Assembly (NCBI RefSeq): GCF_002982015.1
Contig: NZ_PVLV01000085.1
Coordinates: 1-64,000 of the forward strand
DNA length: 64,000 nucleotides
Reading direction: 5' to 3'
From: Streptomyces solincola
GTDB taxonomy: Bacteria > Actinomycetota > Actinomycetes > Streptomycetales > Streptomycetaceae
Part shown: positions 1 through 64,000 of the stretch, piece after piece
Numbering within the stretch: position 1 is the stretch's first letter
Layout of the letters: every line of letters begins with the position of its first letter
Notes under the pieces: generated by a model
Told to the model about the DNA's origin: nothing
What the model saw: only the letters and a program-made list of their open reading frames with translations
Database searches by the model: none
Translations under genes and position numbers: made by a program

Positions 1-63
1 CCCCCACCCGACCGGCGCGCCGCGACCTGCCGCCCCCGGCGCCCGCTGACCCCGAACGCAGTC

Positions 64-97
64 CAGGCCCGGCGCTGATCTCTCAGCACCGGGCCTG
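64..97 (-). terminator. Chromosomal terminator downstream of the original tRNA-Pro locus
   Basis: A 15-bp inverted repeat with one mismatch and a TCTC loop lies just outside attL. The tRNA is transcribed leftwards, so before integration this hairpin would have followed its 3' end. The island carries a matching hairpin with the same loop beside the intact tRNA at 53057-53092. Confidence 0.6.
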
Positions 98-111
98 ACC
101 TGGTGTTTCGG

Positions 112-156
112 CTGTCGGGGTGGCGGGATTTGAACCCACGACCTCTTCGTCCCGAA
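112..156. other. attL: attL: tRNA-Pro 3'-half copy
   Basis: The 45 bp are identical to 53106-53150. They contain the T-arm, the 3' acceptor strand and the anticodon loop of tRNA-Pro(CGG) in antisense. After position 156 the sequence departs from the tRNA, so this is a site-specific recombination scar, not a functional tRNA. Integration into a tRNA 3' half with restoration of the gene on the other side is standard for tyrosine-integrase elements. Confidence 0.93.
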
Positions 157-210
157 TGAGGTCCACCCAAGATCGACACCTGCCTATCTACTGAAACTGC
201 AGGTCAGAGG

Positions 211-250
211 GTTGGTCTGGGTTGGTGTGGCGGGGTCTCAGTTGGTCTCT
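211..250. repeat. Three short direct repeats inside attL
   Basis: The octamer-like motif GTTGGTSTSK occurs at 211, 221 and 241, about 55-95 bp inside the attL core. Clustered short direct repeats at this distance are typical arm-type binding sites for a tyrosine integrase. The function is inferred from position only. Confidence 0.45.
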
Positions 251-280
251 GGGAGAAGATCATCTCCCAGATTTCTCCCA
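249..280. repeat. Inner repeat of the left end (pairs with 52997-53037)
   Basis: A palindrome with arms CTGGGAGA and TCTCCCAG (249-270) is followed by a second CTCCCA box. The 24 bp at 257-280 match 53014-53037 at the right end with one difference and in the same orientation. Such a pair just inside both att cores suggests binding sites for the integrase, the excisionase or another element protein. Confidence 0.55.
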
Positions 281-1511
281 GCGCTTGGTGCTGGGACGGT
301 GGCCCATCGGCGCGCTGCATCCGTGGGTCGCCTTGCGGTAGCAAGTTCGCACGCTGGTCAGGGCGACTCGGGTGCTCCTGCAGGCTGGCACGAAGGCGGG
401 CAGGTGTGCGTCGTGGACACTGACGACGAGGTCACGTCGGAGAGGAGGCCGGCGGTGCCGGAGGCGAGTGAGCTGCGGACCAGCAGGTGGGTGACCGCGG
501 TGGAAGCGGACAGCGGATCGCAGATGTGGTCAGCAGGGGCAGCTGGGTGCCGCCGGTTGGCATCGGTCAGGTCGTCGACTGCAGATCGGTCGGAGCCGGA
601 GACAGGACGGTGGGCACGTGCAGTCCTTCCGGGCTGGTGGTGGTGCGGACAAGGGCGAGTGGCATCAGGAGGCGAGAGCGAGGAGCTTGGTCTCGCGGCG
701 GTCCGCGTTCGCTCGCCTCGCTGTCGTCGAGCGCGGTGTAGAGGTCAGGGAACAGGTCGTAGACCCGGCCTTCGGACAGGGCGAAGGAGGAGGGAAGGCC
801 GAGTCAGGAGTGCATGACCTGGCCTTTCTCGAAACCACCCTCGCGATTCGAACCAAGGACCTACGCATTACGAGGGTCCGCAAGATCATCAAGACTGGTG
901 CCGGACGATGCCACAGAATCCCGTTTCGCCAGGTCAGAGACATCCGTCCGTGATCACCATGACGTTGGGTCTACCCTAGTGCCGCCCAGTCCGCTCACGC
1001 AGCGCTCACGCTTCAGACCTGCGCCCGCATACCAGCACTGAGCGGTCCGCATTGCCAGTGCGGATACCGCGAACCCAAGGAATCGTCGCAGCGGATTCAC
1101 GCTGCCGGGGCGAGTGCTCATTCTGGGGTCAGCAGCCCAAGTCTCACCCAGTGCCATACGGCGGCGGGGTGCCGAGACGTCCGAAGCAAGGACGGCCACG
1201 ACGGTTACCACGGCAAGAGCCCAGGGCTCCCGGTTCTGCTGACCCAGGTGCCAGGTGGCGTGTCGACGGCAGCGGTGAGAACAGCTGTTCGCGCCGGCAG
1301 CCGAGCCGAGGGTGCGCAACGTCGCCGCTGCCGAGATAGTCACATCCACCTGCTCGGGCGGCGACTGGTCCCCTCTTGCCTGCCAGCCAGGCAAGTTCAC
1401 CGGTTGCAATGAGGGACACGCTGGAAACCTCAGCTTCCGGAATCCTCTTCGCCCGTACCGTCACCCTGCCTATGCTGCGACCCGCACCTTTCCTCGACTG
1501 ACGAGGCCGAC

Positions 1512-2948
1512 ATGCAGAAGTCATGGAACAGCGACCGCCGCCGCACCGCGATCGGTCGCTCCAGCCTCTCCGTACCGGCACGCCAGGCTCTGGCCGACCG
1601 CCAGCTCAACGCGGACCGCACGATCCTCGACTATGGCTGCGGTCGAGGCGGCGACGTCGCCTCCCTCCAGCGCCTCAATTGCAAGATCACCGGTTGGGAC
1701 CCCTACTACAGCTCGAGCACGCCGGTGGCCCCCTCCGACGTCGTCCTCCTCACCTACGTCCTGAACATCATCGAGGACCCCGTCGAGCGTCGGCAGACGC
1801 TCAAGGAGGCATGGAGGCTCGCGACCACCGTACTCATCGTCTCGGCTCGCCTCACCTGGGAGCGGTCCAAAGTCCGCGGCCAGGAGTACGGCGACGGCCT
1901 CCTCACCAGCCGGCAGACGTTCCAGCACCTCTTTAGCCCGGACGAGCTCCGGATCTACGTCGAGGAGGTCACAGGAACACGATGCGTATCAGCGGCCCCC
2001 GGCATCGTGTACGCCTTTAAGGACGACTCAGCCCGACTGGGCTACCTCGCACACCGCATCGTCCCCGACGCCGAGTGGCTCGCTTCAGCCGATACCACTT
2101 CCGCTATCGCCTCGCTGGTCGACTACGTCGAACGGCGTGGCCGTCCGCCCCGTGTCGACGAGATGCCCCGGCCGATGGCCGAACAGCTCGCCCACCTGAA
2201 ACCCGGCGAACTTAAGCGCCTCATACGCGACTCCGTCGACGCCGAGAAGGTCTCCGAGGGCGCCAAGCGCACGACGCTGAACACGCTGCTGTTCCTCGCC
2301 GTCGAGCTCTTCAACGGCCGAGGTCCGTTCAGCAGCCTCCCCCTCGGCGTCCAGCTCGACGTCCGTTCGTTCTTCACCTCGTACAAGGAAGCCTGCAGGC
2401 GCTCCGACCGTCTGCTCCTCAAGCTCCGGGACGACACCTATGTCCGGGCCGCCATGAACGCATCCAGCGTCGGCAAGATCACCCCGACCGCGCTGTACGT
2501 GCACCGCCGGGCGATCGACCGGATGCCGACAGTTTTGCGCCTGTACGAGCACTGCGCCTCCGTCGCCGCTGGCCGGCCTCAGGAATGGACCATCGCCAAG
2601 CTGAAGCACCAGGGGCGAGCCATCAGCTGGCTCGACTACCCGGAGTTCGACAAGGACCCACACCCGCGGATCACTTCCTCGTACCTCGTAGATCTCAAGA
2701 CCCTCGAGACCTCGCACATGTCCTACGCGAACTCTCCTAACCGTCCTTTGCTCCACCGCAAGCACGAATTCCTGGCGCCCGACGACCCGGACGCGCCGCG
2801 TTACCGCCGTCTAACCGAGTTGGAGCTACGCGCCGGCCTCTACGAGAATCCGCACCTGATCGGCACCGAGAATGGCTGGGAGGCCGAACTGATCAGGTGC
2901 GGTCGCATGCTTCGGGGACACCGGCTGGTCCAGCGCCCCGAAGACTGA
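1512..2948 (+). CDS. DNA phosphorothioation-associated putative methyltransferase
   Basis: This 478-aa protein has an N-terminal class I SAM-binding motif (LDYGCGRGGDV, about residues 38-48), a post-I acidic region and a long C-terminal part without known catalytic motifs. The overall pattern and position match the family named DNA phosphorothioation-associated putative methyltransferase, which co-occurs with dnd genes; its substrate is not known. The gene ends 13 bp from the end of dndA and is convergent with it, so it is probably transcribed alone from the left. The start is the ATG at 1512 with a weak GAGG upstream. Family assignment is from recall of the signature and the context. Confidence 0.8.
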   Translation: MQKSWNSDRRRTAIGRSSLSVPARQALADRQLNADRTILDYGCGRGGDVASLQRLNCKITGWDPYYSSSTPVAPSDVVLLTYVLNIIEDPVERRQTLKEAWRLATTVLIVSARLTWERSKVRGQEYGDGLLTSRQTFQHLFSPDELRIYVEEVTGTRCVSAAPGIVYAFKDDSARLGYLAHRIVPDAEWLASADTTSAIASLVDYVERRGRPPRVDEMPRPMAEQLAHLKPGELKRLIRDSVDAEKVSEGAKRTTLNTLLFLAVELFNGRGPFSSLPLGVQLDVRSFFTSYKEACRRSDRLLLKLRDDTYVRAAMNASSVGKITPTALYVHRRAIDRMPTVLRLYEHCASVAAGRPQEWTIAKLKHQGRAISWLDYPEFDKDPHPRITSSYLVDLKTLETSHMSYANSPNRPLLHRKHEFLAPDDPDAPRYRRLTELELRAGLYENPHLIGTENGWEAELIRCGRMLRGHRLVQRPED

Positions 2949-2961
2949 GCAGCTCAAACGG

Positions 2962-4134
2962 TCAGGGGGCATCCGGTTGCATGTACGCGATCATCTCCGC
3001 CAAGCCGTCCGGGTCGAAGTCCGAGACCTGCCCGGGGAACCACGAGAAGCGGAGGCCATTGGTGGCCACCTCCTCCGGGAGGCCCATTGCGGTCAGCACG
3101 TGGCTCGGTGTGTACGAGGCGCTGGTGCATGCGGAACCGGTCGCCACGGCCACCTGGTCCTTGATCCGTACGATCAGGGCCTCGGCGTTGAGCCCGTCGA
3201 AAGTCACATTGAGGATGTGCGGGACCGCGTGGTCGGCATCACCGTTGATCTGGAAGCGGGTCTTCCCGAGCGCGGCGAGCAGCCGCTCCCGCATCTCCTT
3301 CGCGTCCCGTTCCCACCGCGACCGGTTCTCCTGGAAGACCTTGGATGCTTCGTACAGCCCCATAATTAGTGGCACGGGAAGCGTCCCTGGGCGCAGCTTT
3401 CGTTCCTGTCCGCCGCCAAACATGATCGGCTCCAGCGGCACCTTGTCCCAGCCGCGACGCCGGGTCACCAGAGCGCCGATCCCCTTGGGTGCACCGATCT
3501 TGTGGCCGCTGATGCTGGTCAAATCGATGGGCGCCTTCAGGTCTTCGGGAACCTTCGCGTACCCCTGCGCGGCATCGACGTGGAGATAAGTCGGGGTCTT
3601 CTGGAGCTTCTCCGCCAGCTCGGCCACGGGCTGGATGACGCCTGTCTCATTGTTCACGTGCATTAGCGAGACGAGCAGGGTGTCTGGCCTCAGCTTCTCC
3701 AGCACGGCCTCCGTAGAAATCCGCCCCGAGGGGCCGGGCTTGAGGAAATCGACCTCGAACCCCTGCTTCTCCTGCAGATGCAGCAGGGGCTCGATGACCG
3801 CCTTGTGCTCGATAGCGGAGGTGATGATGTGCTTCCGGGCATGCTTCTCGCCGTACGGGGCCATGCCGAGCAGCGCGATGTTGTTGGACTCCGTCGCTCC
3901 ACTGGTGAAGATGACCTCTTCGGTCCTCACACCGACTGTCCCGGCGAGGAACGCCCTGGCCTCCTGGACCGCTTTCTTTGCCCGGGCTCCGTACTCATGG
4001 GTGCGGCTGCCGGCGTTGCCGAAGTCCTCGGTCATCCAGTGGAGCACCACGTCAGCCACCCGCGGCTCCACACGGGTCGTTGCCGCCACATCCAGATACG
4101 CCACCACCGCGCTCACCCATCCCAGAGCAATCAT
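2962..4134 (-). CDS. dndA: DndA cysteine desulfurase
   Basis: This PLP-dependent cysteine desulfurase of the IscS/NifS class has about 390 aa. It supplies persulfide sulfur for DNA phosphorothioation and, in studied strains, also assembles the iron-sulfur cluster of DndC. Visible features are the PLP-lysine motif SGHKIGAPKG (about residue 210), the ATESNN segment and the catalytic-cysteine motif GSACTSAS (about residue 335). It is divergent from dndBCDE, the arrangement known from S. lividans. The ATG at 4134 gives an N-terminal extension relative to homologs. A GTG at 4116 preceded by GGGATGG is a good alternative, because homologs begin just before YLDVAATT. Confidence 0.93.
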   Translation of the reverse strand: MIALGWVSAVVAYLDVAATTRVEPRVADVVLHWMTEDFGNAGSRTHEYGARAKKAVQEARAFLAGTVGVRTEEVIFTSGATESNNIALLGMAPYGEKHARKHIITSAIEHKAVIEPLLHLQEKQGFEVDFLKPGPSGRISTEAVLEKLRPDTLLVSLMHVNNETGVIQPVAELAEKLQKTPTYLHVDAAQGYAKVPEDLKAPIDLTSISGHKIGAPKGIGALVTRRRGWDKVPLEPIMFGGGQERKLRPGTLPVPLIMGLYEASKVFQENRSRWERDAKEMRERLLAALGKTRFQINGDADHAVPHILNVTFDGLNAEALIVRIKDQVAVATGSACTSASYTPSHVLTAMGLPEEVATNGLRFSWFPGQVSDFDPDGLAEMIAYMQPDAP

Positions 4135-4146
4135 CCCGTTACCGGG

Positions 4147-4166
4147 TACGTCAAACCGTTAACGTA
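4147..4166. promoter_or_regulatory. dnd operator copy 1 (TACG-N12-CGTA), dndA side
   Basis: The site reads TACGTCAA, four bases, TTAACGTA: a palindrome 12 bp upstream of the dndA ATG. A mirror-image copy lies before dndB at 4331-4350; 16 of 20 positions match in inverted alignment. From memory, Salmonella DndB represses its operon by binding TACG-N10-CGTA, so these are candidate DndB-autoregulated operators with a two-base-longer spacer. Confidence 0.65.
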
Positions 4167-4330
4167 CACGCATGCTTGGCTGACGCACAGCGCAGCTCCT
4201 CAAAGTAGTCAACGCAGACATCGCGGTACGCCTTCCCGGGCAGGAACGCCCTTCGCGCGAGCCGGGCGTACCTCCAGACATGCCGGTGCGTCTTACGTAC
4301 GTGAAGGTGACGTGACTTCATCGAGCTTCG

Positions 4331-4350
4331 TACGTTAAACGGATGACGTA
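4331..4350. promoter_or_regulatory. dnd operator copy 2 (TACG-N12-CGTA), dndB side
   Basis: The site reads TACGTTAA, four bases, ATGACGTA and ends 15 bp before the dndB GTG. It is the inverted counterpart of 4147-4166. A weaker third set of TACG/CGTG boxes lies at 4294-4314. The two strong copies would let one regulator control both divergent transcripts. Confidence 0.65.
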
Positions 4351-4365
4351 CGCTAAGGTTGCCGG

Positions 4366-5505
4366 GTGGAGATCAAAGCAGCGACACCAGCGACCCGAGT
4401 CGTAGCTCCGCGCACCGCAACGGGGTTCGAGTACACGTTCCCGGCGATCCGCGGCATCCAGGCAGGGCGCGAGTATTACGTCTCGATGTGCCCCCTGCGC
4501 CTCATCCCAAAGATCTTTATCTTCGACGAAGACGAGCTCTCGCCGGAACTGCGCGCCCAGCGGCTCCTCAACAAGGGGCGCCTCCCGGCACTCACGAAGT
4601 ACATTCTGGACAATCCAGGTGATTACGTCTTCAGTGCTTTGACCGCATCCGTCGACGGCGACGTGGAGTTCGACCATCTCGGCTCCGACGGCAACGCCTT
4701 CCGTGCCGGGCAGCTGCGCATCCCCATGGACTCCCGCTTCCTGATCAACGACGGCCAGCACCGGCGCGCAGCCATCGAGCACGCCCTCAAGGAGAACCCG
4801 GACATTGGCAACGAGACGATCGCCATCGTCTTCTTCCACGACGCGGGGCTCGCCCGCTCGCAGCAGATGTTCGCGGACCTCAACCGGCACGCAGTGCGTC
4901 CGGCCCGGTCCATCGGCGTCCTCTATGACCACCGGGACAGCGAAGCCCAGGTCGCGCGCTCGCTGGCCGGCCAGTGCAAGGTCTTCAAGGGCTACGTCGA
5001 GATGGAGAAGAGTACCCTCTCCGCCCGTTCCCGGATGATGTTCACCTTGAGCGCTCTCTACTACGGCACCCAGTCCCTCCTGCAGGGCCTGGAGATCGAG
5101 ACAGACGCCGCAGCCGAGCTGGCGCAGGAGTACTGGGAGCACATCGACACGACGCTTCCCGAGTGGGAGATGGTTCGCAAGCGAGAGCTCTCGGCACCCG
5201 AGATGCGGCGCGACTTCATCCACAGTCACGGCATCGCATTGCACGCTCTCGGCCGCATCGGAAATTCCCTACTTCGGGAATCCACCGCGCCCAGTAAATG
5301 GAAACGGAAACTCTCCCCTCTGAAGAAGGTCGACTGGACTCGGTCAAACACAGACTGGGAGGGCCGTGCCATCGTCGGCGGCCGTGTCTCCAAAAGCCAC
5401 CAAAATGTAACTCTTACAGTCAACTACCTACGCAATCACCTGCGCCTCGGCCTCAGCGCCGAAGAGCAGCGGGTAGAGGACGCATACCTGCGAGGCGAAG
5501 CATGA
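4366..5505 (+). CDS. dndB: DndB, DGQHR-domain regulator of phosphorothioation
   Basis: This 379-aa protein carries the family hallmark DGQHRRAAIE (about residues 128-137). DndB is a non-essential member of the modification system that acts as a negative transcriptional regulator and influences modification sites in studied hosts. The GTG start at 4366 has only a weak AAGG upstream and lies 15 bp from an operator-like palindrome. The gene overlaps dndC in an ATGA arrangement, showing it is the first gene of the dndBCDE operon. The length is usual for the family and no defect is visible. Confidence 0.94.
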   Translation: MEIKAATPATRVVAPRTATGFEYTFPAIRGIQAGREYYVSMCPLRLIPKIFIFDEDELSPELRAQRLLNKGRLPALTKYILDNPGDYVFSALTASVDGDVEFDHLGSDGNAFRAGQLRIPMDSRFLINDGQHRRAAIEHALKENPDIGNETIAIVFFHDAGLARSQQMFADLNRHAVRPARSIGVLYDHRDSEAQVARSLAGQCKVFKGYVEMEKSTLSARSRMMFTLSALYYGTQSLLQGLEIETDAAAELAQEYWEHIDTTLPEWEMVRKRELSAPEMRRDFIHSHGIALHALGRIGNSLLRESTAPSKWKRKLSPLKKVDWTRSNTDWEGRAIVGGRVSKSHQNVTLTVNYLRNHLRLGLSAEEQRVEDAYLRGEA

Positions 5506-7100
5506 GCACCATCCCTCTGCAACTCGGCATCACGCCGGTGCGGCGGAAGCCGTTCGACGGGCGACCCCTCGAAGAGGTCATCGCCAAGCTCTCAGACGAG
5601 GTTCGTGAGCTCTACACCGCCGACCAGGTGCCCTGGGTCATCGGATACAGCGGCGGCAAGGACTCCACCGCTGTCCTTCAGCTCGTATGGAACGCTATCG
5701 CCGCTCTGCCGGCGGAGCAGCGCACCAAGACGGTCCACGTCATCAGCACCGACACCCTCGTCGAGAACCCCGTCGTCGCGGCGTGGGTGACGACATCCCT
5801 GGAGACGATGGAGAAAGCCGCCGCCAAGCAGGGCCTCCCTATCGAGCCTCATCGCCTGACGCCGGAGATCAAGGACACCTTCTGGGTCAACCTGATCGGT
5901 CGGGGCTACCCGGCACCGCGCCCCAAGTTCCGCTGGTGCACCGAGCGCCTCAAGATCAAGCCCTCCAACTCCTTCATTCGGAACGTCGTGGCAGCACATG
6001 GCGAGGCGATCATGGTGCTCGGTATCCGTAAGACCGAGAGCCAGGCGCGCGCCCGTGCCATGGAGAAGCACGAGAAGCGACGCGTCCGTGATCGTCTCTC
6101 CCCCAATGCAAACCTTCCCAACTCCCTCGTCTACAGCCCGGTCGAAGACTGGACCAACGACGACGTCTGGGAATACCTGATGCAGAAGCCCAACCCGTGG
6201 GGCTACAACAATCAGGATCTCCTCACCATGTACCAGGGCGCCTCCGGCGATGGCGAGTGCCCGCTCGTGGTCGACTCGACCACTCCCTCCTGCGGCTCTA
6301 GCCGCTTCGGGTGCTGGACGTGCACACTCGTCGAGCAGGACAAGTCGATGTCGGCGATGATCCAGAACGACGAGGAGAAGGAGTGGATGAGGCCGCTCCT
6401 GGACCTCCGCGACAAGCTCGACGCCCCGTTTGGCTATTTCGAAGAGGGCGAGGAAGGACTCCCCGCCGGCCGGAAGCTCCCGTATCCCCGCCCTGACCAG
6501 CCGGCCCGAGACTTCCGCCGCATGAACGGCAGGGTCATGGTCTACACGCGGCGGACTGATGGCGAAGAGGTCCCGATCCACGGCCCGTACCTGCAGAAGT
6601 TCCGCCAGGACTGGCTCAAGGACCTGCTGGACGCCCAGACGTGGATTCGCGCCAACGCGCCGGAGCACGTCAAGAACATCGAGCTGATCACCCTCGACGA
6701 GCTGCACGAGATCCGCCGCATCTGGGTCTTCGACAAGCACGAGGTGGAGGACTCCCTCCCCCGTATCTACAAGGAGTCCACGGGCGAGGACTTCCCAGGC
6801 GGACCTCTGGACGAGCAGCTCGTCATGGGCGCAGACGAGATGGAGCTCCTGAAGGAGCTCTGCGGGGACGACGACCTGCACTACGACATGGTCCGCGAGC
6901 TTCTCTCCGTCGAGCGCAAGTACCGAACAATGTCCCGACGCGCTGGCCTCTTCCAAGCCCTGGAGACCGCTGTAAAGAAGGGTTACTACGAGGACAGCGC
7001 CGACGCCATCGACTTCGCGCAGCGCAAGAACAAGTGGCGTGAGGAATCGCAGACCCACCTGACCCTGGACGAAGAAACCAATATCGATGCTCCTGCGTAA
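5502..7100 (+). CDS. dndC: DndC, PAPS-reductase-like sulfurtransferase
   Basis: This 532-aa protein has the PP-loop ATP pyrophosphatase motif SGGKDST (about residues 50-56) and a cluster of four cysteines at about residues 253-274 (C, C, C and CWTC) expected to bind a 4Fe-4S cluster. DndC activates and transfers sulfur for replacement of a non-bridging phosphate oxygen in DNA. The ATG at 5502 overlaps the dndB stop, and the C-terminus overlaps dndD by 14 nt. This tight coupling indicates stoichiometric expression of the modification complex. All key motifs are intact. Confidence 0.95.
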   Translation: MSTIPLQLGITPVRRKPFDGRPLEEVIAKLSDEVRELYTADQVPWVIGYSGGKDSTAVLQLVWNAIAALPAEQRTKTVHVISTDTLVENPVVAAWVTTSLETMEKAAAKQGLPIEPHRLTPEIKDTFWVNLIGRGYPAPRPKFRWCTERLKIKPSNSFIRNVVAAHGEAIMVLGIRKTESQARARAMEKHEKRRVRDRLSPNANLPNSLVYSPVEDWTNDDVWEYLMQKPNPWGYNNQDLLTMYQGASGDGECPLVVDSTTPSCGSSRFGCWTCTLVEQDKSMSAMIQNDEEKEWMRPLLDLRDKLDAPFGYFEEGEEGLPAGRKLPYPRPDQPARDFRRMNGRVMVYTRRTDGEEVPIHGPYLQKFRQDWLKDLLDAQTWIRANAPEHVKNIELITLDELHEIRRIWVFDKHEVEDSLPRIYKESTGEDFPGGPLDEQLVMGADEMELLKELCGDDDLHYDMVRELLSVERKYRTMSRRAGLFQALETAVKKGYYEDSADAIDFAQRKNKWREESQTHLTLDEETNIDAPA

Positions 7101-9117
7101 GATCACTCTCGAAGAGTTCGGGGCTTACCGCGGCACCCAGTCGCTGGATCTGACCACCAAGACGAACAAGCCGATCGTCCTCATCGGCGGCCTCAATGGC
7201 TGCGGCAAGACTACCCTCCTCGACGCCATCCAGCTGGCACTGTACGGGCCGCGAGCGCGTTGCAGCGGTCGCGGCAGCAGGTCGTACGAGACGTACCTCC
7301 GCGAGAGCATCAACCGGCAAGCCGACCCCACCCGCGGTGCGCAGATCATCCTGGAGTTCACGGTCACGGTGGACGGCACGGAGCACTACTACAAGGTGGT
7401 CCGCAGCTGGCACACCAGCGGCAAGACGACGCTTAAGGAATTCGTGAACGCGTTCGTCGACGAGGAGTACGGCTCCAGGGCGAAGCCGGGGCGACGCGTC
7501 GAACCTGAGCTGAAGTACAGCCGGGTTCTCAGCCAGGAGTGGGCCGATCACATCGAGAGTCTGCTCCCGCTCGAGGTCGCCTCGCTGTCGTTTTTCGACG
7601 GAGAGAAGATCGAATCGCTCGCCGACCCCGAGCGCGCGGCATCAGTCATCGAATCGGCCATCCACTCGCTGCTCGGTGTCAGCACCGTCCAGCAGCTCCG
7701 TACGGACCTGCTCGCGCTCCAGCGCCGGCAGAAGCTGTCGGACGAAGAGCAGCACCTGATGGACAAGATCCACGCGGAGGAGCAGGAACGGCAGGCGGCC
7801 GACGCCGCTCTGGAGAATGCAGAACAACGGGCCGCGCAGCGCAACAGCGAGCTCGTCAAAGCTCGGCGCACTCTCGAAACGCTGGAGGCTGCCTACAAGC
7901 AGGAGGGCGGAAACCTCTTCGAGCGTCGCGTCGAGATCGAGCACGAGTACGCGCAGGTTTCCGCTCGACTCGCCGAAATCCGCAGCTCCCTCGTCCAGTT
8001 GGCTGCAGGCCCGCTTCCGCTCCTGATGATGGGAAGTCACCTCAAGGAACTGCGCAAGCAGGCTGGTCGCGAGCGGACGGCAGCCGAGTCCCACCAGGTA
8101 CTGGGGGTGCTCGAAGAGCGTGACCAGTGGCTACTGGACATGCTCCCTGACGAGGCGAAGGCCGCTGTAATGGAGAAGCTGGAGGCTGACCGCGCCAAGC
8201 GCGCCAAGTCCGCTGGCCTCAAGGTGGATCTCGGCCTCTCCCCAGACACGCTCCCCCAGCTGTCGGCACTCGACGAGGCACTCAGTCGCGACAAGGCACG
8301 AGCTGCCGAGCTCCTTCAGCAGGCTGCGGAAGCCGCCGAAGAGAGTGTGCAGCTGGAGCGTCAGCTGGCAGGTGTACCGGCCAAGAGCAAGGTCGAGGCC
8401 ATCCAGAAGAAGCGTGAAGACCAGCTCCAGGAAGTCGCACGTCTGGAACGGGAGCACGAGAACAGCCTCAACAACGTCGACGAGTTGAAGCGCCGCCTCG
8501 AATACGTCTCCGCCTCTCTTCAGCGTGCCCATGAAGAGTTCGTTCGCACCAAGGTGAAGGCCGAAGAGGTCGAGCGGATCATCAAGTACTCGGAGAAGGC
8601 CCGGAAGACGCTGGAAAAGTTCGGCGATGCCCTCCTCAAGCGGCACATCAGCCGCCTCGAGGTAGCAATGCTCACGAGCTTCCAGACCCTCATGCGCAAG
8701 CAGGGCCTGGTGAACGACCTCCGCATCGATACCGACAAATTCACGCTCACCCTGGCTGACACCGACGGCCAACCGATCGATCCCGGCCGTCTCAGCGCGG
8801 GCGAGCGACAGCTACTCGCCGTCTCCCTACTCTGGGGCTTGATGAAGGTCGCCGGCAACCGCCTGCCCAGCGTCATCGACACGCCGCTCGGCCGGCTCGA
8901 CAGCCGCCACCGCGAGCACTTGGTGGACCGATACTTCCCATACGCCAGCGACCAAGTCCTCCTTCTCTCCACCGATGAGGAGATCGACGAGTACCTGCTT
9001 GGCCGCCTCGAGAAGTCCGTCGCCCACACCTACACCCTGGTTCACGACGACACCACCTTCACCACCAGCGTCGTCGAGGGTTACTGGTGGAACGTAGGAG
9101 CCAGCAATGTCGCTTGA
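7087..9117 (+). CDS. dndD: DndD, SMC-like ATPase of DNA phosphorothioation
   Basis: This 676-aa protein has a Walker A motif GGLNGCGKTT (about residues 35-44), a long central coiled coil rich in Glu, Ala and Arg (about residues 220-510), an ABC signature LSAGERQ (about 568) and Walker B VIDTPLGRLD (about 595). This is the SMC/Rad50 layout of DndD, thought to nick or open DNA so sulfur can be inserted. It overlaps dndC at the 5' end and dndE by 11 nt at the 3' end. A second, different SMC-like ATPase (14676-16754) lies in the presumed restriction operon. Confidence 0.95.
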   Translation: MLLRKITLEEFGAYRGTQSLDLTTKTNKPIVLIGGLNGCGKTTLLDAIQLALYGPRARCSGRGSRSYETYLRESINRQADPTRGAQIILEFTVTVDGTEHYYKVVRSWHTSGKTTLKEFVNAFVDEEYGSRAKPGRRVEPELKYSRVLSQEWADHIESLLPLEVASLSFFDGEKIESLADPERAASVIESAIHSLLGVSTVQQLRTDLLALQRRQKLSDEEQHLMDKIHAEEQERQAADAALENAEQRAAQRNSELVKARRTLETLEAAYKQEGGNLFERRVEIEHEYAQVSARLAEIRSSLVQLAAGPLPLLMMGSHLKELRKQAGRERTAAESHQVLGVLEERDQWLLDMLPDEAKAAVMEKLEADRAKRAKSAGLKVDLGLSPDTLPQLSALDEALSRDKARAAELLQQAAEAAEESVQLERQLAGVPAKSKVEAIQKKREDQLQEVARLEREHENSLNNVDELKRRLEYVSASLQRAHEEFVRTKVKAEEVERIIKYSEKARKTLEKFGDALLKRHISRLEVAMLTSFQTLMRKQGLVNDLRIDTDKFTLTLADTDGQPIDPGRLSAGERQLLAVSLLWGLMKVAGNRLPSVIDTPLGRLDSRHREHLVDRYFPYASDQVLLLSTDEEIDEYLLGRLEKSVAHTYTLVHDDTTFTTSVVEGYWWNVGASNVA

Positions 9118-9487
9118 GAACATCCGCCTCGCCACCGCAAGTAAGGATCGCCTGAGCCGTCTGAAGCACACCACCGGCATCACCCAGTGGAACGTCCTGT
9201 GCCGCTGGGCACTGGTGCTCTCCCTGGCGGACGCCTCTACCCCCCTGGTTCGTGAGGTCGTCACCGACTCCAACGTCGAGATGTCCTGGAAGACCTTCGC
9301 CGGGCCCCACGGAGACCTTTACCTCGCCCTGCTCAAGCAGCGCTGCGTGGCCGACGGACTAGAGCCGACAGACGAGAACGTCTCCAATACGCTGACGATC
9401 CATCTGGCCCGGGGGGTCGGGTACTTGGGTGCGCACAAGGAGATGACGGCGATCGAGGGGCTGATCGGGGCCGTGACAACCGTCTGA
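9107..9487 (+). CDS. dndE: DndE, DNA-binding component of the phosphorothioation complex
   Basis: This 126-aa protein begins MSLENIRLATASKDRLSRLK and has a GITQWNVLCRWAL segment, both typical of DndE, a small tetrameric protein that binds nicked DNA and completes the DndCDE complex. It overlaps dndD by 11 nt and is followed within 25 nt by a strong terminator hairpin, which closes the dndBCDE operon. Length is typical. Confidence 0.93.
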   Translation: MSLENIRLATASKDRLSRLKHTTGITQWNVLCRWALVLSLADASTPLVREVVTDSNVEMSWKTFAGPHGDLYLALLKQRCVADGLEPTDENVSNTLTIHLARGVGYLGAHKEMTAIEGLIGAVTTV

Positions 9488-9510
9488 AGTGTCAAGAATC
9501 GCCCAGTTTG

Positions 9511-9543
9511 GGGCCGACTCGCCTGCGCGGGTCGGCCCTTTCC
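9511..9543 (+). terminator. Rho-independent terminator after dndE
   Basis: Arms GGGCCGAC (9511-9518) and GTCGGCCC (9531-9538) form a perfect 8-bp stem followed by a short T-run. It separates dndBCDE from the downstream DUF262 gene, which therefore needs its own promoter in the 75 bp before 9619. Confidence 0.75.
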
Positions 9544-9618
9544 TACGCCCCACACGATGGCGACCAGTCATCAGAAAACACAGATCCACTTAACTCGTTG
9601 ACACATAAGCTGCCCCGT

Positions 9619-11361
9619 ATGGCATCGGGACACAGCAGCACCTCGCTTCAGCTCTACCTCGTCGGCATCGGTGAGGTCCTGCGCAACAATCGCCTGGTCG
9701 TTCCCCAGTTCCAGCGCTCGTACTGCTGGAAGGTGGAGCAGGAGGTCCTCGACTACTGGACCGACCTGAGCCGGGCGATCAACGGCGGGGCCAAGGAGGA
9801 GTACTTCTTCGGCACGATCGTGATCACCCAGGACGGCGACGGGACTCGGAAGCGGATCATCGACGGCCAGCAGCGGCTGGTCACCTCCTCCCTCCTGATC
9901 GCTGCCATCCGCGACGAGCTGCGAACCCTGGAGGGGAACCTACTCAAGGCGGACGACTCCCAGGCTGTGGGCATCAGCCGCACCTTCCTGGCCAGCAAGG
10001 CATGGAACGACAGGTACGCGGAGTCGCACCTCAAGCTCAACGAGAGCGACAACCCCGACTTCCTCGGGATCACCACCGCGACCGTGCTCCCGGGGAAACC
10101 CGCGAGGACCGACTCCGACATCGTCAAGGCATACCGGTTCTTTCGGGAAAAGATCTCGCAGTTCCGCAGCCTGCATGGGATGGACGCGGCCAACGTCCTC
10201 GAGAAATGGGTGAGCTACATCCAGCACCGGGCGCAGCTCGCCGTGGTCGAGACCCCGACCGAGGCAGACGCCTACGTGATCTTCGAAACTCTCAACAATC
10301 GAGGCGCCGACCTGACCACCGCGGACCTCCTGAAGAACCACCTCTTCGGAGCTGCCGGCGAGCAGCAGAACCTCAACGCGGTGCGGAACAACTGGCACCA
10401 GTCGCTCGGAACGCTCCAACTCGGTGCCGCCGATGCGAAGTTCACCAAGTTTCTGCGCCATTATTGGAGCTCGAAGGTTGGCAAGATCACCGAGCGCGAT
10501 CTTTACGGGGAGATGCGCAAGGAGGTGACGCACCGACAGGAGGCGCTGCACTTCTCGGAGAACCTCCTGTCAACCGCACATGCGTACACCGCGCTCTCCA
10601 ATCCGGAGAGCGACTTCTGGGCGACCAAGTGCAGCGGCAACGGTCACCGTCCCGCTCTCGACACACTCGCCATGTTCGACCTGGTTCCCAACAAGATCCT
10701 CCTGCTTGCGGCAGTCGAGCACTTCCACTCCCACGAGCTCGAGAAGCTCCTCCGGTCCATGGTGAACTGGTCAGTGCGCGGCATGATTATGAGCATGATG
10801 AACCGCGGCCGCTTCGAGGACCAGTACTCTCAGATCGCAGTCGCCATCCGGAAGGGCGAGGTCACCACCACCGCGCAGGTCCGACTGCGCGTCGAGGACC
10901 TCATCCCCTCTGACACCGACTTCAGGGAGCAGTTCGCGCTCGCCACTGTCGGAAGAAGCGATTCCAAGCTTGCCCGGTACTACCTGAGCGCCCTGGAGAC
11001 GACAAGGCGAAAGGAGTCCCAGCCAGAGTTCGTCCCCAACAGCAACCCGAGCCAGGTCAACCTGGAACACGTGTTCCCGCAGAACGCCAAGGAAACCGAT
11101 TGGGAGGACTTCATCAAGAAGAGCGGGGACAAGCAGGACGCCGCCAGCTGGGTCTACCGCATTGGCAACATGGTGCTTCTGCAGACTGGAGTGAACTCTA
11201 AGATCGGGAACAAGTCGTTCGCCGAGAAGGTCGATCTCTTCAAGGCGTCGGGCTTCGAGCTGACTAGAAAGGTCGGCGAGAAGAACGAGTGGACCCCGGA
11301 TAGCATCCGGCTGCGACAGACCGTCCTTGCCGGACTCGCGGTCAAGACCTGGCCGCGCTGA
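9619..11361 (+). CDS. DUF262-DUF1524 nuclease (GmrSD/SspE type)
   Basis: This 580-aa protein has an N-terminal DUF262 domain with the motif IIDGQQRL (about residues 79-86) and the VPQFQRSYCW segment near residue 30. Its C-terminal DUF1524 HNH-type domain is shown by NLEHVFPQN (about 480) and IGNMVLLQ (about 515). This two-domain layout is that of GmrSD type IV restriction enzymes and of SspE, the effector that works with Ssp phosphorothioation. Its position directly after dndE suggests a restriction role sensitive to phosphorothioate status, but GmrSD-like action on modified phage DNA is equally possible. The ATG at 9619 was preferred to upstream starts because the domain begins soon after. 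It has its own transcript. Confidence 0.85.
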   Translation: MASGHSSTSLQLYLVGIGEVLRNNRLVVPQFQRSYCWKVEQEVLDYWTDLSRAINGGAKEEYFFGTIVITQDGDGTRKRIIDGQQRLVTSSLLIAAIRDELRTLEGNLLKADDSQAVGISRTFLASKAWNDRYAESHLKLNESDNPDFLGITTATVLPGKPARTDSDIVKAYRFFREKISQFRSLHGMDAANVLEKWVSYIQHRAQLAVVETPTEADAYVIFETLNNRGADLTTADLLKNHLFGAAGEQQNLNAVRNNWHQSLGTLQLGAADAKFTKFLRHYWSSKVGKITERDLYGEMRKEVTHRQEALHFSENLLSTAHAYTALSNPESDFWATKCSGNGHRPALDTLAMFDLVPNKILLLAAVEHFHSHELEKLLRSMVNWSVRGMIMSMMNRGRFEDQYSQIAVAIRKGEVTTTAQVRLRVEDLIPSDTDFREQFALATVGRSDSKLARYYLSALETTRRKESQPEFVPNSNPSQVNLEHVFPQNAKETDWEDFIKKSGDKQDAASWVYRIGNMVLLQTGVNSKIGNKSFAEKVDLFKASGFELTRKVGEKNEWTPDSIRLRQTVLAGLAVKTWPR

Positions 11362-11544
11362 ACTACGGCAGGCACGGAGACTCCCTTCCTCAACCGGCTC
11401 AAACGCCAAAGGACGTGAAATGTCAGCTGGCGGAGGGACGTTGAGGTCCCGCGGACGGGGGGCTGGTGGTCTGCACAGCCCTGTCTTCCTGAGGTGACTC
11501 GATCCGGTGCGGTAGTGCCCAAGCTCACGGCTCGGAAGACGCGA

Positions 11545-12828
11545 GCCAGCAATCCCCGTGGCACCACGGCGATGTGGGTGCGTGACCACCTCGATGGGCT
11601 CTGGGACGACGAAAACTGCATCTCCTGGTATCCGCGCGATGGTCGCCCCGCCTTTCGCCAGCTCAGCTGGCCACGGTATGTGTGCCGCAGTTTCTGCTCG
11701 GCCTCTCTGACCGGCAGGCGGCGCCAGGCAGTGCGGTGCAGGATCCACTTCACTTACGCCCTGGCCATGGAGCTGGACGACCCCAGTTTTCACTACAGTG
11801 TGCTGACGGACTTCCGTGATCGCCGGTCCCCAGGACGACCGCGCAGATCGACTCCTGTCCCTGGCCCGGAACGGATGCGCGATGTCGGTGTGGTCACAGA
11901 AGGTTCTGGCCGCGGCACGAGACCTCACCCGCCTGGAACTGGTTCTCGGAGCAGTACGTGCTGCTCTGGAGGCAGCCACCCAGCGGGCACCTGATGTGCT
12001 CACGGGCTGGTGGATGCCGCGTGGGCCACACGTTACGGACGTCCGGTCCGCCTCCCCAGCCAACCGACTCGCCCTGTCACCCGTCTCAAGCAGGCCGGAG
12101 CGGACGCTCACCGGTCCCTTGAGCGCCTGCCGCCCCACCGGCGTGGTCCTCGCGCGGAGGTGTTGCGGCAGATCATGGTGCAGAACTTCCTCGTTGACGC
12201 CCGCGGCGCTCTGCGTCGCCGCGCCGAGGAAGACGGGCGACTCAAAGGGGCTGCCCGGGTTATCTCGCTCTACGAATGCGAAGCCCGCCGGGCCATCCGG
12301 GGTAACACCCTCTGGAGCGGCTACCTGGTCCACGTCACCGAGACCTGCGACACTGACGCCCCGGTCAACCTGATCACGGACATCGCCACCACCGGCCGAC
12401 CAGGGGTACCCAAGCCCTACCCGGCTTCACACCCGTCTCCGCCACCGCCGGCTGCTGCCCCCCCAGCACCTCGTCGACGGCGGCTATCTCTCAGTTGCCC
12501 TACTCGACTCCTCCGCACGCGACCACCAGATCCAGCTCATCGGACCGGTCAGGCCAGTGGCGCCTGGCAGAGCATGGAACATACCGGCTTCACCTGAGAC
12601 GACTTCACCATCGACCTCGACCGCCGCCAGGTCACCCTGCCCGGGCGGCCAGACCAGGCGAGCCCGGAATCGAGCCACCTGTCATGGCCCCCTTGACACG
12701 GTCGCTTGTTTCCACCCACGCCAGTACCGCCCATGCCCGGATCGGCCCACCCGCACCCGTGGCCGCTCAGCGCGCACGGTGAACTTCCTCCCCCGCCACC
12801 CGCACGAACTCCAGGCGCGCAATCACTA
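11545..12828 (+). pseudogene. Decayed IS1182-family transposase
   Basis: Segments typical of IS1182-like transposases occur in order but in changing frames: DGLWDDE and ALAMELDDPSFHYSVLTDFR in one frame, AARDLTRLELVLGAVRAALE in a second, EVLRQIMVQNF and VTETCDTDAP back in the first, and the C-terminal end NFLPRHPHELQARN in a further frame. At least three frameshifts and several deletions are needed to explain it, so it is non-functional. No intact terminal inverted repeats were recognised. It separates the dnd/DUF262 block from the restriction operon. Confidence 0.85.
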
Positions 12829-13511
12829 GAACTCTAAGTGGCATTCAACGCTCGCCGGTTGCTCACTATCAGATTCCTGACCCTCCCGCCGCAAAAATCA
12901 ATATGACTCCAACAACCGCGATGATTTTCGGCCGACACTCTCTGTAACGAAAGAGCTCTCATCGACTTAGCGTGAGGGTTTTAACTTTGCAAAGCAGCGG
13001 ATCCAGACGTCATTCTGAATGGAAACGGAACGAAGAGTTCTGAGACTTGGGCAGCCTTCACGCCATCGCCCGGCACTCAATGAAGTAACCCATGTGAGAC
13101 GTCGCTTCACTTTCTGCGAGCGCCACCCTCCGGACCAGCGGGTTTTAGGGGCGCAGTAGAGGGAATCCCCCCTTCCGGATTTCCTCTACTGCGCCCCTAG
13201 GCGCCAAGTCGCACCGCTCGCGAAGTGCACTGTGTTGGTGTACTGCTGCACGAACATGGTTGTGCGTATCGCAGCGGCGGATCGGATCAGGGAGCTTGAA
13301 TTTATAAATCAAAGGCTGTGACACACAGCTACGTATAGCTGTTTGTGAGAACGTCCCGTTCCAAAGCGGTAGGTGACTCGGATGGTGTCAGAGTTACCCC
13401 GTCATGGTCGTTCCTCTTCCCTTTGGCTCGCTACAGCCGAAGGGGAGGGGTAGTTGGGCTCCGCTGTCACCTGCTACGTGGCAACCGCATGAGCCCGAAG
13501 AGAGGAGCAAC
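12829..13511. other. Intergenic region between IS remnants
   Basis: About 680 bp with lower GC than its surroundings and no gene that can be supported. Its one conspicuous element is the long near-perfect hairpin at 13146-13199, listed separately. Confidence 0.6.
13146..13199. repeat. Long near-perfect hairpin, 23-bp stem
   Basis: Arms 13146-13168 and 13177-13199 are complementary over 23 bp with a single G-T type mismatch and an 8-nt pyrimidine-rich loop. No T-tract follows on either strand, so it is not a typical terminator. It could be a structured RNA, a protein-binding palindrome or a relic of a small inverted-repeat element. Confidence 0.75.
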
Positions 13512-13694
13512 GTGCACAATCCGCTTGGCGACGATCACTGCTGCACCTCGACGTGCCTGGGGGATGAAGGCCAGAGCACGTCTGATGGTCAGAGTAACGA
13601 GGGCCCCTCGAAGGGGCGTATAACTCCGGCCACAATCTCGGCAGTTGCCACCCTGATAACTTCCCTGGCTGCACTGATCACGGCCTTCCGGTAG
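13512..13694 (+). CDS. Small protein with Cys-rich head and hydrophobic tail (60 aa)
   Basis: A GTG codon at 13512 is preceded at good spacing by a strong ribosome binding site (GAGAGGAG, 13500-13507). The 60-aa product has an N-terminal HCCTSTC cluster, a polar Ser/Gly/Asp-rich middle and a C-terminal hydrophobic stretch (about residues 38-59) long enough for one membrane span. I do not recognise the family. The start signal and the sensible domain split favour a real gene; the isolated position between IS remnants argues for caution. Confidence 0.45.
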   Translation: MHNPLGDDHCCTSTCLGDEGQSTSDGQSNEGPSKGRITPATISAVATLITSLAALITAFR

Positions 13695-13863
13695 CAGGCA
13701 GCTGTACTGCAATAGTTAAGACACGCTGCCAAGTCGTGCGTGAGGCGCAGGTGACGCCGGCTGACCATCTGGGATCACCTTCAGCGTCTTATCAGGAGTC
13801 GCACAAATTCCGAGCACGTTGCCCCACTCGGCATCAGTGGATTCAGGGCATGAAGCGCTTCGG

Positions 13864-14140
13864 TGCTAATTGGAGGCTCAATTCCATGAGCGGATCAAGT
13901 CATGGCCCGCCCGTCCTCTTACCCTGCCGAGCTTCGCGAGTGCGCGGTAGTACGCATGGTCGCGGAGATTATTCACAGGCACCCACCGGGTGGGCCGTTA
14001 TGAAGGCGGTCGCCGCAGACCTGGGCATCGAGGCCGCGGCCACCGCAAAGTGGGCCGACTGGTTCAACAACCAGCTGCTTCACACTGCCATCGGCGACAT
14101 CCCGCCCTACGAACACGAAACCAAAAATCGCGCTCCACAG
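13864..14140 (+). pseudogene. IS3-family transposase remnant
   Basis: A first frame gives an OrfA-like start (SYPAELREC, then RMVAEIIHRHPPGGP) that ends at a stop near 13999. A second frame continues with MKAVAADLGIE and then jumps to the far C-terminal end of an integrase-core transposase (KWADWFNNQLLHTAIGDIPP). The internal DDE core is missing, so this is a deleted, frameshifted relic. Confidence 0.75.
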
Positions 14141-14202
14141 AGGTGGGCAGGGTTGATAGCTGTACAGCTTCCGGCTGTCGACCCTGCCCTGAGGTAGCGG
14201 CT

Positions 14203-14676
14203 TTACCAGTCCAGATCAGCGCTGGCGAGGATGTCGCCAACGTCGTCCTTCTCTTCCTCCAGCGGCGTCCTAAGCCCTTCGAGGACGAGGTTCGAGATGA
14301 TTGTGTCGAGGTCCTGGTCGGACTGACGGTTTATTAGAGTCTGCAGGTGGGACAGGCCGGCGTTCGCGTACTCCTCGAAGATGAGAACCCGCTCAGGCTG
14401 GCGGTCCGCGCTAAGGATCTCCGGGTCGGAGGGATACTCGACGGCTCCGAGCATGTCAAGGAGTACCTCCCCGTAGTCTCGGCTCTCCATGAGCGCAAGG
14501 CGGATCGGCTCATCGGCCTCGTCGAACGGCTTGCGCTCGCCTCGGCGGCGGCCGAGCAGTGCGGCGAACATCATCGCCTCGACCATGGTCGCGAACGTCC
14601 CGGTCTTTCTGTCGGTCAGCTTACCGAGCAAGTCCTCATGCGCCCGGGGCCGGCGGAATCGGTCCGTGTAGGCCAT
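14203..14676 (-). CDS. Dnd system-associated protein 4-like (157 aa)
   Basis: This soluble 157-aa protein has a conserved-looking N-terminal segment (RPRAHEDLL, then TMVEAMMFAALLGRR) and an acidic C-terminus. It resembles the small family annotated as DNA phosphorothioation-associated (dnd_assoc_4); molecular role unknown. It is the last gene of a five-gene operon, and its ATG overlaps the stop of the SMC-like ATPase gene. The assignment rests on remembered sequence pattern and context. Confidence 0.7.
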   Translation of the reverse strand: MAYTDRFRRPRAHEDLLGKLTDRKTGTFATMVEAMMFAALLGRRRGERKPFDEADEPIRLALMESRDYGEVLLDMLGAVEYPSDPEILSADRQPERVLIFEEYANAGLSHLQTLINRQSDQDLDTIISNLVLEGLRTPLEEEKDDVGDILASADLDW

Positions 14677-16754
14677 CAGAAGGTCACCTTCTCCAGAACA
14701 GTGTGCTCGAAGTCGCCGTGTGACACGTACGGAACCTCACGGTTGTTGATTACGATCGTCTCTTCACCCGCCGACTGGTTTGGCGTGTAAGAGCGCAGTA
14801 CGTACATCTGATTGGCGGCCTGCTGGAGGTTCTCCAGAACCTTGCCCCGCGCCTGCGACTGCGAGAGCAGGGTGATGATCTGGGATGTCAGCGCCGGCAG
14901 GGCCTTGGAGATCTCTTCCTGATAAGTCAGGTCGAGGCTGCCGAAGGGGGCGTCCATGACGACCGGGTAGACACCGCCGCTGCCGGTCTCGATAGTCGCC
15001 TCCCCCCTATTCTTCTTTCGAGCACTGATGTTCCTGGCAACCTCGGAGACCGCGCCGACGAAGCTGAGGCCGAGGATCTGGTTCTCACCGGTGGAGCGGA
15101 TGGCCACTCCGCTCGCGGTGTGCAGTTCCAGCTCGAAGTCGTCGTTCAGCTCGGGTACGTAGCTCTTGATAAAGATCCGGGAGAAGACCTCCTTGACCTT
15201 CTTGTCGAGCTGGTCGCGGACCTCCTCGGTCTTGATCTCGAGGATCTCCTTCAGCGCGGCACGCACCTTCTCGACGAGCTCGACCTGCTTTTGCACCTTG
15301 CGGGCCTTCTCGCTCTTGACCTCAGCATTCCGGTACTGACGTCCTGTGGCCTCTGCCTCCTGCTTGATCGAGGTGACCTTGTTCTCAGCCTCCTTGTGCG
15401 CGACACGGGCGTCGGTCTCCTTGGAAGCGTAGTTCTTCCGGCGCTCGATGAGGCGCTGGACGTCCTGGATATTCACCCCCTCCAGCTGCCGATCGACATC
15501 GGAGCGTTCCTCTTCCAGCTCGCTGATCTCTGCGTCCGCCTTCTGAATGTCGGAAGCGTTGAGGGTGAGCTGCTCCAGGATTTCCTGGCGCCTCTCCTCC
15601 AGGTTCTTCATCTTGCCGCTGACCCGCATCCAGCTCTCCTGGACGTCCTCGAGGCCGGCGTTGTACTTGCGCTTGTCCAGCTCCTCGTACTCTTGGGTCC
15701 CCTCGCGGACCTCACGGCCGCACAAGCACAGCTGGGCTTCGAGGATGTCCTCGATGAAGCTGCGCTGGATGCCTGCGGGCAACTGGCGGCGCTCTCGCAT
15801 CTCGTCTGCGAGCTCAATCACCTTAGTGTCGATCCCGCTGGTCAGAGCCAGGAAGCCGTGCCGCGACAGCAGCTCGCGCTTACGGCTCTTGTACTCCATG
15901 TGCCGGTCGTGCGCGGCCTTGATCCGGCGGGTCAGCGAGTCACGCTTCTTCTGGAGCGGCTCCGCCTCCCTGTTCTGGAGCAGGGCGCGGTCAATGGCCT
16001 GGACTTCCTTCTGGAAGGCGCTGATTTCGCCGGAGAGGCGCAGCATCTCTGCAACCTCTTCCTTCTCGCGGGTGGCGAGGTGGTCCATATGGTCGGACAG
16101 CTGCTTCAGCCTGCTGTCCTCCTTGGAGTCGATCTCGCTGGCGAGCTTTCGGGAGACCTTCGGCAGGTCCTCCAGAGCACGCTCGATGGCCTCCAAGTCG
16201 AGAAGGGTCTTGATGGCCTTCTGGACCTCCTGGTTCTTGCCTTCGCCTTCCCGCTTCACGTCGCCGGAGAACATCTTCTCCATGCGCTCACCGTTGAAGA
16301 AGAAGAACTGACGCAGGCCCTTGGGCAGGATCTTCTCGATCCGATCCTGGCCGTTGAGGATGCTCTGGGCTTCGCCATCCGTCCCGATCTCCGTGACCGT
16401 CAGCTCAGGCTCGACTGGCTCCTGCTCCGCCTTCTCCTTGATAACAGTGACGTGCCGGACCACGGAGAACCGGGTCCCGTCGTGCTCGAAGTCCAGCCGA
16501 ACGGAGGCCGTGATGTCCTCCCCGAACGCCGTGTCGGCCCATGCCTTGTCGTGAATGACGCGATGCTGCTGTTCCACGTCTTCCGAGAAGGTGCCGTACA
16601 GGGCCCAGGCGAACGCGTTGAGCAGGGTGGTTTTGCCGGCACCGTTGTTACCGAAGATGAGGACGGCGGGCTTGCCCTCCTCCACAGACAGGTCGAGAAC
16701 CTGCTCACCGTAGAAGGCGCGAAAGTTCTTCAGCGTCAGCTTGAGCAGCTTCAC
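14676..16754 (-). CDS. SMC/DndD-like ATPase of the restriction operon
   Basis: This 692-aa ATPase has an N-terminal KLLKLTLKNFRAFYG start, Walker A GNNGAGKTT (about residue 36), long coiled coils, a CLCG motif near residue 343 that may act as a zinc-hook-like turn, a signature-like region (ILGLSFVGAVSE) and Walker B VVMDAPFGSLD (about 597). It is the Rad50/SMC fold and resembles DndD in layout, but it is encoded apart from dndBCDE, next to a helicase-nuclease. That suggests a DNA-sensing motor in restriction rather than modification. It overlaps both neighbours. Confidence 0.87.
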   Translation of the reverse strand: MKLLKLTLKNFRAFYGEQVLDLSVEEGKPAVLIFGNNGAGKTTLLNAFAWALYGTFSEDVEQQHRVIHDKAWADTAFGEDITASVRLDFEHDGTRFSVVRHVTVIKEKAEQEPVEPELTVTEIGTDGEAQSILNGQDRIEKILPKGLRQFFFFNGERMEKMFSGDVKREGEGKNQEVQKAIKTLLDLEAIERALEDLPKVSRKLASEIDSKEDSRLKQLSDHMDHLATREKEEVAEMLRLSGEISAFQKEVQAIDRALLQNREAEPLQKKRDSLTRRIKAAHDRHMEYKSRKRELLSRHGFLALTSGIDTKVIELADEMRERRQLPAGIQRSFIEDILEAQLCLCGREVREGTQEYEELDKRKYNAGLEDVQESWMRVSGKMKNLEERRQEILEQLTLNASDIQKADAEISELEEERSDVDRQLEGVNIQDVQRLIERRKNYASKETDARVAHKEAENKVTSIKQEAEATGRQYRNAEVKSEKARKVQKQVELVEKVRAALKEILEIKTEEVRDQLDKKVKEVFSRIFIKSYVPELNDDFELELHTASGVAIRSTGENQILGLSFVGAVSEVARNISARKKNRGEATIETGSGGVYPVVMDAPFGSLDLTYQEEISKALPALTSQIITLLSQSQARGKVLENLQQAANQMYVLRSYTPNQSAGEETIVINNREVPYVSHGDFEHTVLEKVTF

Positions 16755-16936
16755 TTGGTCAGCTCCCTCACGGCGTCGACGATCTTCGGGACGACCTTGG
16801 TTGTCTCCCTGATGTGGATGTTCTCGGTCTCCAGGTCGATGACCTTCTGGACGAGGATCTTGGCTTCCCGCGGCAGCTCGTTCAGGACGTCGCGCACCGT
16901 TCGTGCGGGAGGCTGGCCGGCTGTTTCGTCGCTCAC
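16751..16936 (-). CDS. Small helical protein in the restriction operon (61 aa)
   Basis: This 61-aa protein is predicted mostly helical, with the segment REAKILVQKVIDLETENIHI suggesting a short coiled coil. The GTG start has a good ribosome binding site (AGGAG, 8 nt upstream), and the end overlaps the start of the SMC-like ATPase gene. The tight coupling suggests it is an accessory subunit of that ATPase. No family was recognised. Confidence 0.75.
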   Translation of the reverse strand: MSDETAGQPPARTVRDVLNELPREAKILVQKVIDLETENIHIRETTKVVPKIVDAVRELTK

Positions 16937-16996
16937 GGATTACTCCTGGTTCGAGGTAGCGGGTACGGAAGGAATGGGGGTACTTGCAGTGAGGGC

Positions 16997-19147
16997 TCAG
17001 GTGTCGAAGAGGCCGTAGCGCTCGCGCACGGGGCGGAGGACATTGAGCGTGTCCCCCTCGTTGTCAGCGAGGTAGGCGAACTCTTCGACGCGAGCCAGTT
17101 CGCGACGGAGCAGGCTGCGTTCGGTCTCGTACTGAATCGCGTCCCCGCCCGCAGGCGGCACGACGACGAAGTCGATGATGTCCGCGCGCTTCTTGCCGGG
17201 CGCCTTACGCAGGACGCGGCCGCGGCGCTGGATGAACTGGCGGGGGTTGGAGGAACTGGACAGGAGGTAGGCAGTCCGGGAGGCCGGAATGTCCACGCCT
17301 TCGTCCAGGCAGCGCATGGAGGAGATGACCTGGAGGTCGTTGTTCTCGAAGCGGCGCAGAATGTCCAGGCGGGCCGAGCGCTTGGTCTCCGAGGTGTAGC
17401 GGGCAGCGGGCATGTGCAGCTCGTTGCCGACCATCTCCATGACCTGGTCAATCTGACGTGGGCCGTCGATGCCGTGTTCGTAGAGAAGGGGATGCTTGCC
17501 CTCGGCGCAGTAGATCAGCTGGTGGCTGGTGTCCCGGCGCCTCTCGATCTCCGCGTGGAGGATCTCTAGCTTGCCGCGGGCGTGGCCGATGATGTCGGCG
17601 CGCTTCTTCAGAAGTCGGCCGAGCGGGCTGTCCCGGTCGGCGGTCTCCTTCAGGTCTGTGCCGCCCGCGATCAGGCGGGCGATCTTCGCACTGGTCTCTG
17701 CGTACAGTTCGGCTTCTTCGTCGTCCAGCTCCACGAGGATGGGCGTGTAGGTGTAGCGGCACAGGGCGCTACGGCGGATGGCTTCGCCGATGCCCATCTC
17801 GAAGACGACTCGGTCGAAGTAGTCGGTGAGGGCGTCGGTGCCCTCCTCATCGAACCAGCGCTCCGGGGTGGCGGAGAGGCCGAGGCGGTACTGGGCCTTC
17901 TCCGGGAGGCGGGTACGCAGGTGCGCGGCGCCGAGGTTGTGGGCCTCGTCCGCGATGAGGAGGAGGTGCCCCTGGTAGGAGCTGAGCAGGTTCTTGAAGG
18001 CATCGCCGCCGAAGGTGGCGTTGGTGGTGACAATGACGCCGCCTCGGGTACCGCCGAGGGCGATGTTCTGGAGCAGGCTGTGAGCGCGCGGGGACCATCT
18101 GCTGGTCGCCTCGTAGGCCCGCAGCGGTGTCACGCCGAACCACTCGATGTCCTTGGCCCATTGGTCGACCAGATGCTGGTACGGGGCCACGACGACGGTG
18201 AGGAGTGAGACGGATGCATCGTTCTTCCGAAGGAGCGTGCCGAGTTGGGAGGCAGCGGAAAGTGCGGTCAGGGTCTTGCCTGTGCCTGTGGCCATGCGGA
18301 GGATGCCTCGGCACTGGTTGCGGAACCAGTTCTGGACAGCTTCCTTCTGGTAGTCGCGAACCTTCAGGCTAGGCGGGATCGCAAGCGTGCCAGGAGGAGG
18401 CAGCGGCGTGGTGCGGATGGGGGTTCCGCCGGTCGGGAGGTCGTCCAGCTCGTACTGGTCGGCGGTGGCCCGGGCGCTGCGCTCGACGATCACCTTGGCG
18501 GCATCGGTGAACGGGATGACGCGCAGCATCTGCGTGCGGTTCTCCCAGAGGTCATCGAAGTCCTTGCTTATGCGCGCGGCCCGGCGTTCATCGCTCGGGT
18601 CCCAGCTCCGATAGACCTCGATCGCCTCGAAGTTGCCAACGAGACCGGAGCGGGTCTCGTTGGCGCTGCCCTTGAAGGCGATGACGTCTCGGCCGTCCCG
18701 GAAGACACCGATCTTCTCGTGGTACATGCCGACGCGACCACGCTCTTCGACATAGGCCAGCTTGAAATCGACTCGGTGCTCGGCGACCAGTCGTCCGAGC
18801 TTGCCGAGGCCGCGGGCTGCCCGCGCGTCCTCGACCGCCTGTTCCAGGTCGCGGAGGGCAGCCCGCTGGAGGACTTTGCGCAGCTCGTAGCCGTCCTCAA
18901 TGTCCTTGATGTCGGCTGGGTCAAGGTAGGGGGAGGCAATGATCCGCATGGTGCCGCCGCGCGAGGTGAACTCGTCGATTCCCTGCCCGAGCGTGGCGAT
19001 CACGGAGGCGGCGAAGTAGCCCACGGCCCGGTCGTAGGCGGTGGAGGCGGCGAGGGCAGGCAGGTAGAAATCCTCGACAAGGTTGTTGCGGTCGCTGCGG
19101 TAGTCGGACTCCGCGCCACAGTCGCGGAGGAAGGGGGAAGCCGACAT
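16997..19147 (-). CDS. DNA phosphorothioation system restriction enzyme: PLD nuclease fused to SF2 helicase
   Basis: This 716-aa protein has two parts. The N-terminal phospholipase D-like nuclease domain carries YHEKIGVF with the HxK motif (about residue 140), followed by FKGSANET. The C-terminal superfamily 2 helicase shows motif I ATGTGKT (about 290), motif II DEAH (about 397), motif III LSATP and motif VI QRRGRVLR (about 637). This architecture fits the family named DNA phosphorothioation system restriction enzyme. It would translocate on and cut DNA lacking the host phosphorothioate pattern. The start overlaps the upstream stop (TGATG), so translation is coupled. Confidence 0.88.
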   Translation of the reverse strand: MSASPFLRDCGAESDYRSDRNNLVEDFYLPALAASTAYDRAVGYFAASVIATLGQGIDEFTSRGGTMRIIASPYLDPADIKDIEDGYELRKVLQRAALRDLEQAVEDARAARGLGKLGRLVAEHRVDFKLAYVEERGRVGMYHEKIGVFRDGRDVIAFKGSANETRSGLVGNFEAIEVYRSWDPSDERRAARISKDFDDLWENRTQMLRVIPFTDAAKVIVERSARATADQYELDDLPTGGTPIRTTPLPPPGTLAIPPSLKVRDYQKEAVQNWFRNQCRGILRMATGTGKTLTALSAASQLGTLLRKNDASVSLLTVVVAPYQHLVDQWAKDIEWFGVTPLRAYEATSRWSPRAHSLLQNIALGGTRGGVIVTTNATFGGDAFKNLLSSYQGHLLLIADEAHNLGAAHLRTRLPEKAQYRLGLSATPERWFDEEGTDALTDYFDRVVFEMGIGEAIRRSALCRYTYTPILVELDDEEAELYAETSAKIARLIAGGTDLKETADRDSPLGRLLKKRADIIGHARGKLEILHAEIERRRDTSHQLIYCAEGKHPLLYEHGIDGPRQIDQVMEMVGNELHMPAARYTSETKRSARLDILRRFENNDLQVISSMRCLDEGVDIPASRTAYLLSSSSNPRQFIQRRGRVLRKAPGKKRADIIDFVVVPPAGGDAIQYETERSLLRRELARVEEFAYLADNEGDTLNVLRPVRERYGLFDT

Positions 19148-20943
19148 CAGATCAATCCCAGGTGGTTCATGAGGTCGTCCACGTCGGGGGCCTCGTCGAC
19201 GGGGTGGGGCTGCTGCTCAGCCGACGGATCGGTCTGAGCGGTGCGGGCTGCGGGGACAGCTGCTTCCTCGGAGCCAGTGTCCAGGTCTTCAGCTATACGG
19301 CGGACCATCCCTCCGCGTGCGGTGAAGGGCGCAATGGACATGGCGGCCCGCAGGCTGGACTCCTTGATGTCGAAGTCTCGGCGGAGAAGCGCCACGACCT
19401 TGTCTGCCTCAACCTGGCCGCCGTGCGCATCGACCATGTCAGAGATCAGTTCCTTGATCGGCTTGTACACCGGGAGGTGCCACTCGGTCAGCGCCCACTG
19501 GTTCCGCTGGCTCCGGCTGAAGCGGGCATCCCCTTCGATCTGCTGCCGGAGATACTGAATCCCGATGGCGACGCCCGTGCGCTCCTTCAGCTCCTCGACA
19601 GTCAGCGGGGTGTCCGCCTCGCGCAAGGCGGCCTCCACCTTGTCGAGGCGCTCGCGCTCACGCTGAAGCCCGCCGCGCGAGCCGACGCCGCTGGCAGCCT
19701 CGGTGGTCGAGGCGGACGCTTCTTCTCGGGAGAAAAGTCCCTGGGCCGGGATCGCCGCAGCGGAGGGTGCAGTCGAGTCGGAACCGTTCTGGAGGCACCA
19801 GGCTCCCCTGGCCGTGATCGCGAAGCGCGCATCCGTGAAGAGCGCCTCTGTCACTTCTCCCTGTGGCACGACTCCGTCCAGTGCACCCTCGATGAGCGAG
19901 GTGCTCATGCCCTCAGCGCAGCCTTCGAGGAGCTGCGCGATGAGGTCTCCGGGCGACGCCTCCAGACCCGCTTCGCCGGCATCCGCCAGCGTGCCTGCAA
20001 GTGGAATGGATCCGTCACTCTCTGCTTCCCTGTTTTTGACTTCCTCGGCCGCACTCGAAGGGCTATTACCCTCCGTAGCATTTTGCTCCGCCGAGGTTCC
20101 TTCGCCTCGCACTGCCCGACGCCGCTCGGAATCGGTGGAGCGATCCGGCACAACCCAGCCCTCACCCGCCGTGAAGGTGGCGTCGCGGAGCATGCGCGAG
20201 ACCACTCCAAGCTCCCCGTCCGCCGTCTCCGCCTCACCAAGAAGGTCACCAAGAGTAATAATGCTCTCGCCGTCTTTATTTACCAACAGGAGGGCAGACA
20301 GCTGCTCGACCAGCTCTGACAGCCCGCGAAAGACGACAGCGGTCTCAGTCGGCTGGGGCTTGGAGCGAGTCAACGAGATCTGGTTGCCCTTACAGTCAAG
20401 ACCGCAGTGGATCAGCCACTGACGCAGGGTGTCGAGATCGCTGGGGACAGGCACCTGGCGTGCGTCGAGAAGAGCGGAGGCTGTCGACAGGCTCATCACC
20501 TCGTCGACATCAAGATCAAGGGCTCTCACCGTGGCGGCGCCACACTCTTTCAGATCATCCATGAAGATCCACTGTCCGGTCGGGGACGCTGAGGTGGTCG
20601 CGTCCAGCCAGCGCATGCCGGTGAACAGGCGGAGGACGGTTAGCGTGTCCCCAATGTTCTCGCCAAGCCAGGCGTGGCGGTCCAGAAACGTACTGACGAG
20701 GCAAGGTTTCCGCAGGTCAAGCTCCGCATGCTCTATCCAGGCACGCAGTATCAAATCCCCCTCGACACTGCGGTTGAACTCGTCCATGAGGAAGTTTCGG
20801 CACTGCCGCGCAGTCTCCCGAAGAAGGGCATGCTGAGAAGCAAGTTCGCCCAGCGGAACTGGAGCCTCTGCGCAGAAGTGCTGCAGGACGAGGTCCCGGT
20901 TGAAGCTGCTGAGCCCCTTGTACCAACGGTCGAATGCGTTCAT
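19147..20943 (-). CDS. HTH protein with sigma-region-4-like N-terminus, first gene of the restriction operon
   Basis: This 598-aa protein starts at the ATG at 20943, where similarity to known folds begins; an upstream ATG at 21000 is possible. Residues 10-55 (NRDLVLQHFCAEAPVPLGEL and following) resemble region 4 of sigma-70 factors. A second winged-helix-like segment lies near residue 440 (TPLTVEELKERTGVAI). Between them is a low-complexity Glu/Ala/Ser linker (about 290-420), and the C-terminus is an acidic tail ending DLMNHLGLI. It may be the DNA-recognition subunit of the restriction complex or a regulator. The stop overlaps the helicase start. I do not recognise a named family. Confidence 0.75.
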   Translation of the reverse strand: MNAFDRWYKGLSSFNRDLVLQHFCAEAPVPLGELASQHALLRETARQCRNFLMDEFNRSVEGDLILRAWIEHAELDLRKPCLVSTFLDRHAWLGENIGDTLTVLRLFTGMRWLDATTSASPTGQWIFMDDLKECGAATVRALDLDVDEVMSLSTASALLDARQVPVPSDLDTLRQWLIHCGLDCKGNQISLTRSKPQPTETAVVFRGLSELVEQLSALLLVNKDGESIITLGDLLGEAETADGELGVVSRMLRDATFTAGEGWVVPDRSTDSERRRAVRGEGTSAEQNATEGNSPSSAAEEVKNREAESDGSIPLAGTLADAGEAGLEASPGDLIAQLLEGCAEGMSTSLIEGALDGVVPQGEVTEALFTDARFAITARGAWCLQNGSDSTAPSAAAIPAQGLFSREEASASTTEAASGVGSRGGLQRERERLDKVEAALREADTPLTVEELKERTGVAIGIQYLRQQIEGDARFSRSQRNQWALTEWHLPVYKPIKELISDMVDAHGGQVEADKVVALLRRDFDIKESSLRAAMSIAPFTARGGMVRRIAEDLDTGSEEAAVPAARTAQTDPSAEQQPHPVDEAPDVDDLMNHLGLI

Positions 20944-21246
20944 GGCCTTCAGAGGTAGGGGTGGACGATAGTCAGCGCGCTGGGAGCAGCGCCTCATCAC
21001 ACGCGACGATCGGGTTGCCGGTCACCGCGCGTTAAAGGCGTCATTGGGTTGTTCGTTCCAGCGCACCCCTGTGCCTCTTCCTCCCTCCTGGTACACCAGC
21101 GACAGCGCTGATGCTTCCAACGGTACGGGCGACGCCTTGAACTGATCCATGGTTCCCTGAACTGCAGCAGACGCGGAACGGCGGCCGCGGTCCTACAGCC
21201 TCACGCCGCCTCCATGTGCGGGCACACCCCGGGCAGGGAGCGCGGC

Positions 21247-21809
21247 GTGAGTGATCTGATCGAAGAGTGGGCAACGAGACTGGCGGCAACCGAACTCAGT
21301 ACCGCGCTCCCACGTCGGTGGGCGCATACACAGGGAGTGGCAGAACGTGCGACCGAGATCGGGCAGGTCCTCGGCACAAACGCCGGACTACTCGTCGCCG
21401 CCGCCACGCTGCACGATGTCGGGTACGCGCCGCGCCTGGCCGCTACCGGGTTTCATCCGCTAGACGGGGCCCGATGCCTTCGCGACGAGCACAGGGCCGA
21501 GAGCGGCTGGTGCGGCTGGTCGCGAACCACTCGTTCGCGCTCCTGGAGGCCGAGGAGCGGGGGCTGCGGGAGGAACTCGCGAGCGAGTTCCCCTTGCTGG
21601 AGGAGCCACTGCTGGTGGACGCGCTCGTTTACTGCGACATGACGACCACGCCCGATGGCGGCCAGACCACCGCTAAGGAGCGTGTCGCGAAGATCCTTGG
21701 CCGCTACGGGCACGACAGCGTGGTCGGGCGGTTCATCCGCCGGGCGACGCCAGAGATCTTCGCCGCCGTGGGGCGTGTGGGGTGCGCGCTGGCGGCTCAG
21801 CCGAGGTAG
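21247..21809 (+). pseudogene. HD-domain hydrolase, frameshifted
   Basis: The GTG at 21247 follows GGGAG. The first frame gives an HD-domain start with the motif LLVAAATLHDVGYAP and GFHPLDGARCLRDEH. Near 21490-21500 the coding signal moves to another frame and continues with RLVRLVANHSFALLEAEERG to the stop at 21809. A single-base deletion explains it. The intact parent would be a small metal-dependent phosphohydrolase of about 185 aa. Sequencing error or programmed frameshift cannot be excluded. Confidence 0.8.
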
Positions 21810-22257
21810 GGGTAGGGCCAGCGAGGTAGTCGCCGATCTGCTGGCGCATGCTGGCGTGGATGTCGTACTGGTCGAGGTCGGCCAGCTGAACGAAGCGGAC
21901 GCCGTCGGCCTCGTCGTTAATCGTCGGCTCGCGCTGAGGGGGTGGCCGATGTAGGTGTTCTCGTACTGCTGGCGGATCTCGCCGTGGCCGCCACGATGTG
22001 GCGGGGGTTGGTGTAGACGCCGAGGAAGCCGGTGATCTCGGCGACGATCCCCGTCTCCACCAGGCATTCGCGTACCACGCACTCGGTGGCGGTTTCGCCG
22101 ATGTCCTGGGCGCCGCCGGGCAGCGCCCACTGGCCGGTGTCACGGCGGCGCTGGAGCAGGGGCGCGCCGCCTGTCGTCGACGACCAAGCAGCTTGCTGGC
22201 GGGGATGAGCGTGTGGGCCTTGGGGGCATTCGCGTCGTTGTAGTCAGTCCGGCTCAT
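21797..22257 (-). pseudogene. NUDIX hydrolase, multiply frameshifted
   Basis: The N-terminus (MSRTDYNDANAPKAHTLIPA) and the C-terminus (NDEADGVRFVQLADLDQYD) lie in one frame, whereas the middle of the domain is only readable in other frames (EIRQQYENTYIGHP in one). The NUDIX box is broken by indels. It is convergent with the HD-domain remnant and overlaps its end by 13 bp. No function is expected. Confidence 0.75.
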
Positions 22258-22689
22258 GTGCGGCGATCCCCTCCTGGTTCGGGTGCCCACGGCCGTGCGC
22301 CGGTCCAGACGGCGTCGAAGCTCTGAGCGTGGTTGTCGAACCAGCCGCCTTCGGTGCCCTGTCTGAGGTGGGAGCAGCGAGCGGCGCTGGCTGGGCGTCC
22401 CCCAGACGTGAGGGTTGACCAGAAGGGTCCCGTCGTAGAGGAAGAGCGAGGTGTACAGGGTGTGGTGCCGTGCAGTCGTACCTCGCACGCCGGCTTGCCC
22501 AGAAGGGGGCGGTAGTAGGTCAGGGAGGCGCGGATCTTCGCCCGCGCGTGTCGTCGATCCCATCCTGCCGAAGCACAGACGTACGCGGGCGCCGGCCTGC
22601 GCGCGCTCGGCGAGCATCCAGGCCACGTCGGTTCGCGTTAGCGTGAAAGGCGCACCGCTCGGAGCGGCGCCGACATATGTTTCGGTCAA
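22258..22689 (-). pseudogene. Remnant of an XRE-family DUF5919 regulator
   Basis: Segments TRTDVAWMLAERAQAGARVRL and HTLYTSLFLYDGTLLVNPHV match the C-terminal DUF5919 domain found in actinobacterial XRE regulators; the rest is shifted out of frame. The N-terminal HTH is absent because the sequence is cut 33 bp from the epimerase gene. It runs directly into the NUDIX remnant, as expected for an old regulator-NUDIX operon. Confidence 0.6.
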
Positions 22690-22721
22690 TGCCGCAGTGC
22701 CGCCTCGGGTTTGGGACTGTC

Positions 22722-23738
22722 CTACAGAGGCAGCCCAAGAGCAGAGGCGACTACCTGGTCGGCCTCGTCGTGCGCGATCTGGTCCAGGGAGCCGCTGCGG
22801 CCGGGTAAGCCCGAGGCGCTGAGCCAGCGCGCTGTCGCGGAGATCCCTTCCTCAAGCCCTACAGGTGCCACCGTTGGGAAAAGCGCCCGCAGACGACTGC
22901 TATCGGCCTGAGAGTGAGGGACGTCGCCGGTGCGAGCAGACACGTGCTCCCGCCGGACGCGGTGACCAGTCGCCGACTCGATCTCCGGGATGAGGTCCAG
23001 GAGCGGTGTGCGAGTCCCGAAGGCCAGGTTCACGGGGCGGGGCTCGACGATCCGGCGGAGGAGGGCGTCGGTGAGGATGCGGCACACGGTGCCCACGTAC
23101 GTGAAGTCGCGGGTCTGGGTGCCGTCGCCGTAGACGGTCACGGGCTCGCCGGCGAGCGTGGCGCTGATCCACTTCGGGATAACCGCGGCGTAGGCGTGGT
23201 CCGCGCGCTGGCCTGGGCCGTAGACGTTGAAGAAGCGGAAGGGCAGCACGGGCAGGTCGAAACTGTGGTGGTAGGCGCCCAGGTACGCCTCCGTGGCGAG
23301 TTTGGTCACCGCGTACGGGCTCATCGGAGCTGTGGTGAGGTCCTCGTGCTTCGGCAGGCGAGGGTTCGCGCCGTACACGGAGGACGAGGACGCGGCGATC
23401 ACGTGCAGGCCGCCCGCGCGGCGTGCGGCTTCCAAGACTTGGAGGGTTCCGGTCGCGTTGGCCTCGTGGCTGGCCAGGGGGTCTCGGACCGAGCGCGGTA
23501 CGGAGGGCAGCGCGGCGAGGTGGACGATGGCGTCCGCGCCGCGGAACACCTGGTCCAGCAGGTCGGCGTTCTGGATGTCGCCCTTGAAGAAGTCGACGTC
23601 GAGGCCGGCGATGTTGGCCTCGCGGCCGGTCGAGAGGTTGTCCACCACCCGGACCTGGGCGATCTTGGGGTGGTCGGTCAAGGTACGGGCAAGGTTGCTT
23701 CCGATGAACCCGGCGCCGCCGGTGATCGCGATCTTCAC
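22722..23738 (-). CDS. NAD-dependent sugar epimerase/dehydratase
   Basis: This 338-aa extended short-chain dehydrogenase begins KIAITGGAGFIGSNLART with the Rossmann GxxGxxG motif (about residues 8-14). It has the catalytic YAVTK pentad (about residue 147) and the RFFNVYGPGQR segment typical of UDP-glucose 4-epimerase and UDP-glucuronate epimerase relatives. The GTG start follows GAAGGGAAG. It lies 11 bp after the nucleotide-sugar dehydrogenase gene in the same direction. The pair probably makes a UDP-sugar acid or its epimer for the glycosyltransferase at 29911-31053. Exact substrate unknown. Confidence 0.87.
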   Translation of the reverse strand: MKIAITGGAGFIGSNLARTLTDHPKIAQVRVVDNLSTGREANIAGLDVDFFKGDIQNADLLDQVFRGADAIVHLAALPSVPRSVRDPLASHEANATGTLQVLEAARRAGGLHVIAASSSSVYGANPRLPKHEDLTTAPMSPYAVTKLATEAYLGAYHHSFDLPVLPFRFFNVYGPGQRADHAYAAVIPKWISATLAGEPVTVYGDGTQTRDFTYVGTVCRILTDALLRRIVEPRPVNLAFGTRTPLLDLIPEIESATGHRVRREHVSARTGDVPHSQADSSRLRALFPTVAPVGLEEGISATARWLSASGLPGRSGSLDQIAHDEADQVVASALGLPL

Positions 23739-23749
23739 GTGGCTTCCCT

Positions 23750-25045
23750 TCAGAGAGAGTCGACGTGTGCGCCGACGAGCTGACGGCGGCAGTCGAGGAT
23801 GTACGGGGCGTGCGCGGTGATCAGGGGGTAGTCGAAGGCGTCGTGGTCGGCGAGGAGGACGACGGCGTCGGCCGCCGCGAGTCCGGCCGGCGTGACGTCG
23901 ACTCGCCTGAGGTTCGCCAGGCCGTCGGCGCGCGGGTGAGCGTCGTCGCTGACGTGGGGGTCGGCCGCCTGGACCTCCGCGCCCATGCCGATGAGCAGCT
24001 CCGCGATCCGCGCCGCGGGCGTCTCGCGGGCGTCCCCGGTGTTGGCCTTGTAAGCGAGGCCGAGCAGCAGTACCCGGGAGCCGTTCACGGACTTCTTGCG
24101 CTTGTTGAGTCCGTCGACCAGGCGCCGGACGACGTAGTCGGGCATGTGGTTGTTGACGTCGTTCGCGAGCTCGACGAAGCGGAAATTGCGGCCCACGGTC
24201 CGCTGGACGCGCCAGGACAAATAGGAGGGGTCTATGGGCAGGCAGTGGCCTCCCACTCCCGGCCCCGGGGTGAAGCGCATGAAGCCGAACGGCTTGGTGG
24301 AGGCCGCGTCGATGGCGGCCCAGACGTCGATGCCCAGCTCGTGCGCGAAGATCGCCAGCTCGTTGGCGAGCGCGATGTTCACGTGCCGGAAGGTGTTCTC
24401 GAGCAGCTTCGTCAGCTCGGCTTCCTTGCAACTGGCCACCGGGACGACCTTGTCGACGAGGGATGCGTAGAAGTGACGGATTGCTTCCTGGGACGCCGCA
24501 TCGATCCCGGAGACGATCTTCGGGGTGTTCTCCAGTCTCCATTTCGGGTTGCCAGGGTCGATGCGCTCAGGGCTGTAGCCAAGGTGGAAGTCGGAGCCCG
24601 CCGTCAGGCCGGAAGTGCTTTCGAGGAGGGGGCCGAATACTTCCTCCGTGGTGCCCGGGTACGTCGTGGACTCCAGGACGACGGTCGCCCCGCGAGTGAG
24701 GTGGTGGCCCAGCAGCAGCGCCGAGTCTTCGACATGGGACAGGTCCGGAGCTCCGTCGCGGAGCGGCGTGGGCACCGTGACGACCGCTACGTCGAATCCC
24801 GCGCAGTCGGAGGGGTCGAGGGTGGGCCGGTAAGCGCCGGCAGCGAGGAGGGGTGCCAGACGCGAGTCGGTGACGTCCTCGATGTAGGACTCTCCGAGCA
24901 TGAGTCGCTTGACCCGCCCCGCGTCCACGTCGAAGCCAACGACCTGGTGCCCGGCCTCGGCGGCTCTCACCGCGAGCGGGAGCCCGACATACCCCTGTCC
25001 CACGACGGCGACGCGGAGCCGCTGGGTCTCACGCTTTTCGATCAT
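23750..25045 (-). CDS. UDP-sugar 6-dehydrogenase (UDP-ManNAc/UDP-glucose dehydrogenase family)
   Basis: This 431-aa nucleotide-sugar dehydrogenase has an N-terminal NAD-binding motif VAVVGQGYVGLPLA (about residues 13-26), the YSPERIDPGN segment, the central helix with KLLENTFRHVNIALANE, and GPGVGGHCLPIDP. In that last motif the cysteine is the catalytic thiol of the two-step oxidation of the 6-OH to a carboxylate. The pattern is closest to the WecC branch. The ATG at 25045, preceded by GAGG, was chosen. It is divergent from MetRS and heads the two-gene unit with the epimerase. Confidence 0.88.
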   Translation of the reverse strand: MIEKRETQRLRVAVVGQGYVGLPLAVRAAEAGHQVVGFDVDAGRVKRLMLGESYIEDVTDSRLAPLLAAGAYRPTLDPSDCAGFDVAVVTVPTPLRDGAPDLSHVEDSALLLGHHLTRGATVVLESTTYPGTTEEVFGPLLESTSGLTAGSDFHLGYSPERIDPGNPKWRLENTPKIVSGIDAASQEAIRHFYASLVDKVVPVASCKEAELTKLLENTFRHVNIALANELAIFAHELGIDVWAAIDAASTKPFGFMRFTPGPGVGGHCLPIDPSYLSWRVQRTVGRNFRFVELANDVNNHMPDYVVRRLVDGLNKRKKSVNGSRVLLLGLAYKANTGDARETPAARIAELLIGMGAEVQAADPHVSDDAHPRADGLANLRRVDVTPAGLAAADAVVLLADHDAFDYPLITAHAPYILDCRRQLVGAHVDSL

Positions 25046-25385
25046 GCTGTCCACCTCGTTGTGTAAGCGTGCGGATGTGTACGGCGGGCGCGGCCCGTGG
25101 CGTGGCGGTGGCTCTAAGATGGGAAGCGCCTCGGCCGTACGAGACTCGCTTGGCCGCCTGTCTTGGACGGCCGAGTGCTTTTCGCGCTTCGCCCAGGCCG
25201 GTCAGAAAACCTGTGGGATGGGGAAAGCACCGGTTCGATACGATGGCGGTGGCTTGTAGACCCGTTCCGTCACCGTGCGCGACAACAGCGTGCGATCGGA
25301 GTGATCGCATCGGCTGCAGCCTCCCGACTTGGGCCCGCCGTGGCACTGTCACCGGCGCCGTACGTACGAAATGGAGCATCCGAGG
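25046..25385. promoter_or_regulatory. Divergent intergenic region, sugar dehydrogenase / MetRS
   Basis: 340 bp between two divergent genes must hold both promoters. A perfect 7-bp hairpin with a GGAGT loop lies at 25291-25309 in the MetRS leader. No T-box specifier or antiterminator sequence was recognised. Nothing else could be assigned. Confidence 0.45.
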
Positions 25386-27107
25386 ATGGCTCGACACCTG
25401 GTCACCAGCGCGCTTCCCTACATCAACGGGATCAAGCACCTGGGCAACATGGTCGGGTCGATGCTTCCTGCGGATGTGTACTCCCGGTACCTCCGCCAGC
25501 GCGGTCACGACGTCCTCTACATCTGCGCCACCGACGAGCACGGCACGCCGGCCGAGCTGGCCGCCAAGGAGGCCGGGCTCTCCGTCGCCGAGTTCTGCGC
25601 GCAGGCCCACGACGCCCAGAAGGCCGTGTACGACGGCTTTGAGCTGGCCTTCGACTACTTCGGCCGGAGCTCCTCGCAGCAGACCCGCGAGATCACTCAG
25701 CATTTCGCGCGCAAGCTGAACGAGAACGGTTTCATCGAGGAGCGGGCAATCCGGCAGGTGTACTCGCCGGTCGACGGCCGCTTCCTGCCGGACCGGTACG
25801 TCGAGGGCACCTGCCCGCACTGCGGCTACGACAAGGCCCGCGGTGACCAGTGCGAACACTGCACTCGTGTGCTCGATCCGACCGACCTTCTCCACCCGCG
25901 CTCGGCGATCAGTGGCTCCACGGAGCTGGAGGTCCGCGAGACCAAGCACCTGTTCCTGCTGCAGTCCAAGCTTCAGGCCGAAGTCGAGGCGTGGATCGAC
26001 GCGGTCAGTGAGCAGTGGCCGCACCTGTCCACGTCGATCGCCCGCAAGTGGCTGACCGAGGGTCTGCACGATCGTGCGATCACGCGGGACCTTGACTGGG
26101 GTGTGCCGGTCCCGGCCGACACGTGGCCGGAGCTCGCGGCTGAGGGCAAGGTGTTCTACGTCTGGTTCGACGCTCCGATCGCGTACATCGGCGCGACGAA
26201 GGAATGGGCGGACGCCGCCCGGGACGGCGAGACCCGCGACTGGAAGTCGTGGTGGTACGAGGCCGACGACGTCCGGTACACCGAGTTCATGGCGAAGGAC
26301 AACGTCCCCTTCCACACCGTGATGTTCCCAGCCACTGAGCTGGGCGTCCGTGAGCCGTGGAAGATGGTCGACTTCGTCAAGGGCTTCAACTGGCTGACGT
26401 ACTACGGTGGCAAGTTCTCCACCTCTCAGAAGCGCGGCGTCTTCACCGACGCGGCCCTGGAGATCCTCCCCGCCGACTACTGGCGTTACTTCCTGATCGC
26501 CAACGCCCCCGAGTCGGACGACTCGTCGTTTACCTGGGAGCACTTCACCGCCACGGTCAACAAGGACCTGGCCGACACCCTCGGCAACTTCGTCAACCGC
26601 GTGCTGTCCTTCTCCCGGAAGCGGTTCGGCGACGAGGTCCCGGCCGGCCGCGCCGCCGGCGAGGCGGAGGCGAAGCTCGGCGAGCAGATCGCGCATCTGC
26701 TGGCCGAGTACGAGGAGCACATGGAGGCGCTCCAGTTCCGCAAGGCGGCCGCAGCTCTGCGCGCTCTGTGGTCCGCGGGCAACTCCTACTTGGAGGAGAA
26801 GGCTCCCTGGCTGGAGATCAAGACCGATGCCGACGGTGCCGCGCTGACCCTGCGTACCGCGATGAACCTGATCCACCTGTACGCGGTCGTCTCGGAGCCG
26901 TTCATCCCGGCCACGGCCGCCGCCATGCGCGGGGCCTTCGCCCCGGAGAACGACACCGCGACCTGGGTGACCGCCGAGCAGGCCAAGGCCCTGGACGCTG
27001 TCACGGCCGGCACCGCGTTCACCGTGCCGCCAGTGCTCTTCGCGAAGATCACGGAGGAGGACCTGGAGTCCTACCGTGAGCGCTTCGGCGGTGCCCCGGA
27101 CGCCTGA
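25386..27107 (+). CDS. metG: Methionyl-tRNA synthetase, island-borne second copy
   Basis: This 573-aa class I synthetase has the HIGH-equivalent [11 protein letters not shown] (about residues 11-21), two zinc knuckles CPHC and CEHC (about 142-160), the VWFDAPIAY motif (about 260) and the KMSKS-equivalent KFSTS (about 343). The anticodon-binding helices follow, and there is no C-terminal tRNA-binding extension. It should charge tRNA-Met. The KFSTS signature and zinc domain mark a type different from what I expect for the Streptomyces housekeeping enzyme. In this cluster it may give resistance to a MetRS inhibitor or feed Met-tRNA to a product. Start at 25386; an in-frame ATG lies 15 nt upstream. 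Confidence 0.92.
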
Positions 27108-27139
27108 CCGTGTCCCCCGAGCCCGTACTGTCCGTGCTC

Positions 27140-27778
27140 TCATCGGGCGGTACGGGGGTCGAGATGGCTGGGCAGGCTCGCGGGAGGCACGTTCATCAGC
27201 CGGATGTGGGGCGCCGTGCCGTCTGCCTCGACCCACGTGAGACCGGCTGACCCAGGGACGTGCTGGAGGTAGCGCTCGAAGCCGTTCCCCGTCAGCCACA
27301 GCAGCAGGCATGCGATGCCCCCACCGTGCCCGATGAGGACGGTCGTCCGATGTGGCCCGGTGTGGACCTGGTTCCACAGGTCCACATAGCGGGCCTGCAC
27401 GTCCTCCGATGACTCGCCGCCTGGCGTGCGGAACTGGTGGATGGGCACGCCATGGTGTGCTGCCTCAGAGGCGGCGAGCTCCCTGGGCTGGCCACCGAGG
27501 TGGCCGCTGTTCTTGGCAGCGAGGCGTTCGTCCACGAGTACGTTGGTCGGCCTGAGCACTGCGGTCAGCAGCGCCGCCGATTCGCGGCAGCGGGACATCG
27601 GGCTCACGAGCATCTGGTCCACGGTGATCCCGGTTCCGGCGAGGCCGGCGCCGACCGCGCGGATGTCATTCCTGCCGCGCTCGCTGAGCCTGCCGCCGAC
27701 GGCCTGGCCTTGGTGAATGCCCCGCAGGTTCTCCTCGGTCTCGCCGTGCTTGATCAGGTAGATGTGCTTGGTGCGCAT
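27140..27778 (-). CDS. Histidine phosphatase family protein
   Basis: This 212-aa protein begins MRTKHIYLIKHGETEEN. The catalytic RHGE motif of the phosphoglycerate-mutase-like superfamily reads KHGE here, and the second histidine is in LIGHGGG (about residue 150). An Arg-to-Lys change before the phospho-accepting His is seen in some members but could alter activity. It is the last gene of the six-gene minus-strand operon, 23 bp after the FkbM gene, and is convergent with MetRS. It probably dephosphorylates a sugar or other pathway intermediate. Confidence 0.87.
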   Translation of the reverse strand: MRTKHIYLIKHGETEENLRGIHQGQAVGGRLSERGRNDIRAVGAGLAGTGITVDQMLVSPMSRCRESAALLTAVLRPTNVLVDERLAAKNSGHLGGQPRELAASEAAHHGVPIHQFRTPGGESSEDVQARYVDLWNQVHTGPHRTTVLIGHGGGIACLLLWLTGNGFERYLQHVPGSAGLTWVEADGTAPHIRLMNVPPASLPSHLDPRTAR

Positions 27779-27801
27779 GGCGTGGCGTCCCCTTTCTCGA
27801 A

Positions 27802-28356
27802 TCAGTCCCAGTCGCGGACGTCGACACAAGCGGAGACCGCGGCAGCGACCTGGTCGTGTTCGGCACGGCTCATGGCGGGGAAGCGGTCGTGGTGCCACTC
27901 GATGTAGAGGACCGAGATCAGGTTGATCGTCCCGTCGTCCAGCAGCTTGGTGAGCACGGGGTACTCGGCACCTTCGATGTCCATCTTCACGACGACGTGA
28001 TCGCCGGGACTGACCGTCCGCCGGAGCCAGGCGCTGAAGTCGATGGCGGGCACCGGGACCGGCGAGCTGTAGTCGATCTGCTGGTCGTACATCGGCGGCA
28101 CGCGCTTGCCCGGCATCACGGTGGAGCTTTCGTGGTGGCCGAGGAAGAGGTCGATCGTGCCGTCATGGGTCCACACCGCGCTCGGGGAGATCTCGATACG
28201 GGCCGAGTCCTGGGCCTGTTCGACGTGCCGGCGGATGGAAGGGATCAGCTCCGCGTTCGGCTCGAAGGCGTAGAACTCGTGATCCGGAAGCTCGTGCATG
28301 AAGCGGTTCAGCACGATTCCGAGGTTGGTGCCGCAGTCGATGAAGATTTTGCGCAT
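27802..28356 (-). CDS. FkbM-family SAM-dependent methyltransferase
   Basis: This 184-aa protein has the N-terminal motif IFIDCGTNLG (residues 4-13), FEPNAEL and the VVKMDIEGAEYPVL segment that defines the FkbM family, which usually O-methylates sugars or secondary metabolites. It is somewhat shorter than most FkbM proteins, with a short C-terminal end. The ATG at 28356 overlaps the end of the upstream membrane-protein gene by 49 nt, so the two are coupled. Confidence 0.87.
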   Translation of the reverse strand: MRKIFIDCGTNLGIVLNRFMHELPDHEFYAFEPNAELIPSIRRHVEQAQDSARIEISPSAVWTHDGTIDLFLGHHESSTVMPGKRVPPMYDQQIDYSSPVPVPAIDFSAWLRRTVSPGDHVVVKMDIEGAEYPVLTKLLDDGTINLISVLYIEWHHDRFPAMSRAEHDQVAAAVSACVDVRDWD

Positions 28357-29903
28357 GAGGGGCTCCCGTGGTCGGGTTTCGGGGGTTCGAGGTCGATCTC
28401 GTGTAGGACGTCGTGGGCGAGCAGGACGAAGTCGCCGGTCGCGGGGCGGTAGCAGCGCTCCTCGTACCGGATGGTGATGCGGCGGACGGCTTCGTGGCCG
28501 CGGTAGGGAGGAAGGTCGCCCCACCGGTAGAGCTGGCCGCCGGGCGCTTTGAGCCAGCGCAGTGTCCTGGGCAACGGCCCTTTCGGCACGCCGCTGTTGA
28601 GGCGGCTGAACATCGTGGTCAGGAAGTCGACGTGCTCGTTCGCCAGCTGCTCGTCCTTCTGCACGCGGCCGTAGGTCTCCTTAAGGTTCCGCAGCCGGTC
28701 CGGATCCCCGTCCGCGTGGACGATGAGGTCGCGGAGCCGCCGGTCCCAGACGATGCCGAGGTGGTCGTGGAGGACCGGTTCGCTCGTCAGGAAGTAGCCC
28801 AGGACGCGGCCGAACTCCCGCTCGTACGGGCACATGAAGCCGTTGTAGAGGCCCTGCTGTTCGCCGGAGGCGGTCTCCACCTGCCAGTGGACACGGGCTG
28901 TGAAAGGGGAGTCCCACCACCCCAGGTGCCAGGGTTGCCACAGCAGGTCGGCGGCGCTGAGCAAGAGCACCGTGAGTGCCAGCAGTGCGGCTGGCCAGCC
29001 GAAGGCCGCCGCGTCGTACTCCGCAGCGGGCAGAAGGCCGACGGTGATCGCGAGAGCGATGTTGGTGCCGATGTTCTCCCAGAAGAGGATGCCGGAGGCG
29101 AGAGCGACGGCGAGATTGAAGAGGGCCGTTCCCGCGAGCACCGCGACCAGAAGGCGGCGGTCGAGGAAGGCGATCAGCCCCACCGCCTCGATCGCCATCG
29201 CGAGAATATTGATGGGGCGGTCAAAGCCGCGTGCACGGCGCAGTACGCGGGACACGGTCTCGGGACGCAGGAAGCGTGCCCAGCCCCAGGAGTATGCCGA
29301 AGCGATCAGGTAGTGGGTGCGGTTGTGCCAAGCCCATGACCAGGGTCGCGGCCCGAGTCGGGCCTTGCTCCAAGCCGGCTTCACGTAATGAGAGAGCGAG
29401 ACGCAGCCGAGCACGAGCAGGAGGGCCGGCGACGAGCCCGAAGTCTCGCAGAGGGTCGCCACGACGAACCAGGCGAGGTATGCCTTGAGCAGCCGCAACG
29501 GCATCATCGCGTGGTGCTTCCAGCCTCGGAGCTTGCCGCAGTACACCCCCATCCAAGCCATGAGAGCCGGAGGCCAGAAGCACGAAACGGCACCCAGCAC
29601 CAAAAGCAGCTGCTTGTCCAGGCGCTGCGGTCCGATCGGCTCCGTTACGTCGTAGTCGCTCGTCACGCCCTGCCAGGTGAGCACCGTGATCACGAACAGG
29701 GCGAACCACCGGATCGGTCCGGGATCGGGCGATGGCAGGAGGATGAGCAGTACGGCGGGTGCGATGCTCGTGACGAGGATCAACGGGGTAGGACGGCCCG
29801 CGATGGCCCGTACAGTCGGCGAGATCATGAAGCGGTAGCAGGCCACCACAGCGGTGACGGTCACGGTGGTGTGCAGGTACGCGGCGAGCGGTGGCGTTCC
29901 CAT
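28308..29903 (-). CDS. Polytopic membrane protein with large soluble C-terminal domain
   Basis: This 531-aa protein has about ten hydrophobic segments in residues 10-320, consistent with a multi-span membrane domain. A roughly 200-residue soluble part follows, rich in Trp, Tyr and charged residues (for example LYNGFMCPYEREFGRVLGYF and GDLPPYRGHEAVRRI). The layout recalls HTTM/vitamin K-dependent carboxylase-like proteins, but I cannot confirm that. It lies 7 bp after the glycosyltransferase gene and overlaps FkbM. Role in the pathway unknown, possibly a membrane-bound modifying enzyme. Confidence 0.75.
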   Translation of the reverse strand: MGTPPLAAYLHTTVTVTAVVACYRFMISPTVRAIAGRPTPLILVTSIAPAVLLILLPSPDPGPIRWFALFVITVLTWQGVTSDYDVTEPIGPQRLDKQLLLVLGAVSCFWPPALMAWMGVYCGKLRGWKHHAMMPLRLLKAYLAWFVVATLCETSGSSPALLLVLGCVSLSHYVKPAWSKARLGPRPWSWAWHNRTHYLIASAYSWGWARFLRPETVSRVLRRARGFDRPINILAMAIEAVGLIAFLDRRLLVAVLAGTALFNLAVALASGILFWENIGTNIALAITVGLLPAAEYDAAAFGWPAALLALTVLLLSAADLLWQPWHLGWWDSPFTARVHWQVETASGEQQGLYNGFMCPYEREFGRVLGYFLTSEPVLHDHLGIVWDRRLRDLIVHADGDPDRLRNLKETYGRVQKDEQLANEHVDFLTTMFSRLNSGVPKGPLPRTLRWLKAPGGQLYRWGDLPPYRGHEAVRRITIRYEERCYRPATGDFVLLAHDVLHEIDLEPPKPDHGSPSCAKSSSTAAPTSESC

Positions 29904-29910
29904 GGCGCGC

Positions 29911-31053
29911 CTACCGTGTGGTCGGGGCGAAGATCGGAGAACCGGCTGTGGGCAGGCTCTCCAGGTAGGCGGCGATCCGCTCCCGGGGGTCGACCGCGAG
30001 GTGCTCGTCCCGGTGGCGTACGACGTTGGCGCGGAGCTCTCGATTTCGGTTGAGGAAGTCGAGCACCGCTCCGCCGTCGATGCGGGGCACCGATGTGCCA
30101 AGTTCCGCCACGTGGACGACCTTGGCGCACCAGTGTTGGTCGTACGTGGGCAGCGGGATCAGATGGACCGGTTTGCCGAGGACGAAGGCTTCGCTGATGA
30201 GATTGAAGCCGGCGTTGGAGAAGACAGCCTCGGACCGCGCCATGTCCCTGATGAACGCCTCGCGGTCGAAGGTACGGATTTCGATCTTGCCGTCGGCGTA
30301 CTGGCGCAATTTGCCGATCTCCGTCGGCTGCACGTAGATCCGTAGGGCGCGGTCTGGGACGTACTGGCGGAAGACGGCGGTCAGCGTTCGGACGGACTCT
30401 TCCGGTCCGTGGTCGAAGTAGCGCGAGAAGTATGCCGTGGCGAGGGGTTCGGTGGTGACCGGCGTGGAACGTACCGAGTCGGGGATGACCGGGGCGATGA
30501 ACTCCAGCCGTCGGTCGTCCGCCTTCAGGGGGACGTAGGAGCAGATGAACGACCGGTCGACGCGCGGCGCGAAGTAGCGGAGGCGTTGTTCGTCAGCGGT
30601 CCTGGCGTATCGGCCGACGGTCGGAAGGTCGAGGTGTCGGTACTTGCTCTGCTGGTCGACGGAGATCAGCGGTCTGCCGAAGTGATACGCGAGGCGTGGA
30701 GTGTTGGGCTCGTAGTCGGTGATGAACACGTCGGGGACGCCGGTCTCGCGAACGATTCGGCGCAGGCGCATGTGCTTGGCAAGGCCGGCGGGGGCCTGCC
30801 AGATGTTCGCGCGTACGGCGTCACTCGCGGATATGCGGTCCGCGCGGGCGAGGAGCGTCGGCATCCACGCGTCCCAAGCGGGGAAGCCGAGGTCCCGGAA
30901 GTACTCCACGCGGGCGCCGCCGTTGGTGACGATGCGCACCTCGTGCCCGCGGTCGCGGAGGTACTGGGCGATCACGCTCTGTCTGACCGAGTGACCCATG
31001 CCGATGCCGTTGACGCCAATGATCACATTGAGCGGCCGTACGTTTCCAGACAC
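29911..31053 (-). CDS. GT-B glycosyltransferase (MurG/UGT-like)
   Basis: This 380-aa protein starts at a GTG preceded by GAAGGG. It has the N-terminal glycine motif GVNGIGMGHSVRQ (about residues 14-26), ITDYEPNTPRLAYHF, and a C-terminal donor-binding region with SNAGFNLISEAFVLGKPV and PTYDQHWCAKVV. This is a two-Rossmann GT-B fold of the MurG/UGT type, probably using a UDP-sugar made by the dehydrogenase-epimerase pair. It lies 14 bp after the dimethylformamidase-like gene in the same operon. Acceptor unknown. Confidence 0.86.
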   Translation of the reverse strand: MSGNVRPLNVIIGVNGIGMGHSVRQSVIAQYLRDRGHEVRIVTNGGARVEYFRDLGFPAWDAWMPTLLARADRISASDAVRANIWQAPAGLAKHMRLRRIVRETGVPDVFITDYEPNTPRLAYHFGRPLISVDQQSKYRHLDLPTVGRYARTADEQRLRYFAPRVDRSFICSYVPLKADDRRLEFIAPVIPDSVRSTPVTTEPLATAYFSRYFDHGPEESVRTLTAVFRQYVPDRALRIYVQPTEIGKLRQYADGKIEIRTFDREAFIRDMARSEAVFSNAGFNLISEAFVLGKPVHLIPLPTYDQHWCAKVVHVAELGTSVPRIDGGAVLDFLNRNRELRANVVRHRDEHLAVDPRERIAAYLESLPTAGSPIFAPTTR

Positions 31054-31067
31054 GATGATCCCTTCGG

Positions 31068-32384
31068 TCAGGAGAGACGGGTGAAGACGTTGCGGGTGAT
31101 GGCTGCGACCCGCGGGGCGGTGGCCAGAAGCCGGGCCCAGTCGGTCGTGGCAGCGGTGAAGACCGTGCCGTTCGCCGTGTAGAGGCCGAGGGTCGCTGCC
31201 CGAGGACTGTCCATCGCCTCCCGAGCCGCGAAGTTCCAATCGCCGGGCAGCGGCGCGATGCCGAGAATCTCGAAGTCCTTGGGAGTCCCGTCTCGGCCTG
31301 TCGGGCGCGGTCGGCCGGACGCGTCGAGCTCGTACGCCGCCCCGTCGCATTCGTAGCCGACCAGCGCGCCGTCGCGGCCGACGACGTCGCCCGTCCGCAG
31401 GCCCGTGCCGGAGAAGAGCCAGTGGTCCGCATCCGTGACGGTGAACCCGAGGGGAGTACGCGGGCCGTCCCAGTGGCCACCACCGTTTCGGTAGCTCACC
31501 CCGAGAAGGGAGTTCTCGGGCTCCGACTCCCACCAGTGATCCGGGCAGCCGTACGAGCTGTCCGGGTCCTTCCCGGCCGAGGCTCCGGGCGGGAACTTGT
31601 CGCAGCGCAGCCCGGCTCCGTCCGGCGCCACGTGTACTCGCCACCAGCAGGTGTTGGCGCCGAAGTTGGCGATGTTTCCTCCGCTGTCCCGGAACGCGGT
31701 GACGTTTCGACGGATCTCGGCGCTCCAGTACTCGTCGTGGCCGGCGGCGACCAGGAGGCGGTATCCGTCATGGAGGTGTCGGCCTTCGTGAAGGTCCAGG
31801 TCGGTGCAGAAGTCGCTCTCGATCCGGTTCATCTCCATCCACGCGATGAAGGGGGCGTCCCAGTGAGCGAAGGTCTGCCGCGGGGAGGCGGTGTCGTACG
31901 GGTCGGGTAGGCCCTTGACGGGGCCGCCGACGCCGCCTCCGGGGCGGAGCATCGTGACCTGGGCGGCGCTGTAGAGGCTGCCTCCCCCTGCCGTGTTGTA
32001 GGCGTGGTAGGTGAAGGTCGGGATCTTGAAGAGGACCTTGCGGCCAGACGGCGCGGAGGGTGTGACCACGAAGAGGATCCGCGCCTCACGGGAGTCCATC
32101 GGCGGCATGTCCGATGTCGGCTCCGTGCTCAGCGCCGCGATGTAGACCCCGGACCTCCACTCGGGGGGCACGAGGAACTCGTAGGCGGGCCACCGCCAGT
32201 CCGCGTCGAACGTGCCGGACTCTGCGGTGCCGCCGGGCCACTCGACATGGCCGGCGTGGTGGGGCGTCGCGCCCCAGCGGTAGAAGTCGACGTGGAAGCG
32301 CGGGGCCGAAGCGGAGATGTGCAGCCGGAGCACTTCGCCGGCGCGGACGCTGGGTCGGGCCGGGTAGCCGCTCATGCTCGTCAT
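31068..32384 (-). CDS. N,N-dimethylformamidase beta-subunit-like protein
   Basis: This 438-aa protein contains the large-subunit domain of N,N-dimethylformamidase, recognised by FKIPTFTYHAYNTAGG, LVAAGHDEYWSAEIRRNV and GGNIANFGANTCWWRV, with an N-terminal beta-sandwich-like region. The family includes amidohydrolase-like proteins of mostly unknown function, and no small subunit is present. The ATG at 32384 overlaps the methyltransferase stop (ATGA). It probably acts on an amide or N-formyl group of the cluster product, but that is inference. Confidence 0.83.
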   Translation of the reverse strand: MTSMSGYPARPSVRAGEVLRLHISASAPRFHVDFYRWGATPHHAGHVEWPGGTAESGTFDADWRWPAYEFLVPPEWRSGVYIAALSTEPTSDMPPMDSREARILFVVTPSAPSGRKVLFKIPTFTYHAYNTAGGGSLYSAAQVTMLRPGGGVGGPVKGLPDPYDTASPRQTFAHWDAPFIAWMEMNRIESDFCTDLDLHEGRHLHDGYRLLVAAGHDEYWSAEIRRNVTAFRDSGGNIANFGANTCWWRVHVAPDGAGLRCDKFPPGASAGKDPDSSYGCPDHWWESEPENSLLGVSYRNGGGHWDGPRTPLGFTVTDADHWLFSGTGLRTGDVVGRDGALVGYECDGAAYELDASGRPRPTGRDGTPKDFEILGIAPLPGDWNFAAREAMDSPRAATLGLYTANGTVFTAATTDWARLLATAPRVAAITRNVFTRLS

Positions 32385-33055
32385 TCGCTCGTCCAGGGGC
32401 GAGCGACACCAGCGATGTGGTACCGGTCGATCGACTCGACCTGGGCTTCCCATTCCAAGTCGCGCAGCTGCGAGGTGAGGGCGGCGGCGTCACGCAGCAC
32501 CTTCACGGCCAGGTGGTGGGATCCGTCGGCGAGCCTGCGGCGCACCGTGGGCACCTGGGCCTCGGCAACGCCCTCCTCGATCTCCGCCTTGGCAGGCGCG
32601 TCGTCCAGGAACACCACGCGGCCGCCCGGCGCCAGCGTCCACCTCAGGAGGTCCCAGAAGGCTTCCATCTCCACAGGCGGCACGTGGCTCAGCCAGAAGG
32701 CGAAGAAGATGGTGTCGTACTGGCGATCCGGTTCCCAGCTGAAGATGTCCGCCTCGATGAAGCGAGTCGCGGTTCCGTGCATCCGCTCTCGGGCCGCGGA
32801 CAGCATCTCCGGCGCGGCGTCCAGGGCGGTCAGGCTGCGTACGCGGTCGGAGATCAGTCGGGTCCACTGGCCGGTACCGCACGCCAGCTCCAGGACGTCG
32901 CCGCGGATCGGCAGGCCGTCGAGGACGTGCGCGAGCTGAGGCATGGGCATGCGGTCGCTGTAGGAGTCGTCGTATTCGCCGGCTCGCGCTCGGTAGTAGG
33001 CGATCTGCCTATCGGACCACCCGCCCTCACCGCCATGCTGCTTCGTTCCGATCAC
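32381..33055 (-). CDS. Class I SAM-dependent methyltransferase
   Basis: This protein of about 224 aa has motif I VLELACGTGQW (about residues 54-64), LTALDAAPEML as motif II, and the APGGRVVFLDD post-motif. This is the UbiE/COQ5-type fold for small-molecule methylation. It is the first gene of the six-gene operon, divergent from the HTH-NB-ARC-WD40 regulator gene with 269 bp between. The GTG at 33055 (GAAGGGG upstream) was chosen; upstream in-frame starts exist. Confidence 0.83.
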   Translation of the reverse strand: MIGTKQHGGEGGWSDRQIAYYRARAGEYDDSYSDRMPMPQLAHVLDGLPIRGDVLELACGTGQWTRLISDRVRSLTALDAAPEMLSAARERMHGTATRFIEADIFSWEPDRQYDTIFFAFWLSHVPPVEMEAFWDLLRWTLAPGGRVVFLDDAPAKAEIEEGVAEAQVPTVRRRLADGSHHLAVKVLRDAAALTSQLRDLEWEAQVESIDRYHIAGVARPWTSE

Positions 33056-33324
33056 CTGAAACCACCCCTTCGTCGTCCACGCGGAGCGGCAGCGCTCCGT
33101 GATGAGCAGACTGCCGAGCGGTGCGGGACAGCGGGATGCCGTCGCGCCGCACTCGCGTGGCAACGCCGTCGCTCACGCGGGCGATCGCGGGACTGCTGGC
33201 TTCGCCGTGCGGGACCACCCGGGTGCCGAATCGGTGCTGAACTTCTGTCGAAGCGAAGGCCCTACGCCCCTGGTCAGACCGCCCTACGCTGTTACCGTCG
33301 TTGGTGTCGGTCGAAGGAGCTTCG

Positions 33325-36300
33325 GTGGCCACAGTGCAGCGCTGGACCGGAAGGGAGGCGCGCGCTCTGCGGCTCGCGACGCGTCGGAGCGTGCGTCGTT
33401 TCGCCGCCTACCTCGGCGTCAGCGACCGGACGGTGTCCAATTGGGAGGCCCGAGGCGAGGAGATCGTTCTCACCCCGGATTCCCAGGCGTTATTGGATAC
33501 GGCGCTGGAGCGGAGCGACGCGGAGGTGCGGCAGCGCTTCTGGGACTCTGTTGGTGCTCCGATGTCCTCTGCCGCGCCCGCACCGGACCATTACCTCCCG
33601 ATACCCGTCCCGGAGCCCGGCTTGGTGCACAGGTCAGATGATTTCGAGGGGCTCGTCGCCGTCCTACGGGAGGCGTCGGCGGACAACAGCGCCTCCACGG
33701 TCGCCCTGTGCGGTCCCGGCGGGTTCGGGAAGACGACGCTCGCGACGCAGGTATGCCACGACCCTCGTGTACGGAACTCCTTCTCGGATTTCCTGTGGGT
33801 GGAGACAGGCGAGGGGTGCACAGCGGCGAGGGTTGTCGAGCTGATCTCCGACCTGTGCGTTCATCTGGACGGCAGCCGCCCTTCTTTCGCGGATCCGGAG
33901 CAGGCCGGCTTCCACCTGGCTCGTCTGCTCCAGGGACGGCGTGCCCTCCTCGTCATCGACAACGTCTGGTCCGCGGCCGATCTAAGCCCATTCCTGTTGG
34001 GTGGGAAGGACTGCGTACGGCTCGTCACCACCAGGAACGTGCGCGTGTGCCCCAGCGCCGCCAGGCTCGTACGGCTGGGTCCCATGGCGCCGGGCGAGAT
34101 CCGGGAGCTGCTCGTCCGCAACGTTGGGAACCTGGGCCAGGCGGAAGCCGCGCGCCTTGCCGGCGCGTGCGGAGGATGGCCCTTGCTGGCGTCGATCGTC
34201 GGGGCGAACGTCGCACAGGAGGTCGTCTCTGGTGCCCCGGCCGGTCGTGTGGTGGCTGAGACGAGCGCGACGATCCGTGCGTACGGCCCCCAGGCATTCG
34301 ACGTCTGGGACTCGGACCAGCGGAAGAACGCGATCGGGCAGGCCCTCGCGTCCAGTCTCCGCAGCCTTGAGGAAAGCGTCTCGATCGCGGGCCACTCGGA
34401 CCTGCGGGACCGGTACCTCTCGCTCGCGGTCTTCCCGCCGTCGCTGCCGATCCCCGTGTCGGTGCTCACTCACTGGTGGCGAACAGCGCACGGATGGGCG
34501 CCTCACGTGGTGAGGCAGTTCTGCCGACTGCTGTCCGACCGGTCCCTGATCAGCGCCTATCTCGCCGACCGGGACGCCATCGTGCTGCATGATGTGTTCC
34601 GGTCCTACCTGCGCCACCTGATCGGCGATCATTGGGCGGCCCTTCACCGGTCCCTTATCGAGTCATACCGGCACGGCATCGAGGGCGCGTGGGAGACGCT
34701 GGACGAGACCGAGGGCTACCTGTGGCGCCATCTCCCCTACCACCTGCGTGAAGCCGAGCTCGACGCCGAGCTCGTCAGCCTCCTGGCGTCCCCGTCGTAC
34801 GTGGTACGCAAGGTCGCGCTCGTCGGACACCAGCACCTGACCGCGGACGCCGCCGTCCTCGACGCTCTGCCAGGGCGGCGCGAGGCCGGCCACCCCCAGC
34901 GTGAGGAGTGGCTGACCGCCCGCGCCCTGACCGGCGCCGGGTACCTGCTGAGCGGACTGGAAAGCCCGGCTGACATCGCCTCGACGCTTTCCATCGTGCT
35001 GCGGCGCTCACCTCTGTCCCAGGCCACGCGAACCCTCGAACGCGTCACTGGTGCGGAGGTGGTGCTCGCCCCGAAGTGGCTACTGCCTCCCGAGGACGAC
35101 ACCACGGGAGCGGCCCCCGGCCACATTGGTGCGATTGTCAGCGTCTGCGCCGCTCGCGACATGGTCGCGTCGGGTGGCGAGGACGGAGTGGTCAGGCTGT
35201 GGAACGTCGACACCGGTCGGCTACTCCGAGCCCATCAGGCGCACATCGGGTGGGTGTTCGCCACCGCGCTCTCCTCGGACGGGCTGGTCCTCGCTTCGGC
35301 AGGAGACGACGGGGCGATCCGACTATGGCGTACCGACACCGGAGAACCCATCGGGGTGCTGCCCGGGCACAATCGCCGCATCCGCAGCCTCGCCTTCTCC
35401 CCATCCGGCCCGTTCCTGCTCTCCGGGGCCGAGGACGGAGCTGTGCATGTGTGGGACGTGGACAGGCTCGTGCTCGTGCGGTCGATGCGTACGGTCGGCA
35501 CTCCCGTCTGGTCCGTGGCGATTGGAGGAGACTCCCACTCGCTTGTGGCCGTGGCCGGCGAGGACGAGTTCGTCCGCCTCTTCGACCTGCGTACAGGTCG
35601 TCTCCTGGACGAACGCGCCGCTCACCGCGACTGGGTACGTTCCGTGGCCTTCGCCCCCGGCTCCTCTCTGTTGGTCTCCGGATCAGGTGACCGCTCCATC
35701 GCCGTGTGGGACGCGGCGGATGGCCAGCTCGCTCTCGTTCGCCGAATCGCCGATCTCAAGGCGCGCGTGCGTGCCGTTGCTCTGTCTTCGGACGATGCCA
35801 TCGTCGCCGCCACCGAAGAGCCGAGGATCCAGGCGTTCTCAGCGGAAGGCCCAGCGGGCGAGACTCAGCCTCCTCCGGGCGTCGACTGGGTGCGTTCACT
35901 CGCCAGAACAGGCGACGGCTCCGTGATAGCGGGATGTGAGGACGGTGCTGTTCGCGTCTGGACGGTGGGCAGGAGCAGGCTCAGGACGCTGGCCAGTGGC
36001 TCGAACACTGTGTGGTCCACGCAGTTCGCCGCCGACGGCCGTACCGCTGTGGTCGGCGACGGTGCCGGCGGCATCGGTGTCATCGACACCTCGACCGGGA
36101 CGGTCAGCAGGAGGCTCGCCGCAGCCGATGGGCGAGTTTGGTCCCTGGCAGGCAGCGGTGAGCACGTCGCGGCCGCCTGCGGCGACGGAGCGGTCAGGGT
36201 CTGGTCGCTGCTCGACAAGGCGTGGTCCCTCATCCTGAACCAGGACACCCCGCGTACGTGGGCCGTGGCGATGGCTCGCTCGACATCCCGACTTGCCGCA

Positions 36301-36846
36301 AGCACGGGCGACGGACACATCCGGGTTTGGGATTTCTCCGCCGGGGCGCTGCTGTGGAGCCAGGATGTTCATGCTGGCCGATTGCGCTCGCTTGCCTTCG
36401 ACGACAGCGGAGATCTCCTCGCTGCCTGTGGCGGCGACGGCTCCGTACGCGTGTGGCATGCCCTCACCGGCGAGTTCAAGGGCCGGTTCTCCAGCCCCAG
36501 CGGGTGGGCCCGCGCCGTCACGGTCGACGAACCGGGGCATCGCGTCGCGGTCGGGGCGGGAACCGGCGATATCGCCGTACGGCACCTGGGTACGGACAGG
36601 TTCACCTCCCACCTCTCCGGGCACACCGGCCGCATCCTCATGCTGGGCTTCCTCAACGACGAGGACCGCCTGGTGTCGGCCGCGGCGGACGGGACGGTGC
36701 GCCTGTGGGCGCTCGGAGAGCAGCGCCAGATCGCCAAGGTCAGGGTGGACGCCTCTTTGCACTGCGCGGCCTTCGAACCTCGTACGGGCGAGGTGCTGGT
36801 CGGCAGTGCGGCGGGGGTCGTGGCCCTGAAGATCAAGGACTCATGA
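33325..36846 (+). CDS. STAND regulator: HTH-NB-ARC-WD40
   Basis: This 1,173-aa protein has an N-terminal XRE-like HTH (about residues 15-50, LATRRSVRRFAAYLGVSDRT). An NB-ARC NTPase follows, with Walker A GPGGFGKTT (about 130), Walker B ALLVIDNVW (about 207) and a winged-helix region to about 560. The C-terminus is a WD40 array of about 12-14 repeats (600-1165; LWNVDTG, LWRTDTG, VWDVDRL and similar). STAND proteins sense a signal through the repeats and oligomerise on ATP binding; the HTH suggests transcription control of the divergent operon, though a defence role is possible. The GTG at 33325 follows GAAGGAG. Confidence 0.9.
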   Translation: MATVQRWTGREARALRLATRRSVRRFAAYLGVSDRTVSNWEARGEEIVLTPDSQALLDTALERSDAEVRQRFWDSVGAPMSSAAPAPDHYLPIPVPEPGLVHRSDDFEGLVAVLREASADNSASTVALCGPGGFGKTTLATQVCHDPRVRNSFSDFLWVETGEGCTAARVVELISDLCVHLDGSRPSFADPEQAGFHLARLLQGRRALLVIDNVWSAADLSPFLLGGKDCVRLVTTRNVRVCPSAARLVRLGPMAPGEIRELLVRNVGNLGQAEAARLAGACGGWPLLASIVGANVAQEVVSGAPAGRVVAETSATIRAYGPQAFDVWDSDQRKNAIGQALASSLRSLEESVSIAGHSDLRDRYLSLAVFPPSLPIPVSVLTHWWRTAHGWAPHVVRQFCRLLSDRSLISAYLADRDAIVLHDVFRSYLRHLIGDHWAALHRSLIESYRHGIEGAWETLDETEGYLWRHLPYHLREAELDAELVSLLASPSYVVRKVALVGHQHLTADAAVLDALPGRREAGHPQREEWLTARALTGAGYLLSGLESPADIASTLSIVLRRSPLSQATRTLERVTGAEVVLAPKWLLPPEDDTTGAAPGHIGAIVSVCAARDMVASGGEDGVVRLWNVDTGRLLRAHQAHIGWVFATALSSDGLVLASAGDDGAIRLWRTDTGEPIGVLPGHNRRIRSLAFSPSGPFLLSGAEDGAVHVWDVDRLVLVRSMRTVGTPVWSVAIGGDSHSLVAVAGEDEFVRLFDLRTGRLLDERAAHRDWVRSVAFAPGSSLLVSGSGDRSIAVWDAADGQLALVRRIADLKARVRAVALSSDDAIVAATEEPRIQAFSAEGPAGETQPPPGVDWVRSLARTGDGSVIAGCEDGAVRVWTVGRSRLRTLASGSNTVWSTQFAADGRTAVVGDGAGGIGVIDTSTGTVSRRLAAADGRVWSLAGSGEHVAAACGDGAVRVWSLLDKAWSLILNQDTPRTWAVAMARSTSRLAASTGDGHIRVWDFSAGALLWSQDVHAGRLRSLAFDDSGDLLAACGGDGSVRVWHALTGEFKGRFSSPSGWARAVTVDEPGHRVAVGAGTGDIAVRHLGTDRFTSHLSGHTGRILMLGFLNDEDRLVSAAADGTVRLWALGEQRQIAKVRVDASLHCAAFEPRTGEVLVGSAAGVVALKIKDS

Positions 36847-36871
36847 GCAACAAGCGAAGGGCTTGGACACC

Positions 36872-38098
36872 ATGACAGAGAAGACTCCCAGCACCGCGGA
36901 CGAAGGGGCCGACATCAGCTCGGGCCAGACCGCCGACCGCGAGGCGCCAGTCATCCTGAGTAACGAGCCCGGCTCGTTCGCCTGGGGCGTCCTGGCCAAA
37001 CGCCACCCGGCCCTGATCCAGCAGGTGCGAGACGCCTTCCCGTACGGGCGCCGACAGCACGAGGCCCTCGATGCCCTGCTGGACGAGATCACCAACGGTG
37101 TTGTCGAACCGCTCGCTCCTGCGGAGCACGATCACGGGCAGTGGACGGACTGGGGGCGGGAGCACTTCGGGCGACCTTGGTTCGACGCCCCGTTCCTATG
37201 GGCGGAGAGCTACTTCTACCGCAGGCTCCTCGCCGCCATCGAGTACTTCGGTACCGGCCCGTGGCAGGGAGTCGATCCCTTCGCTCCGTTCAAGCAGGCC
37301 GAACTTCGCAGCGAGGCGGTGGAAGAGGAGCTGCGGTCCCTGGACGCGCTCGCCGACGGACCTGCGGACGAGCGAGCCACGGCGTTGCTCCACGCCTCGC
37401 TCTGGGGCAACCGCGCGGACCTCGGCTTCCGTGTCTCGGCGGGGGAGCCAGCGACCGGCGAAGCTACCTCCGCTCTCGTCGCTGACGAGAGCGGCGTGCT
37501 TTGGCAGCTCCTGCCCGCCGGAGCGCCCGCGACCGTCGCCGTGGTGGCGGACAACGCCGGCCGCGAGCTGATCCCGGACCTGATCCTCATCGATCACCTC
37601 CTCGAACGCCGGCACGCCGAGCGGGTCGTGCTCCACGTCAAGCCGTACCCGTACTACGTCTCCGACGCGATGACGGCGGACGTCGTCGACTGCCTCCGCC
37701 GCCTCACCGAGGCATCCGGCGAAGCAGGCACGATCGGCGGCCGACTGTGGAAGGCCATGGCGTCAGGACGCCTGGAGGTCCGCACCCACCCCTTCTTCTG
37801 CGCTCCGCTGCCGTACGAAGAGATGTCCGAGGACCTTCGAAGCGAGTTCGAGGCCGCCACGCTCACCATCCTGAAGGGCGACCTCAACTACCGCCGCCTG
37901 GTGGGCGACCGGCTCTGGGACGCCACGGCGCCGTTCGCCGACCTCACCGCGTACTTCCCAGGGGCCGTCGCAGCCCTCCGCACCCTGAAGTCCGACGTCA
38001 TCGTCGGCCTGGACCACGGAACGCTGGACGCCCTCGAACAGTCCGGTGCGGCGTGGCGTACCAGCGGCACTCACGCTCTGATCCAGGTTCGGCCATAG
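36872..38098 (+). CDS. ARMT1/DUF89-type damage-control phosphatase
   Basis: This 408-aa protein has the DUF89 metal-site motifs VADNAGRELIPDL (about residues 231-243) and KGDLNYRRLVGD (about 340). The family contains cobalt/manganese-dependent phosphatases acting on sugar phosphates and damaged phosphometabolites. The ATG at 36872 follows GAAGGG. It begins 25 bp after the STAND regulator gene, so the two are likely co-transcribed. In this cluster it may clear or recycle a phosphosugar. Eukaryotic relatives were also proposed to methylate proteins, but that is less likely here. Confidence 0.85.
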   Translation: MTEKTPSTADEGADISSGQTADREAPVILSNEPGSFAWGVLAKRHPALIQQVRDAFPYGRRQHEALDALLDEITNGVVEPLAPAEHDHGQWTDWGREHFGRPWFDAPFLWAESYFYRRLLAAIEYFGTGPWQGVDPFAPFKQAELRSEAVEEELRSLDALADGPADERATALLHASLWGNRADLGFRVSAGEPATGEATSALVADESGVLWQLLPAGAPATVAVVADNAGRELIPDLILIDHLLERRHAERVVLHVKPYPYYVSDAMTADVVDCLRRLTEASGEAGTIGGRLWKAMASGRLEVRTHPFFCAPLPYEEMSEDLRSEFEAATLTILKGDLNYRRLVGDRLWDATAPFADLTAYFPGAVAALRTLKSDVIVGLDHGTLDALEQSGAAWRTSGTHALIQVRP

Positions 38099-38136
38099 CC
38101 CTGGCCGCGACGCGACTCCTCGCTGACGTGTTCCAT

Positions 38137-38583
38137 GCACCGAGCGGGGCCAGGTCCTACCTAGTGCGACCTGGAGCCGTGGGGTGCGTGGACGGACCTC
38201 CCTTCTGGCTTCGACCCCTGGCCCTGTCCGCCCACGCTTCTCGAAATCGATGGATCCGACGAGGTATCGGCCCGCCACGCTGCCGCCTGCTCGGCCCTGA
38301 CCACACAGAAGCCCGTTTTTGGAGTGTCCACGAGGTCTCCGGAAGAGCGAGTTGGGCCGCGACTCCCTCGCCGAGCCCATTTCGCGCCACCGGCGGGATC
38401 CTCCCGCACATCCACGTCTCCGCCGGCCTGAAGGCCCAGTCGGCCGACGGCAGGACGAGCCACCTCCTCAGCGTCAAGGTGCAGTTCCTCAGCGAGCTGC
38501 TGATCGTGGAGGTCACGTCGCCCACGATGACCTCGCCCCGGAACCCCGACCTCTACGACGTTCCGCTGCTCACGTTCGGCTGA
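38137..38583 (+). pseudogene. PPC-domain (DUF296) protein remnant
   Basis: The last 60 codons read cleanly as the end of a PPC/DUF296 protein (GGILPHIHVSAGLKAQSADG, then VEVTSPTMTSPRNPDLYDVP). Upstream, the expected domain continues only in shifted frames (GRDSLAEPI in one, SYLVRPGAV in another), and no start with a ribosome binding site was found. It appears to be a frameshifted gene that once followed the ARMT1-like gene. Confidence 0.7.
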
Positions 38584-39193
38584 CCGGCAGGAGCTGGCGG
38601 AGCCAGGGGTGGCCGGGCGCGGTCACCTTGATCGCGTCCGCCAGCCAGGCGCGTGCCGGAGCGTCGAGCAGCGGTAGTACCGCTGTGAAGTCGGTCTCGT
38701 CCTTGTCCCGGGTCGCCTTCGCCTTGTAGAAGAGCTGCACCTCGGGCGCGAGATACGGGATGCCCGTCTCGCTCGTCCGCCCGAGCCGGTCGATCGGGAG
38801 GCGAATGTCCGGGGTGCGCCGCGAGACCCACTGGGTGCCCTCGGCCTCGTCCAGCATGAGCTGCACCGACCAGGGCGCCTCCGGCGTGCGGCGGCACCAG
38901 ATGTCGTGCAGCGGCGGCCGTAGGAGCTCTCCAGGACGCCACGGTCGCAGCTCCCCCTGGCCGGGTGGGTCGGCCACGTACAGGTCCCAGTCGGCCAGGA
39001 GGTTCCGTACCCGGGCCTGGTCACGCCGGAGGACGAGGACGTCGAGATCGCCGTGTGCGCGCAGCTCCCGGCCGACCGCGAGCTCGATCGCGTAGCCACC
39101 GGCGATCCACCATGGGAAGTCCGCCATGGCGAAGACCGCGGCCACATCCTCGGGACGATCCGGCACCCAGCGTCCCAACACGTCAGCACTCAC
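38570..39193 (-). CDS. Nucleotidyltransferase, AAD-like (aminoglycoside adenylyltransferase type)
   Basis: This 207-aa protein has FPWWIAGGYAIELAVGREL and HGDLDVLVLRRDQ, the GG and DxD catalytic signature of the aminoglycoside 2''-adenylyltransferase-like nucleotidyltransferase fold, followed by IPYLAPEVQLFYKAK typical of that group. It would transfer a nucleotide to a small molecule or act as an antitoxin-like enzyme; resistance activity is only a possibility. The GTG at 39193 was chosen. The end overlaps the PPC remnant on the other strand by 14 nt. Confidence 0.82.
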   Translation of the reverse strand: MSADVLGRWVPDRPEDVAAVFAMADFPWWIAGGYAIELAVGRELRAHGDLDVLVLRRDQARVRNLLADWDLYVADPPGQGELRPWRPGELLRPPLHDIWCRRTPEAPWSVQLMLDEAEGTQWVSRRTPDIRLPIDRLGRTSETGIPYLAPEVQLFYKAKATRDKDETDFTAVLPLLDAPARAWLADAIKVTAPGHPWLRQLLPVSRT

Positions 39194-39561
39194 CCGCCCA
39201 TACTCGCAGTGATCAGGCGGGCGGAGGCGAAGGCGACAGCGGTTCGGCGGTCTCGCTGGAGCGCCTGTCGCCCCTCGAACCCTGTGATCACGAACGCCCA
39301 TGAGCATCAGGGCTACCGGCAGCCATCCTTGAGCGAGTGACTCGCGACCAGCCTCGTGGCCGGGGGCTTGAGCCACGACCACCCCATGGGCCGGACACGC
39401 TCGATGCCATGGCGCTTTATGCGGTTTCTACGCCTTTCGGTGGCGCACGCACTGCCGCAGCCGCTCCGGATCCCTGCGAGGAGGCCACCGACCCGCAGGA
39501 GGTCCGCCGCCCGATGACCAGTGCGCCGTTCGCCGCCCTCGTATCTCGGTCCCCGCCAGGT
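39194..39561. other. Gap between two nucleotidyltransferase genes
   Basis: 368 bp with no gene that can be supported. Both neighbours are on the minus strand, so this holds the promoter of the AAD-like gene. No clear hairpin or operator was seen. Confidence 0.5.
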
Positions 39562-40266
39562 TCACGAAGTCCCACCACGCTTGTAGCCGACCCACAACCG
39601 ACCACCGGCCTGCCCGATCACCTCGTCGACAGCGGCTACGAGGGGCTCTACCCGCCCCTCCAACACCTCCCGCAGGCCACGGTGCAGTCGCAAGCTGAGC
39701 CCCGGTGAGGTCGTCTCCAGACGGCGTGCGAGCCACTTTCCACCCCCGCCCCACGAGTGGCTGATGGCTAGTGCCAACTCGCCTGTGCGTCGAACCAGTT
39801 CGGTGGCAATGAACATTCGCTCGCTTTGGTCGCTGCTTCCTGCGAGGTCGTCGAGGAGGTCGGTGATCGCGTAGCGGCGATCGTCAATCTCATCGGCCGA
39901 CACCATGGGTGGCCCTGCGGCGGTCAGCTTTCGGGCCTCCGCTGCGATGCGCGCGCCGACTCCGTCAGCGTCGAATAGCAGCTCACCGTCGGCGCACATC
40001 CAAAGCAGCGGCGACCGGCGCTTGCGTACTTCCCGCTCAACGTACGCGTACCACGTCGCTTCGGTGTGCACGAACATCTCCACCGGCCAGTCGTCACTTC
40101 GGAGGCTGGCCCGGTACGGGGCTGGGGCTCCGTGGAGCAGGACCACGATGTCGAGGTCCGACATTGCCGTGCGGCGGCCCGTCACCACGCTGCCTCCCAA
40201 GAAGGCAGCCTGGGCGTCGGGGTGGTGTTCAACTACAACGGCATGTGCGGCCTCGATCGCATCCAT
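39562..40266 (-). CDS. Nucleotidyltransferase-domain protein
   Basis: This 234-aa protein has FLGGSVVTGRRTAMSDLDIV (about residues 20-39), the GGS-x9-DxD signature of the pol-beta-like nucleotidyltransferase superfamily, followed by a helical C-terminal domain (TELVRRTGELALAISHSWGG). It differs from its neighbour at 38570 in motif spacing and length. The ATG at 40266 is well placed before the domain. Substrate unknown: a small-molecule or antibiotic modifier, or a toxin-antitoxin nucleotidyltransferase, would all fit. Confidence 0.8.
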   Translation of the reverse strand: MDAIEAAHAVVVEHHPDAQAAFLGGSVVTGRRTAMSDLDIVVLLHGAPAPYRASLRSDDWPVEMFVHTEATWYAYVEREVRKRRSPLLWMCADGELLFDADGVGARIAAEARKLTAAGPPMVSADEIDDRRYAITDLLDDLAGSSDQSERMFIATELVRRTGELALAISHSWGGGGKWLARRLETTSPGLSLRLHRGLREVLEGRVEPLVAAVDEVIGQAGGRLWVGYKRGGTS

Positions 40267-40456
40267 GCGGCAACTATCAGCATTCTGCCCACCACGCGCA
40301 CGCCGTTTCTCCGCCGTACGACGACGCTGTCTCACGCCTCGTCGCAGTTCGCCCGGGGCAGACAGCAAAGATCCGTGAACGACTGGCCAACGCTGCAACG
40401 GCATGTCAACGTGGACGACCCTCCTGCAAACCACCAGGTCAAAGAGGTGATCGCCC

Positions 40457-40933
40457 GTGATTCCGGAACCCCCGAGTCCCGGATTCTCCACCACCATCGA
40501 GGCCCTGCGGTTGCGTAAGTGGCAGCTCGGCCCGGGCCAGCCCACGCTCGTAATGGATCAGTTCTGCGCCGACGACTTCAACCTGGTCGTCGATGACCGC
40601 GCGGACGTACACGTCAACTCCAAGGACGGCTCCTTCTATCTCGGATGGTTCCCGTCCGGCCGTCCTGGTACCGACGGCGAGGGGTGGAAGATCGCCGTCA
40701 CCGGTACGGCCAAGGTGCGCGGCTACCAGATGTCCTTCGACACCGAGACGCCGGCGGATGTCGTCGCCGCCGCAGTCGCTCGCGTGCTGGAGACCTCCAG
40801 CAGGTGTGACAGCAGAGGCTCGAGTCGGCGGCCCTCGGGCGGCTCGGCCGTCGCCTCGCCAGGCCGCCATGTGGAAACGAAGACCGGTCATCTGCCACCC
40901 AAGGCCGCCGCAAAACCGGCACGGCATTCCTGA
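40457..40933 (+). CDS. DUF317-domain protein
   Basis: This 158-aa protein has a DUF317-like N-terminal part (DFNLVVDDRADVHVNSKDGS, then YLGWFPSG and TPADVVAAAVARVLE) and a low-complexity Ser/Arg/Lys tail that looks like readthrough of decayed sequence. DUF317 proteins are frequent in Streptomyces and their elements; function unknown. It is in the same reading frame as the next DUF317 gene, from which it is separated by two stop codons. The GTG follows AGAGG. Confidence 0.72.
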   Translation: MIPEPPSPGFSTTIEALRLRKWQLGPGQPTLVMDQFCADDFNLVVDDRADVHVNSKDGSFYLGWFPSGRPGTDGEGWKIAVTGTAKVRGYQMSFDTETPADVVAAAVARVLETSSRCDSRGSSRRPSGGSAVASPGRHVETKTGHLPPKAAAKPARHS

Positions 40934-40984
40934 CCAGCCGCCAGGCACCGGCGGCAATGAAACCCCCACGCCTTTGGAGGCGCC

Positions 40985-41794
40985 CTGCATCCCGACTTCC
41001 CGTTCGAACCGCTCGCCCCGACCGGCGACCCGTCCGCGTGCTGGGTTGGCCCCCGTCACCTGGCTGGTGACGACGGACGTCTGTACGACGCTGTCGCCGA
41101 CACACTCGCCGGCCTGGGCTGGACGAGCCTGGCGATCGTTCGTGGTCGCCAGGTGCCGGATGAGGCGCCGGAGGACCGTCAGGTCCTGCGCAGCACCGTC
41201 CTGCACATCAGTCCCGACTCCCTGCGGTGGGCGCAGTGGGTTCTGCCGGACGAGCCGTTCCACCTGGGAAACCTGCCGATCGCTTGGCAGGTCTCCGCTC
41301 GCGCGGGCCTGAGCAGTCCGCTCGCCCAGTGGTCGGCCTACTTCACCCCCGAAGTCCCCGGAGAGGTCCTCGCCGACTTCCTCGCTGCTCTCGACGCCCG
41401 CGATCAGCCCGCCCTTTCGCTCGGTGGCTCCGAGTTGGTCCTCGACGCCGTTACGGCGCACGGGTGGCTGCGTGACGTCGACCAGCCCGGCGCCGGAGCG
41501 GTCGATCCGACTTTCGCCTCCCACATCCGCCTCGGGGAGGTGCCGCCCCTCATCCAGGACGCCGACCCTCGGGCGCTGGTGGCTGAGGCGGACGAGGCGG
41601 TCCTTGCTGGATGGCAGGCGTGGGCTGAGCCGGTGCTCGGCGCGGGATACCTGTGGGCGGCTTCCTTCGGCCCCAGCGTGCCGCACGACCTCGTCGCCGC
41701 CTTCGCCGACTCCCTCAGTTCCAGCGCACCGGTCCTGCGCCGGGTGCTGCCGGAGAGTACACGCGACCGGCTCCTGTGCGCTCCAGCCAGCTAG
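40985..41794 (+). CDS. DUF317-domain protein, probable CTG start
   Basis: The coding signal begins at HPDFPFEPLAPTGDPSACWVG, upstream of any ATG, GTG or TTG in this frame. A strong ribosome binding site GGAGG (40976-40980) stands 4 nt before a CTG codon at 40985, giving a 269-aa protein. The next standard start (GTG, 41153) would delete the first third of the domain. Motifs such as RWAQWVLPDEPFHLGN and SSPLAQWSAYFTPEVPGEV fit DUF317. Either translation starts at CTG or the 5' end is frameshifted from the ATG at 40957. Confidence 0.65.
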   Translation: MHPDFPFEPLAPTGDPSACWVGPRHLAGDDGRLYDAVADTLAGLGWTSLAIVRGRQVPDEAPEDRQVLRSTVLHISPDSLRWAQWVLPDEPFHLGNLPIAWQVSARAGLSSPLAQWSAYFTPEVPGEVLADFLAALDARDQPALSLGGSELVLDAVTAHGWLRDVDQPGAGAVDPTFASHIRLGEVPPLIQDADPRALVAEADEAVLAGWQAWAEPVLGAGYLWAASFGPSVPHDLVAAFADSLSSSAPVLRRVLPESTRDRLLCAPAS

Positions 41795-41959
41795 GGATCC
41801 TGTCCGATGGGTCAGTGACGAGCTGAAGACCGGCCTCCGCCCGACTGGCGGGACCGTCGGCGGCGACGCCCAGCACGTTTCTGCCGAATGGGGGAACACA
41901 TACCGGGTGCCGACCTCGAGCGCATGGCCCCAGGCCAGCCAGTCGTGACAATCGCGGTC

Positions 41960-42415
41960 ATGACATCGATGACGGAGACCTTCCACGAGGCCCTACAAAA
42001 GGCGCTGGCCGGTCGGGACACGGTCAGCATCCGCGGCACCCTGATCGAGATGCTGCATCGAGACCCCTCCAAGACGGAGGTCTCAGCAGCCCACAAGGCG
42101 GCCCGAAGGATCGCCGAGGACGGGGACGCGGTCCTCATCTCCCTGCTTCCAGACCAGGCCGGCGCCGACGCCTACGTGCCTACGGGCCGCGGGGCTAGGA
42201 GTCGGGCCTCGAACTACCTGACCGTGGACGAGAAGATCATCAAGGACTTGCCCTGCCGCGTCGAGCTCGCCACAGAGAAGTGGGACGCGATCATCGACGA
42301 AGGCATGCGGCTCACCCAGCAGAAGATCGAAAGCGACCCAGTGCTCTCGGCGTTCCTGCCTGGCTGGCAGGCCGAACCGTGTGCCGAGAAGAGAGCTCGT
42401 CTCGCGGCCAGCTGA
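41960..42415 (+). CDS. Hypothetical protein (about 151 aa)
   Basis: A soluble, mostly helical protein with the segments TFHEALQKALAGRDTVSIRG, HKAARRIAEDGDAVLISLLP and NYLTVDEKIIKDLPCRVELA. No family was recognised. Starts at 41888, 41960 and 41969 are all in frame and none has a good ribosome binding site; 41960 was chosen because the well-formed helix pattern begins there. It is followed by a strong bidirectional terminator. Confidence 0.6.
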   Translation: MTSMTETFHEALQKALAGRDTVSIRGTLIEMLHRDPSKTEVSAAHKAARRIAEDGDAVLISLLPDQAGADAYVPTGRGARSRASNYLTVDEKIIKDLPCRVELATEKWDAIIDEGMRLTQQKIESDPVLSAFLPGWQAEPCAEKRARLAAS

Positions 42416-42716
42416 CCGCGTGACGCAGGCGATGGAGCTTCGAAAAACCACCGGTACTCCATCGCCCTACCGCCTCGCTGGCGCCCGCACAAATCCGCGA
42501 CCCACCGGACGCGCCTAATAAGGGCCATTCAACACATCGAAGCCGGGCCTCCCGACGGGAAGCCCGGCTTCGATGCGTGTCCTGTCCTGGCGAAGCCCGT
42601 GCGCCACGGCTCGCGGTTGTCGGCTACCGGGACGCCGTACACCTCGGTGTCAGATGCTGGCATCCATCCCAGGGGCCGGTCGCATCCTCACGCTGGGCGC
42701 TGGCGACCGACCCTCG
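42416..42716. other. Convergent intergenic region
   Basis: 301 bp between convergent genes. It contains the terminator at 42535-42575 and nothing else that could be identified. Confidence 0.55.
42535..42575. terminator. Bidirectional terminator hairpin
   Basis: Arms 42535-42548 and 42562-42575 (CATCGAAGCCGGGC and its complement) form a perfect 14-bp stem with a 13-nt loop. It lies between convergent genes and can serve both strands. Confidence 0.75.
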
Positions 42717-43100
42717 TCAGAAGGCGTACGGGGCGAACGGACGAACCGGGTCTGCTACGAGGCGGAGCAGTCGATCGAACTCGGTCCGGTCGTCCTCGTT
42801 CATGAGCTGGACGGCGTTGCCGAGGGTCTTCTCGGTGAGCTGCTCCATGAACGGGGCGAGGAAGTGCTGCAGAGCCTCCGGCGCTTCCTCCACCGTGCGC
42901 AGGTACTCCCGATAGCGCGCAAGCTATTCGTTCACCCCTACGAGTTCGACTCGGGTGGCGGTGAAGGCCAGGGCCTGTTCCTCCTTGCTGAACGGGCGTC
43001 CGTCGCGGTGGGTCCATGTGTTGGTGTCACGTCGGCGCTTGAAGTCGGCGTCGCAGAGGAGAGCGACGATGTCGGGGCGGGGTCGGTTCTCGGAATTGGG
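42717..43100 (-). pseudogene. Small protein gene with an in-frame TAG
   Basis: The ATG at 43100 follows a good ribosome binding site (TTAGGAG) and opens MPNSENRPRPDIVALLCDAD. After 58 codons an in-frame TAG occurs at 42926-42924, but the same frame continues as a well-formed acidic helical sequence (LARYREYLRTVEEAPEALQH to RPFAPYAF) to a stop at 42717. A full product would be about 127 aa. A nonsense mutation is most likely; two separate small proteins or readthrough are alternatives. Family unknown. Confidence 0.65.
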
Positions 43101-43151
43101 CATACGGGTGCTCCTAACAGGAGTTTGGGTGGGTGCAGGCATCAATGGTCT

Positions 43152-43202
43152 GGAGGATCGCCGGTTTGCCCAACCGGCGATCGTCGGCTATGTTCCGCCC
43201 GC
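43152..43202. repeat. 51-bp inverted repeat, copy 1
   Basis: This segment matches the reverse complement of 49235-49285 at 47 of 51 positions. It contains the palindrome CCGGTTTGCCCAACCGG and lies between the relaxase stop and the small gene starting at 43100. Both copies point toward a downstream gene in the same relative orientation, so they look like duplicated operators, probably for the element's XRE regulator. Confidence 0.8.
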
Positions 43203-43210
43203 CTTGCCGG

Positions 43211-44947
43211 TTAGCGCCGACGGCTGGAGTCGTTCGCTGAGCTGGGCGCCGGCTGTGTGGAGGGCGCCGGGTACACGGTGCGCCGACTGCCTCGGGTCGG
43301 GGTGCCGTGGGGGCTTTCGGGTAGGGCGGGCAAGTGGGCGCTGCGTCGCAGGCGCCACACGAGAACGTCGCTGACGGACGTGGCGGTGCCGAGCTCGCGC
43401 CGTCGGGTGGCTTCGGCAAGCAGGGCGGCCGGGTCGTGGCCGGCTCTCTGGACGTCGTCGAGGGTGGCGGCCAGGGCGGGCCAGCCGGGTTCGGTCCGGA
43501 TTCGTTCGGCCAGCTCCGGCAGCACCTCGTGGAGAAGGTCGGCTTGCCGTTGCCGAACACGCGGGGCCAGACGATGGCCTCGCTGGCCGAGGATGGCCAT
43601 GGGGTGGGCTGCGGCGGCCTGGTAGGCGGCGCGGAGGTGTTCGGCAGCTTGCCGGGCGGCGGCGGCCTGCTGGCTGTGGTGCCTCTTGGCGTGCCAGTTC
43701 GCCGTGGCGATGGCGAGGAAGAAGGCCATGTCGATGAGCATGGCGGTGGTGGCGCCGTCTTCGCCGCGGCCGAGGGCGGGCCCGCTGTGGATGAGATCGC
43801 GGGCGGCCTGGCGCAGGGCGCGGTCGTGCCCGCGGACGGCCTTCACGTGGGAGCGGCTGGCCCGCTCGAACACGAAGGCCGCCTTGCGGAGTTCAGCGTG
43901 GGTGTGGGCGGCGGAGGTCTTGGCGAGCGCGTCCAGGACCTCCCCTGCAGCAGCGATCTGCGCTGCTGCTGTGCCGTCGTCGCCGTGGTCGATGATCAGC
44001 AGGGCCTGCCACGTGGCTGCGGTGGCCCGGCGCCGCGCGAACGCTGGACCTGTCACGGGCGGCAGGGTGGGCTGCTCCAGCCCGGAGCCGTCCGCCGAAG
44101 TGGCAGCCTCCGCCGGAAGGGTCCAGCGTTCGCGGATGCGGGGCAACGACAGGTCGGGTGCGAGTGTGGAACCGGCGTAGAAGACCGGCTCATCGTCCTT
44201 GTTGCGGTCGTCGGCGAGGGCGACCTTGTAGCCGAGCAGGTCGCCGGAGGGCGCAATGCGCTTGCGGATCAGAAGACCGGCGGCGGCCAGCCGGTCGAAG
44301 AACTCCTCCTCGCTCGTTGCGCCGGCCACCGCACGCCGTACGGTCTCCCGCAGCTCCTCGCGCGCCGGGCGCTCTCGACCCTCGCGTTCGGCCTTGTGCC
44401 GCTCCGCACTGGTAGCCCGCTTGGCGGCGGTGCCGTCCCCAGACGCGACCTGGTGCAGGCCGAGTTCCTTTTCGAGCAGGCGGCACTCGGCCTGAGCGCG
44501 TTTGCCGGAGCGGTGGTGGTCCGGGCGGCGGCCGTCCTCCCGTACGAGGGTGGCGATGATGTGGATGTGGTCGTCGGCGTGGCGGACGGCGGCCCAGCGG
44601 CAGCCTGCGCCATCGCCAGGATCGATGCCGGTGGCGGCGACCATGCGGCGGGCGATGTCGCCCCACTGCTCGTCGGACAGGATCGGGTCGTCGGGCGCGG
44701 CGCGCACCGAGCAGTGCCAGACGTGCTGGTCGGGACGCCGGTCCGCGTCGAGCAGGGACAGGGGCTGGTCGAGGAGGTGCTGGAGGTCCCTTTTTGTTGC
44801 CGAGGGGTCACGTCCGGGGTCGGGGGCCATGTTGTCGAAGGAAGCGACCAGGTGTGGATCGATGTGCTCCTCGTGGGTGCCCTTGCCGTACAGGTAGTGC
44901 AGGAGCCCGAGGGTGTTGCTGCCCTGCTGGTGGATCCGGGGGATCAA
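43211..44947 (-). CDS. Relaxase/mobilization nuclease
   Basis: This 578-aa protein has MIPRIHQQGSNTLGLLHYLY at the N-terminus, a usual relaxase start, and the metal-binding histidine motif RHADDHIHIIATL (about residues 116-128). Long helical segments rich in Ala, Arg and Glu follow. It should nick oriT and pilot the transferred strand. The start is a TTG at 44947 that overlaps the mobC stop. It is the last gene of the rep-mob operon. The presence of a relaxase without a TraB-type translocase favours mobilization as single strands through another element's transfer machinery. Confidence 0.87.
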   Translation of the reverse strand: MIPRIHQQGSNTLGLLHYLYGKGTHEEHIDPHLVASFDNMAPDPGRDPSATKRDLQHLLDQPLSLLDADRRPDQHVWHCSVRAAPDDPILSDEQWGDIARRMVAATGIDPGDGAGCRWAAVRHADDHIHIIATLVREDGRRPDHHRSGKRAQAECRLLEKELGLHQVASGDGTAAKRATSAERHKAEREGRERPAREELRETVRRAVAGATSEEEFFDRLAAAGLLIRKRIAPSGDLLGYKVALADDRNKDDEPVFYAGSTLAPDLSLPRIRERWTLPAEAATSADGSGLEQPTLPPVTGPAFARRRATAATWQALLIIDHGDDGTAAAQIAAAGEVLDALAKTSAAHTHAELRKAAFVFERASRSHVKAVRGHDRALRQAARDLIHSGPALGRGEDGATTAMLIDMAFFLAIATANWHAKRHHSQQAAAARQAAEHLRAAYQAAAAHPMAILGQRGHRLAPRVRQRQADLLHEVLPELAERIRTEPGWPALAATLDDVQRAGHDPAALLAEATRRRELGTATSVSDVLVWRLRRSAHLPALPESPHGTPTRGSRRTVYPAPSTQPAPSSANDSSRRR

Positions 44948-45570
44948 GCCGCCTCGCCCTCCTGCCCGTTGGCGACCCTGTCGGCTGCCCGTTGGACGGC
45001 CTGCGCGGCACGCTGCAGGTCGGCGAGGGCGGCGGCGAAGTGTGGTGCGTCGACACCGGAGTTGAGTGCCTTGACCGCCTGGTTGACGTTGCTGCCCGCC
45101 CAGCCGAGCTGCCGGCGCACACCGAACAGGGCCGTCAGGATGTCCCGCTCGGTGGCGATGGTCGCTGCGGTGCGGGACTGGTCGCGGGCAGCGGCCAGGG
45201 CCGAGTGGGCAAGGAACCCGGCCACGCTCATATCGACGTGCTCGGCGCCGGATCGGATGATGGCGAGTTCCTGGAAGTTGAGGCGGACGCTGTGCGCGGG
45301 GCGCTGCCTCTTGTCACGCGGACGCGACTTCCCCTTCCTGGCCTTGCCCTTGCGGCTGGCCTTGCCTGGCTGCGGTCCGCCCTCGGTCGCAGCCCTCCCG
45401 TCCGGCGCCCCCTGGTGCCGGACGGGCCCCGCCACCCCCGGGGCGGGGTCGGGTTCGGGCGCTCCCCCTGCGGGGGAGTGTCCGGACCTCCAACTTGCTC
45501 GCGCTGGGGACGGGGTGGTTGGTAGGGCGTTGTCGCTGGTGGTGGGGTCCTCGCGGTGTGGGTCGTGCAT
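44944..45570 (-). CDS. mobC: MobC-like relaxosome accessory protein
   Basis: This 208-aa protein has a basic, low-complexity N-terminal third (many Lys, Arg and Pro). A ribbon-helix-helix-like segment RPAHSVRLNFQELAIIRSGA follows, then helices ending ADRVANGQEGEAA, with ALFGVRRQLGWAGSNVNQAV typical of MobC/MbpC proteins. These bind oriT and help the relaxase. The stop overlaps the relaxase start by 4 nt. Confidence 0.82.
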   Translation of the reverse strand: MHDPHREDPTTSDNALPTTPSPARASWRSGHSPAGGAPEPDPAPGVAGPVRHQGAPDGRAATEGGPQPGKASRKGKARKGKSRPRDKRQRPAHSVRLNFQELAIIRSGAEHVDMSVAGFLAHSALAAARDQSRTAATIATERDILTALFGVRRQLGWAGSNVNQAVKALNSGVDAPHFAAALADLQRAAQAVQRAADRVANGQEGEAA

Positions 45571-45619
45571 CGAGCCTCCGTCTCAGGGTGGTGGCTGTGG
45601 GAGCGGTTGGTTGTGGGGC

Positions 45620-47104
45620 TCAGGGAGCGGAGTCGCTGGGCGCGGCCTTTAGTTGGTTTTTGAATTCGCGGACGACGCGTCCGGCGTCGTCGCTGGAGAC
45701 GGTGTAGCCGGCGTCGCGGAGGGCGTCCTCTACCCGGTCGCGGCCGATGCGGCCGGTCTCCTCGTACACGCGGCGGGCGAACTCGCGGATGACCTCGTCG
45801 GAGGCGCGCGCTTTGCGGTCCTCCTGTTTCTGCCGGGCAGCCGGTTTTCGCTTGCGCCTGCCCGGGGCGCCGCCGGATGTGTCGCTGCCCGTACGCGGTG
45901 GGCCGTCTTCGGGTTCTGCCCGTCGTGTGGGCAGTCCTGGCGTCGGGCGGGCAGGTTGCGGGCGGGCAGTCGGCGGCGTCTGGTCGTCGCCCGGGTGCGA
46001 TGGATGCGGGCGGGCAGTCTCCTCTGCACGCTGAGCTGGATCCGGGCGGGCGGAGGGCGGCTGGCTCTGCCCGGAGTATCGGGCGGTGTACGAGGCCGGA
46101 GCGTGCCAGCGTGGCGGCAGTGCGACGGTGGCGAGGCCGAGAGCCTGCTTGCGGGTGGCGAGCTTGCGCAGCAGCAACTCGTCTTGGAGTGGGTCTCCGT
46201 CGACGTCGGCCCGCTCCAGCGCCTCGTGCAGACGATCGGACAGGCGCCGGCCCCGCAATGTGCCGCGCTGCTTGTCGGTCATCGATTCGGCGCGGAGGAT
46301 CAGGGTGACGGCGTCGCTCAGCGCACGCTCGCGGATGAGCCGGGCGGCGTCCGCGTCCTGGTCAGCGATGCCTAGCCGGGCCAGCAGCCGTTCACGCATC
46401 TGGCGGACGAGGACGGCGGCCAGACCACGCGAGGCGGCCTGCGGTGTGCGGTGGCGCAGCTCGATGCCCATGGCCAGGTGCCACAGCATGGCGGCCATGA
46501 CCGGGCCTACGAAAGCGCGCACGGTGCCGCCGACGAGCCCGAACTCGGCGTAGGCGGGGATGATCTGCACTCCGGTGAGCACCCACACGAGGACGCCTGG
46601 CACGCCCGGCGCGCGTGCGGGCCCGTTGAGGTTCTGGCGTGCCATCAGCGCGGTAGCGAACAGGGCTAGCTCGGCGGTGGCGAACATGAAGGCGCGCTCG
46701 ACGGTGCTGCCCATGTCCAGGTAGTCGGCGGCGAACCGCCAGCTGGTGTCCGCGCTGTAGGCGGTGCAGCCGAGCGCGGCCATGGCGGCGACCGGCATTG
46801 CGACGGTCCCGCGCCAGCGGTTTGCGCCGGGCGGCTGACGGCGCTGCTGGCGGAGCATCCATCCGGCGAGCACGAGCAAGGCGAGCAGTACCGCTGTCGT
46901 TACGGGGGAGGTGACCCAGTCCGGGAGGAGCGAGATGCTGGCGCTCTGGGCAGCCAGGCGCGTGAGAGCGGGGGAGGGCAGGGTGGGCCTACAAAGGTTG
47001 GGGGAAATGAAGGGCGGGAGTGGCCGCTTGGCTCGGTCTCCGGGAGGTCTGGGCCGCCAAGGGCAGAGTGTGGTGAGCGAGGCAGGGGGGAGGGGCACGC
47101 GCAC
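45620..47104 (-). CDS. Membrane protein with C-terminal helical domain (DUF2637-like)
   Basis: This 494-aa protein has about four or five hydrophobic segments in residues 60-210 (SPVTTAVLLALLVLAGW first). A cytoplasmic helical region, a long Pro/Arg-rich linker (about 340-420) and a C-terminal segment (SDEVIREFARRVYEETGRIG) resembling a small winged-helix follow. The membrane part fits the DUF2637 type found in actinomycete integrative elements. It lies between the DnaC-like and mobC genes and may anchor the transfer or replication complex. The GTG at 47104 has a weak ribosome binding site and probably depends on coupling to the upstream gene, 8 bp away. Confidence 0.72.
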   Translation of the reverse strand: MRVPLPPASLTTLCPWRPRPPGDRAKRPLPPFISPNLCRPTLPSPALTRLAAQSASISLLPDWVTSPVTTAVLLALLVLAGWMLRQQRRQPPGANRWRGTVAMPVAAMAALGCTAYSADTSWRFAADYLDMGSTVERAFMFATAELALFATALMARQNLNGPARAPGVPGVLVWVLTGVQIIPAYAEFGLVGGTVRAFVGPVMAAMLWHLAMGIELRHRTPQAASRGLAAVLVRQMRERLLARLGIADQDADAARLIRERALSDAVTLILRAESMTDKQRGTLRGRRLSDRLHEALERADVDGDPLQDELLLRKLATRKQALGLATVALPPRWHAPASYTARYSGQSQPPSARPDPAQRAEETARPHPSHPGDDQTPPTARPQPARPTPGLPTRRAEPEDGPPRTGSDTSGGAPGRRKRKPAARQKQEDRKARASDEVIREFARRVYEETGRIGRDRVEDALRDAGYTVSSDDAGRVVREFKNQLKAAPSDSAP

Positions 47105-47112
47105 GGGCCCGA

Positions 47113-47814
47113 TCAGCCGGTGGGCGTGCTCCGGCGGCGTCGGTCGGGGCCGGTGAGGATGACGCGTTCGGTCATCTCGGCGAGGCGGGAGGCGACGCGG
47201 TCACCGAGCGCGGTGCGCAGCTCGGGGGTCGGCAGGTTGGTGGTGATGAGGGTGGGACGCATGTGCTCGTACCGGTGGTTGATGAGCCGGTAGGTCAGCT
47301 CCTCGGTCCACTCGCTGGTCTTGGCCGCTCCGAGGTCGTCCAGGAGCAGCAGGGGGCACTTGGCCAGGGCCTGCAGCTCACGTTCGCTGTCGAAGCCAGA
47401 GCGCGGACGCAGGCGGGCGTGCAGGTCGGCGGCGGTGACGGCCTCCCAGCGGAGCCGGACCCCCACTGCGAGGAGGCCACGGATGGCGCCGTACGCCTGG
47501 TGGGTCTTGCCGGTGCCGGTGGGGCCGGCGATCAGCAGGGAGGAACCCTCCGAGATTCCCGGTGCGCCTGCCGGTCCGGGGCGGCCGGCGCGGGCGATCT
47601 CGTCCACCCAGGCTGTGACTTGGGGGTGGTCGGTCAGAGCGCGCCGGTAGCGGGCAGGGATGCGGGCGTCGGCCAGCTCCAGCGCGGTGACGGGCTCCGA
47701 CGGCGGCTCGTGCGCGGTGGCGTCGGGGCCGATTCCCCGCTGGGTCAGGATGGCGCCGAGGCGGTCGGCTATCCGGCCGACCTGGTGCGGGTCCCGGGTG
47801 AGGGTGGCGGTCAC
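47113..47814 (-). CDS. DnaC/IstB-like AAA+ ATPase (helicase loader)
   Basis: This 233-aa protein has Walker A GPTGTGKT (about residues 98-105), Walker B LLLLDDLGA (about 154-162) and sensor-1 LITTNLP, the pattern of DnaC/IstB ATPases. With the upstream replication protein it would load the host helicase at the element's origin. Its GTG start overlaps the stop of that gene by 4 nt. Confidence 0.87.
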   Translation of the reverse strand: MTATLTRDPHQVGRIADRLGAILTQRGIGPDATAHEPPSEPVTALELADARIPARYRRALTDHPQVTAWVDEIARAGRPGPAGAPGISEGSSLLIAGPTGTGKTHQAYGAIRGLLAVGVRLRWEAVTAADLHARLRPRSGFDSERELQALAKCPLLLLDDLGAAKTSEWTEELTYRLINHRYEHMRPTLITTNLPTPELRTALGDRVASRLAEMTERVILTGPDRRRRSTPTG

Positions 47815-48707
47815 AGGTCACCTCCGTAGGCGGCGGCCACGTCGGCGGGGTTGGTCCATGGCCGGTGGGCGGCGGCGGCGGGCGCGGGCGCGGAGGCGTT
47901 CATGGCCTCGTGGACGAGGCTGGGCAGGGTGCTCGGGTGCAGGCCCTTGGCCCGGTGCCGTGCGAGACCCGCCCGTACGTGGACCGGATCGATGCCCTCG
48001 TCGAGGAGCTTGCGTACCTGCCCGCCGAGATGGCTGAGGACGTCCCGGGGCGGTCGGTGGGTGCACGCGGCGGCGTACTCGCCGATGAGGTCCTTCGCCG
48101 AGACGGTCTGCGGCGCGGGGGCGCTCGCGCCCCCCAACGGGGTAGTTCCTAGATCCCTGTTCCTAGGTCCTAGATCCGGATCGTGAGGGCTCACCGCGGG
48201 CTCCGTGAGTCCTCCCCGCACTTGCGGTGAGGGCTCACTGAATCGCACCTGACCTGCGGGTTTGCCATTCACGGCCGCCTCCGTGCTTCCTCCCCGCCCC
48301 TTCACGGAGGGCTCCGTGACTGCTCCGTGCACGTGCGGTGAGGGCTCACGCGTGGCGCCGAGGTCGTGGCGGGGGCAGGCGGGGTTCCGGACGCCGCTGG
48401 GGCGGTTGATCTTCTGGTGCTTGGCGAAGGAGACGATGTGCAGGTACCGCTTGCCGTCGTCGCCCTCGTAACGGCAGATCAAGCCGGCGGCGTCGAGCTG
48501 GGTGAGATCGTCCTCGACCTCCACCGGGCCGTGCTCACGGCGCAGCGACCACAGCTGGCCGGCGATGACGGCCGCCTGGTCACGGAACCGGCCCTGGTCG
48601 TCGGCGAGGGTGAGCAGGCCGAAGAAGGTCCGCTCGGCGGACAGGGACACGGCCGCGAGGGACTCGGACGCGAACGCCTCGGGCTTGATCGTGCGGATAC
48701 GGGCGAT
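47811..48707 (-). CDS. Replication initiation protein (winged-helix, DnaD-like)
   Basis: About 298 aa from the point where homology begins. The N-terminal domain ARIRTIKPEAFASESLAAVS, LLTLADDQGRFRD and HIVSFAKHQKINRPSG match the winged-helix replication proteins of actinomycete elements and phages. A repetitive linker (EPSPHVHG, EPSPQVRG) precedes a C-terminal helical domain. Homologs start with Met where this frame has ATC (48707), 9 nt after AAGGTGG. A GTG at 48779 or upstream would add unrelated residues. It heads the rep-mob operon. Confidence 0.75.
   Translation of the reverse strand: MARIRTIKPEAFASESLAAVSLSAERTFFGLLTLADDQGRFRDQAAVIAGQLWSLRREHGPVEVEDDLTQLDAAGLICRYEGDDGKRYLHIVSFAKHQKINRPSGVRNPACPRHDLGATREPSPHVHGAVTEPSVKGRGGSTEAAVNGKPAGQVRFSEPSPQVRGGLTEPAVSPHDPDLGPRNRDLGTTPLGGASAPAPQTVSAKDLIGEYAAACTHRPPRDVLSHLGGQVRKLLDEGIDPVHVRAGLARHRAKGLHPSTLPSLVHEAMNASAPAPAAAAHRPWTNPADVAAAYGGDL
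48181..48349. repeat. Iteron-like repeats inside the replication gene
   Basis: Two 41-bp units (48198-48238 and 48309-48349) agree at 36 positions, both ending TGCGGTGAGGGCTCAC. A third partial copy of the last part lies at 48181-48194. Direct repeats inside a rep gene are a common place for an origin of replication, so this is the best origin candidate in the island. They also encode the repeated peptide EPSPxVxG, so protein-level duplication is the alternative reading. Confidence 0.6.
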
Positions 48708-48859
48708 GCCGATCGACCACCTTTCGAAACGGGGGGCAGGGAATCCGGCGGGGCCGGGGTGCGTGGACAACACAGCCACACCCAGGGGCCAGAAGTCCAG
48801 TGTTAGTTCAAATCCCCGACACAACTTCTATCCGGCCGCTTGACGGTAGACCCGAAATC

Positions 48860-48878
48860 CCGGTTGGCCAAATCAACC
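48860..48878. promoter_or_regulatory. Operator-like palindrome between rep and XRE genes
   Basis: CCGGTTGGCCAAATCAACC resembles the palindromic core of the 51-bp repeats at 43152 and 49235 (CCGGTT, 5 bases, AACCGG). It lies in the divergent gap between the replication gene and the XRE regulator gene, as expected for a shared operator. Confidence 0.45.
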
Positions 48879-48964
48879 CGAAAATCCACCAGTGGTCGGC
48901 GCATCGCTCACAGCAGACAGGAATAGCGTTCCCAAGCGGCCCCGACGCAAGCTACAACACACCA

Positions 48965-49249
48965 ATGCCGCCACGCCCCCTTGAAATCGGACCCGCCGGA
49001 CAAGCCGCCGCCCACGCCATCGAGCGCACCCGCGCCGCGCGCGGATACTCCCAGCGCCAGCTCGCAGCACGCGTTACCGCGCTGGGCCGCCCCATGACCT
49101 TCACCGCGCTCTCCCGCATCGAACGCACAGTCCGCCGCTGCGACATCGACGACCTCGTCGCCATCGCCGCCGCCCTCGGAACCCCACCGCACACCCTCCT
49201 CGCCGGCCATCACGCACACCCAGGGCCGGTCGGAGCGGGCGGAACATAG
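48965..49249 (+). CDS. XRE-family transcriptional regulator
   Basis: This 94-aa protein consists of one helix-turn-helix domain (AIERTRAARGYSQRQLAARV, then FTALSRIERTVRRCDIDDLV). It is divergent from the rep-mob operon and precedes the excisionase-integrase pair, the usual position of the element's repressor. Palindromes with CCGGTT/AACCGG at 48860, 49260 and 43160 are candidate binding sites. Confidence 0.85.
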   Translation: MPPRPLEIGPAGQAAAHAIERTRAARGYSQRQLAARVTALGRPMTFTALSRIERTVRRCDIDDLVAIAAALGTPPHTLLAGHHAHPGPVGAGGT

Positions 49250-49285
49250 CCGACGATCGCCGGTTAGCCAAACCGGGGATTCTCC
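49235..49285. repeat. 51-bp inverted repeat, copy 2
   Basis: The reverse-complement partner of 43152-43202 (47 of 51). It overlaps the last codons of the XRE gene and contains CCGGTTAGCCAAACCGG in front of the excisionase gene. Confidence 0.8.
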
Positions 49286-49361
49286 GCATCATTGTCCTGA
49301 CGCCGAACCCGGCTGCCTGTTGTGGGGTCTCCTTTGCGACCCCGGAAAGGGAATTCCTCTG

Positions 49362-49709
49362 TTGTCCGATCCCGTGATATCTCCCGCTCTCCCCCGCCTG
49401 CATACGGCTCGGGAAGTCGCCGAAGCCCTGGGCTGTTCCGTCTGGTGGGTCAAAGAGCGCGCCCGGCGTCGGCTCATTCCCTTCACGTACGTGGGCGGCG
49501 CCTATCGCTTCACGGCGGAACACGTTGTAGAAATAGTGCGGCTCCACGAGGAATTTCCTTCACGTGCCCCGCGACGGCCTGCGCCTCGCCTCTCAGCCCC
49601 CGTGTCCATCGCGCGCGAGCCCGGCGCCGCCTCGTCCGGACCCGCGCTCACCGCACGGCCACCGCGTCGGCTGCTCAAGGCCCAGTCCCAGTACGACATC
49701 ACCGCCTAG
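49362..49709 (+). CDS. xis: Excisionase (MerR-type winged helix)
   Basis: This protein of about 115 aa has the motif HTAREVAEALGCSVWWVKER (about residues 13-32) and the wing segment FTYVGGAYRFTAEHVVEIVR, the HTH_17 fold of element excisionases and recombination directionality factors. The TTG at 49362 follows GGAAAGGGA by 10 nt; the GTG at 49374 is the alternative. It lies 30 bp before the integrase gene, the standard xis-int order. Confidence 0.85.
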   Translation: MSDPVISPALPRLHTAREVAEALGCSVWWVKERARRRLIPFTYVGGAYRFTAEHVVEIVRLHEEFPSRAPRRPAPRLSAPVSIAREPGAASSGPALTARPPRRLLKAQSQYDITA

Positions 49710-49739
49710 ACAGCCCCAGCGAGAGAAGGGAGGCAACAC

Positions 49740-51242
49740 TTGGGATACGCGGAGAAGCGCAGCACCTACTGGCGGGGCCGCTACAAGCTCGCCGACGGCA
49801 AGTACGGCACCGTCTCCGACCCGACGGGCGCCGTGGTCAAGTTCGCCACCAAGCGGGAGGCCAAGCAAGCAGCCGACGCTGAGGAGGTCGCCGTCCGGCG
49901 TGGTGAATGGCGGGACCCCGCAGCCGGCCAGGAAACCTTCGGTGAGTACGCCAGCCGCTGGTACGCCGACCAGGACCTCGCGGCGTCCACCATGCAGAAC
50001 TACCGGCGTCACATCGAGGAACACCTCCTCCCCACCTTCGCGGACAAGTCCCTCTCCGGCATCCTCCGCTCGGACGTGGAGCGCTGGGAGAAGGCGGAGA
50101 AGGCCGTGTACGCGCCCTCCAGCGTGAAAACTTGGCGCTCGACCCTGCACCTCATCCTCGAGGACGCGATCGACGAGGGCCTGATCGCATCCAACCCCGC
50201 CGCCCGACGGCGGGGACGCGGCAAGCGTGCCGGCCGCTCCCGCGACCGCGGCCCCGAGAAGGTCATCACCGACCCGCTCGGTGCCCTGCTGATCGCCGAG
50301 CGGGCGGCCCTGCTCTCCGGGCGGGACGACGAGTTCGTGGCGGTAATCCTCAAGACGTACACCGGCATGCGGTGGGGCGAGATCGTCGGCCTGGAGACGG
50401 AGTTCGCGCGCCCCGGAATCGTCCGCGTCGAGTGGCAGCTGTACGAACTCGATTCCGGCGAGCTGGTGCGCGTACCGCCGAAGGACGACAGCTACCGCAC
50501 CATCGACGCCACGGACTGGCTGTCCGCCCTCGTCGCCGACCACATCGCCCGTACGAAGCCCGTGCCGTGCCCCTGCCACGGTAAGATTTACGTCTTCCGA
50601 GGCCAGGGCGCCGCCCGCACCAGCGGACACGGCGGCGCGAAGCTCGTCGACGTCGCCCGCCGCGCCGGAGTCTCCACCGGCACGGTCTCCAACGTGCTCA
50701 ACCACCCCGAGCGCGTACGAGAGGAGACCCGCGTCCGCGTCGAACTCGCCGTCGCCGAGCTCGCCTTCGTACGCAACGCGGCCCCCTCCCAGGAGGCTGC
50801 TCACTGGCGCCGCAACGGCTTCGCCACCTGGCTCTTCCAGCCGGCCGCCACCGGCTGGTATCCGAAGAAGGCACCTCAGGAGCCGCGCCCCGTGCCGCTG
50901 CTCGGCGAGCCGTGGCCAGGCGTCCCGGTCCGCGGCCGGAACGCGAGCCAGCGGGCCGATGCCTGCTGGCTCCCCGTTGCCAAGGGCCTCACCCCGCACG
51001 GCCTGCGTCATTCCCACCGCACGCTCATGGAGGACCTCGGCACGGAGAAGGTCCTCATGGACGAGCGCATGGGCCACCTCGACGGCTCCGTCTCGGCTCG
51101 CTACGCACATGTGACTCCGGGCATGCGCCGCCGTCTCCTCGCCGGCCTGACCAACCAGTGGGAGGCGGCCCTCGACGCTCGCCGCGCGATGCACCCGCGG
51201 TCCCCGGTGCAGGTGCTGGACCGCCTCCTCGCCGCGCGCTGA
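49740..51242 (+). CDS. int: Tyrosine site-specific integrase with inserted LacI-type HTH
   Basis: This 500-aa recombinase has an N-terminal arm-binding region, a SAM-like core-binding domain (ASTMQNYRRHIEEHLLPTFA, about residues 83-102) and a catalytic domain with TYTGMRWGEI (first Arg, about 210), PHGLRHSHR (His-x-x-Arg, about 421) and MGHLDGSVSARYAHV (His and nucleophile Tyr, about 442-456). Between the first Arg and the His box lies a complete LacI-type HTH (DVARRAGVSTGTVSNVLNHP, about 302-321). The TTG start follows GGGAGG. It should integrate the island into tRNA-Pro. Confidence 0.92.
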   Translation: MGYAEKRSTYWRGRYKLADGKYGTVSDPTGAVVKFATKREAKQAADAEEVAVRRGEWRDPAAGQETFGEYASRWYADQDLAASTMQNYRRHIEEHLLPTFADKSLSGILRSDVERWEKAEKAVYAPSSVKTWRSTLHLILEDAIDEGLIASNPAARRRGRGKRAGRSRDRGPEKVITDPLGALLIAERAALLSGRDDEFVAVILKTYTGMRWGEIVGLETEFARPGIVRVEWQLYELDSGELVRVPPKDDSYRTIDATDWLSALVADHIARTKPVPCPCHGKIYVFRGQGAARTSGHGGAKLVDVARRAGVSTGTVSNVLNHPERVREETRVRVELAVAELAFVRNAAPSQEAAHWRRNGFATWLFQPAATGWYPKKAPQEPRPVPLLGEPWPGVPVRGRNASQRADACWLPVAKGLTPHGLRHSHRTLMEDLGTEKVLMDERMGHLDGSVSARYAHVTPGMRRRLLAGLTNQWEAALDARRAMHPRSPVQVLDRLLAAR

Positions 51243-51253
51243 GGAGGGGACCC

Positions 51254-52069
51254 TCACACGGAGAACAGGTCGTCCTGAACGAAGTCGACGACGTTCCGCT
51301 GGGGATAGAAGAGCCCCAGCAGCATGAACGTGCGAGGATGTGCCGCGATGTTGCCAACGAAGCAGTGGATCGCCCGATCGGGGGTGACCATGCGGTCGAA
51401 CCAGCGCTCGCGCAGTTTGTCCAGGACGGCCTGCTCGCCGTAGGTGCGCCGGAATTTCCGGTAGGACTCGCCGGCCTCCCAGTCCTTGAGCCCCATGTCG
51501 TGCCCCGTGCAGGCGTCGTCCGCGCAGCGGAAGCGATAGCGGAACTCGAACGGCACCCACTCCAAGCGCCGCAAATCTTGATCGAACAGGTCCAGCTGGT
51601 CCGCGAGGGCGGCCTTCGCAGCGGGCCACGGCTCCGCCTCCGACAGCCGGAAGTCGATGATCTCCGCCGGTCGGAAGATGCCGAGCGAGGTCCCCTTGGC
51701 CTCCTGGTCGCGCTTGATAGCACAGAGCGATCGCGCGACGAGCGGCTCGACGTACGAGTACCGCTGCTTCCAGCCGTCGGAAGACGGAACCTGCTCGATG
51801 ACCTTTAGCGTGTCGAGATCGGGCCGCAGGCTCTCGGGGCGCCTGTCCCTGTGGTGAGGGCGGACGTCGACCTCGACGATCGAGTACTTCTTGAACTGCG
51901 CGCCCTGCTCCAACAGCCGGAACGGGACCGGAAAGAGCCGCACATGCTGCGGGCGCCCCTGGTCCAACCGGATGCCGGCCACACAGCTCGTCTCACGGTA
52001 CTTCGACGACAGTTCCGGATACGTCTTGACCGTGATCATGATCCTGGCACGCTGCCGGCCATCGGCCAT
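51254..52069 (-). CDS. Uncharacterised 271-aa protein paired with DUF488
   Basis: The N-terminus ITVKTYPELSSKYRETSCVA, the middle EFRYRFRCADDACTGHDMGL with two cysteines and a histidine that could bind metal, and VGNIAAHPRTFMLLGLFYPQ are the recognisable conserved parts. I recall this as an uncharacterised family found beside DUF488 proteins but cannot name it. The ATG at 52069 follows GGGGAGGGGG. It sits between the integrase and attR, a common site for accessory or defence modules. Confidence 0.7.
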   Translation of the reverse strand: MADGRQRARIMITVKTYPELSSKYRETSCVAGIRLDQGRPQHVRLFPVPFRLLEQGAQFKKYSIVEVDVRPHHRDRRPESLRPDLDTLKVIEQVPSSDGWKQRYSYVEPLVARSLCAIKRDQEAKGTSLGIFRPAEIIDFRLSEAEPWPAAKAALADQLDLFDQDLRRLEWVPFEFRYRFRCADDACTGHDMGLKDWEAGESYRKFRRTYGEQAVLDKLRERWFDRMVTPDRAIHCFVGNIAAHPRTFMLLGLFYPQRNVVDFVQDDLFSV

Positions 52070-52158
52070 GCTGTCCCCCTCCCCTGAATCGCCCTGGTTC
52101 AGATGGGAAGGGAGCGCCCGTAGTCGGTCAAGACCGACGACACGGGGAGTGGCAGGGA

Positions 52159-52848
52159 TCAGGCCAGCGGTCGCACGTCCACCGCGGCCCGCTTGCGGAC
52201 CGTGTCCAGGACGACCTTGCGGTGGCAGCGCTCCTCGTCCTTCTCGAAGCACAGCACCGCCACACGAGAGTGTGCTGCGTGCTCAGCCAGGCGATCGAGG
52301 TCCGTCTGTGCCTCGTCGGAGCGCAGGATGCTGCGGAACCGGGCGCGTCCCACGCTCACGCGGCCGTCCCAGAACGGAGCCCGGTTGTCCTTCGGGTTCC
52401 CCAACGCACGCAGGTGGGTGTACTCGATGCCGGCCTCGGCGAGCGCCTGCCCGAGGCGGGTCTTGCTGAAGCCGGGCTTGCGGCTGATCGGCGTGAGCCG
52501 TACGTCGGCAACCACCTGGATGTCGCTATCCAGGAGGGAGGAGACGAAGGAGCCGATGTCGCGACCCTCGTAACCCGCGGACCAGAGCCCAGGCGTCGGC
52601 TTCGCCTGTCGGAAGAGCTCCTCCAGCGATACGTCCAGGGCTTCCGCGATGTCGCCGACCGTGAAGAAACTCGGCTGGATCGCTCCCTCGCTCTCCAGCC
52701 GCCTCAGGGTGCTCGTGCCGACTCCTGCCTCTTTGGCAAGACGCTCCACCGACCATCCACGCTCTTCGCGCAGGGACCGGATCCGCCGTGCGAGCGCTCG
52801 GGCCCGGGAGGCGTGGTCGGAGCTGTTCGCGGAGAGTCGAGCGGCCAT
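52159..52848 (-). CDS. XRE HTH fused to DUF488
   Basis: This 229-aa protein has an N-terminal XRE HTH (IRSLREERGWSVERLAKEAG, then GVGTSTLRRLES, about residues 24-57) and a C-terminal DUF488 domain with LWSAGYEGRD, VVADVRLTPISRKPGFSK and the CFEKDEERCHRKVV motif. DUF488 proteins are small conserved proteins of unknown activity. Fusion to a DNA-binding domain suggests regulation or DNA targeting. The ATG at 52848 was preferred to the upstream start. It is 89 bp upstream of the 271-aa gene in the same direction. Confidence 0.8.
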   Translation of the reverse strand: MAARLSANSSDHASRARALARRIRSLREERGWSVERLAKEAGVGTSTLRRLESEGAIQPSFFTVGDIAEALDVSLEELFRQAKPTPGLWSAGYEGRDIGSFVSSLLDSDIQVVADVRLTPISRKPGFSKTRLGQALAEAGIEYTHLRALGNPKDNRAPFWDGRVSVGRARFRSILRSDEAQTDLDRLAEHAAHSRVAVLCFEKDEERCHRKVVLDTVRKRAAVDVRPLA

Positions 52849-52996
52849 GGGCGGTGATCCTAACGGGGTGCGAACCATGTCGTCTTGCCGTCCTGGGGGA
52901 GAAGCACGTTTCCGGTCGGTGAGAGGTGGCGATTCACGAACGCACAGGAGGATCGGACGTCACGGCTGCGCCATCCACTCCCCACAGTGCACCTTC

Positions 52997-53037
52997 CTGG
53001 GAGACCCCGACCAAGATCGTCTCCCAGATTTCTCCCA
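52997..53037. repeat. Inner repeat of the right end
   Basis: Contains CTGGGAGA and TCTCCCAG boxes followed by CTCCCA. The part at 53014-53037 matches 257-280 with one difference. It lies about 70 bp inside the attR core and is a candidate arm-type site. Confidence 0.55.
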
Positions 53038-53056
53038 AACGATCTACAAAGCCAGT

Positions 53057-53092
53057 CAGGGGCCTGATTCGATCTCTCGAATCAGGCCCCTG
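53057..53092 (-). terminator. Island-borne terminator for tRNA-Pro
   Basis: A perfect 16-bp stem with a TCTC loop, 17 bp downstream of the tRNA 3' end and transcribed leftwards with it. It replaces the chromosomal terminator displaced to 64-97 and has the same loop and the same following CTGACCTGGT sequence. Confidence 0.75.
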
Positions 53093-53105
53093 ACCTGGTA
53101 CTTCT

Positions 53106-53150
53106 CTGTCGGGGTGGCGGGATTTGAACCCACGACCTCTTCGTCCCGAA
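53106..53150. other. attR: attR: right recombination site within tRNA-Pro
   Basis: The 45 bp are identical to attL. Here the repeat is part of an intact tRNA gene, so the island restored the tRNA 3' half on integration. Confidence 0.93.
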
Positions 53151-53182
53151 CGAAGCGCGCTGCCAAGCTGCGCCACACCCCG
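53109..53182 (-). tRNA. tRNA-Pro (anticodon CGG)
   Basis: A 74-nt tRNA with a 7-bp acceptor stem (CGGGGTG with CACCCCG), discriminator A, anticodon arm CTTCG-TTCGGGA-CGAAG giving anticodon CGG, and T-loop TTCAAAT. CCA is not encoded. The 3' half from the anticodon loop is supplied by the island. Confidence 0.97.
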
Positions 53183-53210
53183 ATGTCGCCGTGTCTCTCG
53201 GCGACGTCGT

Positions 53211-53978
53211 TTACTTTAGCCCACCGGAGCCCGGAGGCGAAATCCGGTTCCCGGGCTCGCCCAGGGCGGGGCGGAGGCGGTCGAGGCCGATCAGGAGGAG
53301 GCCGAGGGCCAGGAAGAACGCGCCGAGCAGGGCGGCGTCGGCCAGGGCGGCGCCGTAGCCGTGCGCTTCGACGTCGAGGAAGGGATACGGGTAGCGGGCG
53401 ACCGTGCCGGGGGAGAGGGCGGCGCCGCGGATGAGGACGAAGGCCAGGTAGGCGGCGGGGTAGAGGAGCCAGAGCGCGGCGTGGCGGGGGCGCAGGCCGC
53501 CGGGGCGGGTGAGCAGCAGCCAGTCGGCGAGCACGGCGAGCGGGGTCACCGTGTGCAGGAGCTGGTCGGCGACCGCGTGCCGGCCGGCGTCCGAGCCGGT
53601 CATCGAGAAGGGGGCGGCCGCGTCGGAGAGCAGGACGTGGTAGACGAGGCCGGTGACCAGGACGTAGAGGAGGGCGGCGGTGGTGAGGGCGGGCGGCAGG
53701 GGCATGCGGCCGGACCAGGCGCGCCGGGCGGAGAGCGCCAGGACGACGGCCACCAGCAGGTTGGACTGGACGGTGAAGTAGGAGAACACCCTGCCCGGAT
53801 CCGCCAGGGACAGGTCGATGCCGACGCCGGTGGCGGCCGCCAGCGCGATCAGCAGACGGAAGACGGCGGCGTACCGGCGGCGTACGGGAGGAGGGACGAC
53901 CGCGGAGGCGGGCACCTGCGTCGAGGAGGAGGCCGTGTACGCGGTCGAGTACGGGCGCGAGTGCGGGTCGAACATCAC
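53211..53978 (-). CDS. Pr6Pr family membrane protein
   Basis: This 255-aa protein has six hydrophobic segments. YFTVQSNLLVAVVLALSARR and the HTVTPLAVLADWLL region are typical of the Pr6Pr (proton/FAR-17a-like six-span) family; function unknown. The N-terminal 30 residues are polar and cytoplasmic. It is the first chromosomal gene outside the island, upstream of tRNA-Pro on the same strand. The ATG at 53978 or the next codon is the start. Confidence 0.82.
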   Translation of the reverse strand: MMFDPHSRPYSTAYTASSSTQVPASAVVPPPVRRRYAAVFRLLIALAAATGVGIDLSLADPGRVFSYFTVQSNLLVAVVLALSARRAWSGRMPLPPALTTAALLYVLVTGLVYHVLLSDAAAPFSMTGSDAGRHAVADQLLHTVTPLAVLADWLLLTRPGGLRPRHAALWLLYPAAYLAFVLIRGAALSPGTVARYPYPFLDVEAHGYGAALADAALLGAFFLALGLLLIGLDRLRPALGEPGNRISPPGSGGLK

Positions 53979-54079
53979 TCCACGGTACGAAACGCCGTAC
54001 GAGTGGTCGTGCCCATGGTCGTACGACGGGTCCCGGCGGGGGAGGGGCGGGCCGCCGGGGCGCGAAGGGGACTGCCGGG

Positions 54080-55024
54080 CTACTGGTCCTTCGGGGTGAG
54101 GGTGAGCAGGGTCGCCTCCGGGGGGCAGGCGAAGCGGACCGGGGTGTACCGGTTGGTGCCACAGCCCGCGGAGACGTGCAGGTAGGAGGTGTGGCCGCCG
54201 GCCTGGTGGGTGGAGAGGCCCTTGACCCGGTCGGTGTCCAGGTCGCAGTTGGTCACCAGTGCCCCGTAGAAGGGGATGCAGAGCTGTCCGCCGTGGGTGT
54301 GGCCGGCTAGGACCAGCGGGTAGCCGTCGCCGGTGAAGGCGTCCAGGGAGCGCAGATAGGGGGCGTGGACGACGCCGATCGACAGGTCGGCGTCCGGGTC
54401 CGGGCCGCCGGCGACCTGCTCGTAGCGGTCGCGCTTGATGTGCGGGTCGTCCAGCCCGGTGAAGGCCAGCTCCAGGCCGTCCAGCTTCAGCTTGCCCCGG
54501 GTGTTGGTGAGGTCCAGCCAGCCGGCCGCGTCGAAGGCGTCCCGGATTCCCTCCCAGGGGTTGTGGACGACGCCGACGGCGGGTGCGTTGCCACCGTTGA
54601 GGCCGTGCCGCCCCTGGGCCTTCTCGATGAGGTAGCGGGCCGGATTGCGCAGCTTGGGCCCGTAGTAGTCGTTGGAGCCGAAGACGTAGACGCCGGGGAA
54701 CTCCATCAGGGGGCCCAGGGCGTCCAGCACCTCCGGCACGCCCTCGGGGTCTGACAGGTTGTCACCGGTGTTGACCACGACGTCCGGACGGAGGCCGGCG
54801 AGGGACTGGAGCCAGGCGCGCTTCTTGCGCTGGCCGCGGACCATGTGGATGTCCGACACCTGGAGTACGCGCAGGGGCCGGGTCCCGGCGGGCAGGACGG
54901 GGACGCTGATCCGGCGGAGCCGGAACGAGCGGGCCTCGAACCCGGCCGCGTAGGCCAGCCCGGCGGCGCCGGCCGCCGCGATGCCTGCGGTGATCTTCAG
55001 GGGGACTCCGTATCGCGCGCGCAT
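54080..55024 (-). CDS. Metallophosphoesterase with N-terminal membrane anchor
   Basis: This 314-aa protein begins with a hydrophobic stretch (ITAGIAAAGAAGLAYAAGFE, about residues 11-30). Calcineurin-like motifs follow: VLQVSDIHMV (DxH), VVNTGDNLSD (GDN), VFGSNDYYG (GND-like) and LAGHTHGGQL (GHxH). It is a dinuclear metal phosphoesterase of the YkuE-like type, probably attached to the membrane. Substrate unknown. It is divergent from the GatB/YqeY gene. Confidence 0.9.
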   Translation of the reverse strand: MRARYGVPLKITAGIAAAGAAGLAYAAGFEARSFRLRRISVPVLPAGTRPLRVLQVSDIHMVRGQRKKRAWLQSLAGLRPDVVVNTGDNLSDPEGVPEVLDALGPLMEFPGVYVFGSNDYYGPKLRNPARYLIEKAQGRHGLNGGNAPAVGVVHNPWEGIRDAFDAAGWLDLTNTRGKLKLDGLELAFTGLDDPHIKRDRYEQVAGGPDPDADLSIGVVHAPYLRSLDAFTGDGYPLVLAGHTHGGQLCIPFYGALVTNCDLDTDRVKGLSTHQAGGHTSYLHVSAGCGTNRYTPVRFACPPEATLLTLTPKDQ

Positions 55025-55163
55025 ACGGCCATCGTCCCAGAAGTCCCGAGGACTCGAATACCCGGAGATCCCCAGGATCCGGGGACTCCGAAGGCCTGAG
55101 CGTCAGGAGGTGCGGGGGAAATGGGCGGGCGGGGGGCGGTGCGCACCTGACACACTTGTCCGT

Positions 55164-55628
55164 ATGACCACGCTCAAGGCCAAGCTGCACGAAGACCTCA
55201 CCGCGGCGATCAAGGCACGGGACGAGCTGCGCTCCTCGACGCTGCGGCTCACCATCGCCGCCGTCAGCAAGGAGGAGGTCGCCGGCAAGCAGGCGCGCGA
55301 ACTCTCCGACGACGAGGTGCAGAAGGTGATCGCCCGCGAGGCGAAGAAGCGCCGGGAGGCGGCCGACGCCTTCGCCCAGGGCGGTCGGAGCGAGCAGGCC
55401 GAGCGGGAGCGCGCCGAGGGCGTGGTGCTGGACGAGTACCTGCCGAAGCAGCTCGGCGACGACGAGCTGCGGGAGATCGTCGCCCAGGCCGTCGAGGAGG
55501 CGCGGGCCGGCGGCGCCGAGGGGCCGCGCGCCATGGGCGCCGTGATGAAGATCGTGAATCCGAAGGTGGCCGGGCGCGCCGAGGGCGGCCGGGTGGCGGC
55601 GACCGTCAAGCAGCTCCTCGCCGGCTGA
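55164..55628 (+). CDS. GatB/YqeY domain-containing protein
   Basis: This 154-aa protein has the full YqeY signature: MTTLKAKLHEDLTAAIKARD at the start, TLRLTIAAVSKEEV, LDEYLPKQLGDDEL, and MGAVMKIVNPKVAGRAEGG near the end. The domain is related to the C-terminal part of GatB and may act in tRNA-dependent amidation or stand alone; its role is not established. Start ATG at 55164. A strong hairpin follows. Confidence 0.92.
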   Translation: MTTLKAKLHEDLTAAIKARDELRSSTLRLTIAAVSKEEVAGKQARELSDDEVQKVIAREAKKRREAADAFAQGGRSEQAERERAEGVVLDEYLPKQLGDDELREIVAQAVEEARAGGAEGPRAMGAVMKIVNPKVAGRAEGGRVAATVKQLLAG

Positions 55629-55675
55629 CGGCCGCCTGGGAGGACGCGAGACAAGAGGCACGAGACACGCGAGGA

Positions 55676-55711
55676 CGCCCCCGCCATCGGTCGAGACCGG
55701 TGGCGGGGGCG
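55676..55711. terminator. Terminator hairpin between YqeY and PBP genes
   Basis: Arms 55676-55692 and 55695-55711 form a 17-bp stem with one mismatch between convergent genes; it probably serves both strands. Confidence 0.75.
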
Positions 55712-55818
55712 CCCTTGTGTCGGTGCGGGACGGCGTACGCGGTCGTCAGCCGCCGGCGCCGCCGATCACGTCCGGCGGGAGGGTGATCCCGTCGACGGGG
55801 GAGCGACCGTCGCCGCGG

Positions 55819-58062
55819 TCAACCGCGGTCCCAGTCGAACCAGCCGCCGTCGTCGTCGCCACGACCGCCGTTGCCACCGCCGCCGTTGCCACCGCCGCCG
55901 TTGCCACCGTTGCCACGGCCGCCGTTGCCACGGTCGCCGGGCTTGGCGTCGTCCGACGGGGAGCGGCTCGGGTCGGGCTGGTCGCTCTTGGACGGGGCGT
56001 CGGGGATGGACACGCCGCTGAAGTCGGGCGCTCCCTTGCCTTCCAGCGCGCCCGTCATGGCGTCCCGCCAGATCGGTCCCGGTACCTGACCACCGAAGAC
56101 CTTCTCGTGGTACTCCCCGCCGATGCGGATGTACTCCATCTTCACCGACTGCGTCGGGCTGCCGACCCAGACCGCCCCGGACAGGTTCGGGGTGTAGCCG
56201 ACGAACCAGGCGTTCTTGCGGAAGTCGGTGGTACCGGTCTTGCCCGCGTTGTCCCGGCCGGACAGGCCGGCCTGCTGGCCCGTACCGGAGTCGACCACTC
56301 CGCCGAGCAGCTGGTTGATGGTGTCGGCCGTCTTCTCCGACATCGCCCGGGAGCAGCTCGTCTTCGGCACGGCCAGGCTCTTGCCGTCCGCCGTCTTGAT
56401 CGACTCGATCGCGACCGGGGTGCAGTAGGTGCCCCGGTTGGCGAAGGCCGCGTAGGCGTTGGCCATGGTCAGCGGGGACATGCCGTCGGAGCCGAGGGTG
56501 AGGGTGGAGGGCTCCTCGGGGAGCTTCTTGCCGTTGCCCATCACCACGCCGAGCTTGTCGGTCATCTCCACGACCGGGCACATGCCGATGTCGCCGAGCA
56601 TCTGCACGAAGTAGGTGTTGACCGACATCTCCATGGCCTCACGGAGCGGGTACGGGCCGACCTCCTTCTCGTTCTCGTTCTCCAGCTTCTGCGAGCCGTT
56701 GTAGTTCCGCCACGGCTCACCGCTGCACTTCGCGATGTTGTCCGGGTAGGGCATTTCGTACGGCGCCGGGTACACCTGGTTGGCCGGCTTGCCCTGCTCT
56801 ATGGCCGCGGCCGCGACGAACGGCTTGAACGTCGAACCGACCGGGAAGCCGTAGTTCGAGCCGCCCATGGAGTGGTTGACCGAGTAGTTGATCTGGGTCT
56901 CGTTCTTCCCGAAGCCGTACGGCTTGGACTGGCCCATCGCCAGCACCTTGCCGCTGCCCGGCTCGACCATGGTCACCGCGGTGGCGACCTTGTCGTTCTG
57001 GTAGACGTGGTCCTTGATCGACTCCTGGGCCGACTTCTGCGCCTTCGGGTCCAGGGTGGTGCGGATGGTCAGACCGCCCTGGTTCCAGACCTTGCCGCGC
57101 TCCTCGCGGGTCTTGCCGAAGACCGGGTCGGAGAGGAAGACCTCGCGCACGTAGTCGCAGAAGAAGCCGGCGCCGTCCACGGCGGTGATGCAGCCGTTCG
57201 CGGGTCGGCTGACCTTCAGCTTGATGGGCGTCGCTTGGGCCTCCTCGGCCTCGGCGGCGCTGATGTCGCCGACCGCCGCCATCCGCGCCAGCACGGTGTT
57301 GCGGCGCTTGGTGGCCATGTCGACGTCGCTGACCGGGTCGTACTTGCTCGGTTGCTGGACGAGGCCGGCCAGCATCGCCGACTCGGGGAGGTCGAGGTCC
57401 TTGGCGGGCTTGGAGAAGAACCGCTGGGCCGCCGCCTCGATCCCGTAGGCCTGCTGGCCGAAGAAGGTGATGTTGAGGTAGTTCTCCAGGATCTTCTTCT
57501 TGCCCAGCTCCTCCTCGACCTGGATCGCGTACTTCAGCTCCTGGATCTTGCGGCCGAGGGTCTTCTGCTGGGCCTCGGCGACCTTGTCCGGGTCGTCGCC
57601 TGCCTCCTCCACGAAGACGTTCTTCACGTACTGCTGGGTCAGCGTGGAGGCGCCCTGGGCGGCGCCGCCGGACTGGGCGTTGCGGTTGACCGCGCGCAGC
57701 ACGCCCTTGAGGTCGATCGCCCCGTGCTCGTAGAAGCGCGAGTCCTCGATGGCGATGATCGCCTTCTGCATGTACGGGGAGATGTCCTTGAGCTCCACCA
57801 CCGTGCGGTCACGGCTGTAGACGGTGGCGATCTGGCCGCCCTGGGCGTCCAGGATCGTGGTGCGCTGGCTCAGCGGGGGGTGCTTCATATTGGCCGGGAT
57901 CTCGTCGAAACCCTGGACCGTGCCCTTCGCCGCGAGTCCGAACAGACCGGCGGCGGGCAGGGCGAGTCCGGCCAGGACGGCTCCGGACAGCACGCTGACC
58001 CCGAGGAACTTGGCGGCCTGCTGGGTCCCGGTCAGACCCCCGCCCGAGCGCTTTTTTGGCAT
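55819..58062 (-). CDS. Bifunctional penicillin-binding protein (class A)
   Basis: This 747-aa protein has one N-terminal membrane anchor (about residues 16-45). A GT51 glycosyltransferase domain carries AIIAIEDSRFYEHGAIDLKG (catalytic Glu, about 100) and GASTLTQQYVKN. The transpeptidase domain carries the SxxK nucleophile in VGSTFKPF (about 410) and KTGTT (about 610). The C-terminal tail is rich in Gly, Asn and Asp. It polymerises and cross-links peptidoglycan at the cell surface. Divergent from wblA across a 596-bp gap. Confidence 0.94.
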   Translation of the reverse strand: MPKKRSGGGLTGTQQAAKFLGVSVLSGAVLAGLALPAAGLFGLAAKGTVQGFDEIPANMKHPPLSQRTTILDAQGGQIATVYSRDRTVVELKDISPYMQKAIIAIEDSRFYEHGAIDLKGVLRAVNRNAQSGGAAQGASTLTQQYVKNVFVEEAGDDPDKVAEAQQKTLGRKIQELKYAIQVEEELGKKKILENYLNITFFGQQAYGIEAAAQRFFSKPAKDLDLPESAMLAGLVQQPSKYDPVSDVDMATKRRNTVLARMAAVGDISAAEAEEAQATPIKLKVSRPANGCITAVDGAGFFCDYVREVFLSDPVFGKTREERGKVWNQGGLTIRTTLDPKAQKSAQESIKDHVYQNDKVATAVTMVEPGSGKVLAMGQSKPYGFGKNETQINYSVNHSMGGSNYGFPVGSTFKPFVAAAAIEQGKPANQVYPAPYEMPYPDNIAKCSGEPWRNYNGSQKLENENEKEVGPYPLREAMEMSVNTYFVQMLGDIGMCPVVEMTDKLGVVMGNGKKLPEEPSTLTLGSDGMSPLTMANAYAAFANRGTYCTPVAIESIKTADGKSLAVPKTSCSRAMSEKTADTINQLLGGVVDSGTGQQAGLSGRDNAGKTGTTDFRKNAWFVGYTPNLSGAVWVGSPTQSVKMEYIRIGGEYHEKVFGGQVPGPIWRDAMTGALEGKGAPDFSGVSIPDAPSKSDQPDPSRSPSDDAKPGDRGNGGRGNGGNGGGGNGGGGNGGRGDDDGGWFDWDRG

Positions 58063-58658
58063 GACCGAAGCCTAATCCGTCGTCCACGCCGTTCCGAGGG
58101 AGCAGGGGCCTTGACGCGGCCTGGAGGGCGAATAGGTACCGGATCGGAACATCGCGAGACCGGAACGTTGCCGGGGACGGGGTGCGCGGTCTCGGCACGG
58201 GCCTCGGTGCGGGGCCGCGGTGCGGGGCTCTCGCTACGGGGGTGGGGAAACGCCGGACAGGGGGCAAGGCGTTGGCCTAAGCTGGTCCGGACCGCATGCG
58301 CGCGGCATGTCGACGCGCCTCGGTCCGCTCCTTCCGACCCCCGCCGTGCCCCGTTCACGCCGGTCGGGCGGCGCGCTCGCACGGACGGGTTCCCGCCCCC
58401 GTCCCGCCCGCCGGTGAGGCGCCGGTAGGGCGGAGGGCGCGGGTACCGCAGGAGCTTAGGTGAGGAACCGTCACTTCCGCTCCTGACTCACTCCCCTGGG
58501 TGATCTATCGCGCACACATAGTCCGTTCGGGCCATTCAAGATTGGGCCCCTCGGGGGTGTTGCCATCTGCCCACTTTCCGTAACGTCCTCAACTGGTAGC
58601 GGTGAATATGCCGCAACCGCCGTGGGGGAGCCTCGATTCGGGAGAGGACGGCGCCGGT
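58063..58658. promoter_or_regulatory. Long upstream region of wblA
   Basis: 596 bp without a gene, containing the promoters of the PBP gene and wblA. The 200 bp nearest wblA are less GC-rich. wblA is known in Streptomyces to be developmentally controlled; no specific operator could be assigned by eye. Confidence 0.5.
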
Positions 58659-59003
58659 ATGGGCTGGGTAGCTGACTGGAGTGCGCAGGCCGCCTGCCGC
58701 ACCACCGATCCGGACGAACTTTTCGTGCAGGGAGCGGCGCAGAACCGGGCCAAGGCAGTGTGCACCGGCTGCCCGGTGCGGACGGAGTGCCTCGCGGACG
58801 CCCTGGACAACCGCGTCGAGTTCGGCGTGTGGGGGGGAATGACGGAGCGCGAGCGGCGGGCGCTGCTGCGCCGGCGGCCCACCGTCACCTCGTGGCGGCG
58901 CCTGCTGGAGACGGCGCGGACGGAGTACGAGCGGAGCGCCGGCATCCTGCCCGTGGCGCTGGAGGACGACGAGACGTACGAGGAGTACGCGGCGGTCGGC
59001 TGA
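58659..59003 (+). CDS. wblA: WblA, WhiB-like iron-sulfur regulator
   Basis: This 114-aa protein has the four conserved cysteines of WhiB proteins (C13, C35, C38, C44; the segment CTGCPVRTEC), the GVWGG turn (about residue 62) and a basic C-terminal region (ERERRALLRRRP) for DNA binding. WblA partners the primary sigma factor and represses antibiotic production while promoting sporulation. The ATG at 58659 gives the usual length; an upstream GTG at 58602 would add 19 residues. The neighbours match the wblA locus remembered from S. coelicolor. Confidence 0.92.
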   Translation: MGWVADWSAQAACRTTDPDELFVQGAAQNRAKAVCTGCPVRTECLADALDNRVEFGVWGGMTERERRALLRRRPTVTSWRRLLETARTEYERSAGILPVALEDDETYEEYAAVG

Positions 59004-59034
59004 CCCCCGCGCCCACTGCCTGACCAGGGGTCGT

Positions 59035-59068
59035 GCCGGGCGGGGGCTCCTCAGCCCCCGGCCCCGGC
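59035..59068. terminator. Terminator between wblA and ArsA-like genes
   Basis: A GC-rich hairpin with core arms GGGGGCT and AGCCCCC and a CCTC loop lies between convergent genes and overlaps the end of the minus-strand gene. Confidence 0.5.
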
Positions 59069-60472
59069 AGCCAGTCGGTCGCCGATCGCGCGCAGGCCGT
59101 CCAGGTCGTGCACGTCACCGGGCAGGGCGGGCACCGCGGTCACCGGCACCTCCGGGTGGAGCGAGGCGAAGCGGTCGCGGGTGCGCTGCTCGCGCGCCAT
59201 CACCTGCATCCGCTCGGCGTGCAGATGGAGCAGGCCCGCGGCCAGTCGCGCCGAGTCGGCCGGTACGCCGTCCGAGGAGGGGGCGTCGGCGGTGGGGGCC
59301 TCGGAGCCTTCGTCCGGCCCGGGTGACCGGGGCTCGGCGAGGCCGTCGCGTTCCAGCACCTCGGCCGCGGCCAGGGCCCGCTCGGCGGTGAGGGCGTGCG
59401 CGCCGGTGCCGTGCACGCGGTTGAGGACCAGCCCGGCCAGCGGCATGCGCTCCGCCCGCAGCCGCTCCACGAAGTACGCCGCCTCCCGCAACGCGTCCGG
59501 CTCCGGTGCGGCCACCACCAGGAAGGCTGTGCCGGGGGCCTGGAGCAGCCGGTAGGTGGCGTCCGCCCGGGTGCGGAAGCCGCCGAACATGGTGTCCATC
59601 GCGGCCACGAAGGTCTGGATGTCCTGGAGGAACTGACCCCCCAGCAGTTTCCCGAGCGTTCCGGTCATCATGGACATGCTGGCGTTGAGGAACTTCATGC
59701 CGGCCCGGCCGCCCGCCTTCGCCGGCGCCATCAGCAGCTTGATGAACCGTCCGTCGAGGAAAGAGCCGAGACGTTTCGGCGCGTCCAGGAAGTCCAGCGC
59801 CGAGCGGGACGGCGGGGTGTCCACGATGATCAGGTCCCACTCGTCCCGGGCGCGCAACTGGCCGAGCTTCTCCATCGCCATGTACTCCTGCGTGCCCGCG
59901 AACCCGGCCGACAGGGACTGGTAGAAGGGGTTGCCCAGGATGGCGGCGGCCCGGTCGGGATCGGCGTGCGCCTCGACGATCTCGTCGAAGGTCCGCTTCA
60001 TGTCCAGCATCATGGCGTGCAGTTCGCCGCGGTTGCCCGCCTGGTCGCCCTCGCTGCTGCCGCGGTTGCCCGCGGGGTTGCCAACGGCGCCGGCGCTGAC
60101 GGCTGCGGTGTTGCCATTGCTGTCGCCGCTGTCGCCGCCGTGGCCGCCGTCGCCGGCGGTGTTGCCGTCGCCGTCGCCGCCGTTGCCCTCAGGGGTGCCC
60201 ACGCCGTCCACGCGGCGCGGGACGTTGTCGAGCTGGTCGATGCCCATGGACTGGGCCAGTCGGCGGGCCGGGTCGATGGTCAGCACCACCACCCGGCGGC
60301 CGCGCTCGGCCGCCCGTACGCCCAGGGCCGCCGCGGTCGTCGTCTTGCCGACCCCGCCCGCACCGCAGCACACCACGATCCGGGTCGCCGGGTCGTCGAG
60401 CAGCGGATCGAGCTCCAGACCGGGCGCGCCCTCCCACGCGGTGTCCGCCACGGCAGCCGCCTCCGTCCTCAC
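59051..60472 (-). CDS. ArsA/GET3-family ATPase 2
   Basis: This 473-aa ATPase has the deviant Walker A CCGAGGVGKTTTAAALG (about residues 35-51), LTIDPARRLAQSMG (switch region) and IIVDTPPSRSALDFLDAPKR, all typical of ArsA/GET3-like proteins. A Gly/Asn/Ser/Asp-rich insertion of about 45 residues (about 95-140) interrupts the domain. The GTG start overlaps the stop of the upstream paralog. In actinobacteria such tandem pairs stand beside wblA; the cargo is unknown and arsenite transport is not implied. Confidence 0.9.
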   Translation of the reverse strand: MRTEAAAVADTAWEGAPGLELDPLLDDPATRIVVCCGAGGVGKTTTAAALGVRAAERGRRVVVLTIDPARRLAQSMGIDQLDNVPRRVDGVGTPEGNGGDGDGNTAGDGGHGGDSGDSNGNTAAVSAGAVGNPAGNRGSSEGDQAGNRGELHAMMLDMKRTFDEIVEAHADPDRAAAILGNPFYQSLSAGFAGTQEYMAMEKLGQLRARDEWDLIIVDTPPSRSALDFLDAPKRLGSFLDGRFIKLLMAPAKAGGRAGMKFLNASMSMMTGTLGKLLGGQFLQDIQTFVAAMDTMFGGFRTRADATYRLLQAPGTAFLVVAAPEPDALREAAYFVERLRAERMPLAGLVLNRVHGTGAHALTAERALAAAEVLERDGLAEPRSPGPDEGSEAPTADAPSSDGVPADSARLAAGLLHLHAERMQVMAREQRTRDRFASLHPEVPVTAVPALPGDVHDLDGLRAIGDRLAAGAGG

Positions 60473-61434
60473 GCGCCCACCCCGAGTTTCCGCAGCTTCC
60501 GCGCCAACTGGTAGATGCCGGCGATGTCCGCGCCCTCCCCGAGGAAGGGCAGTTCGTACGTCGGGACCCGCAGCTTCGCCAGGGTCTCGCGCTGCTCCCG
60601 CTCCAGGGCCACCCGCTGGGCGTGCTCGGCGGCCTCCGCCAGCAGCGGGCCGACCAGCTTCTCCGCGCCGGGCAGGCCCGCCGCGGTCAGCGCCCGGGTG
60701 ATCTCCTCCCGGTGGTCGCCGCCGGCCGCCCGTACCGCGTCCTCGTCCAGGACGTGCGGACGGACCATGTTGACCAGCACGCCGCCCACCGGCAGGTCCG
60801 CGTCCCGCAGCTCGGCGATGCCGTCCGCGGTCTCCTGCACCGGCATCTCCTCCAGCAGTGTCACCAGGTGGACGGCCGTCTGCGGCGACTTCAGCACCCG
60901 CATCACGGCCTGCGCCTGGTTGTGTATCGGGCCGATCCGCGCCAGCCCCGCCACCTCGTCGTTGACGTTGAGGAAACGGGTGATCCGGCCCGTGGGCGGC
61001 GCGTCCATGATCACGTGGTGGTACGCGGGCTCGCCCGTGCGGCGGTCCCGGCGGCGTACCGCCTCGCACGCCTTGCCGGTCAGCAGCACGTCCCGCACAC
61101 CGGGGGCGACCGTGGTCGCGAAGTCGATCGCGCCCAGCTTCTTCAGCGCGCGGCCGGCCGAGCCGAGCTTGTAGAACATCTGGAGGTAGTCCAGCAGCGC
61201 CTTCTCGGCGTCGATGGCGAGCGCGTACACCTCCCCGCCGCCCGGAGCGACCGCGATCTTGCGCTCCTCGTAGGGGAGCGCCTCCGTCCCGAAGAGCTGG
61301 GCGATGCCCTGCCTGCCTTCCACCTCCACCAGAAGGGTCCGCTTGCCCTCCTCGGCGAGGGCGAGCGCGAGGGCGGCGGCGACCGTCGTCTTACCGGTAC
61401 CGCCCTTGCCGCTGACGACCTGGAGCCTGCTCAC
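60469..61434 (-). CDS. ArsA/GET3-family ATPase 1
   Basis: This 321-aa protein begins SRLQVVSGKGGTGKTTVAAA with the signature deviant Walker A containing two lysines, and has HHVIMDAPPTGRITRFLNV as the switch II-like motif. It forms a two-gene operon with the next ATPase (overlap 4 nt), suggesting they act as a pair. GTG start at 61434. It is divergent from the DUF4177 gene. Confidence 0.9.
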   Translation of the reverse strand: MSRLQVVSGKGGTGKTTVAAALALALAEEGKRTLLVEVEGRQGIAQLFGTEALPYEERKIAVAPGGGEVYALAIDAEKALLDYLQMFYKLGSAGRALKKLGAIDFATTVAPGVRDVLLTGKACEAVRRRDRRTGEPAYHHVIMDAPPTGRITRFLNVNDEVAGLARIGPIHNQAQAVMRVLKSPQTAVHLVTLLEEMPVQETADGIAELRDADLPVGGVLVNMVRPHVLDEDAVRAAGGDHREEITRALTAAGLPGAEKLVGPLLAEAAEHAQRVALEREQRETLAKLRVPTYELPFLGEGADIAGIYQLARKLRKLGVGA

Positions 61435-61558
61435 GCCATCGAGCCTAACCAGTCGGGTCCCGGCCCAATCAGGAGCCCGACCGTTTCGGGTACGGGCCGG
61501 GGCACGGGGGTCGCCCGGGGTGCGGGGGGCTTCCCGGGCAACGGCTACAGTCGGCTCC

Positions 61559-61717
61559 ATGACCAAGTGGGAATACGCGACCGTGCCCCTTCTCGTGCAC
61601 GCGACCAAGCAGATCCTGGATACCTGGGGCGAGGACGGCTGGGAGCTCGTCCAGGTCGTGCCCGGGCCGAACAACCCCGAGCAGCTCGTGGCCTACCTGA
61701 AGCGGGAGAAGCCGTGA
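61559..61717 (+). CDS. DUF4177 small protein (52 aa)
   Basis: The 52-aa product MTKWEYATVPLLVHATKQIL and following, with GEDGWELVQVVPGP, is typical of DUF4177 proteins: short beta-sheet proteins of unknown role. It overlaps the RidA gene start (GTGA), so the two are co-translated. Confidence 0.88.
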   Translation: MTKWEYATVPLLVHATKQILDTWGEDGWELVQVVPGPNNPEQLVAYLKREKP

Positions 61718-62184
61718 GCGGGCGGGTCGAGGCGGCGCTCGCCGAGCTGGGCCTGACCCTGCCGGACGTGGTGCCGCCGCTCGCCGCCTACCAGCCGGCG
61801 GTACGCAGCGGGGTGTACGTCTACACCGCCGGCCAGCTTCCCATCGTGGACGGCAAGCTGCCGGTCACCGGCAAGGTCGGCGGCGAGGTCACCGCCGAGG
61901 AGGCGCACGGCCTGGCCCGGATCTGCGCGCTGAACGCGCTGGCCGCCGTCAAGTCGGTGGCCGGGGACCTGGACCGGATCGCCCGCGTGGTGAAGGTCGT
62001 GGGCTTCGTCGCCTCGGCGCCCGACTTCACCGGCCAGCCCGGCGTCCTCAACGGCGCCAGCGAGCTGCTCGGCCGGGTGCTCGGCGACAAGGGCGTGCAC
62101 GCGCGCAGCGCGGTCGGCGTCACGGTGCTGCCGCTGGACTCGCCGGTCGAGGTCGAGATCCAGGTCGAGCTCGCACAGGACTGA
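61714..62184 (+). CDS. RidA-family protein
   Basis: This 156-aa protein has GVYVYTAGQLPIVDGKLPVT, ALNALAAVKSVAGDLDRIAR and HARSAVGVTVLPLDSPVEVE, the RidA/YjgF fold. Family members deaminate reactive enamine/imine intermediates. It belongs to the longer subgroup. Translational overlap with the DUF4177 gene. Confidence 0.92.
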   Translation: MSGRVEAALAELGLTLPDVVPPLAAYQPAVRSGVYVYTAGQLPIVDGKLPVTGKVGGEVTAEEAHGLARICALNALAAVKSVAGDLDRIARVVKVVGFVASAPDFTGQPGVLNGASELLGRVLGDKGVHARSAVGVTVLPLDSPVEVEIQVELAQD

Positions 62185-62412
62185 GCGCCCGGAGGCGGAC
62201 GGCGGTGACCTGCGCCCACGGTCCGCCCCGCCCGCCCCTTCTCGTCCCTTCCCGCGCCGGACACGGCCGCGTCGTCTGTCCGTGGTGACCACCACGGGCG
62301 CTCGACGCGGCCGTTTCGCGTACCGGGGCGCGGATGTCCGCAGGTGCGGGGGCCTGCGGGGCCGGACCTGTCCCCCCTCGAACATCACGGCGAATGCGCA
62401 TAGGCTCCGGCC

Positions 62413-63315
62413 ATGTCCAATGGTCAGTGGTATCCGCCCGAATGGCCCGAGCGCATCAGGGCGCTGGCCGCCGGCGAGCTGGCGGTCGCCGCGCCCCGGC
62501 GGGCCGCGACCGTGATGCTGCTGCGCGACGGCGGCCGGGGCCGGCCCGAGGTGCACATGCTGCGGCGGCGCACCACCATGGCCTTCGCCGGCGGCGCGTA
62601 CGCCTATCCGGGCGGCGGCGTCGACCCGCGCGACGAGCAGCCGGTCCGCTGGGCCGGCCCGTCGCCCGACGCCTGGGCGGACCGGCTCGGGGTGGCCGCG
62701 CCCGCCGAGGCGCAGGCGGTCGTGTGCGCGGCGGTCCGGGAGACCTTCGAGGAGTCCGGGGTCCTGCTCGCCGGGCCGACCGCGGCGGGCGTCGTCGAGG
62801 ACACCACCGGGGACGACTGGGAGGCCGACCGCGCCGCCCTCGTCGCCCGGGAGCTGGCCTTCGCCGACTTCCTGGACCGGCGCGGGCTCGTGCTGCGCTC
62901 CGACCTGCTGGGCGCCTGGGCGCGGTGGATCACCCCCGAGTTCGAGCCGCGCCGCTTCGACACCTGGTTCTTCGTCGCCGCGCTGCCGGCCGGGCAGCGC
63001 ACCCGGGACGCCGACGCCGCCGACTGTGCCGCCGAGGCCGACCGCACGGTGTGGACCGGCCCGGACCAGGCCGCGGCCGGCTACGACCGGGGGGAACTGC
63101 TGATGATGCCGCCGACCATCGCGACGCTGCGCTCCCTGGAGCCCTACCGCTCGCCCGCCGAGGCGCTGGCCGCGGCCGGGAGGCGGGACCTCACCCCCGT
63201 ACTCGCGCAGGCGAGGCTGGAGGGGGAGCAGGTGGTGCTGAGCTGGCCGGGGCACGAGGAGTTCACCAAGCTGGTGCCGGCCGCCGGCGCCGCGGACGGG
63301 GGGAGCGCCGGATGA
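62413..63315 (+). CDS. NUDIX hydrolase
   Basis: This 300-aa protein has the NUDIX-box core AAVRETFEESGVLL (about residues 110-123), preceded by AGGAYAYPGGGVDPRD; this long type includes CoA pyrophosphatase-like and NUDT19-like enzymes. The ATG at 62413 is well placed. It overlaps the next gene (ATGA). Confidence 0.9.
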   Translation: MSNGQWYPPEWPERIRALAAGELAVAAPRRAATVMLLRDGGRGRPEVHMLRRRTTMAFAGGAYAYPGGGVDPRDEQPVRWAGPSPDAWADRLGVAAPAEAQAVVCAAVRETFEESGVLLAGPTAAGVVEDTTGDDWEADRAALVARELAFADFLDRRGLVLRSDLLGAWARWITPEFEPRRFDTWFFVAALPAGQRTRDADAADCAAEADRTVWTGPDQAAAGYDRGELLMMPPTIATLRSLEPYRSPAEALAAAGRRDLTPVLAQARLEGEQVVLSWPGHEEFTKLVPAAGAADGGSAG

Positions 63316-64000
63316 CCGGGGCCGCCGCCCTGCCCGGGCAGCCGCGCGGGACCGTGGTCAGCGGCGCCGCCACCGAGCGGGCCGTCAACATCCTGGCGCC
63401 CAACCCGTCGCCGATGACGCTGGACGGCACCAACACCTGGCTGCTGTCCGAGCCGGACTCGCCGCTGGCCGTCGTCGTGGATCCCGGGCCGCTGGACGAG
63501 GGCCATCTGCGGGCGGTCGTGGACACCGCGGAACGGCTCGGCAAGCGGATCGCGCTCACCCTGCTCACCCACGGGCACGCCGACCACGCCGAGGGCGCGG
63601 GGCGGTTCGCCGAACTGACCGGGTCGAAGGTGCGGGCCCTGGACCCGGCGCTGCGGCTCGGCGACGAGGGACTGCGGGCCGGCCAGGCGGTCCGGGTCGG
63701 CGGTCTCGAGCTGCGGGTGGTCCCCACGCCGGGGCACACCGCCGACTCGCTGAGCTTCCACCTGCCCGCCGACCGCGCGGTGCTCACCGGGGACACCATC
63801 CTGGGGCGCGGTACGACGATGGTGGCGCATCCCGACGGCCGGCTCGGCGACTACCTGGACTCGCTGCGCAGGCTGCGGTCGCTGACCGTGGACGACGGCG
63901 TGCGCACCGTGCTGCCGGGGCACGGCCCGGTGCTGGAGGACGCCCAGGGCGCGGTCGAGTTCTATCTGGCGCACCGGGCCAGCCGGCTCGCGCAGGTGGA
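63312..64000 (+). CDS. MBL-fold metallo-hydrolase (partial, runs off the window)
   Basis: At least 229 aa. Motifs NTWLL, VVDPGPLDEGH, LTHGHADHAEG (HxHxDH, about residues 76-86), TPGHTADS, LTGDTILG and LPGHGP give the metallo-beta-lactamase fold of the LACTB2-like group. It is coupled to the NUDIX gene by a 4-nt overlap. The C-terminal end lies beyond the window. Confidence 0.92.
   Translation, partial: MTGAAALPGQPRGTVVSGAATERAVNILAPNPSPMTLDGTNTWLLSEPDSPLAVVVDPGPLDEGHLRAVVDTAERLGKRIALTLLTHGHADHAEGAGRFAELTGSKVRALDPALRLGDEGLRAGQAVRVGGLELRVVPTPGHTADSLSFHLPADRAVLTGDTILGRGTTMVAHPDGRLGDYLDSLRRLRSLTVDDGVRTVLPGHGPVLEDAQGAVEFYLAHRASRLAQV

Follow-up and report, generated by a model that had tools for sequence, protein, structure and literature searches.

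The five-gene operon at 14203-20943 of the window, the whole 64,000-nucleotide stretch of Streptomyces solincola DNA analyzed here (contig NZ_PVLV01000085.1), is a known system with an unnamed, recurrent fifth gene. Four of its genes correspond one to one to PbeABCD and stand in that order, with PbeB assigned by position and size only. The fifth, here called gene 5, is, to judge from its sequence, a fast-evolving, multi-HTH protein built from RNA-polymerase-like DNA-binding domains. The operon is probably an actinobacterial PbeABCD, that is, a phosphorothioation (PT)-dependent anti-phage module paired with DndABCDE, with a co-translated fifth subunit that is a candidate DNA-docking or sensing partner of PbeA.

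PbeABCD and the dnd cassette

All five open reading frames (ORFs) are present on the minus strand at the coordinates given by an initial annotation of this DNA (Table 1), and their dN/dS values of 0.04-0.32 relative to the colinear locus L036 indicate that they are real genes. The same annotation described the operon as fully coupled. Gene 5 and pbeA do overlap by 1 nt (TGATG at 19147), as do pbeB and pbeC by 4 nt (16751-16754) and pbeC and pbeD by 1 nt (14676), but the description is too strong, since a 60-bp gap separates the end of pbeA (16997) from the start of pbeB (16936), leaving three overlapping junctions out of four.

Table 1. Genes of the pbe operon and of the neighboring dnd cassette
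Gene	Position	Strand	Features
PT-associated putative methyltransferase	1512..2948	+	TIGR04096 522 bits, cut-off 150
dndA cysteine desulfurase	2962..4134	-	TIGR03235 543.5 bits, cut-off 480
dndB, dndC, dndD, dndE (PT modification)	4366..9487	+	TIGR03233 548, TIGR03183 731, TIGR03185 733 bits; Pfam DndE 126 bits
dndI-like nickase (DUF262/DUF1524)	9604..11361	+	GmrSD_N and GmrSD_C above cut-off (ORF from 9508); PADLOC Orf5/HEC-06
pbeD (157 aa)	14203..14676	-	DndE-like, predicted DNA-binding partner of PbeC
pbeC (692 aa)	14676..16754	-	CxC-hook ABC ATPase
pbeB (61 aa)	16751..16936	-	small protein; assigned by position and size
pbeA (716 aa)	16997..19147	-	HKD/PLD nuclease domain fused to SF2 helicase
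gene 5 (598 aa)	19147..20943	-	degenerate sigma-region-4-like N-terminus, predicted winged-HTH units, disordered linker, tail VDDLMNHLGLI

PbeA matches the PADLOC PbeA profile with 862 bits and carries the Pfam domains PLDc_2, ResIII and Helicase_C. The helicase-PLD fusion had been assigned to the PT restriction enzyme family; it matches TIGR04095 (NCBIfam) with 590 bits, slightly below the cut-off of 600. Residues H143, K145, D151, G160, S161 and N163 and those of the ATGTGKT, DE-H and QRRGR motifs are invariant among 10 aligned homologues, as are C343 and C345 of the CxC hook in PbeC. The latter protein scores 911 bits with the PADLOC PbeC profile. It was not named DndD because its score with the dndD equivalog, 158, is below the cut-off of 245.85. 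What had been called a second SMC ATPase is an ABC ATPase of the CxC type in the classification of Rakesh 2024 (PMC10853773).

PbeD, the 157-aa protein previously likened to a dnd-associated family, matches TIGR04062 (NCBIfam) with 94.2 bits, above the cut-off of 74.25. Its AlphaFold2 (AF2) model (pLDDT 88.5) has the predicted fold of DndE: the best PDB matches are to DndE (Z 8.7-9.2), and chains of the F-plasmid relaxosome come next (Z 5.3-6.3), with Foldseek E values of only about 0.1. The PbeD profile found no match among PDB sequences. PbeB has no family match in NCBIfam, Pfam or PADLOC, yet a homologous ORF occupies the same place between pbeA and pbeC in six of the eight loci L036-L043, and the protein was therefore named by position and size. 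Its dN/dS is 0.04.

The original DndCDEA-PbeABCD system (Xiong 2019, PMC6459918) consists of a PLD-ResIII-helicase protein, a 66-aa protein, an AAA protein and a 152-aa protein, an order identical to that in the window, where they likewise lie beside dnd genes; the sizes of PbeB and PbeD agree as well (61 and 157 aa in the window). The window differs from that system in having a gene upstream of pbeA, a dndB and a DndI-like effector, and in belonging to a bacterial genome. In the re-description by Rakesh 2024 (PMC10853773), PbeC is an ABC ATPase with a CxC hook, PbeD is related to DndE, and the module is named the CxC ABC-ATPase/DndE-anchored system. The window shares with it the CxC-hook PbeC, the DndE-like PbeD, the HKD-SF2 PbeA and the small PbeB, but the available text of that paper has no sigma-like protein upstream of PbeA, its sole mention of “sigma” being an HTH inserted in a DndH variant. 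The features by which PbeABCD is recognized, namely the PbeA domains, a small ORF in the place of pbeB, the CxC hook, a DndE-like PbeD and linked dndABCDE, are all seen.

Haloarchaeal PbeABCD had been named in the initial annotation as the nearest concept, with gene-level equivalence unverified; that equivalence now holds for four genes, with PbeB placed by position and size. The same finding bears on the proposal that the operon might be an undescribed five-subunit subtype. Orthology to a named defense system, which the annotation itself had set against its proposal, is present for four of the five genes, so the word “undescribed” is unsupported and only the fifth gene remains of the idea.

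The proposal that an effector module other than DndFGH accompanies a complete dndABCDE set fared better, and the arrangement recurs: dnd genes lie within the stretch examined in 14 of the 15 close five-gene loci, the window included, and also at the more distant locus L202. The lone exception, L043, is on a 9.8-kb contig. The dnd-dndI-pbe region is colinear with that of L036, which comes from a genome of the window's genus. Identities are 94.8% and 93.5%, and 2.8 kb between dndI and pbeD in the window are absent from L036. As had been noted, there is no dndFGH among the window ORFs scanned (1512 to 21000). The profiles dnd_assoc_1, 2 and 3, which we take to be DndFGH, gave no match in the window's own genome but equally none in 14 control genomes, and dnd_assoc_2 gave only sub-cut-off matches, in 2 of the 293 genomes of the order sample. 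No account of a pairing between Ssp and Pbe was found in the open-access text searched.

The DndI-like gene, which the initial annotation did not weigh, encodes a putative second PT-dependent effector of the cassette. It combines DUF262 with a DUF1524 HNH domain beside dndBCDE, and the best solved relative of the protein is the DndI structure 9jfl (E 2.9e-23, 85.5 bits). This gene likewise follows dndBCDE in the IscS-DndBCDE-DndI system (PMC11662687), but in the window it coexists with Pbe, and dndFGH are missing from the ORFs scanned.

Make-up and distribution of gene 5

Gene 5 matches no NCBIfam or PADLOC family, and a weak match to the PaaX winged HTH (wHTH) is below the cut-off. It had been called a sigma-like HTH protein, which is right in kind, although sigma region 4 in the window copy is undetected by Pfam and NCBIfam: in hhalign, its N-terminal block aligns with the sigma-4 block of its relatives with a probability of 95 (E 3.9e-8), against a probability of 1 for a control block. 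The AF2 model is poor (mean pLDDT 41), but residues 135-190 and 431-550 show a winged-helix-like order of elements with a pLDDT of about 50-84, depending on the block. In the longer relatives L042, L043 and L051, sigma-70 region 4 exceeds the Pfam cut-off, and matches to the RNA polymerase alpha C-terminal domain (CTD) are found in all three, above the cut-off in L042 only; HARE-HTH matches in these proteins are weak. Sigma region 2 was matched neither in the window copy, whose region 4 likewise escapes Pfam, nor in the relatives scanned.

A Pfam scan of 15 gene-5 or sigma-type upstream proteins listed both sigma-4 and the alpha CTD in seven, sigma-4 alone in five and neither in three, among them the window copy. 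The seven with both modules are all upstream of pbeA, some of the matches being below cut-off. Gene-5 frames vary from 353 to 1297 aa. A short amphipathic C-terminal tail is found in 15 of the 16 pbe-linked members, the exception being L202. The tail pattern, which was composed after inspection of the tails, occurs in 2 of 30 gene-5 relatives that are not upstream of pbeA, a set that includes two located elsewhere beside pbe genes (L040 3452-6310 and L188). It matches 16 of 1089 ORFs when gene-5 ORFs are included and 2 of 996 when they are removed. Gene 5 has a dN/dS of 0.32 compared to 0.04-0.15 across seven further cassette genes, which is still purifying selection. No description of gene 5 was found in the literature (open-access text, figures excluded).

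The association with pbeA was followed in genome samples at three taxonomic levels, the window's own genome being counted in both the order and the class sample. PbeA occurs in 10 of the 293 genomes of the order sample, and nine of these have a gene-5 match directly upstream; the tenth (G271) has a divergent PbeA (35%) and no upstream gene 5. The class sample contains PbeA in 6 of 296 genomes, with gene 5 directly upstream in four. In G668, a gene-5 relative lies on the opposite strand beyond pbeC, and in G697 there is no gene 5 in the 1.3 kb upstream of pbeA. The phylum sample yielded 10 TIGR04095 matches in 9 of 296 genomes, of which the window's own and those at L202, L203, L204 and L205 were opened. 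At L202, a weak match to gene 5 (65 bits) overlaps pbeA, L203 and L204 have a divergent PbeA and a pbeC with no gene-5 match, and L205 is a remote relative beside drmA/drmB. Only one of six divergent actinobacterial PbeA loci, L202, has an upstream gene 5, and that weakly; the gene is absent upstream of pbeA in L044, L188, L203 and L204, and none is found within 1.3 kb in L201. From these counts, gene 5 belongs to one actinobacterial Pbe clade and is rare outside it.

Within this clade, the gene is closely tied to its neighbor. In all 15 loci with a close pbeA, the gene-5 stop codon and the pbeA start share 1 or 4 nt, the starts being predicted ones, including one TTG (L177). A 75-row PbeA tree was built by a quick method with no bootstrapping, and PbeA sequences that are short or split (L105 and L144, for example) were omitted. 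On it, the presence of a sigma-type upstream gene requires 4 changes, compared to a mean of 17.1 after shuffling, and none of 500 shuffles was as low. In the window's PbeA clade, the upstream gene stands directly before pbeA in 14 of 14 actinobacterial rows.

A scan of contigs from named genomes gave 80 PbeA loci among the matches listed, of which 65 (L050-L114) were kept; the other 15 (L115-L129, best E 9e-19 or weaker) were discarded as general helicases before counting. An upstream ORF, taken as the longest same-strand ORF of at least 60 aa near pbeA and not in every row a gene, was obtained for 60 of the 65 loci among the matches listed. Gene 5 itself is present in at least two of the 65, both actinobacterial. 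At five other loci among the matches listed (L070, L071, L084, L096 and L105), the upstream ORF extends into that of pbeA. Sigma-4 is matched at all five and the alpha CTD at four of them, with some of the Pfam matches below cut-off. Four of these loci are from Bacillota, L105 being from Lacticaseibacillus, and L070 is from an unassigned MAG. The gene-5 profile, searched against these upstream ORFs alone, matches them weakly (E 1.1e-7 to 0.014). Together with the tree, the five loci indicate that the association of gene 5 with pbeA is stable in the window's clade and that the same association, or a parallel one, exists elsewhere.

Relatives of gene 5 also occur away from pbe. In the class sample, the gene-5 profile (A5) matched 284 of 296 genomes, ordinary sigma factors included, and 20 stretches around the stronger matches were examined. 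In two genomes of the window's genus, a DISARM locus contains a relative flanked by drmMI and drmA, with drmA immediately downstream of it; Pfam lists sigma-4 in both proteins but no alpha CTD. Many other relatives have no Pbe, Drm or Dnd gene nearby, these being the families searched for, also in plasmid neighborhoods, and some are on plasmids next to mobile-element genes. Gene-5 BLAST matches in G111 and G228 (L047 and L048) were taken as chance, L047 being the large subunit of a molybdopterin dehydrogenase. L048 matches the same short stretch as L047.

Proposed working and alternatives

For haloarchaeal genes in a haloarchaeal host, Xiong 2019 (PMC6459918) reported that PbeABCD is PT-dependent, that all four pbe genes contribute, pbeA partly, and that PbeABCD without PT is not notably toxic. 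Viral DNA stayed intact, with no cleavage observed, and its replication was inhibited. Rakesh 2024 (PMC10853773), in contrast, argued that PbeA acts by cleavage and that the ATPase and its DndE-like partner scan as a pair. The two papers differ on how PbeABCD arrests phages.

In the working proposed here, DndABCDE would put sulfur marks on the host DNA, and PbeC, the CxC ABC ATPase, would scan DNA together with the DndE-like PbeD. PbeA, with its helicase and HKD nuclease, would be the effector that halts replication of DNA without the right marks, perhaps by cutting it, and the small PbeB may have a regulatory role. The likeliest role for gene 5 is that of a subunit by which PbeA docks on DNA or senses, in which the HTH units would keep the complex bound to DNA and the C-terminal peptide may bind one of the Pbe proteins. 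Several features suggest this role: gene 5 overlaps pbeA, carries HTH units and has a tail largely restricted to pbe-linked members, and a relative occupies a parallel position beside DrmA, another SF2 helicase. The higher dN/dS of gene 5 fits the expectation for a sensor. Other observations speak against it: most of the divergent actinobacterial PbeA loci opened have no upstream gene 5, many relatives have no Pbe, Drm or Dnd neighbor, the AF2 model is poor, the tail pattern was composed after the tails had been inspected, and Xiong 2019 (PMC6459918) observed no viral DNA cleavage. Gene 5 would also be dispensable to Pbe as such, since four genes suffice for the haloarchaeal prototype.

The main competing explanation is that gene 5 is a transcription regulator, which is possible but unlikely. 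Sigma70_r4 and RNA_pol_A_CTD occur in relatives, its model contains wHTH-like units and it is the first gene of the operon, as might be expected of a regulator. However, sigma region 2 has no match in any copy scanned, the window protein has lost a Pfam-recognizable sigma-4, and the frames are 353-1297 aa long; moreover, the gene overlaps pbeA, and its tail is mostly confined to pbe-linked members. The boldest reading takes the same RNA polymerase parts as bait. Phage proteins bind sigma-4 or modify the alpha CTD. A gene 5 that displays these parts could be a decoy, such that a phage takeover protein that binds or modifies it releases the PbeA nuclease. The seven proteins with both modules, all upstream of pbeA, and the fast evolution of gene 5 are in line with this, and Rakesh 2024 (PMC10853773) suggested a viral trigger for PbeB, but in the window copy only sigma-4 is retained, in degenerate form, with the alpha CTD undetected, and the two DISARM-linked relatives have the former module without the latter, making a decoy improbable. 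The same low expectation applies to the fuller form of this idea, in which the tail would link an RNA-polymerase mimic to the PbeA nuclease and a sigma-4-bearing relative would be reused upstream of DISARM.

The relatives found on plasmids near mobile-element genes, and those that have no Pbe, Drm or Dnd neighbors, might instead suggest that gene 5 has no functional tie to pbe and is a mobile gene for a DNA-binding protein, carried along upstream of it. This is highly improbable given the overlap with pbeA at every one of the 15 loci, the retention of gene 5 along the PbeA tree, the near restriction of the tail to pbe-linked members and the purifying selection on the gene. Least probable of all is that the whole operon is an independent defense system that stands beside dnd by chance. 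It is true that 26 of the 65 PbeA loci among the matches listed lack dnd and ssp in the stretch examined, several of them being cut contigs, and that Xiong 2019 (PMC6459918) counted 320 of 553 PbeAC without a nearby dndCD. The same paper, however, found Pbe to depend on PT, nearly all the close five-gene loci have dnd, as does L202, and the dnd-dndI-pbe arrangement is shared with L036 at 93-95% identity.

Relation to other defense systems

The fifth gene is kept in the actinobacterial Pbe clade, is paralleled in some Bacillota and has relatives beside DISARM, which provides a testable link between PT defense and transcription-like DNA binding. With a fifth subunit, surveys in which Pbe has four genes would need correction. 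Should the decoy reading be true, several bacterial defense systems would sense phage attack on host transcription.

The likeness to DISARM class 1 lies in the relative between drmMI and drmA; the scanned genes of the window are not DISARM genes, those adjacent to the operon matching other families. The sigma-4 block of several gene-5 relatives also matches that of MzaA from the MZA system (NCBIfam NF041931), but this block alone is matched, the highest score being 45 bits where the cut-off is 800, and the window gene 5 has no match. By description, gene 5 resembles two BREX proteins (PMC12839542): PglW, which has an RNA-polymerase alpha-CTD-like domain and wHTH units, and BrxL, which has a sigma-HTH-like domain. 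In those proteins, however, the domains are fused to kinase or AAA+ domains.

Two predicted effectors on one modification set

The phosphorothioate (PT) modification genes of the window are followed, directly after dndE, by a DndI-like gene (see the table), and one modification set is thereby common to two predicted PT-dependent effectors, the DndI-like protein and Pbe. The segment that separates the two, on which the ends of dndI and pbeD converge, is absent from L036, a colinear locus in the same genus, and contains two ORFs with weak transposase or integrase matches that fall under the cut-off.

Features discussed in the text
Feature	Locus	Position	Size	Orientation
DndI-like gene	window	9604-11361		
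Segment between dndI and pbeD	window	11362-14166	2.8 kb	dndI and pbeD ends convergent
HD-domain ORF	window	21214-21642		opposite to gene 5
Second gene-5-like frame	L040	3452-6310	952 aa	

Ssp genes and other neighbors of pbeA

Of the 65 PbeA loci sampled from named genomes among the matches listed, 22 (L055, L079 and 20 more between L053 and L098) carry an SspC-like gene upstream of pbeA and in the same orientation. This gene is accompanied by SspB in all but one of these, the exception being L053, where the contig is cut. The Ssp-bearing loci belong for the most part to Bacillota and Bacteroidota. PADLOC names SspB, SspC and SspA in L055, and SspB, SspC and SspD in L079. No mention of the Ssp-Pbe pairing was found in the open-access literature searched.

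In three divergent PbeA loci (L091, L094 and L112), the proteins encoded upstream of pbeA are mutually related by BLAST and have in common an RRxSN-like motif near the end. A remote PbeA-like protein is encoded near the DISARM genes drmA and drmB, on the same strand, in another actinobacterial genome (L205).

Relatives and surroundings of gene 5

Some actinobacteria carry tandem pairs of relatives of gene 5, the multi-HTH protein encoded upstream of pbeA; in three such neighborhoods (L180, L181 and L141), Pbe, Drm and Dnd were sought and none was found. In L040, a second gene-5-like frame overlaps the end of pbeD, and pbeABCD is thus flanked on both sides by gene-5 relatives. Just upstream of gene 5 in the window is an ORF with an HD domain.
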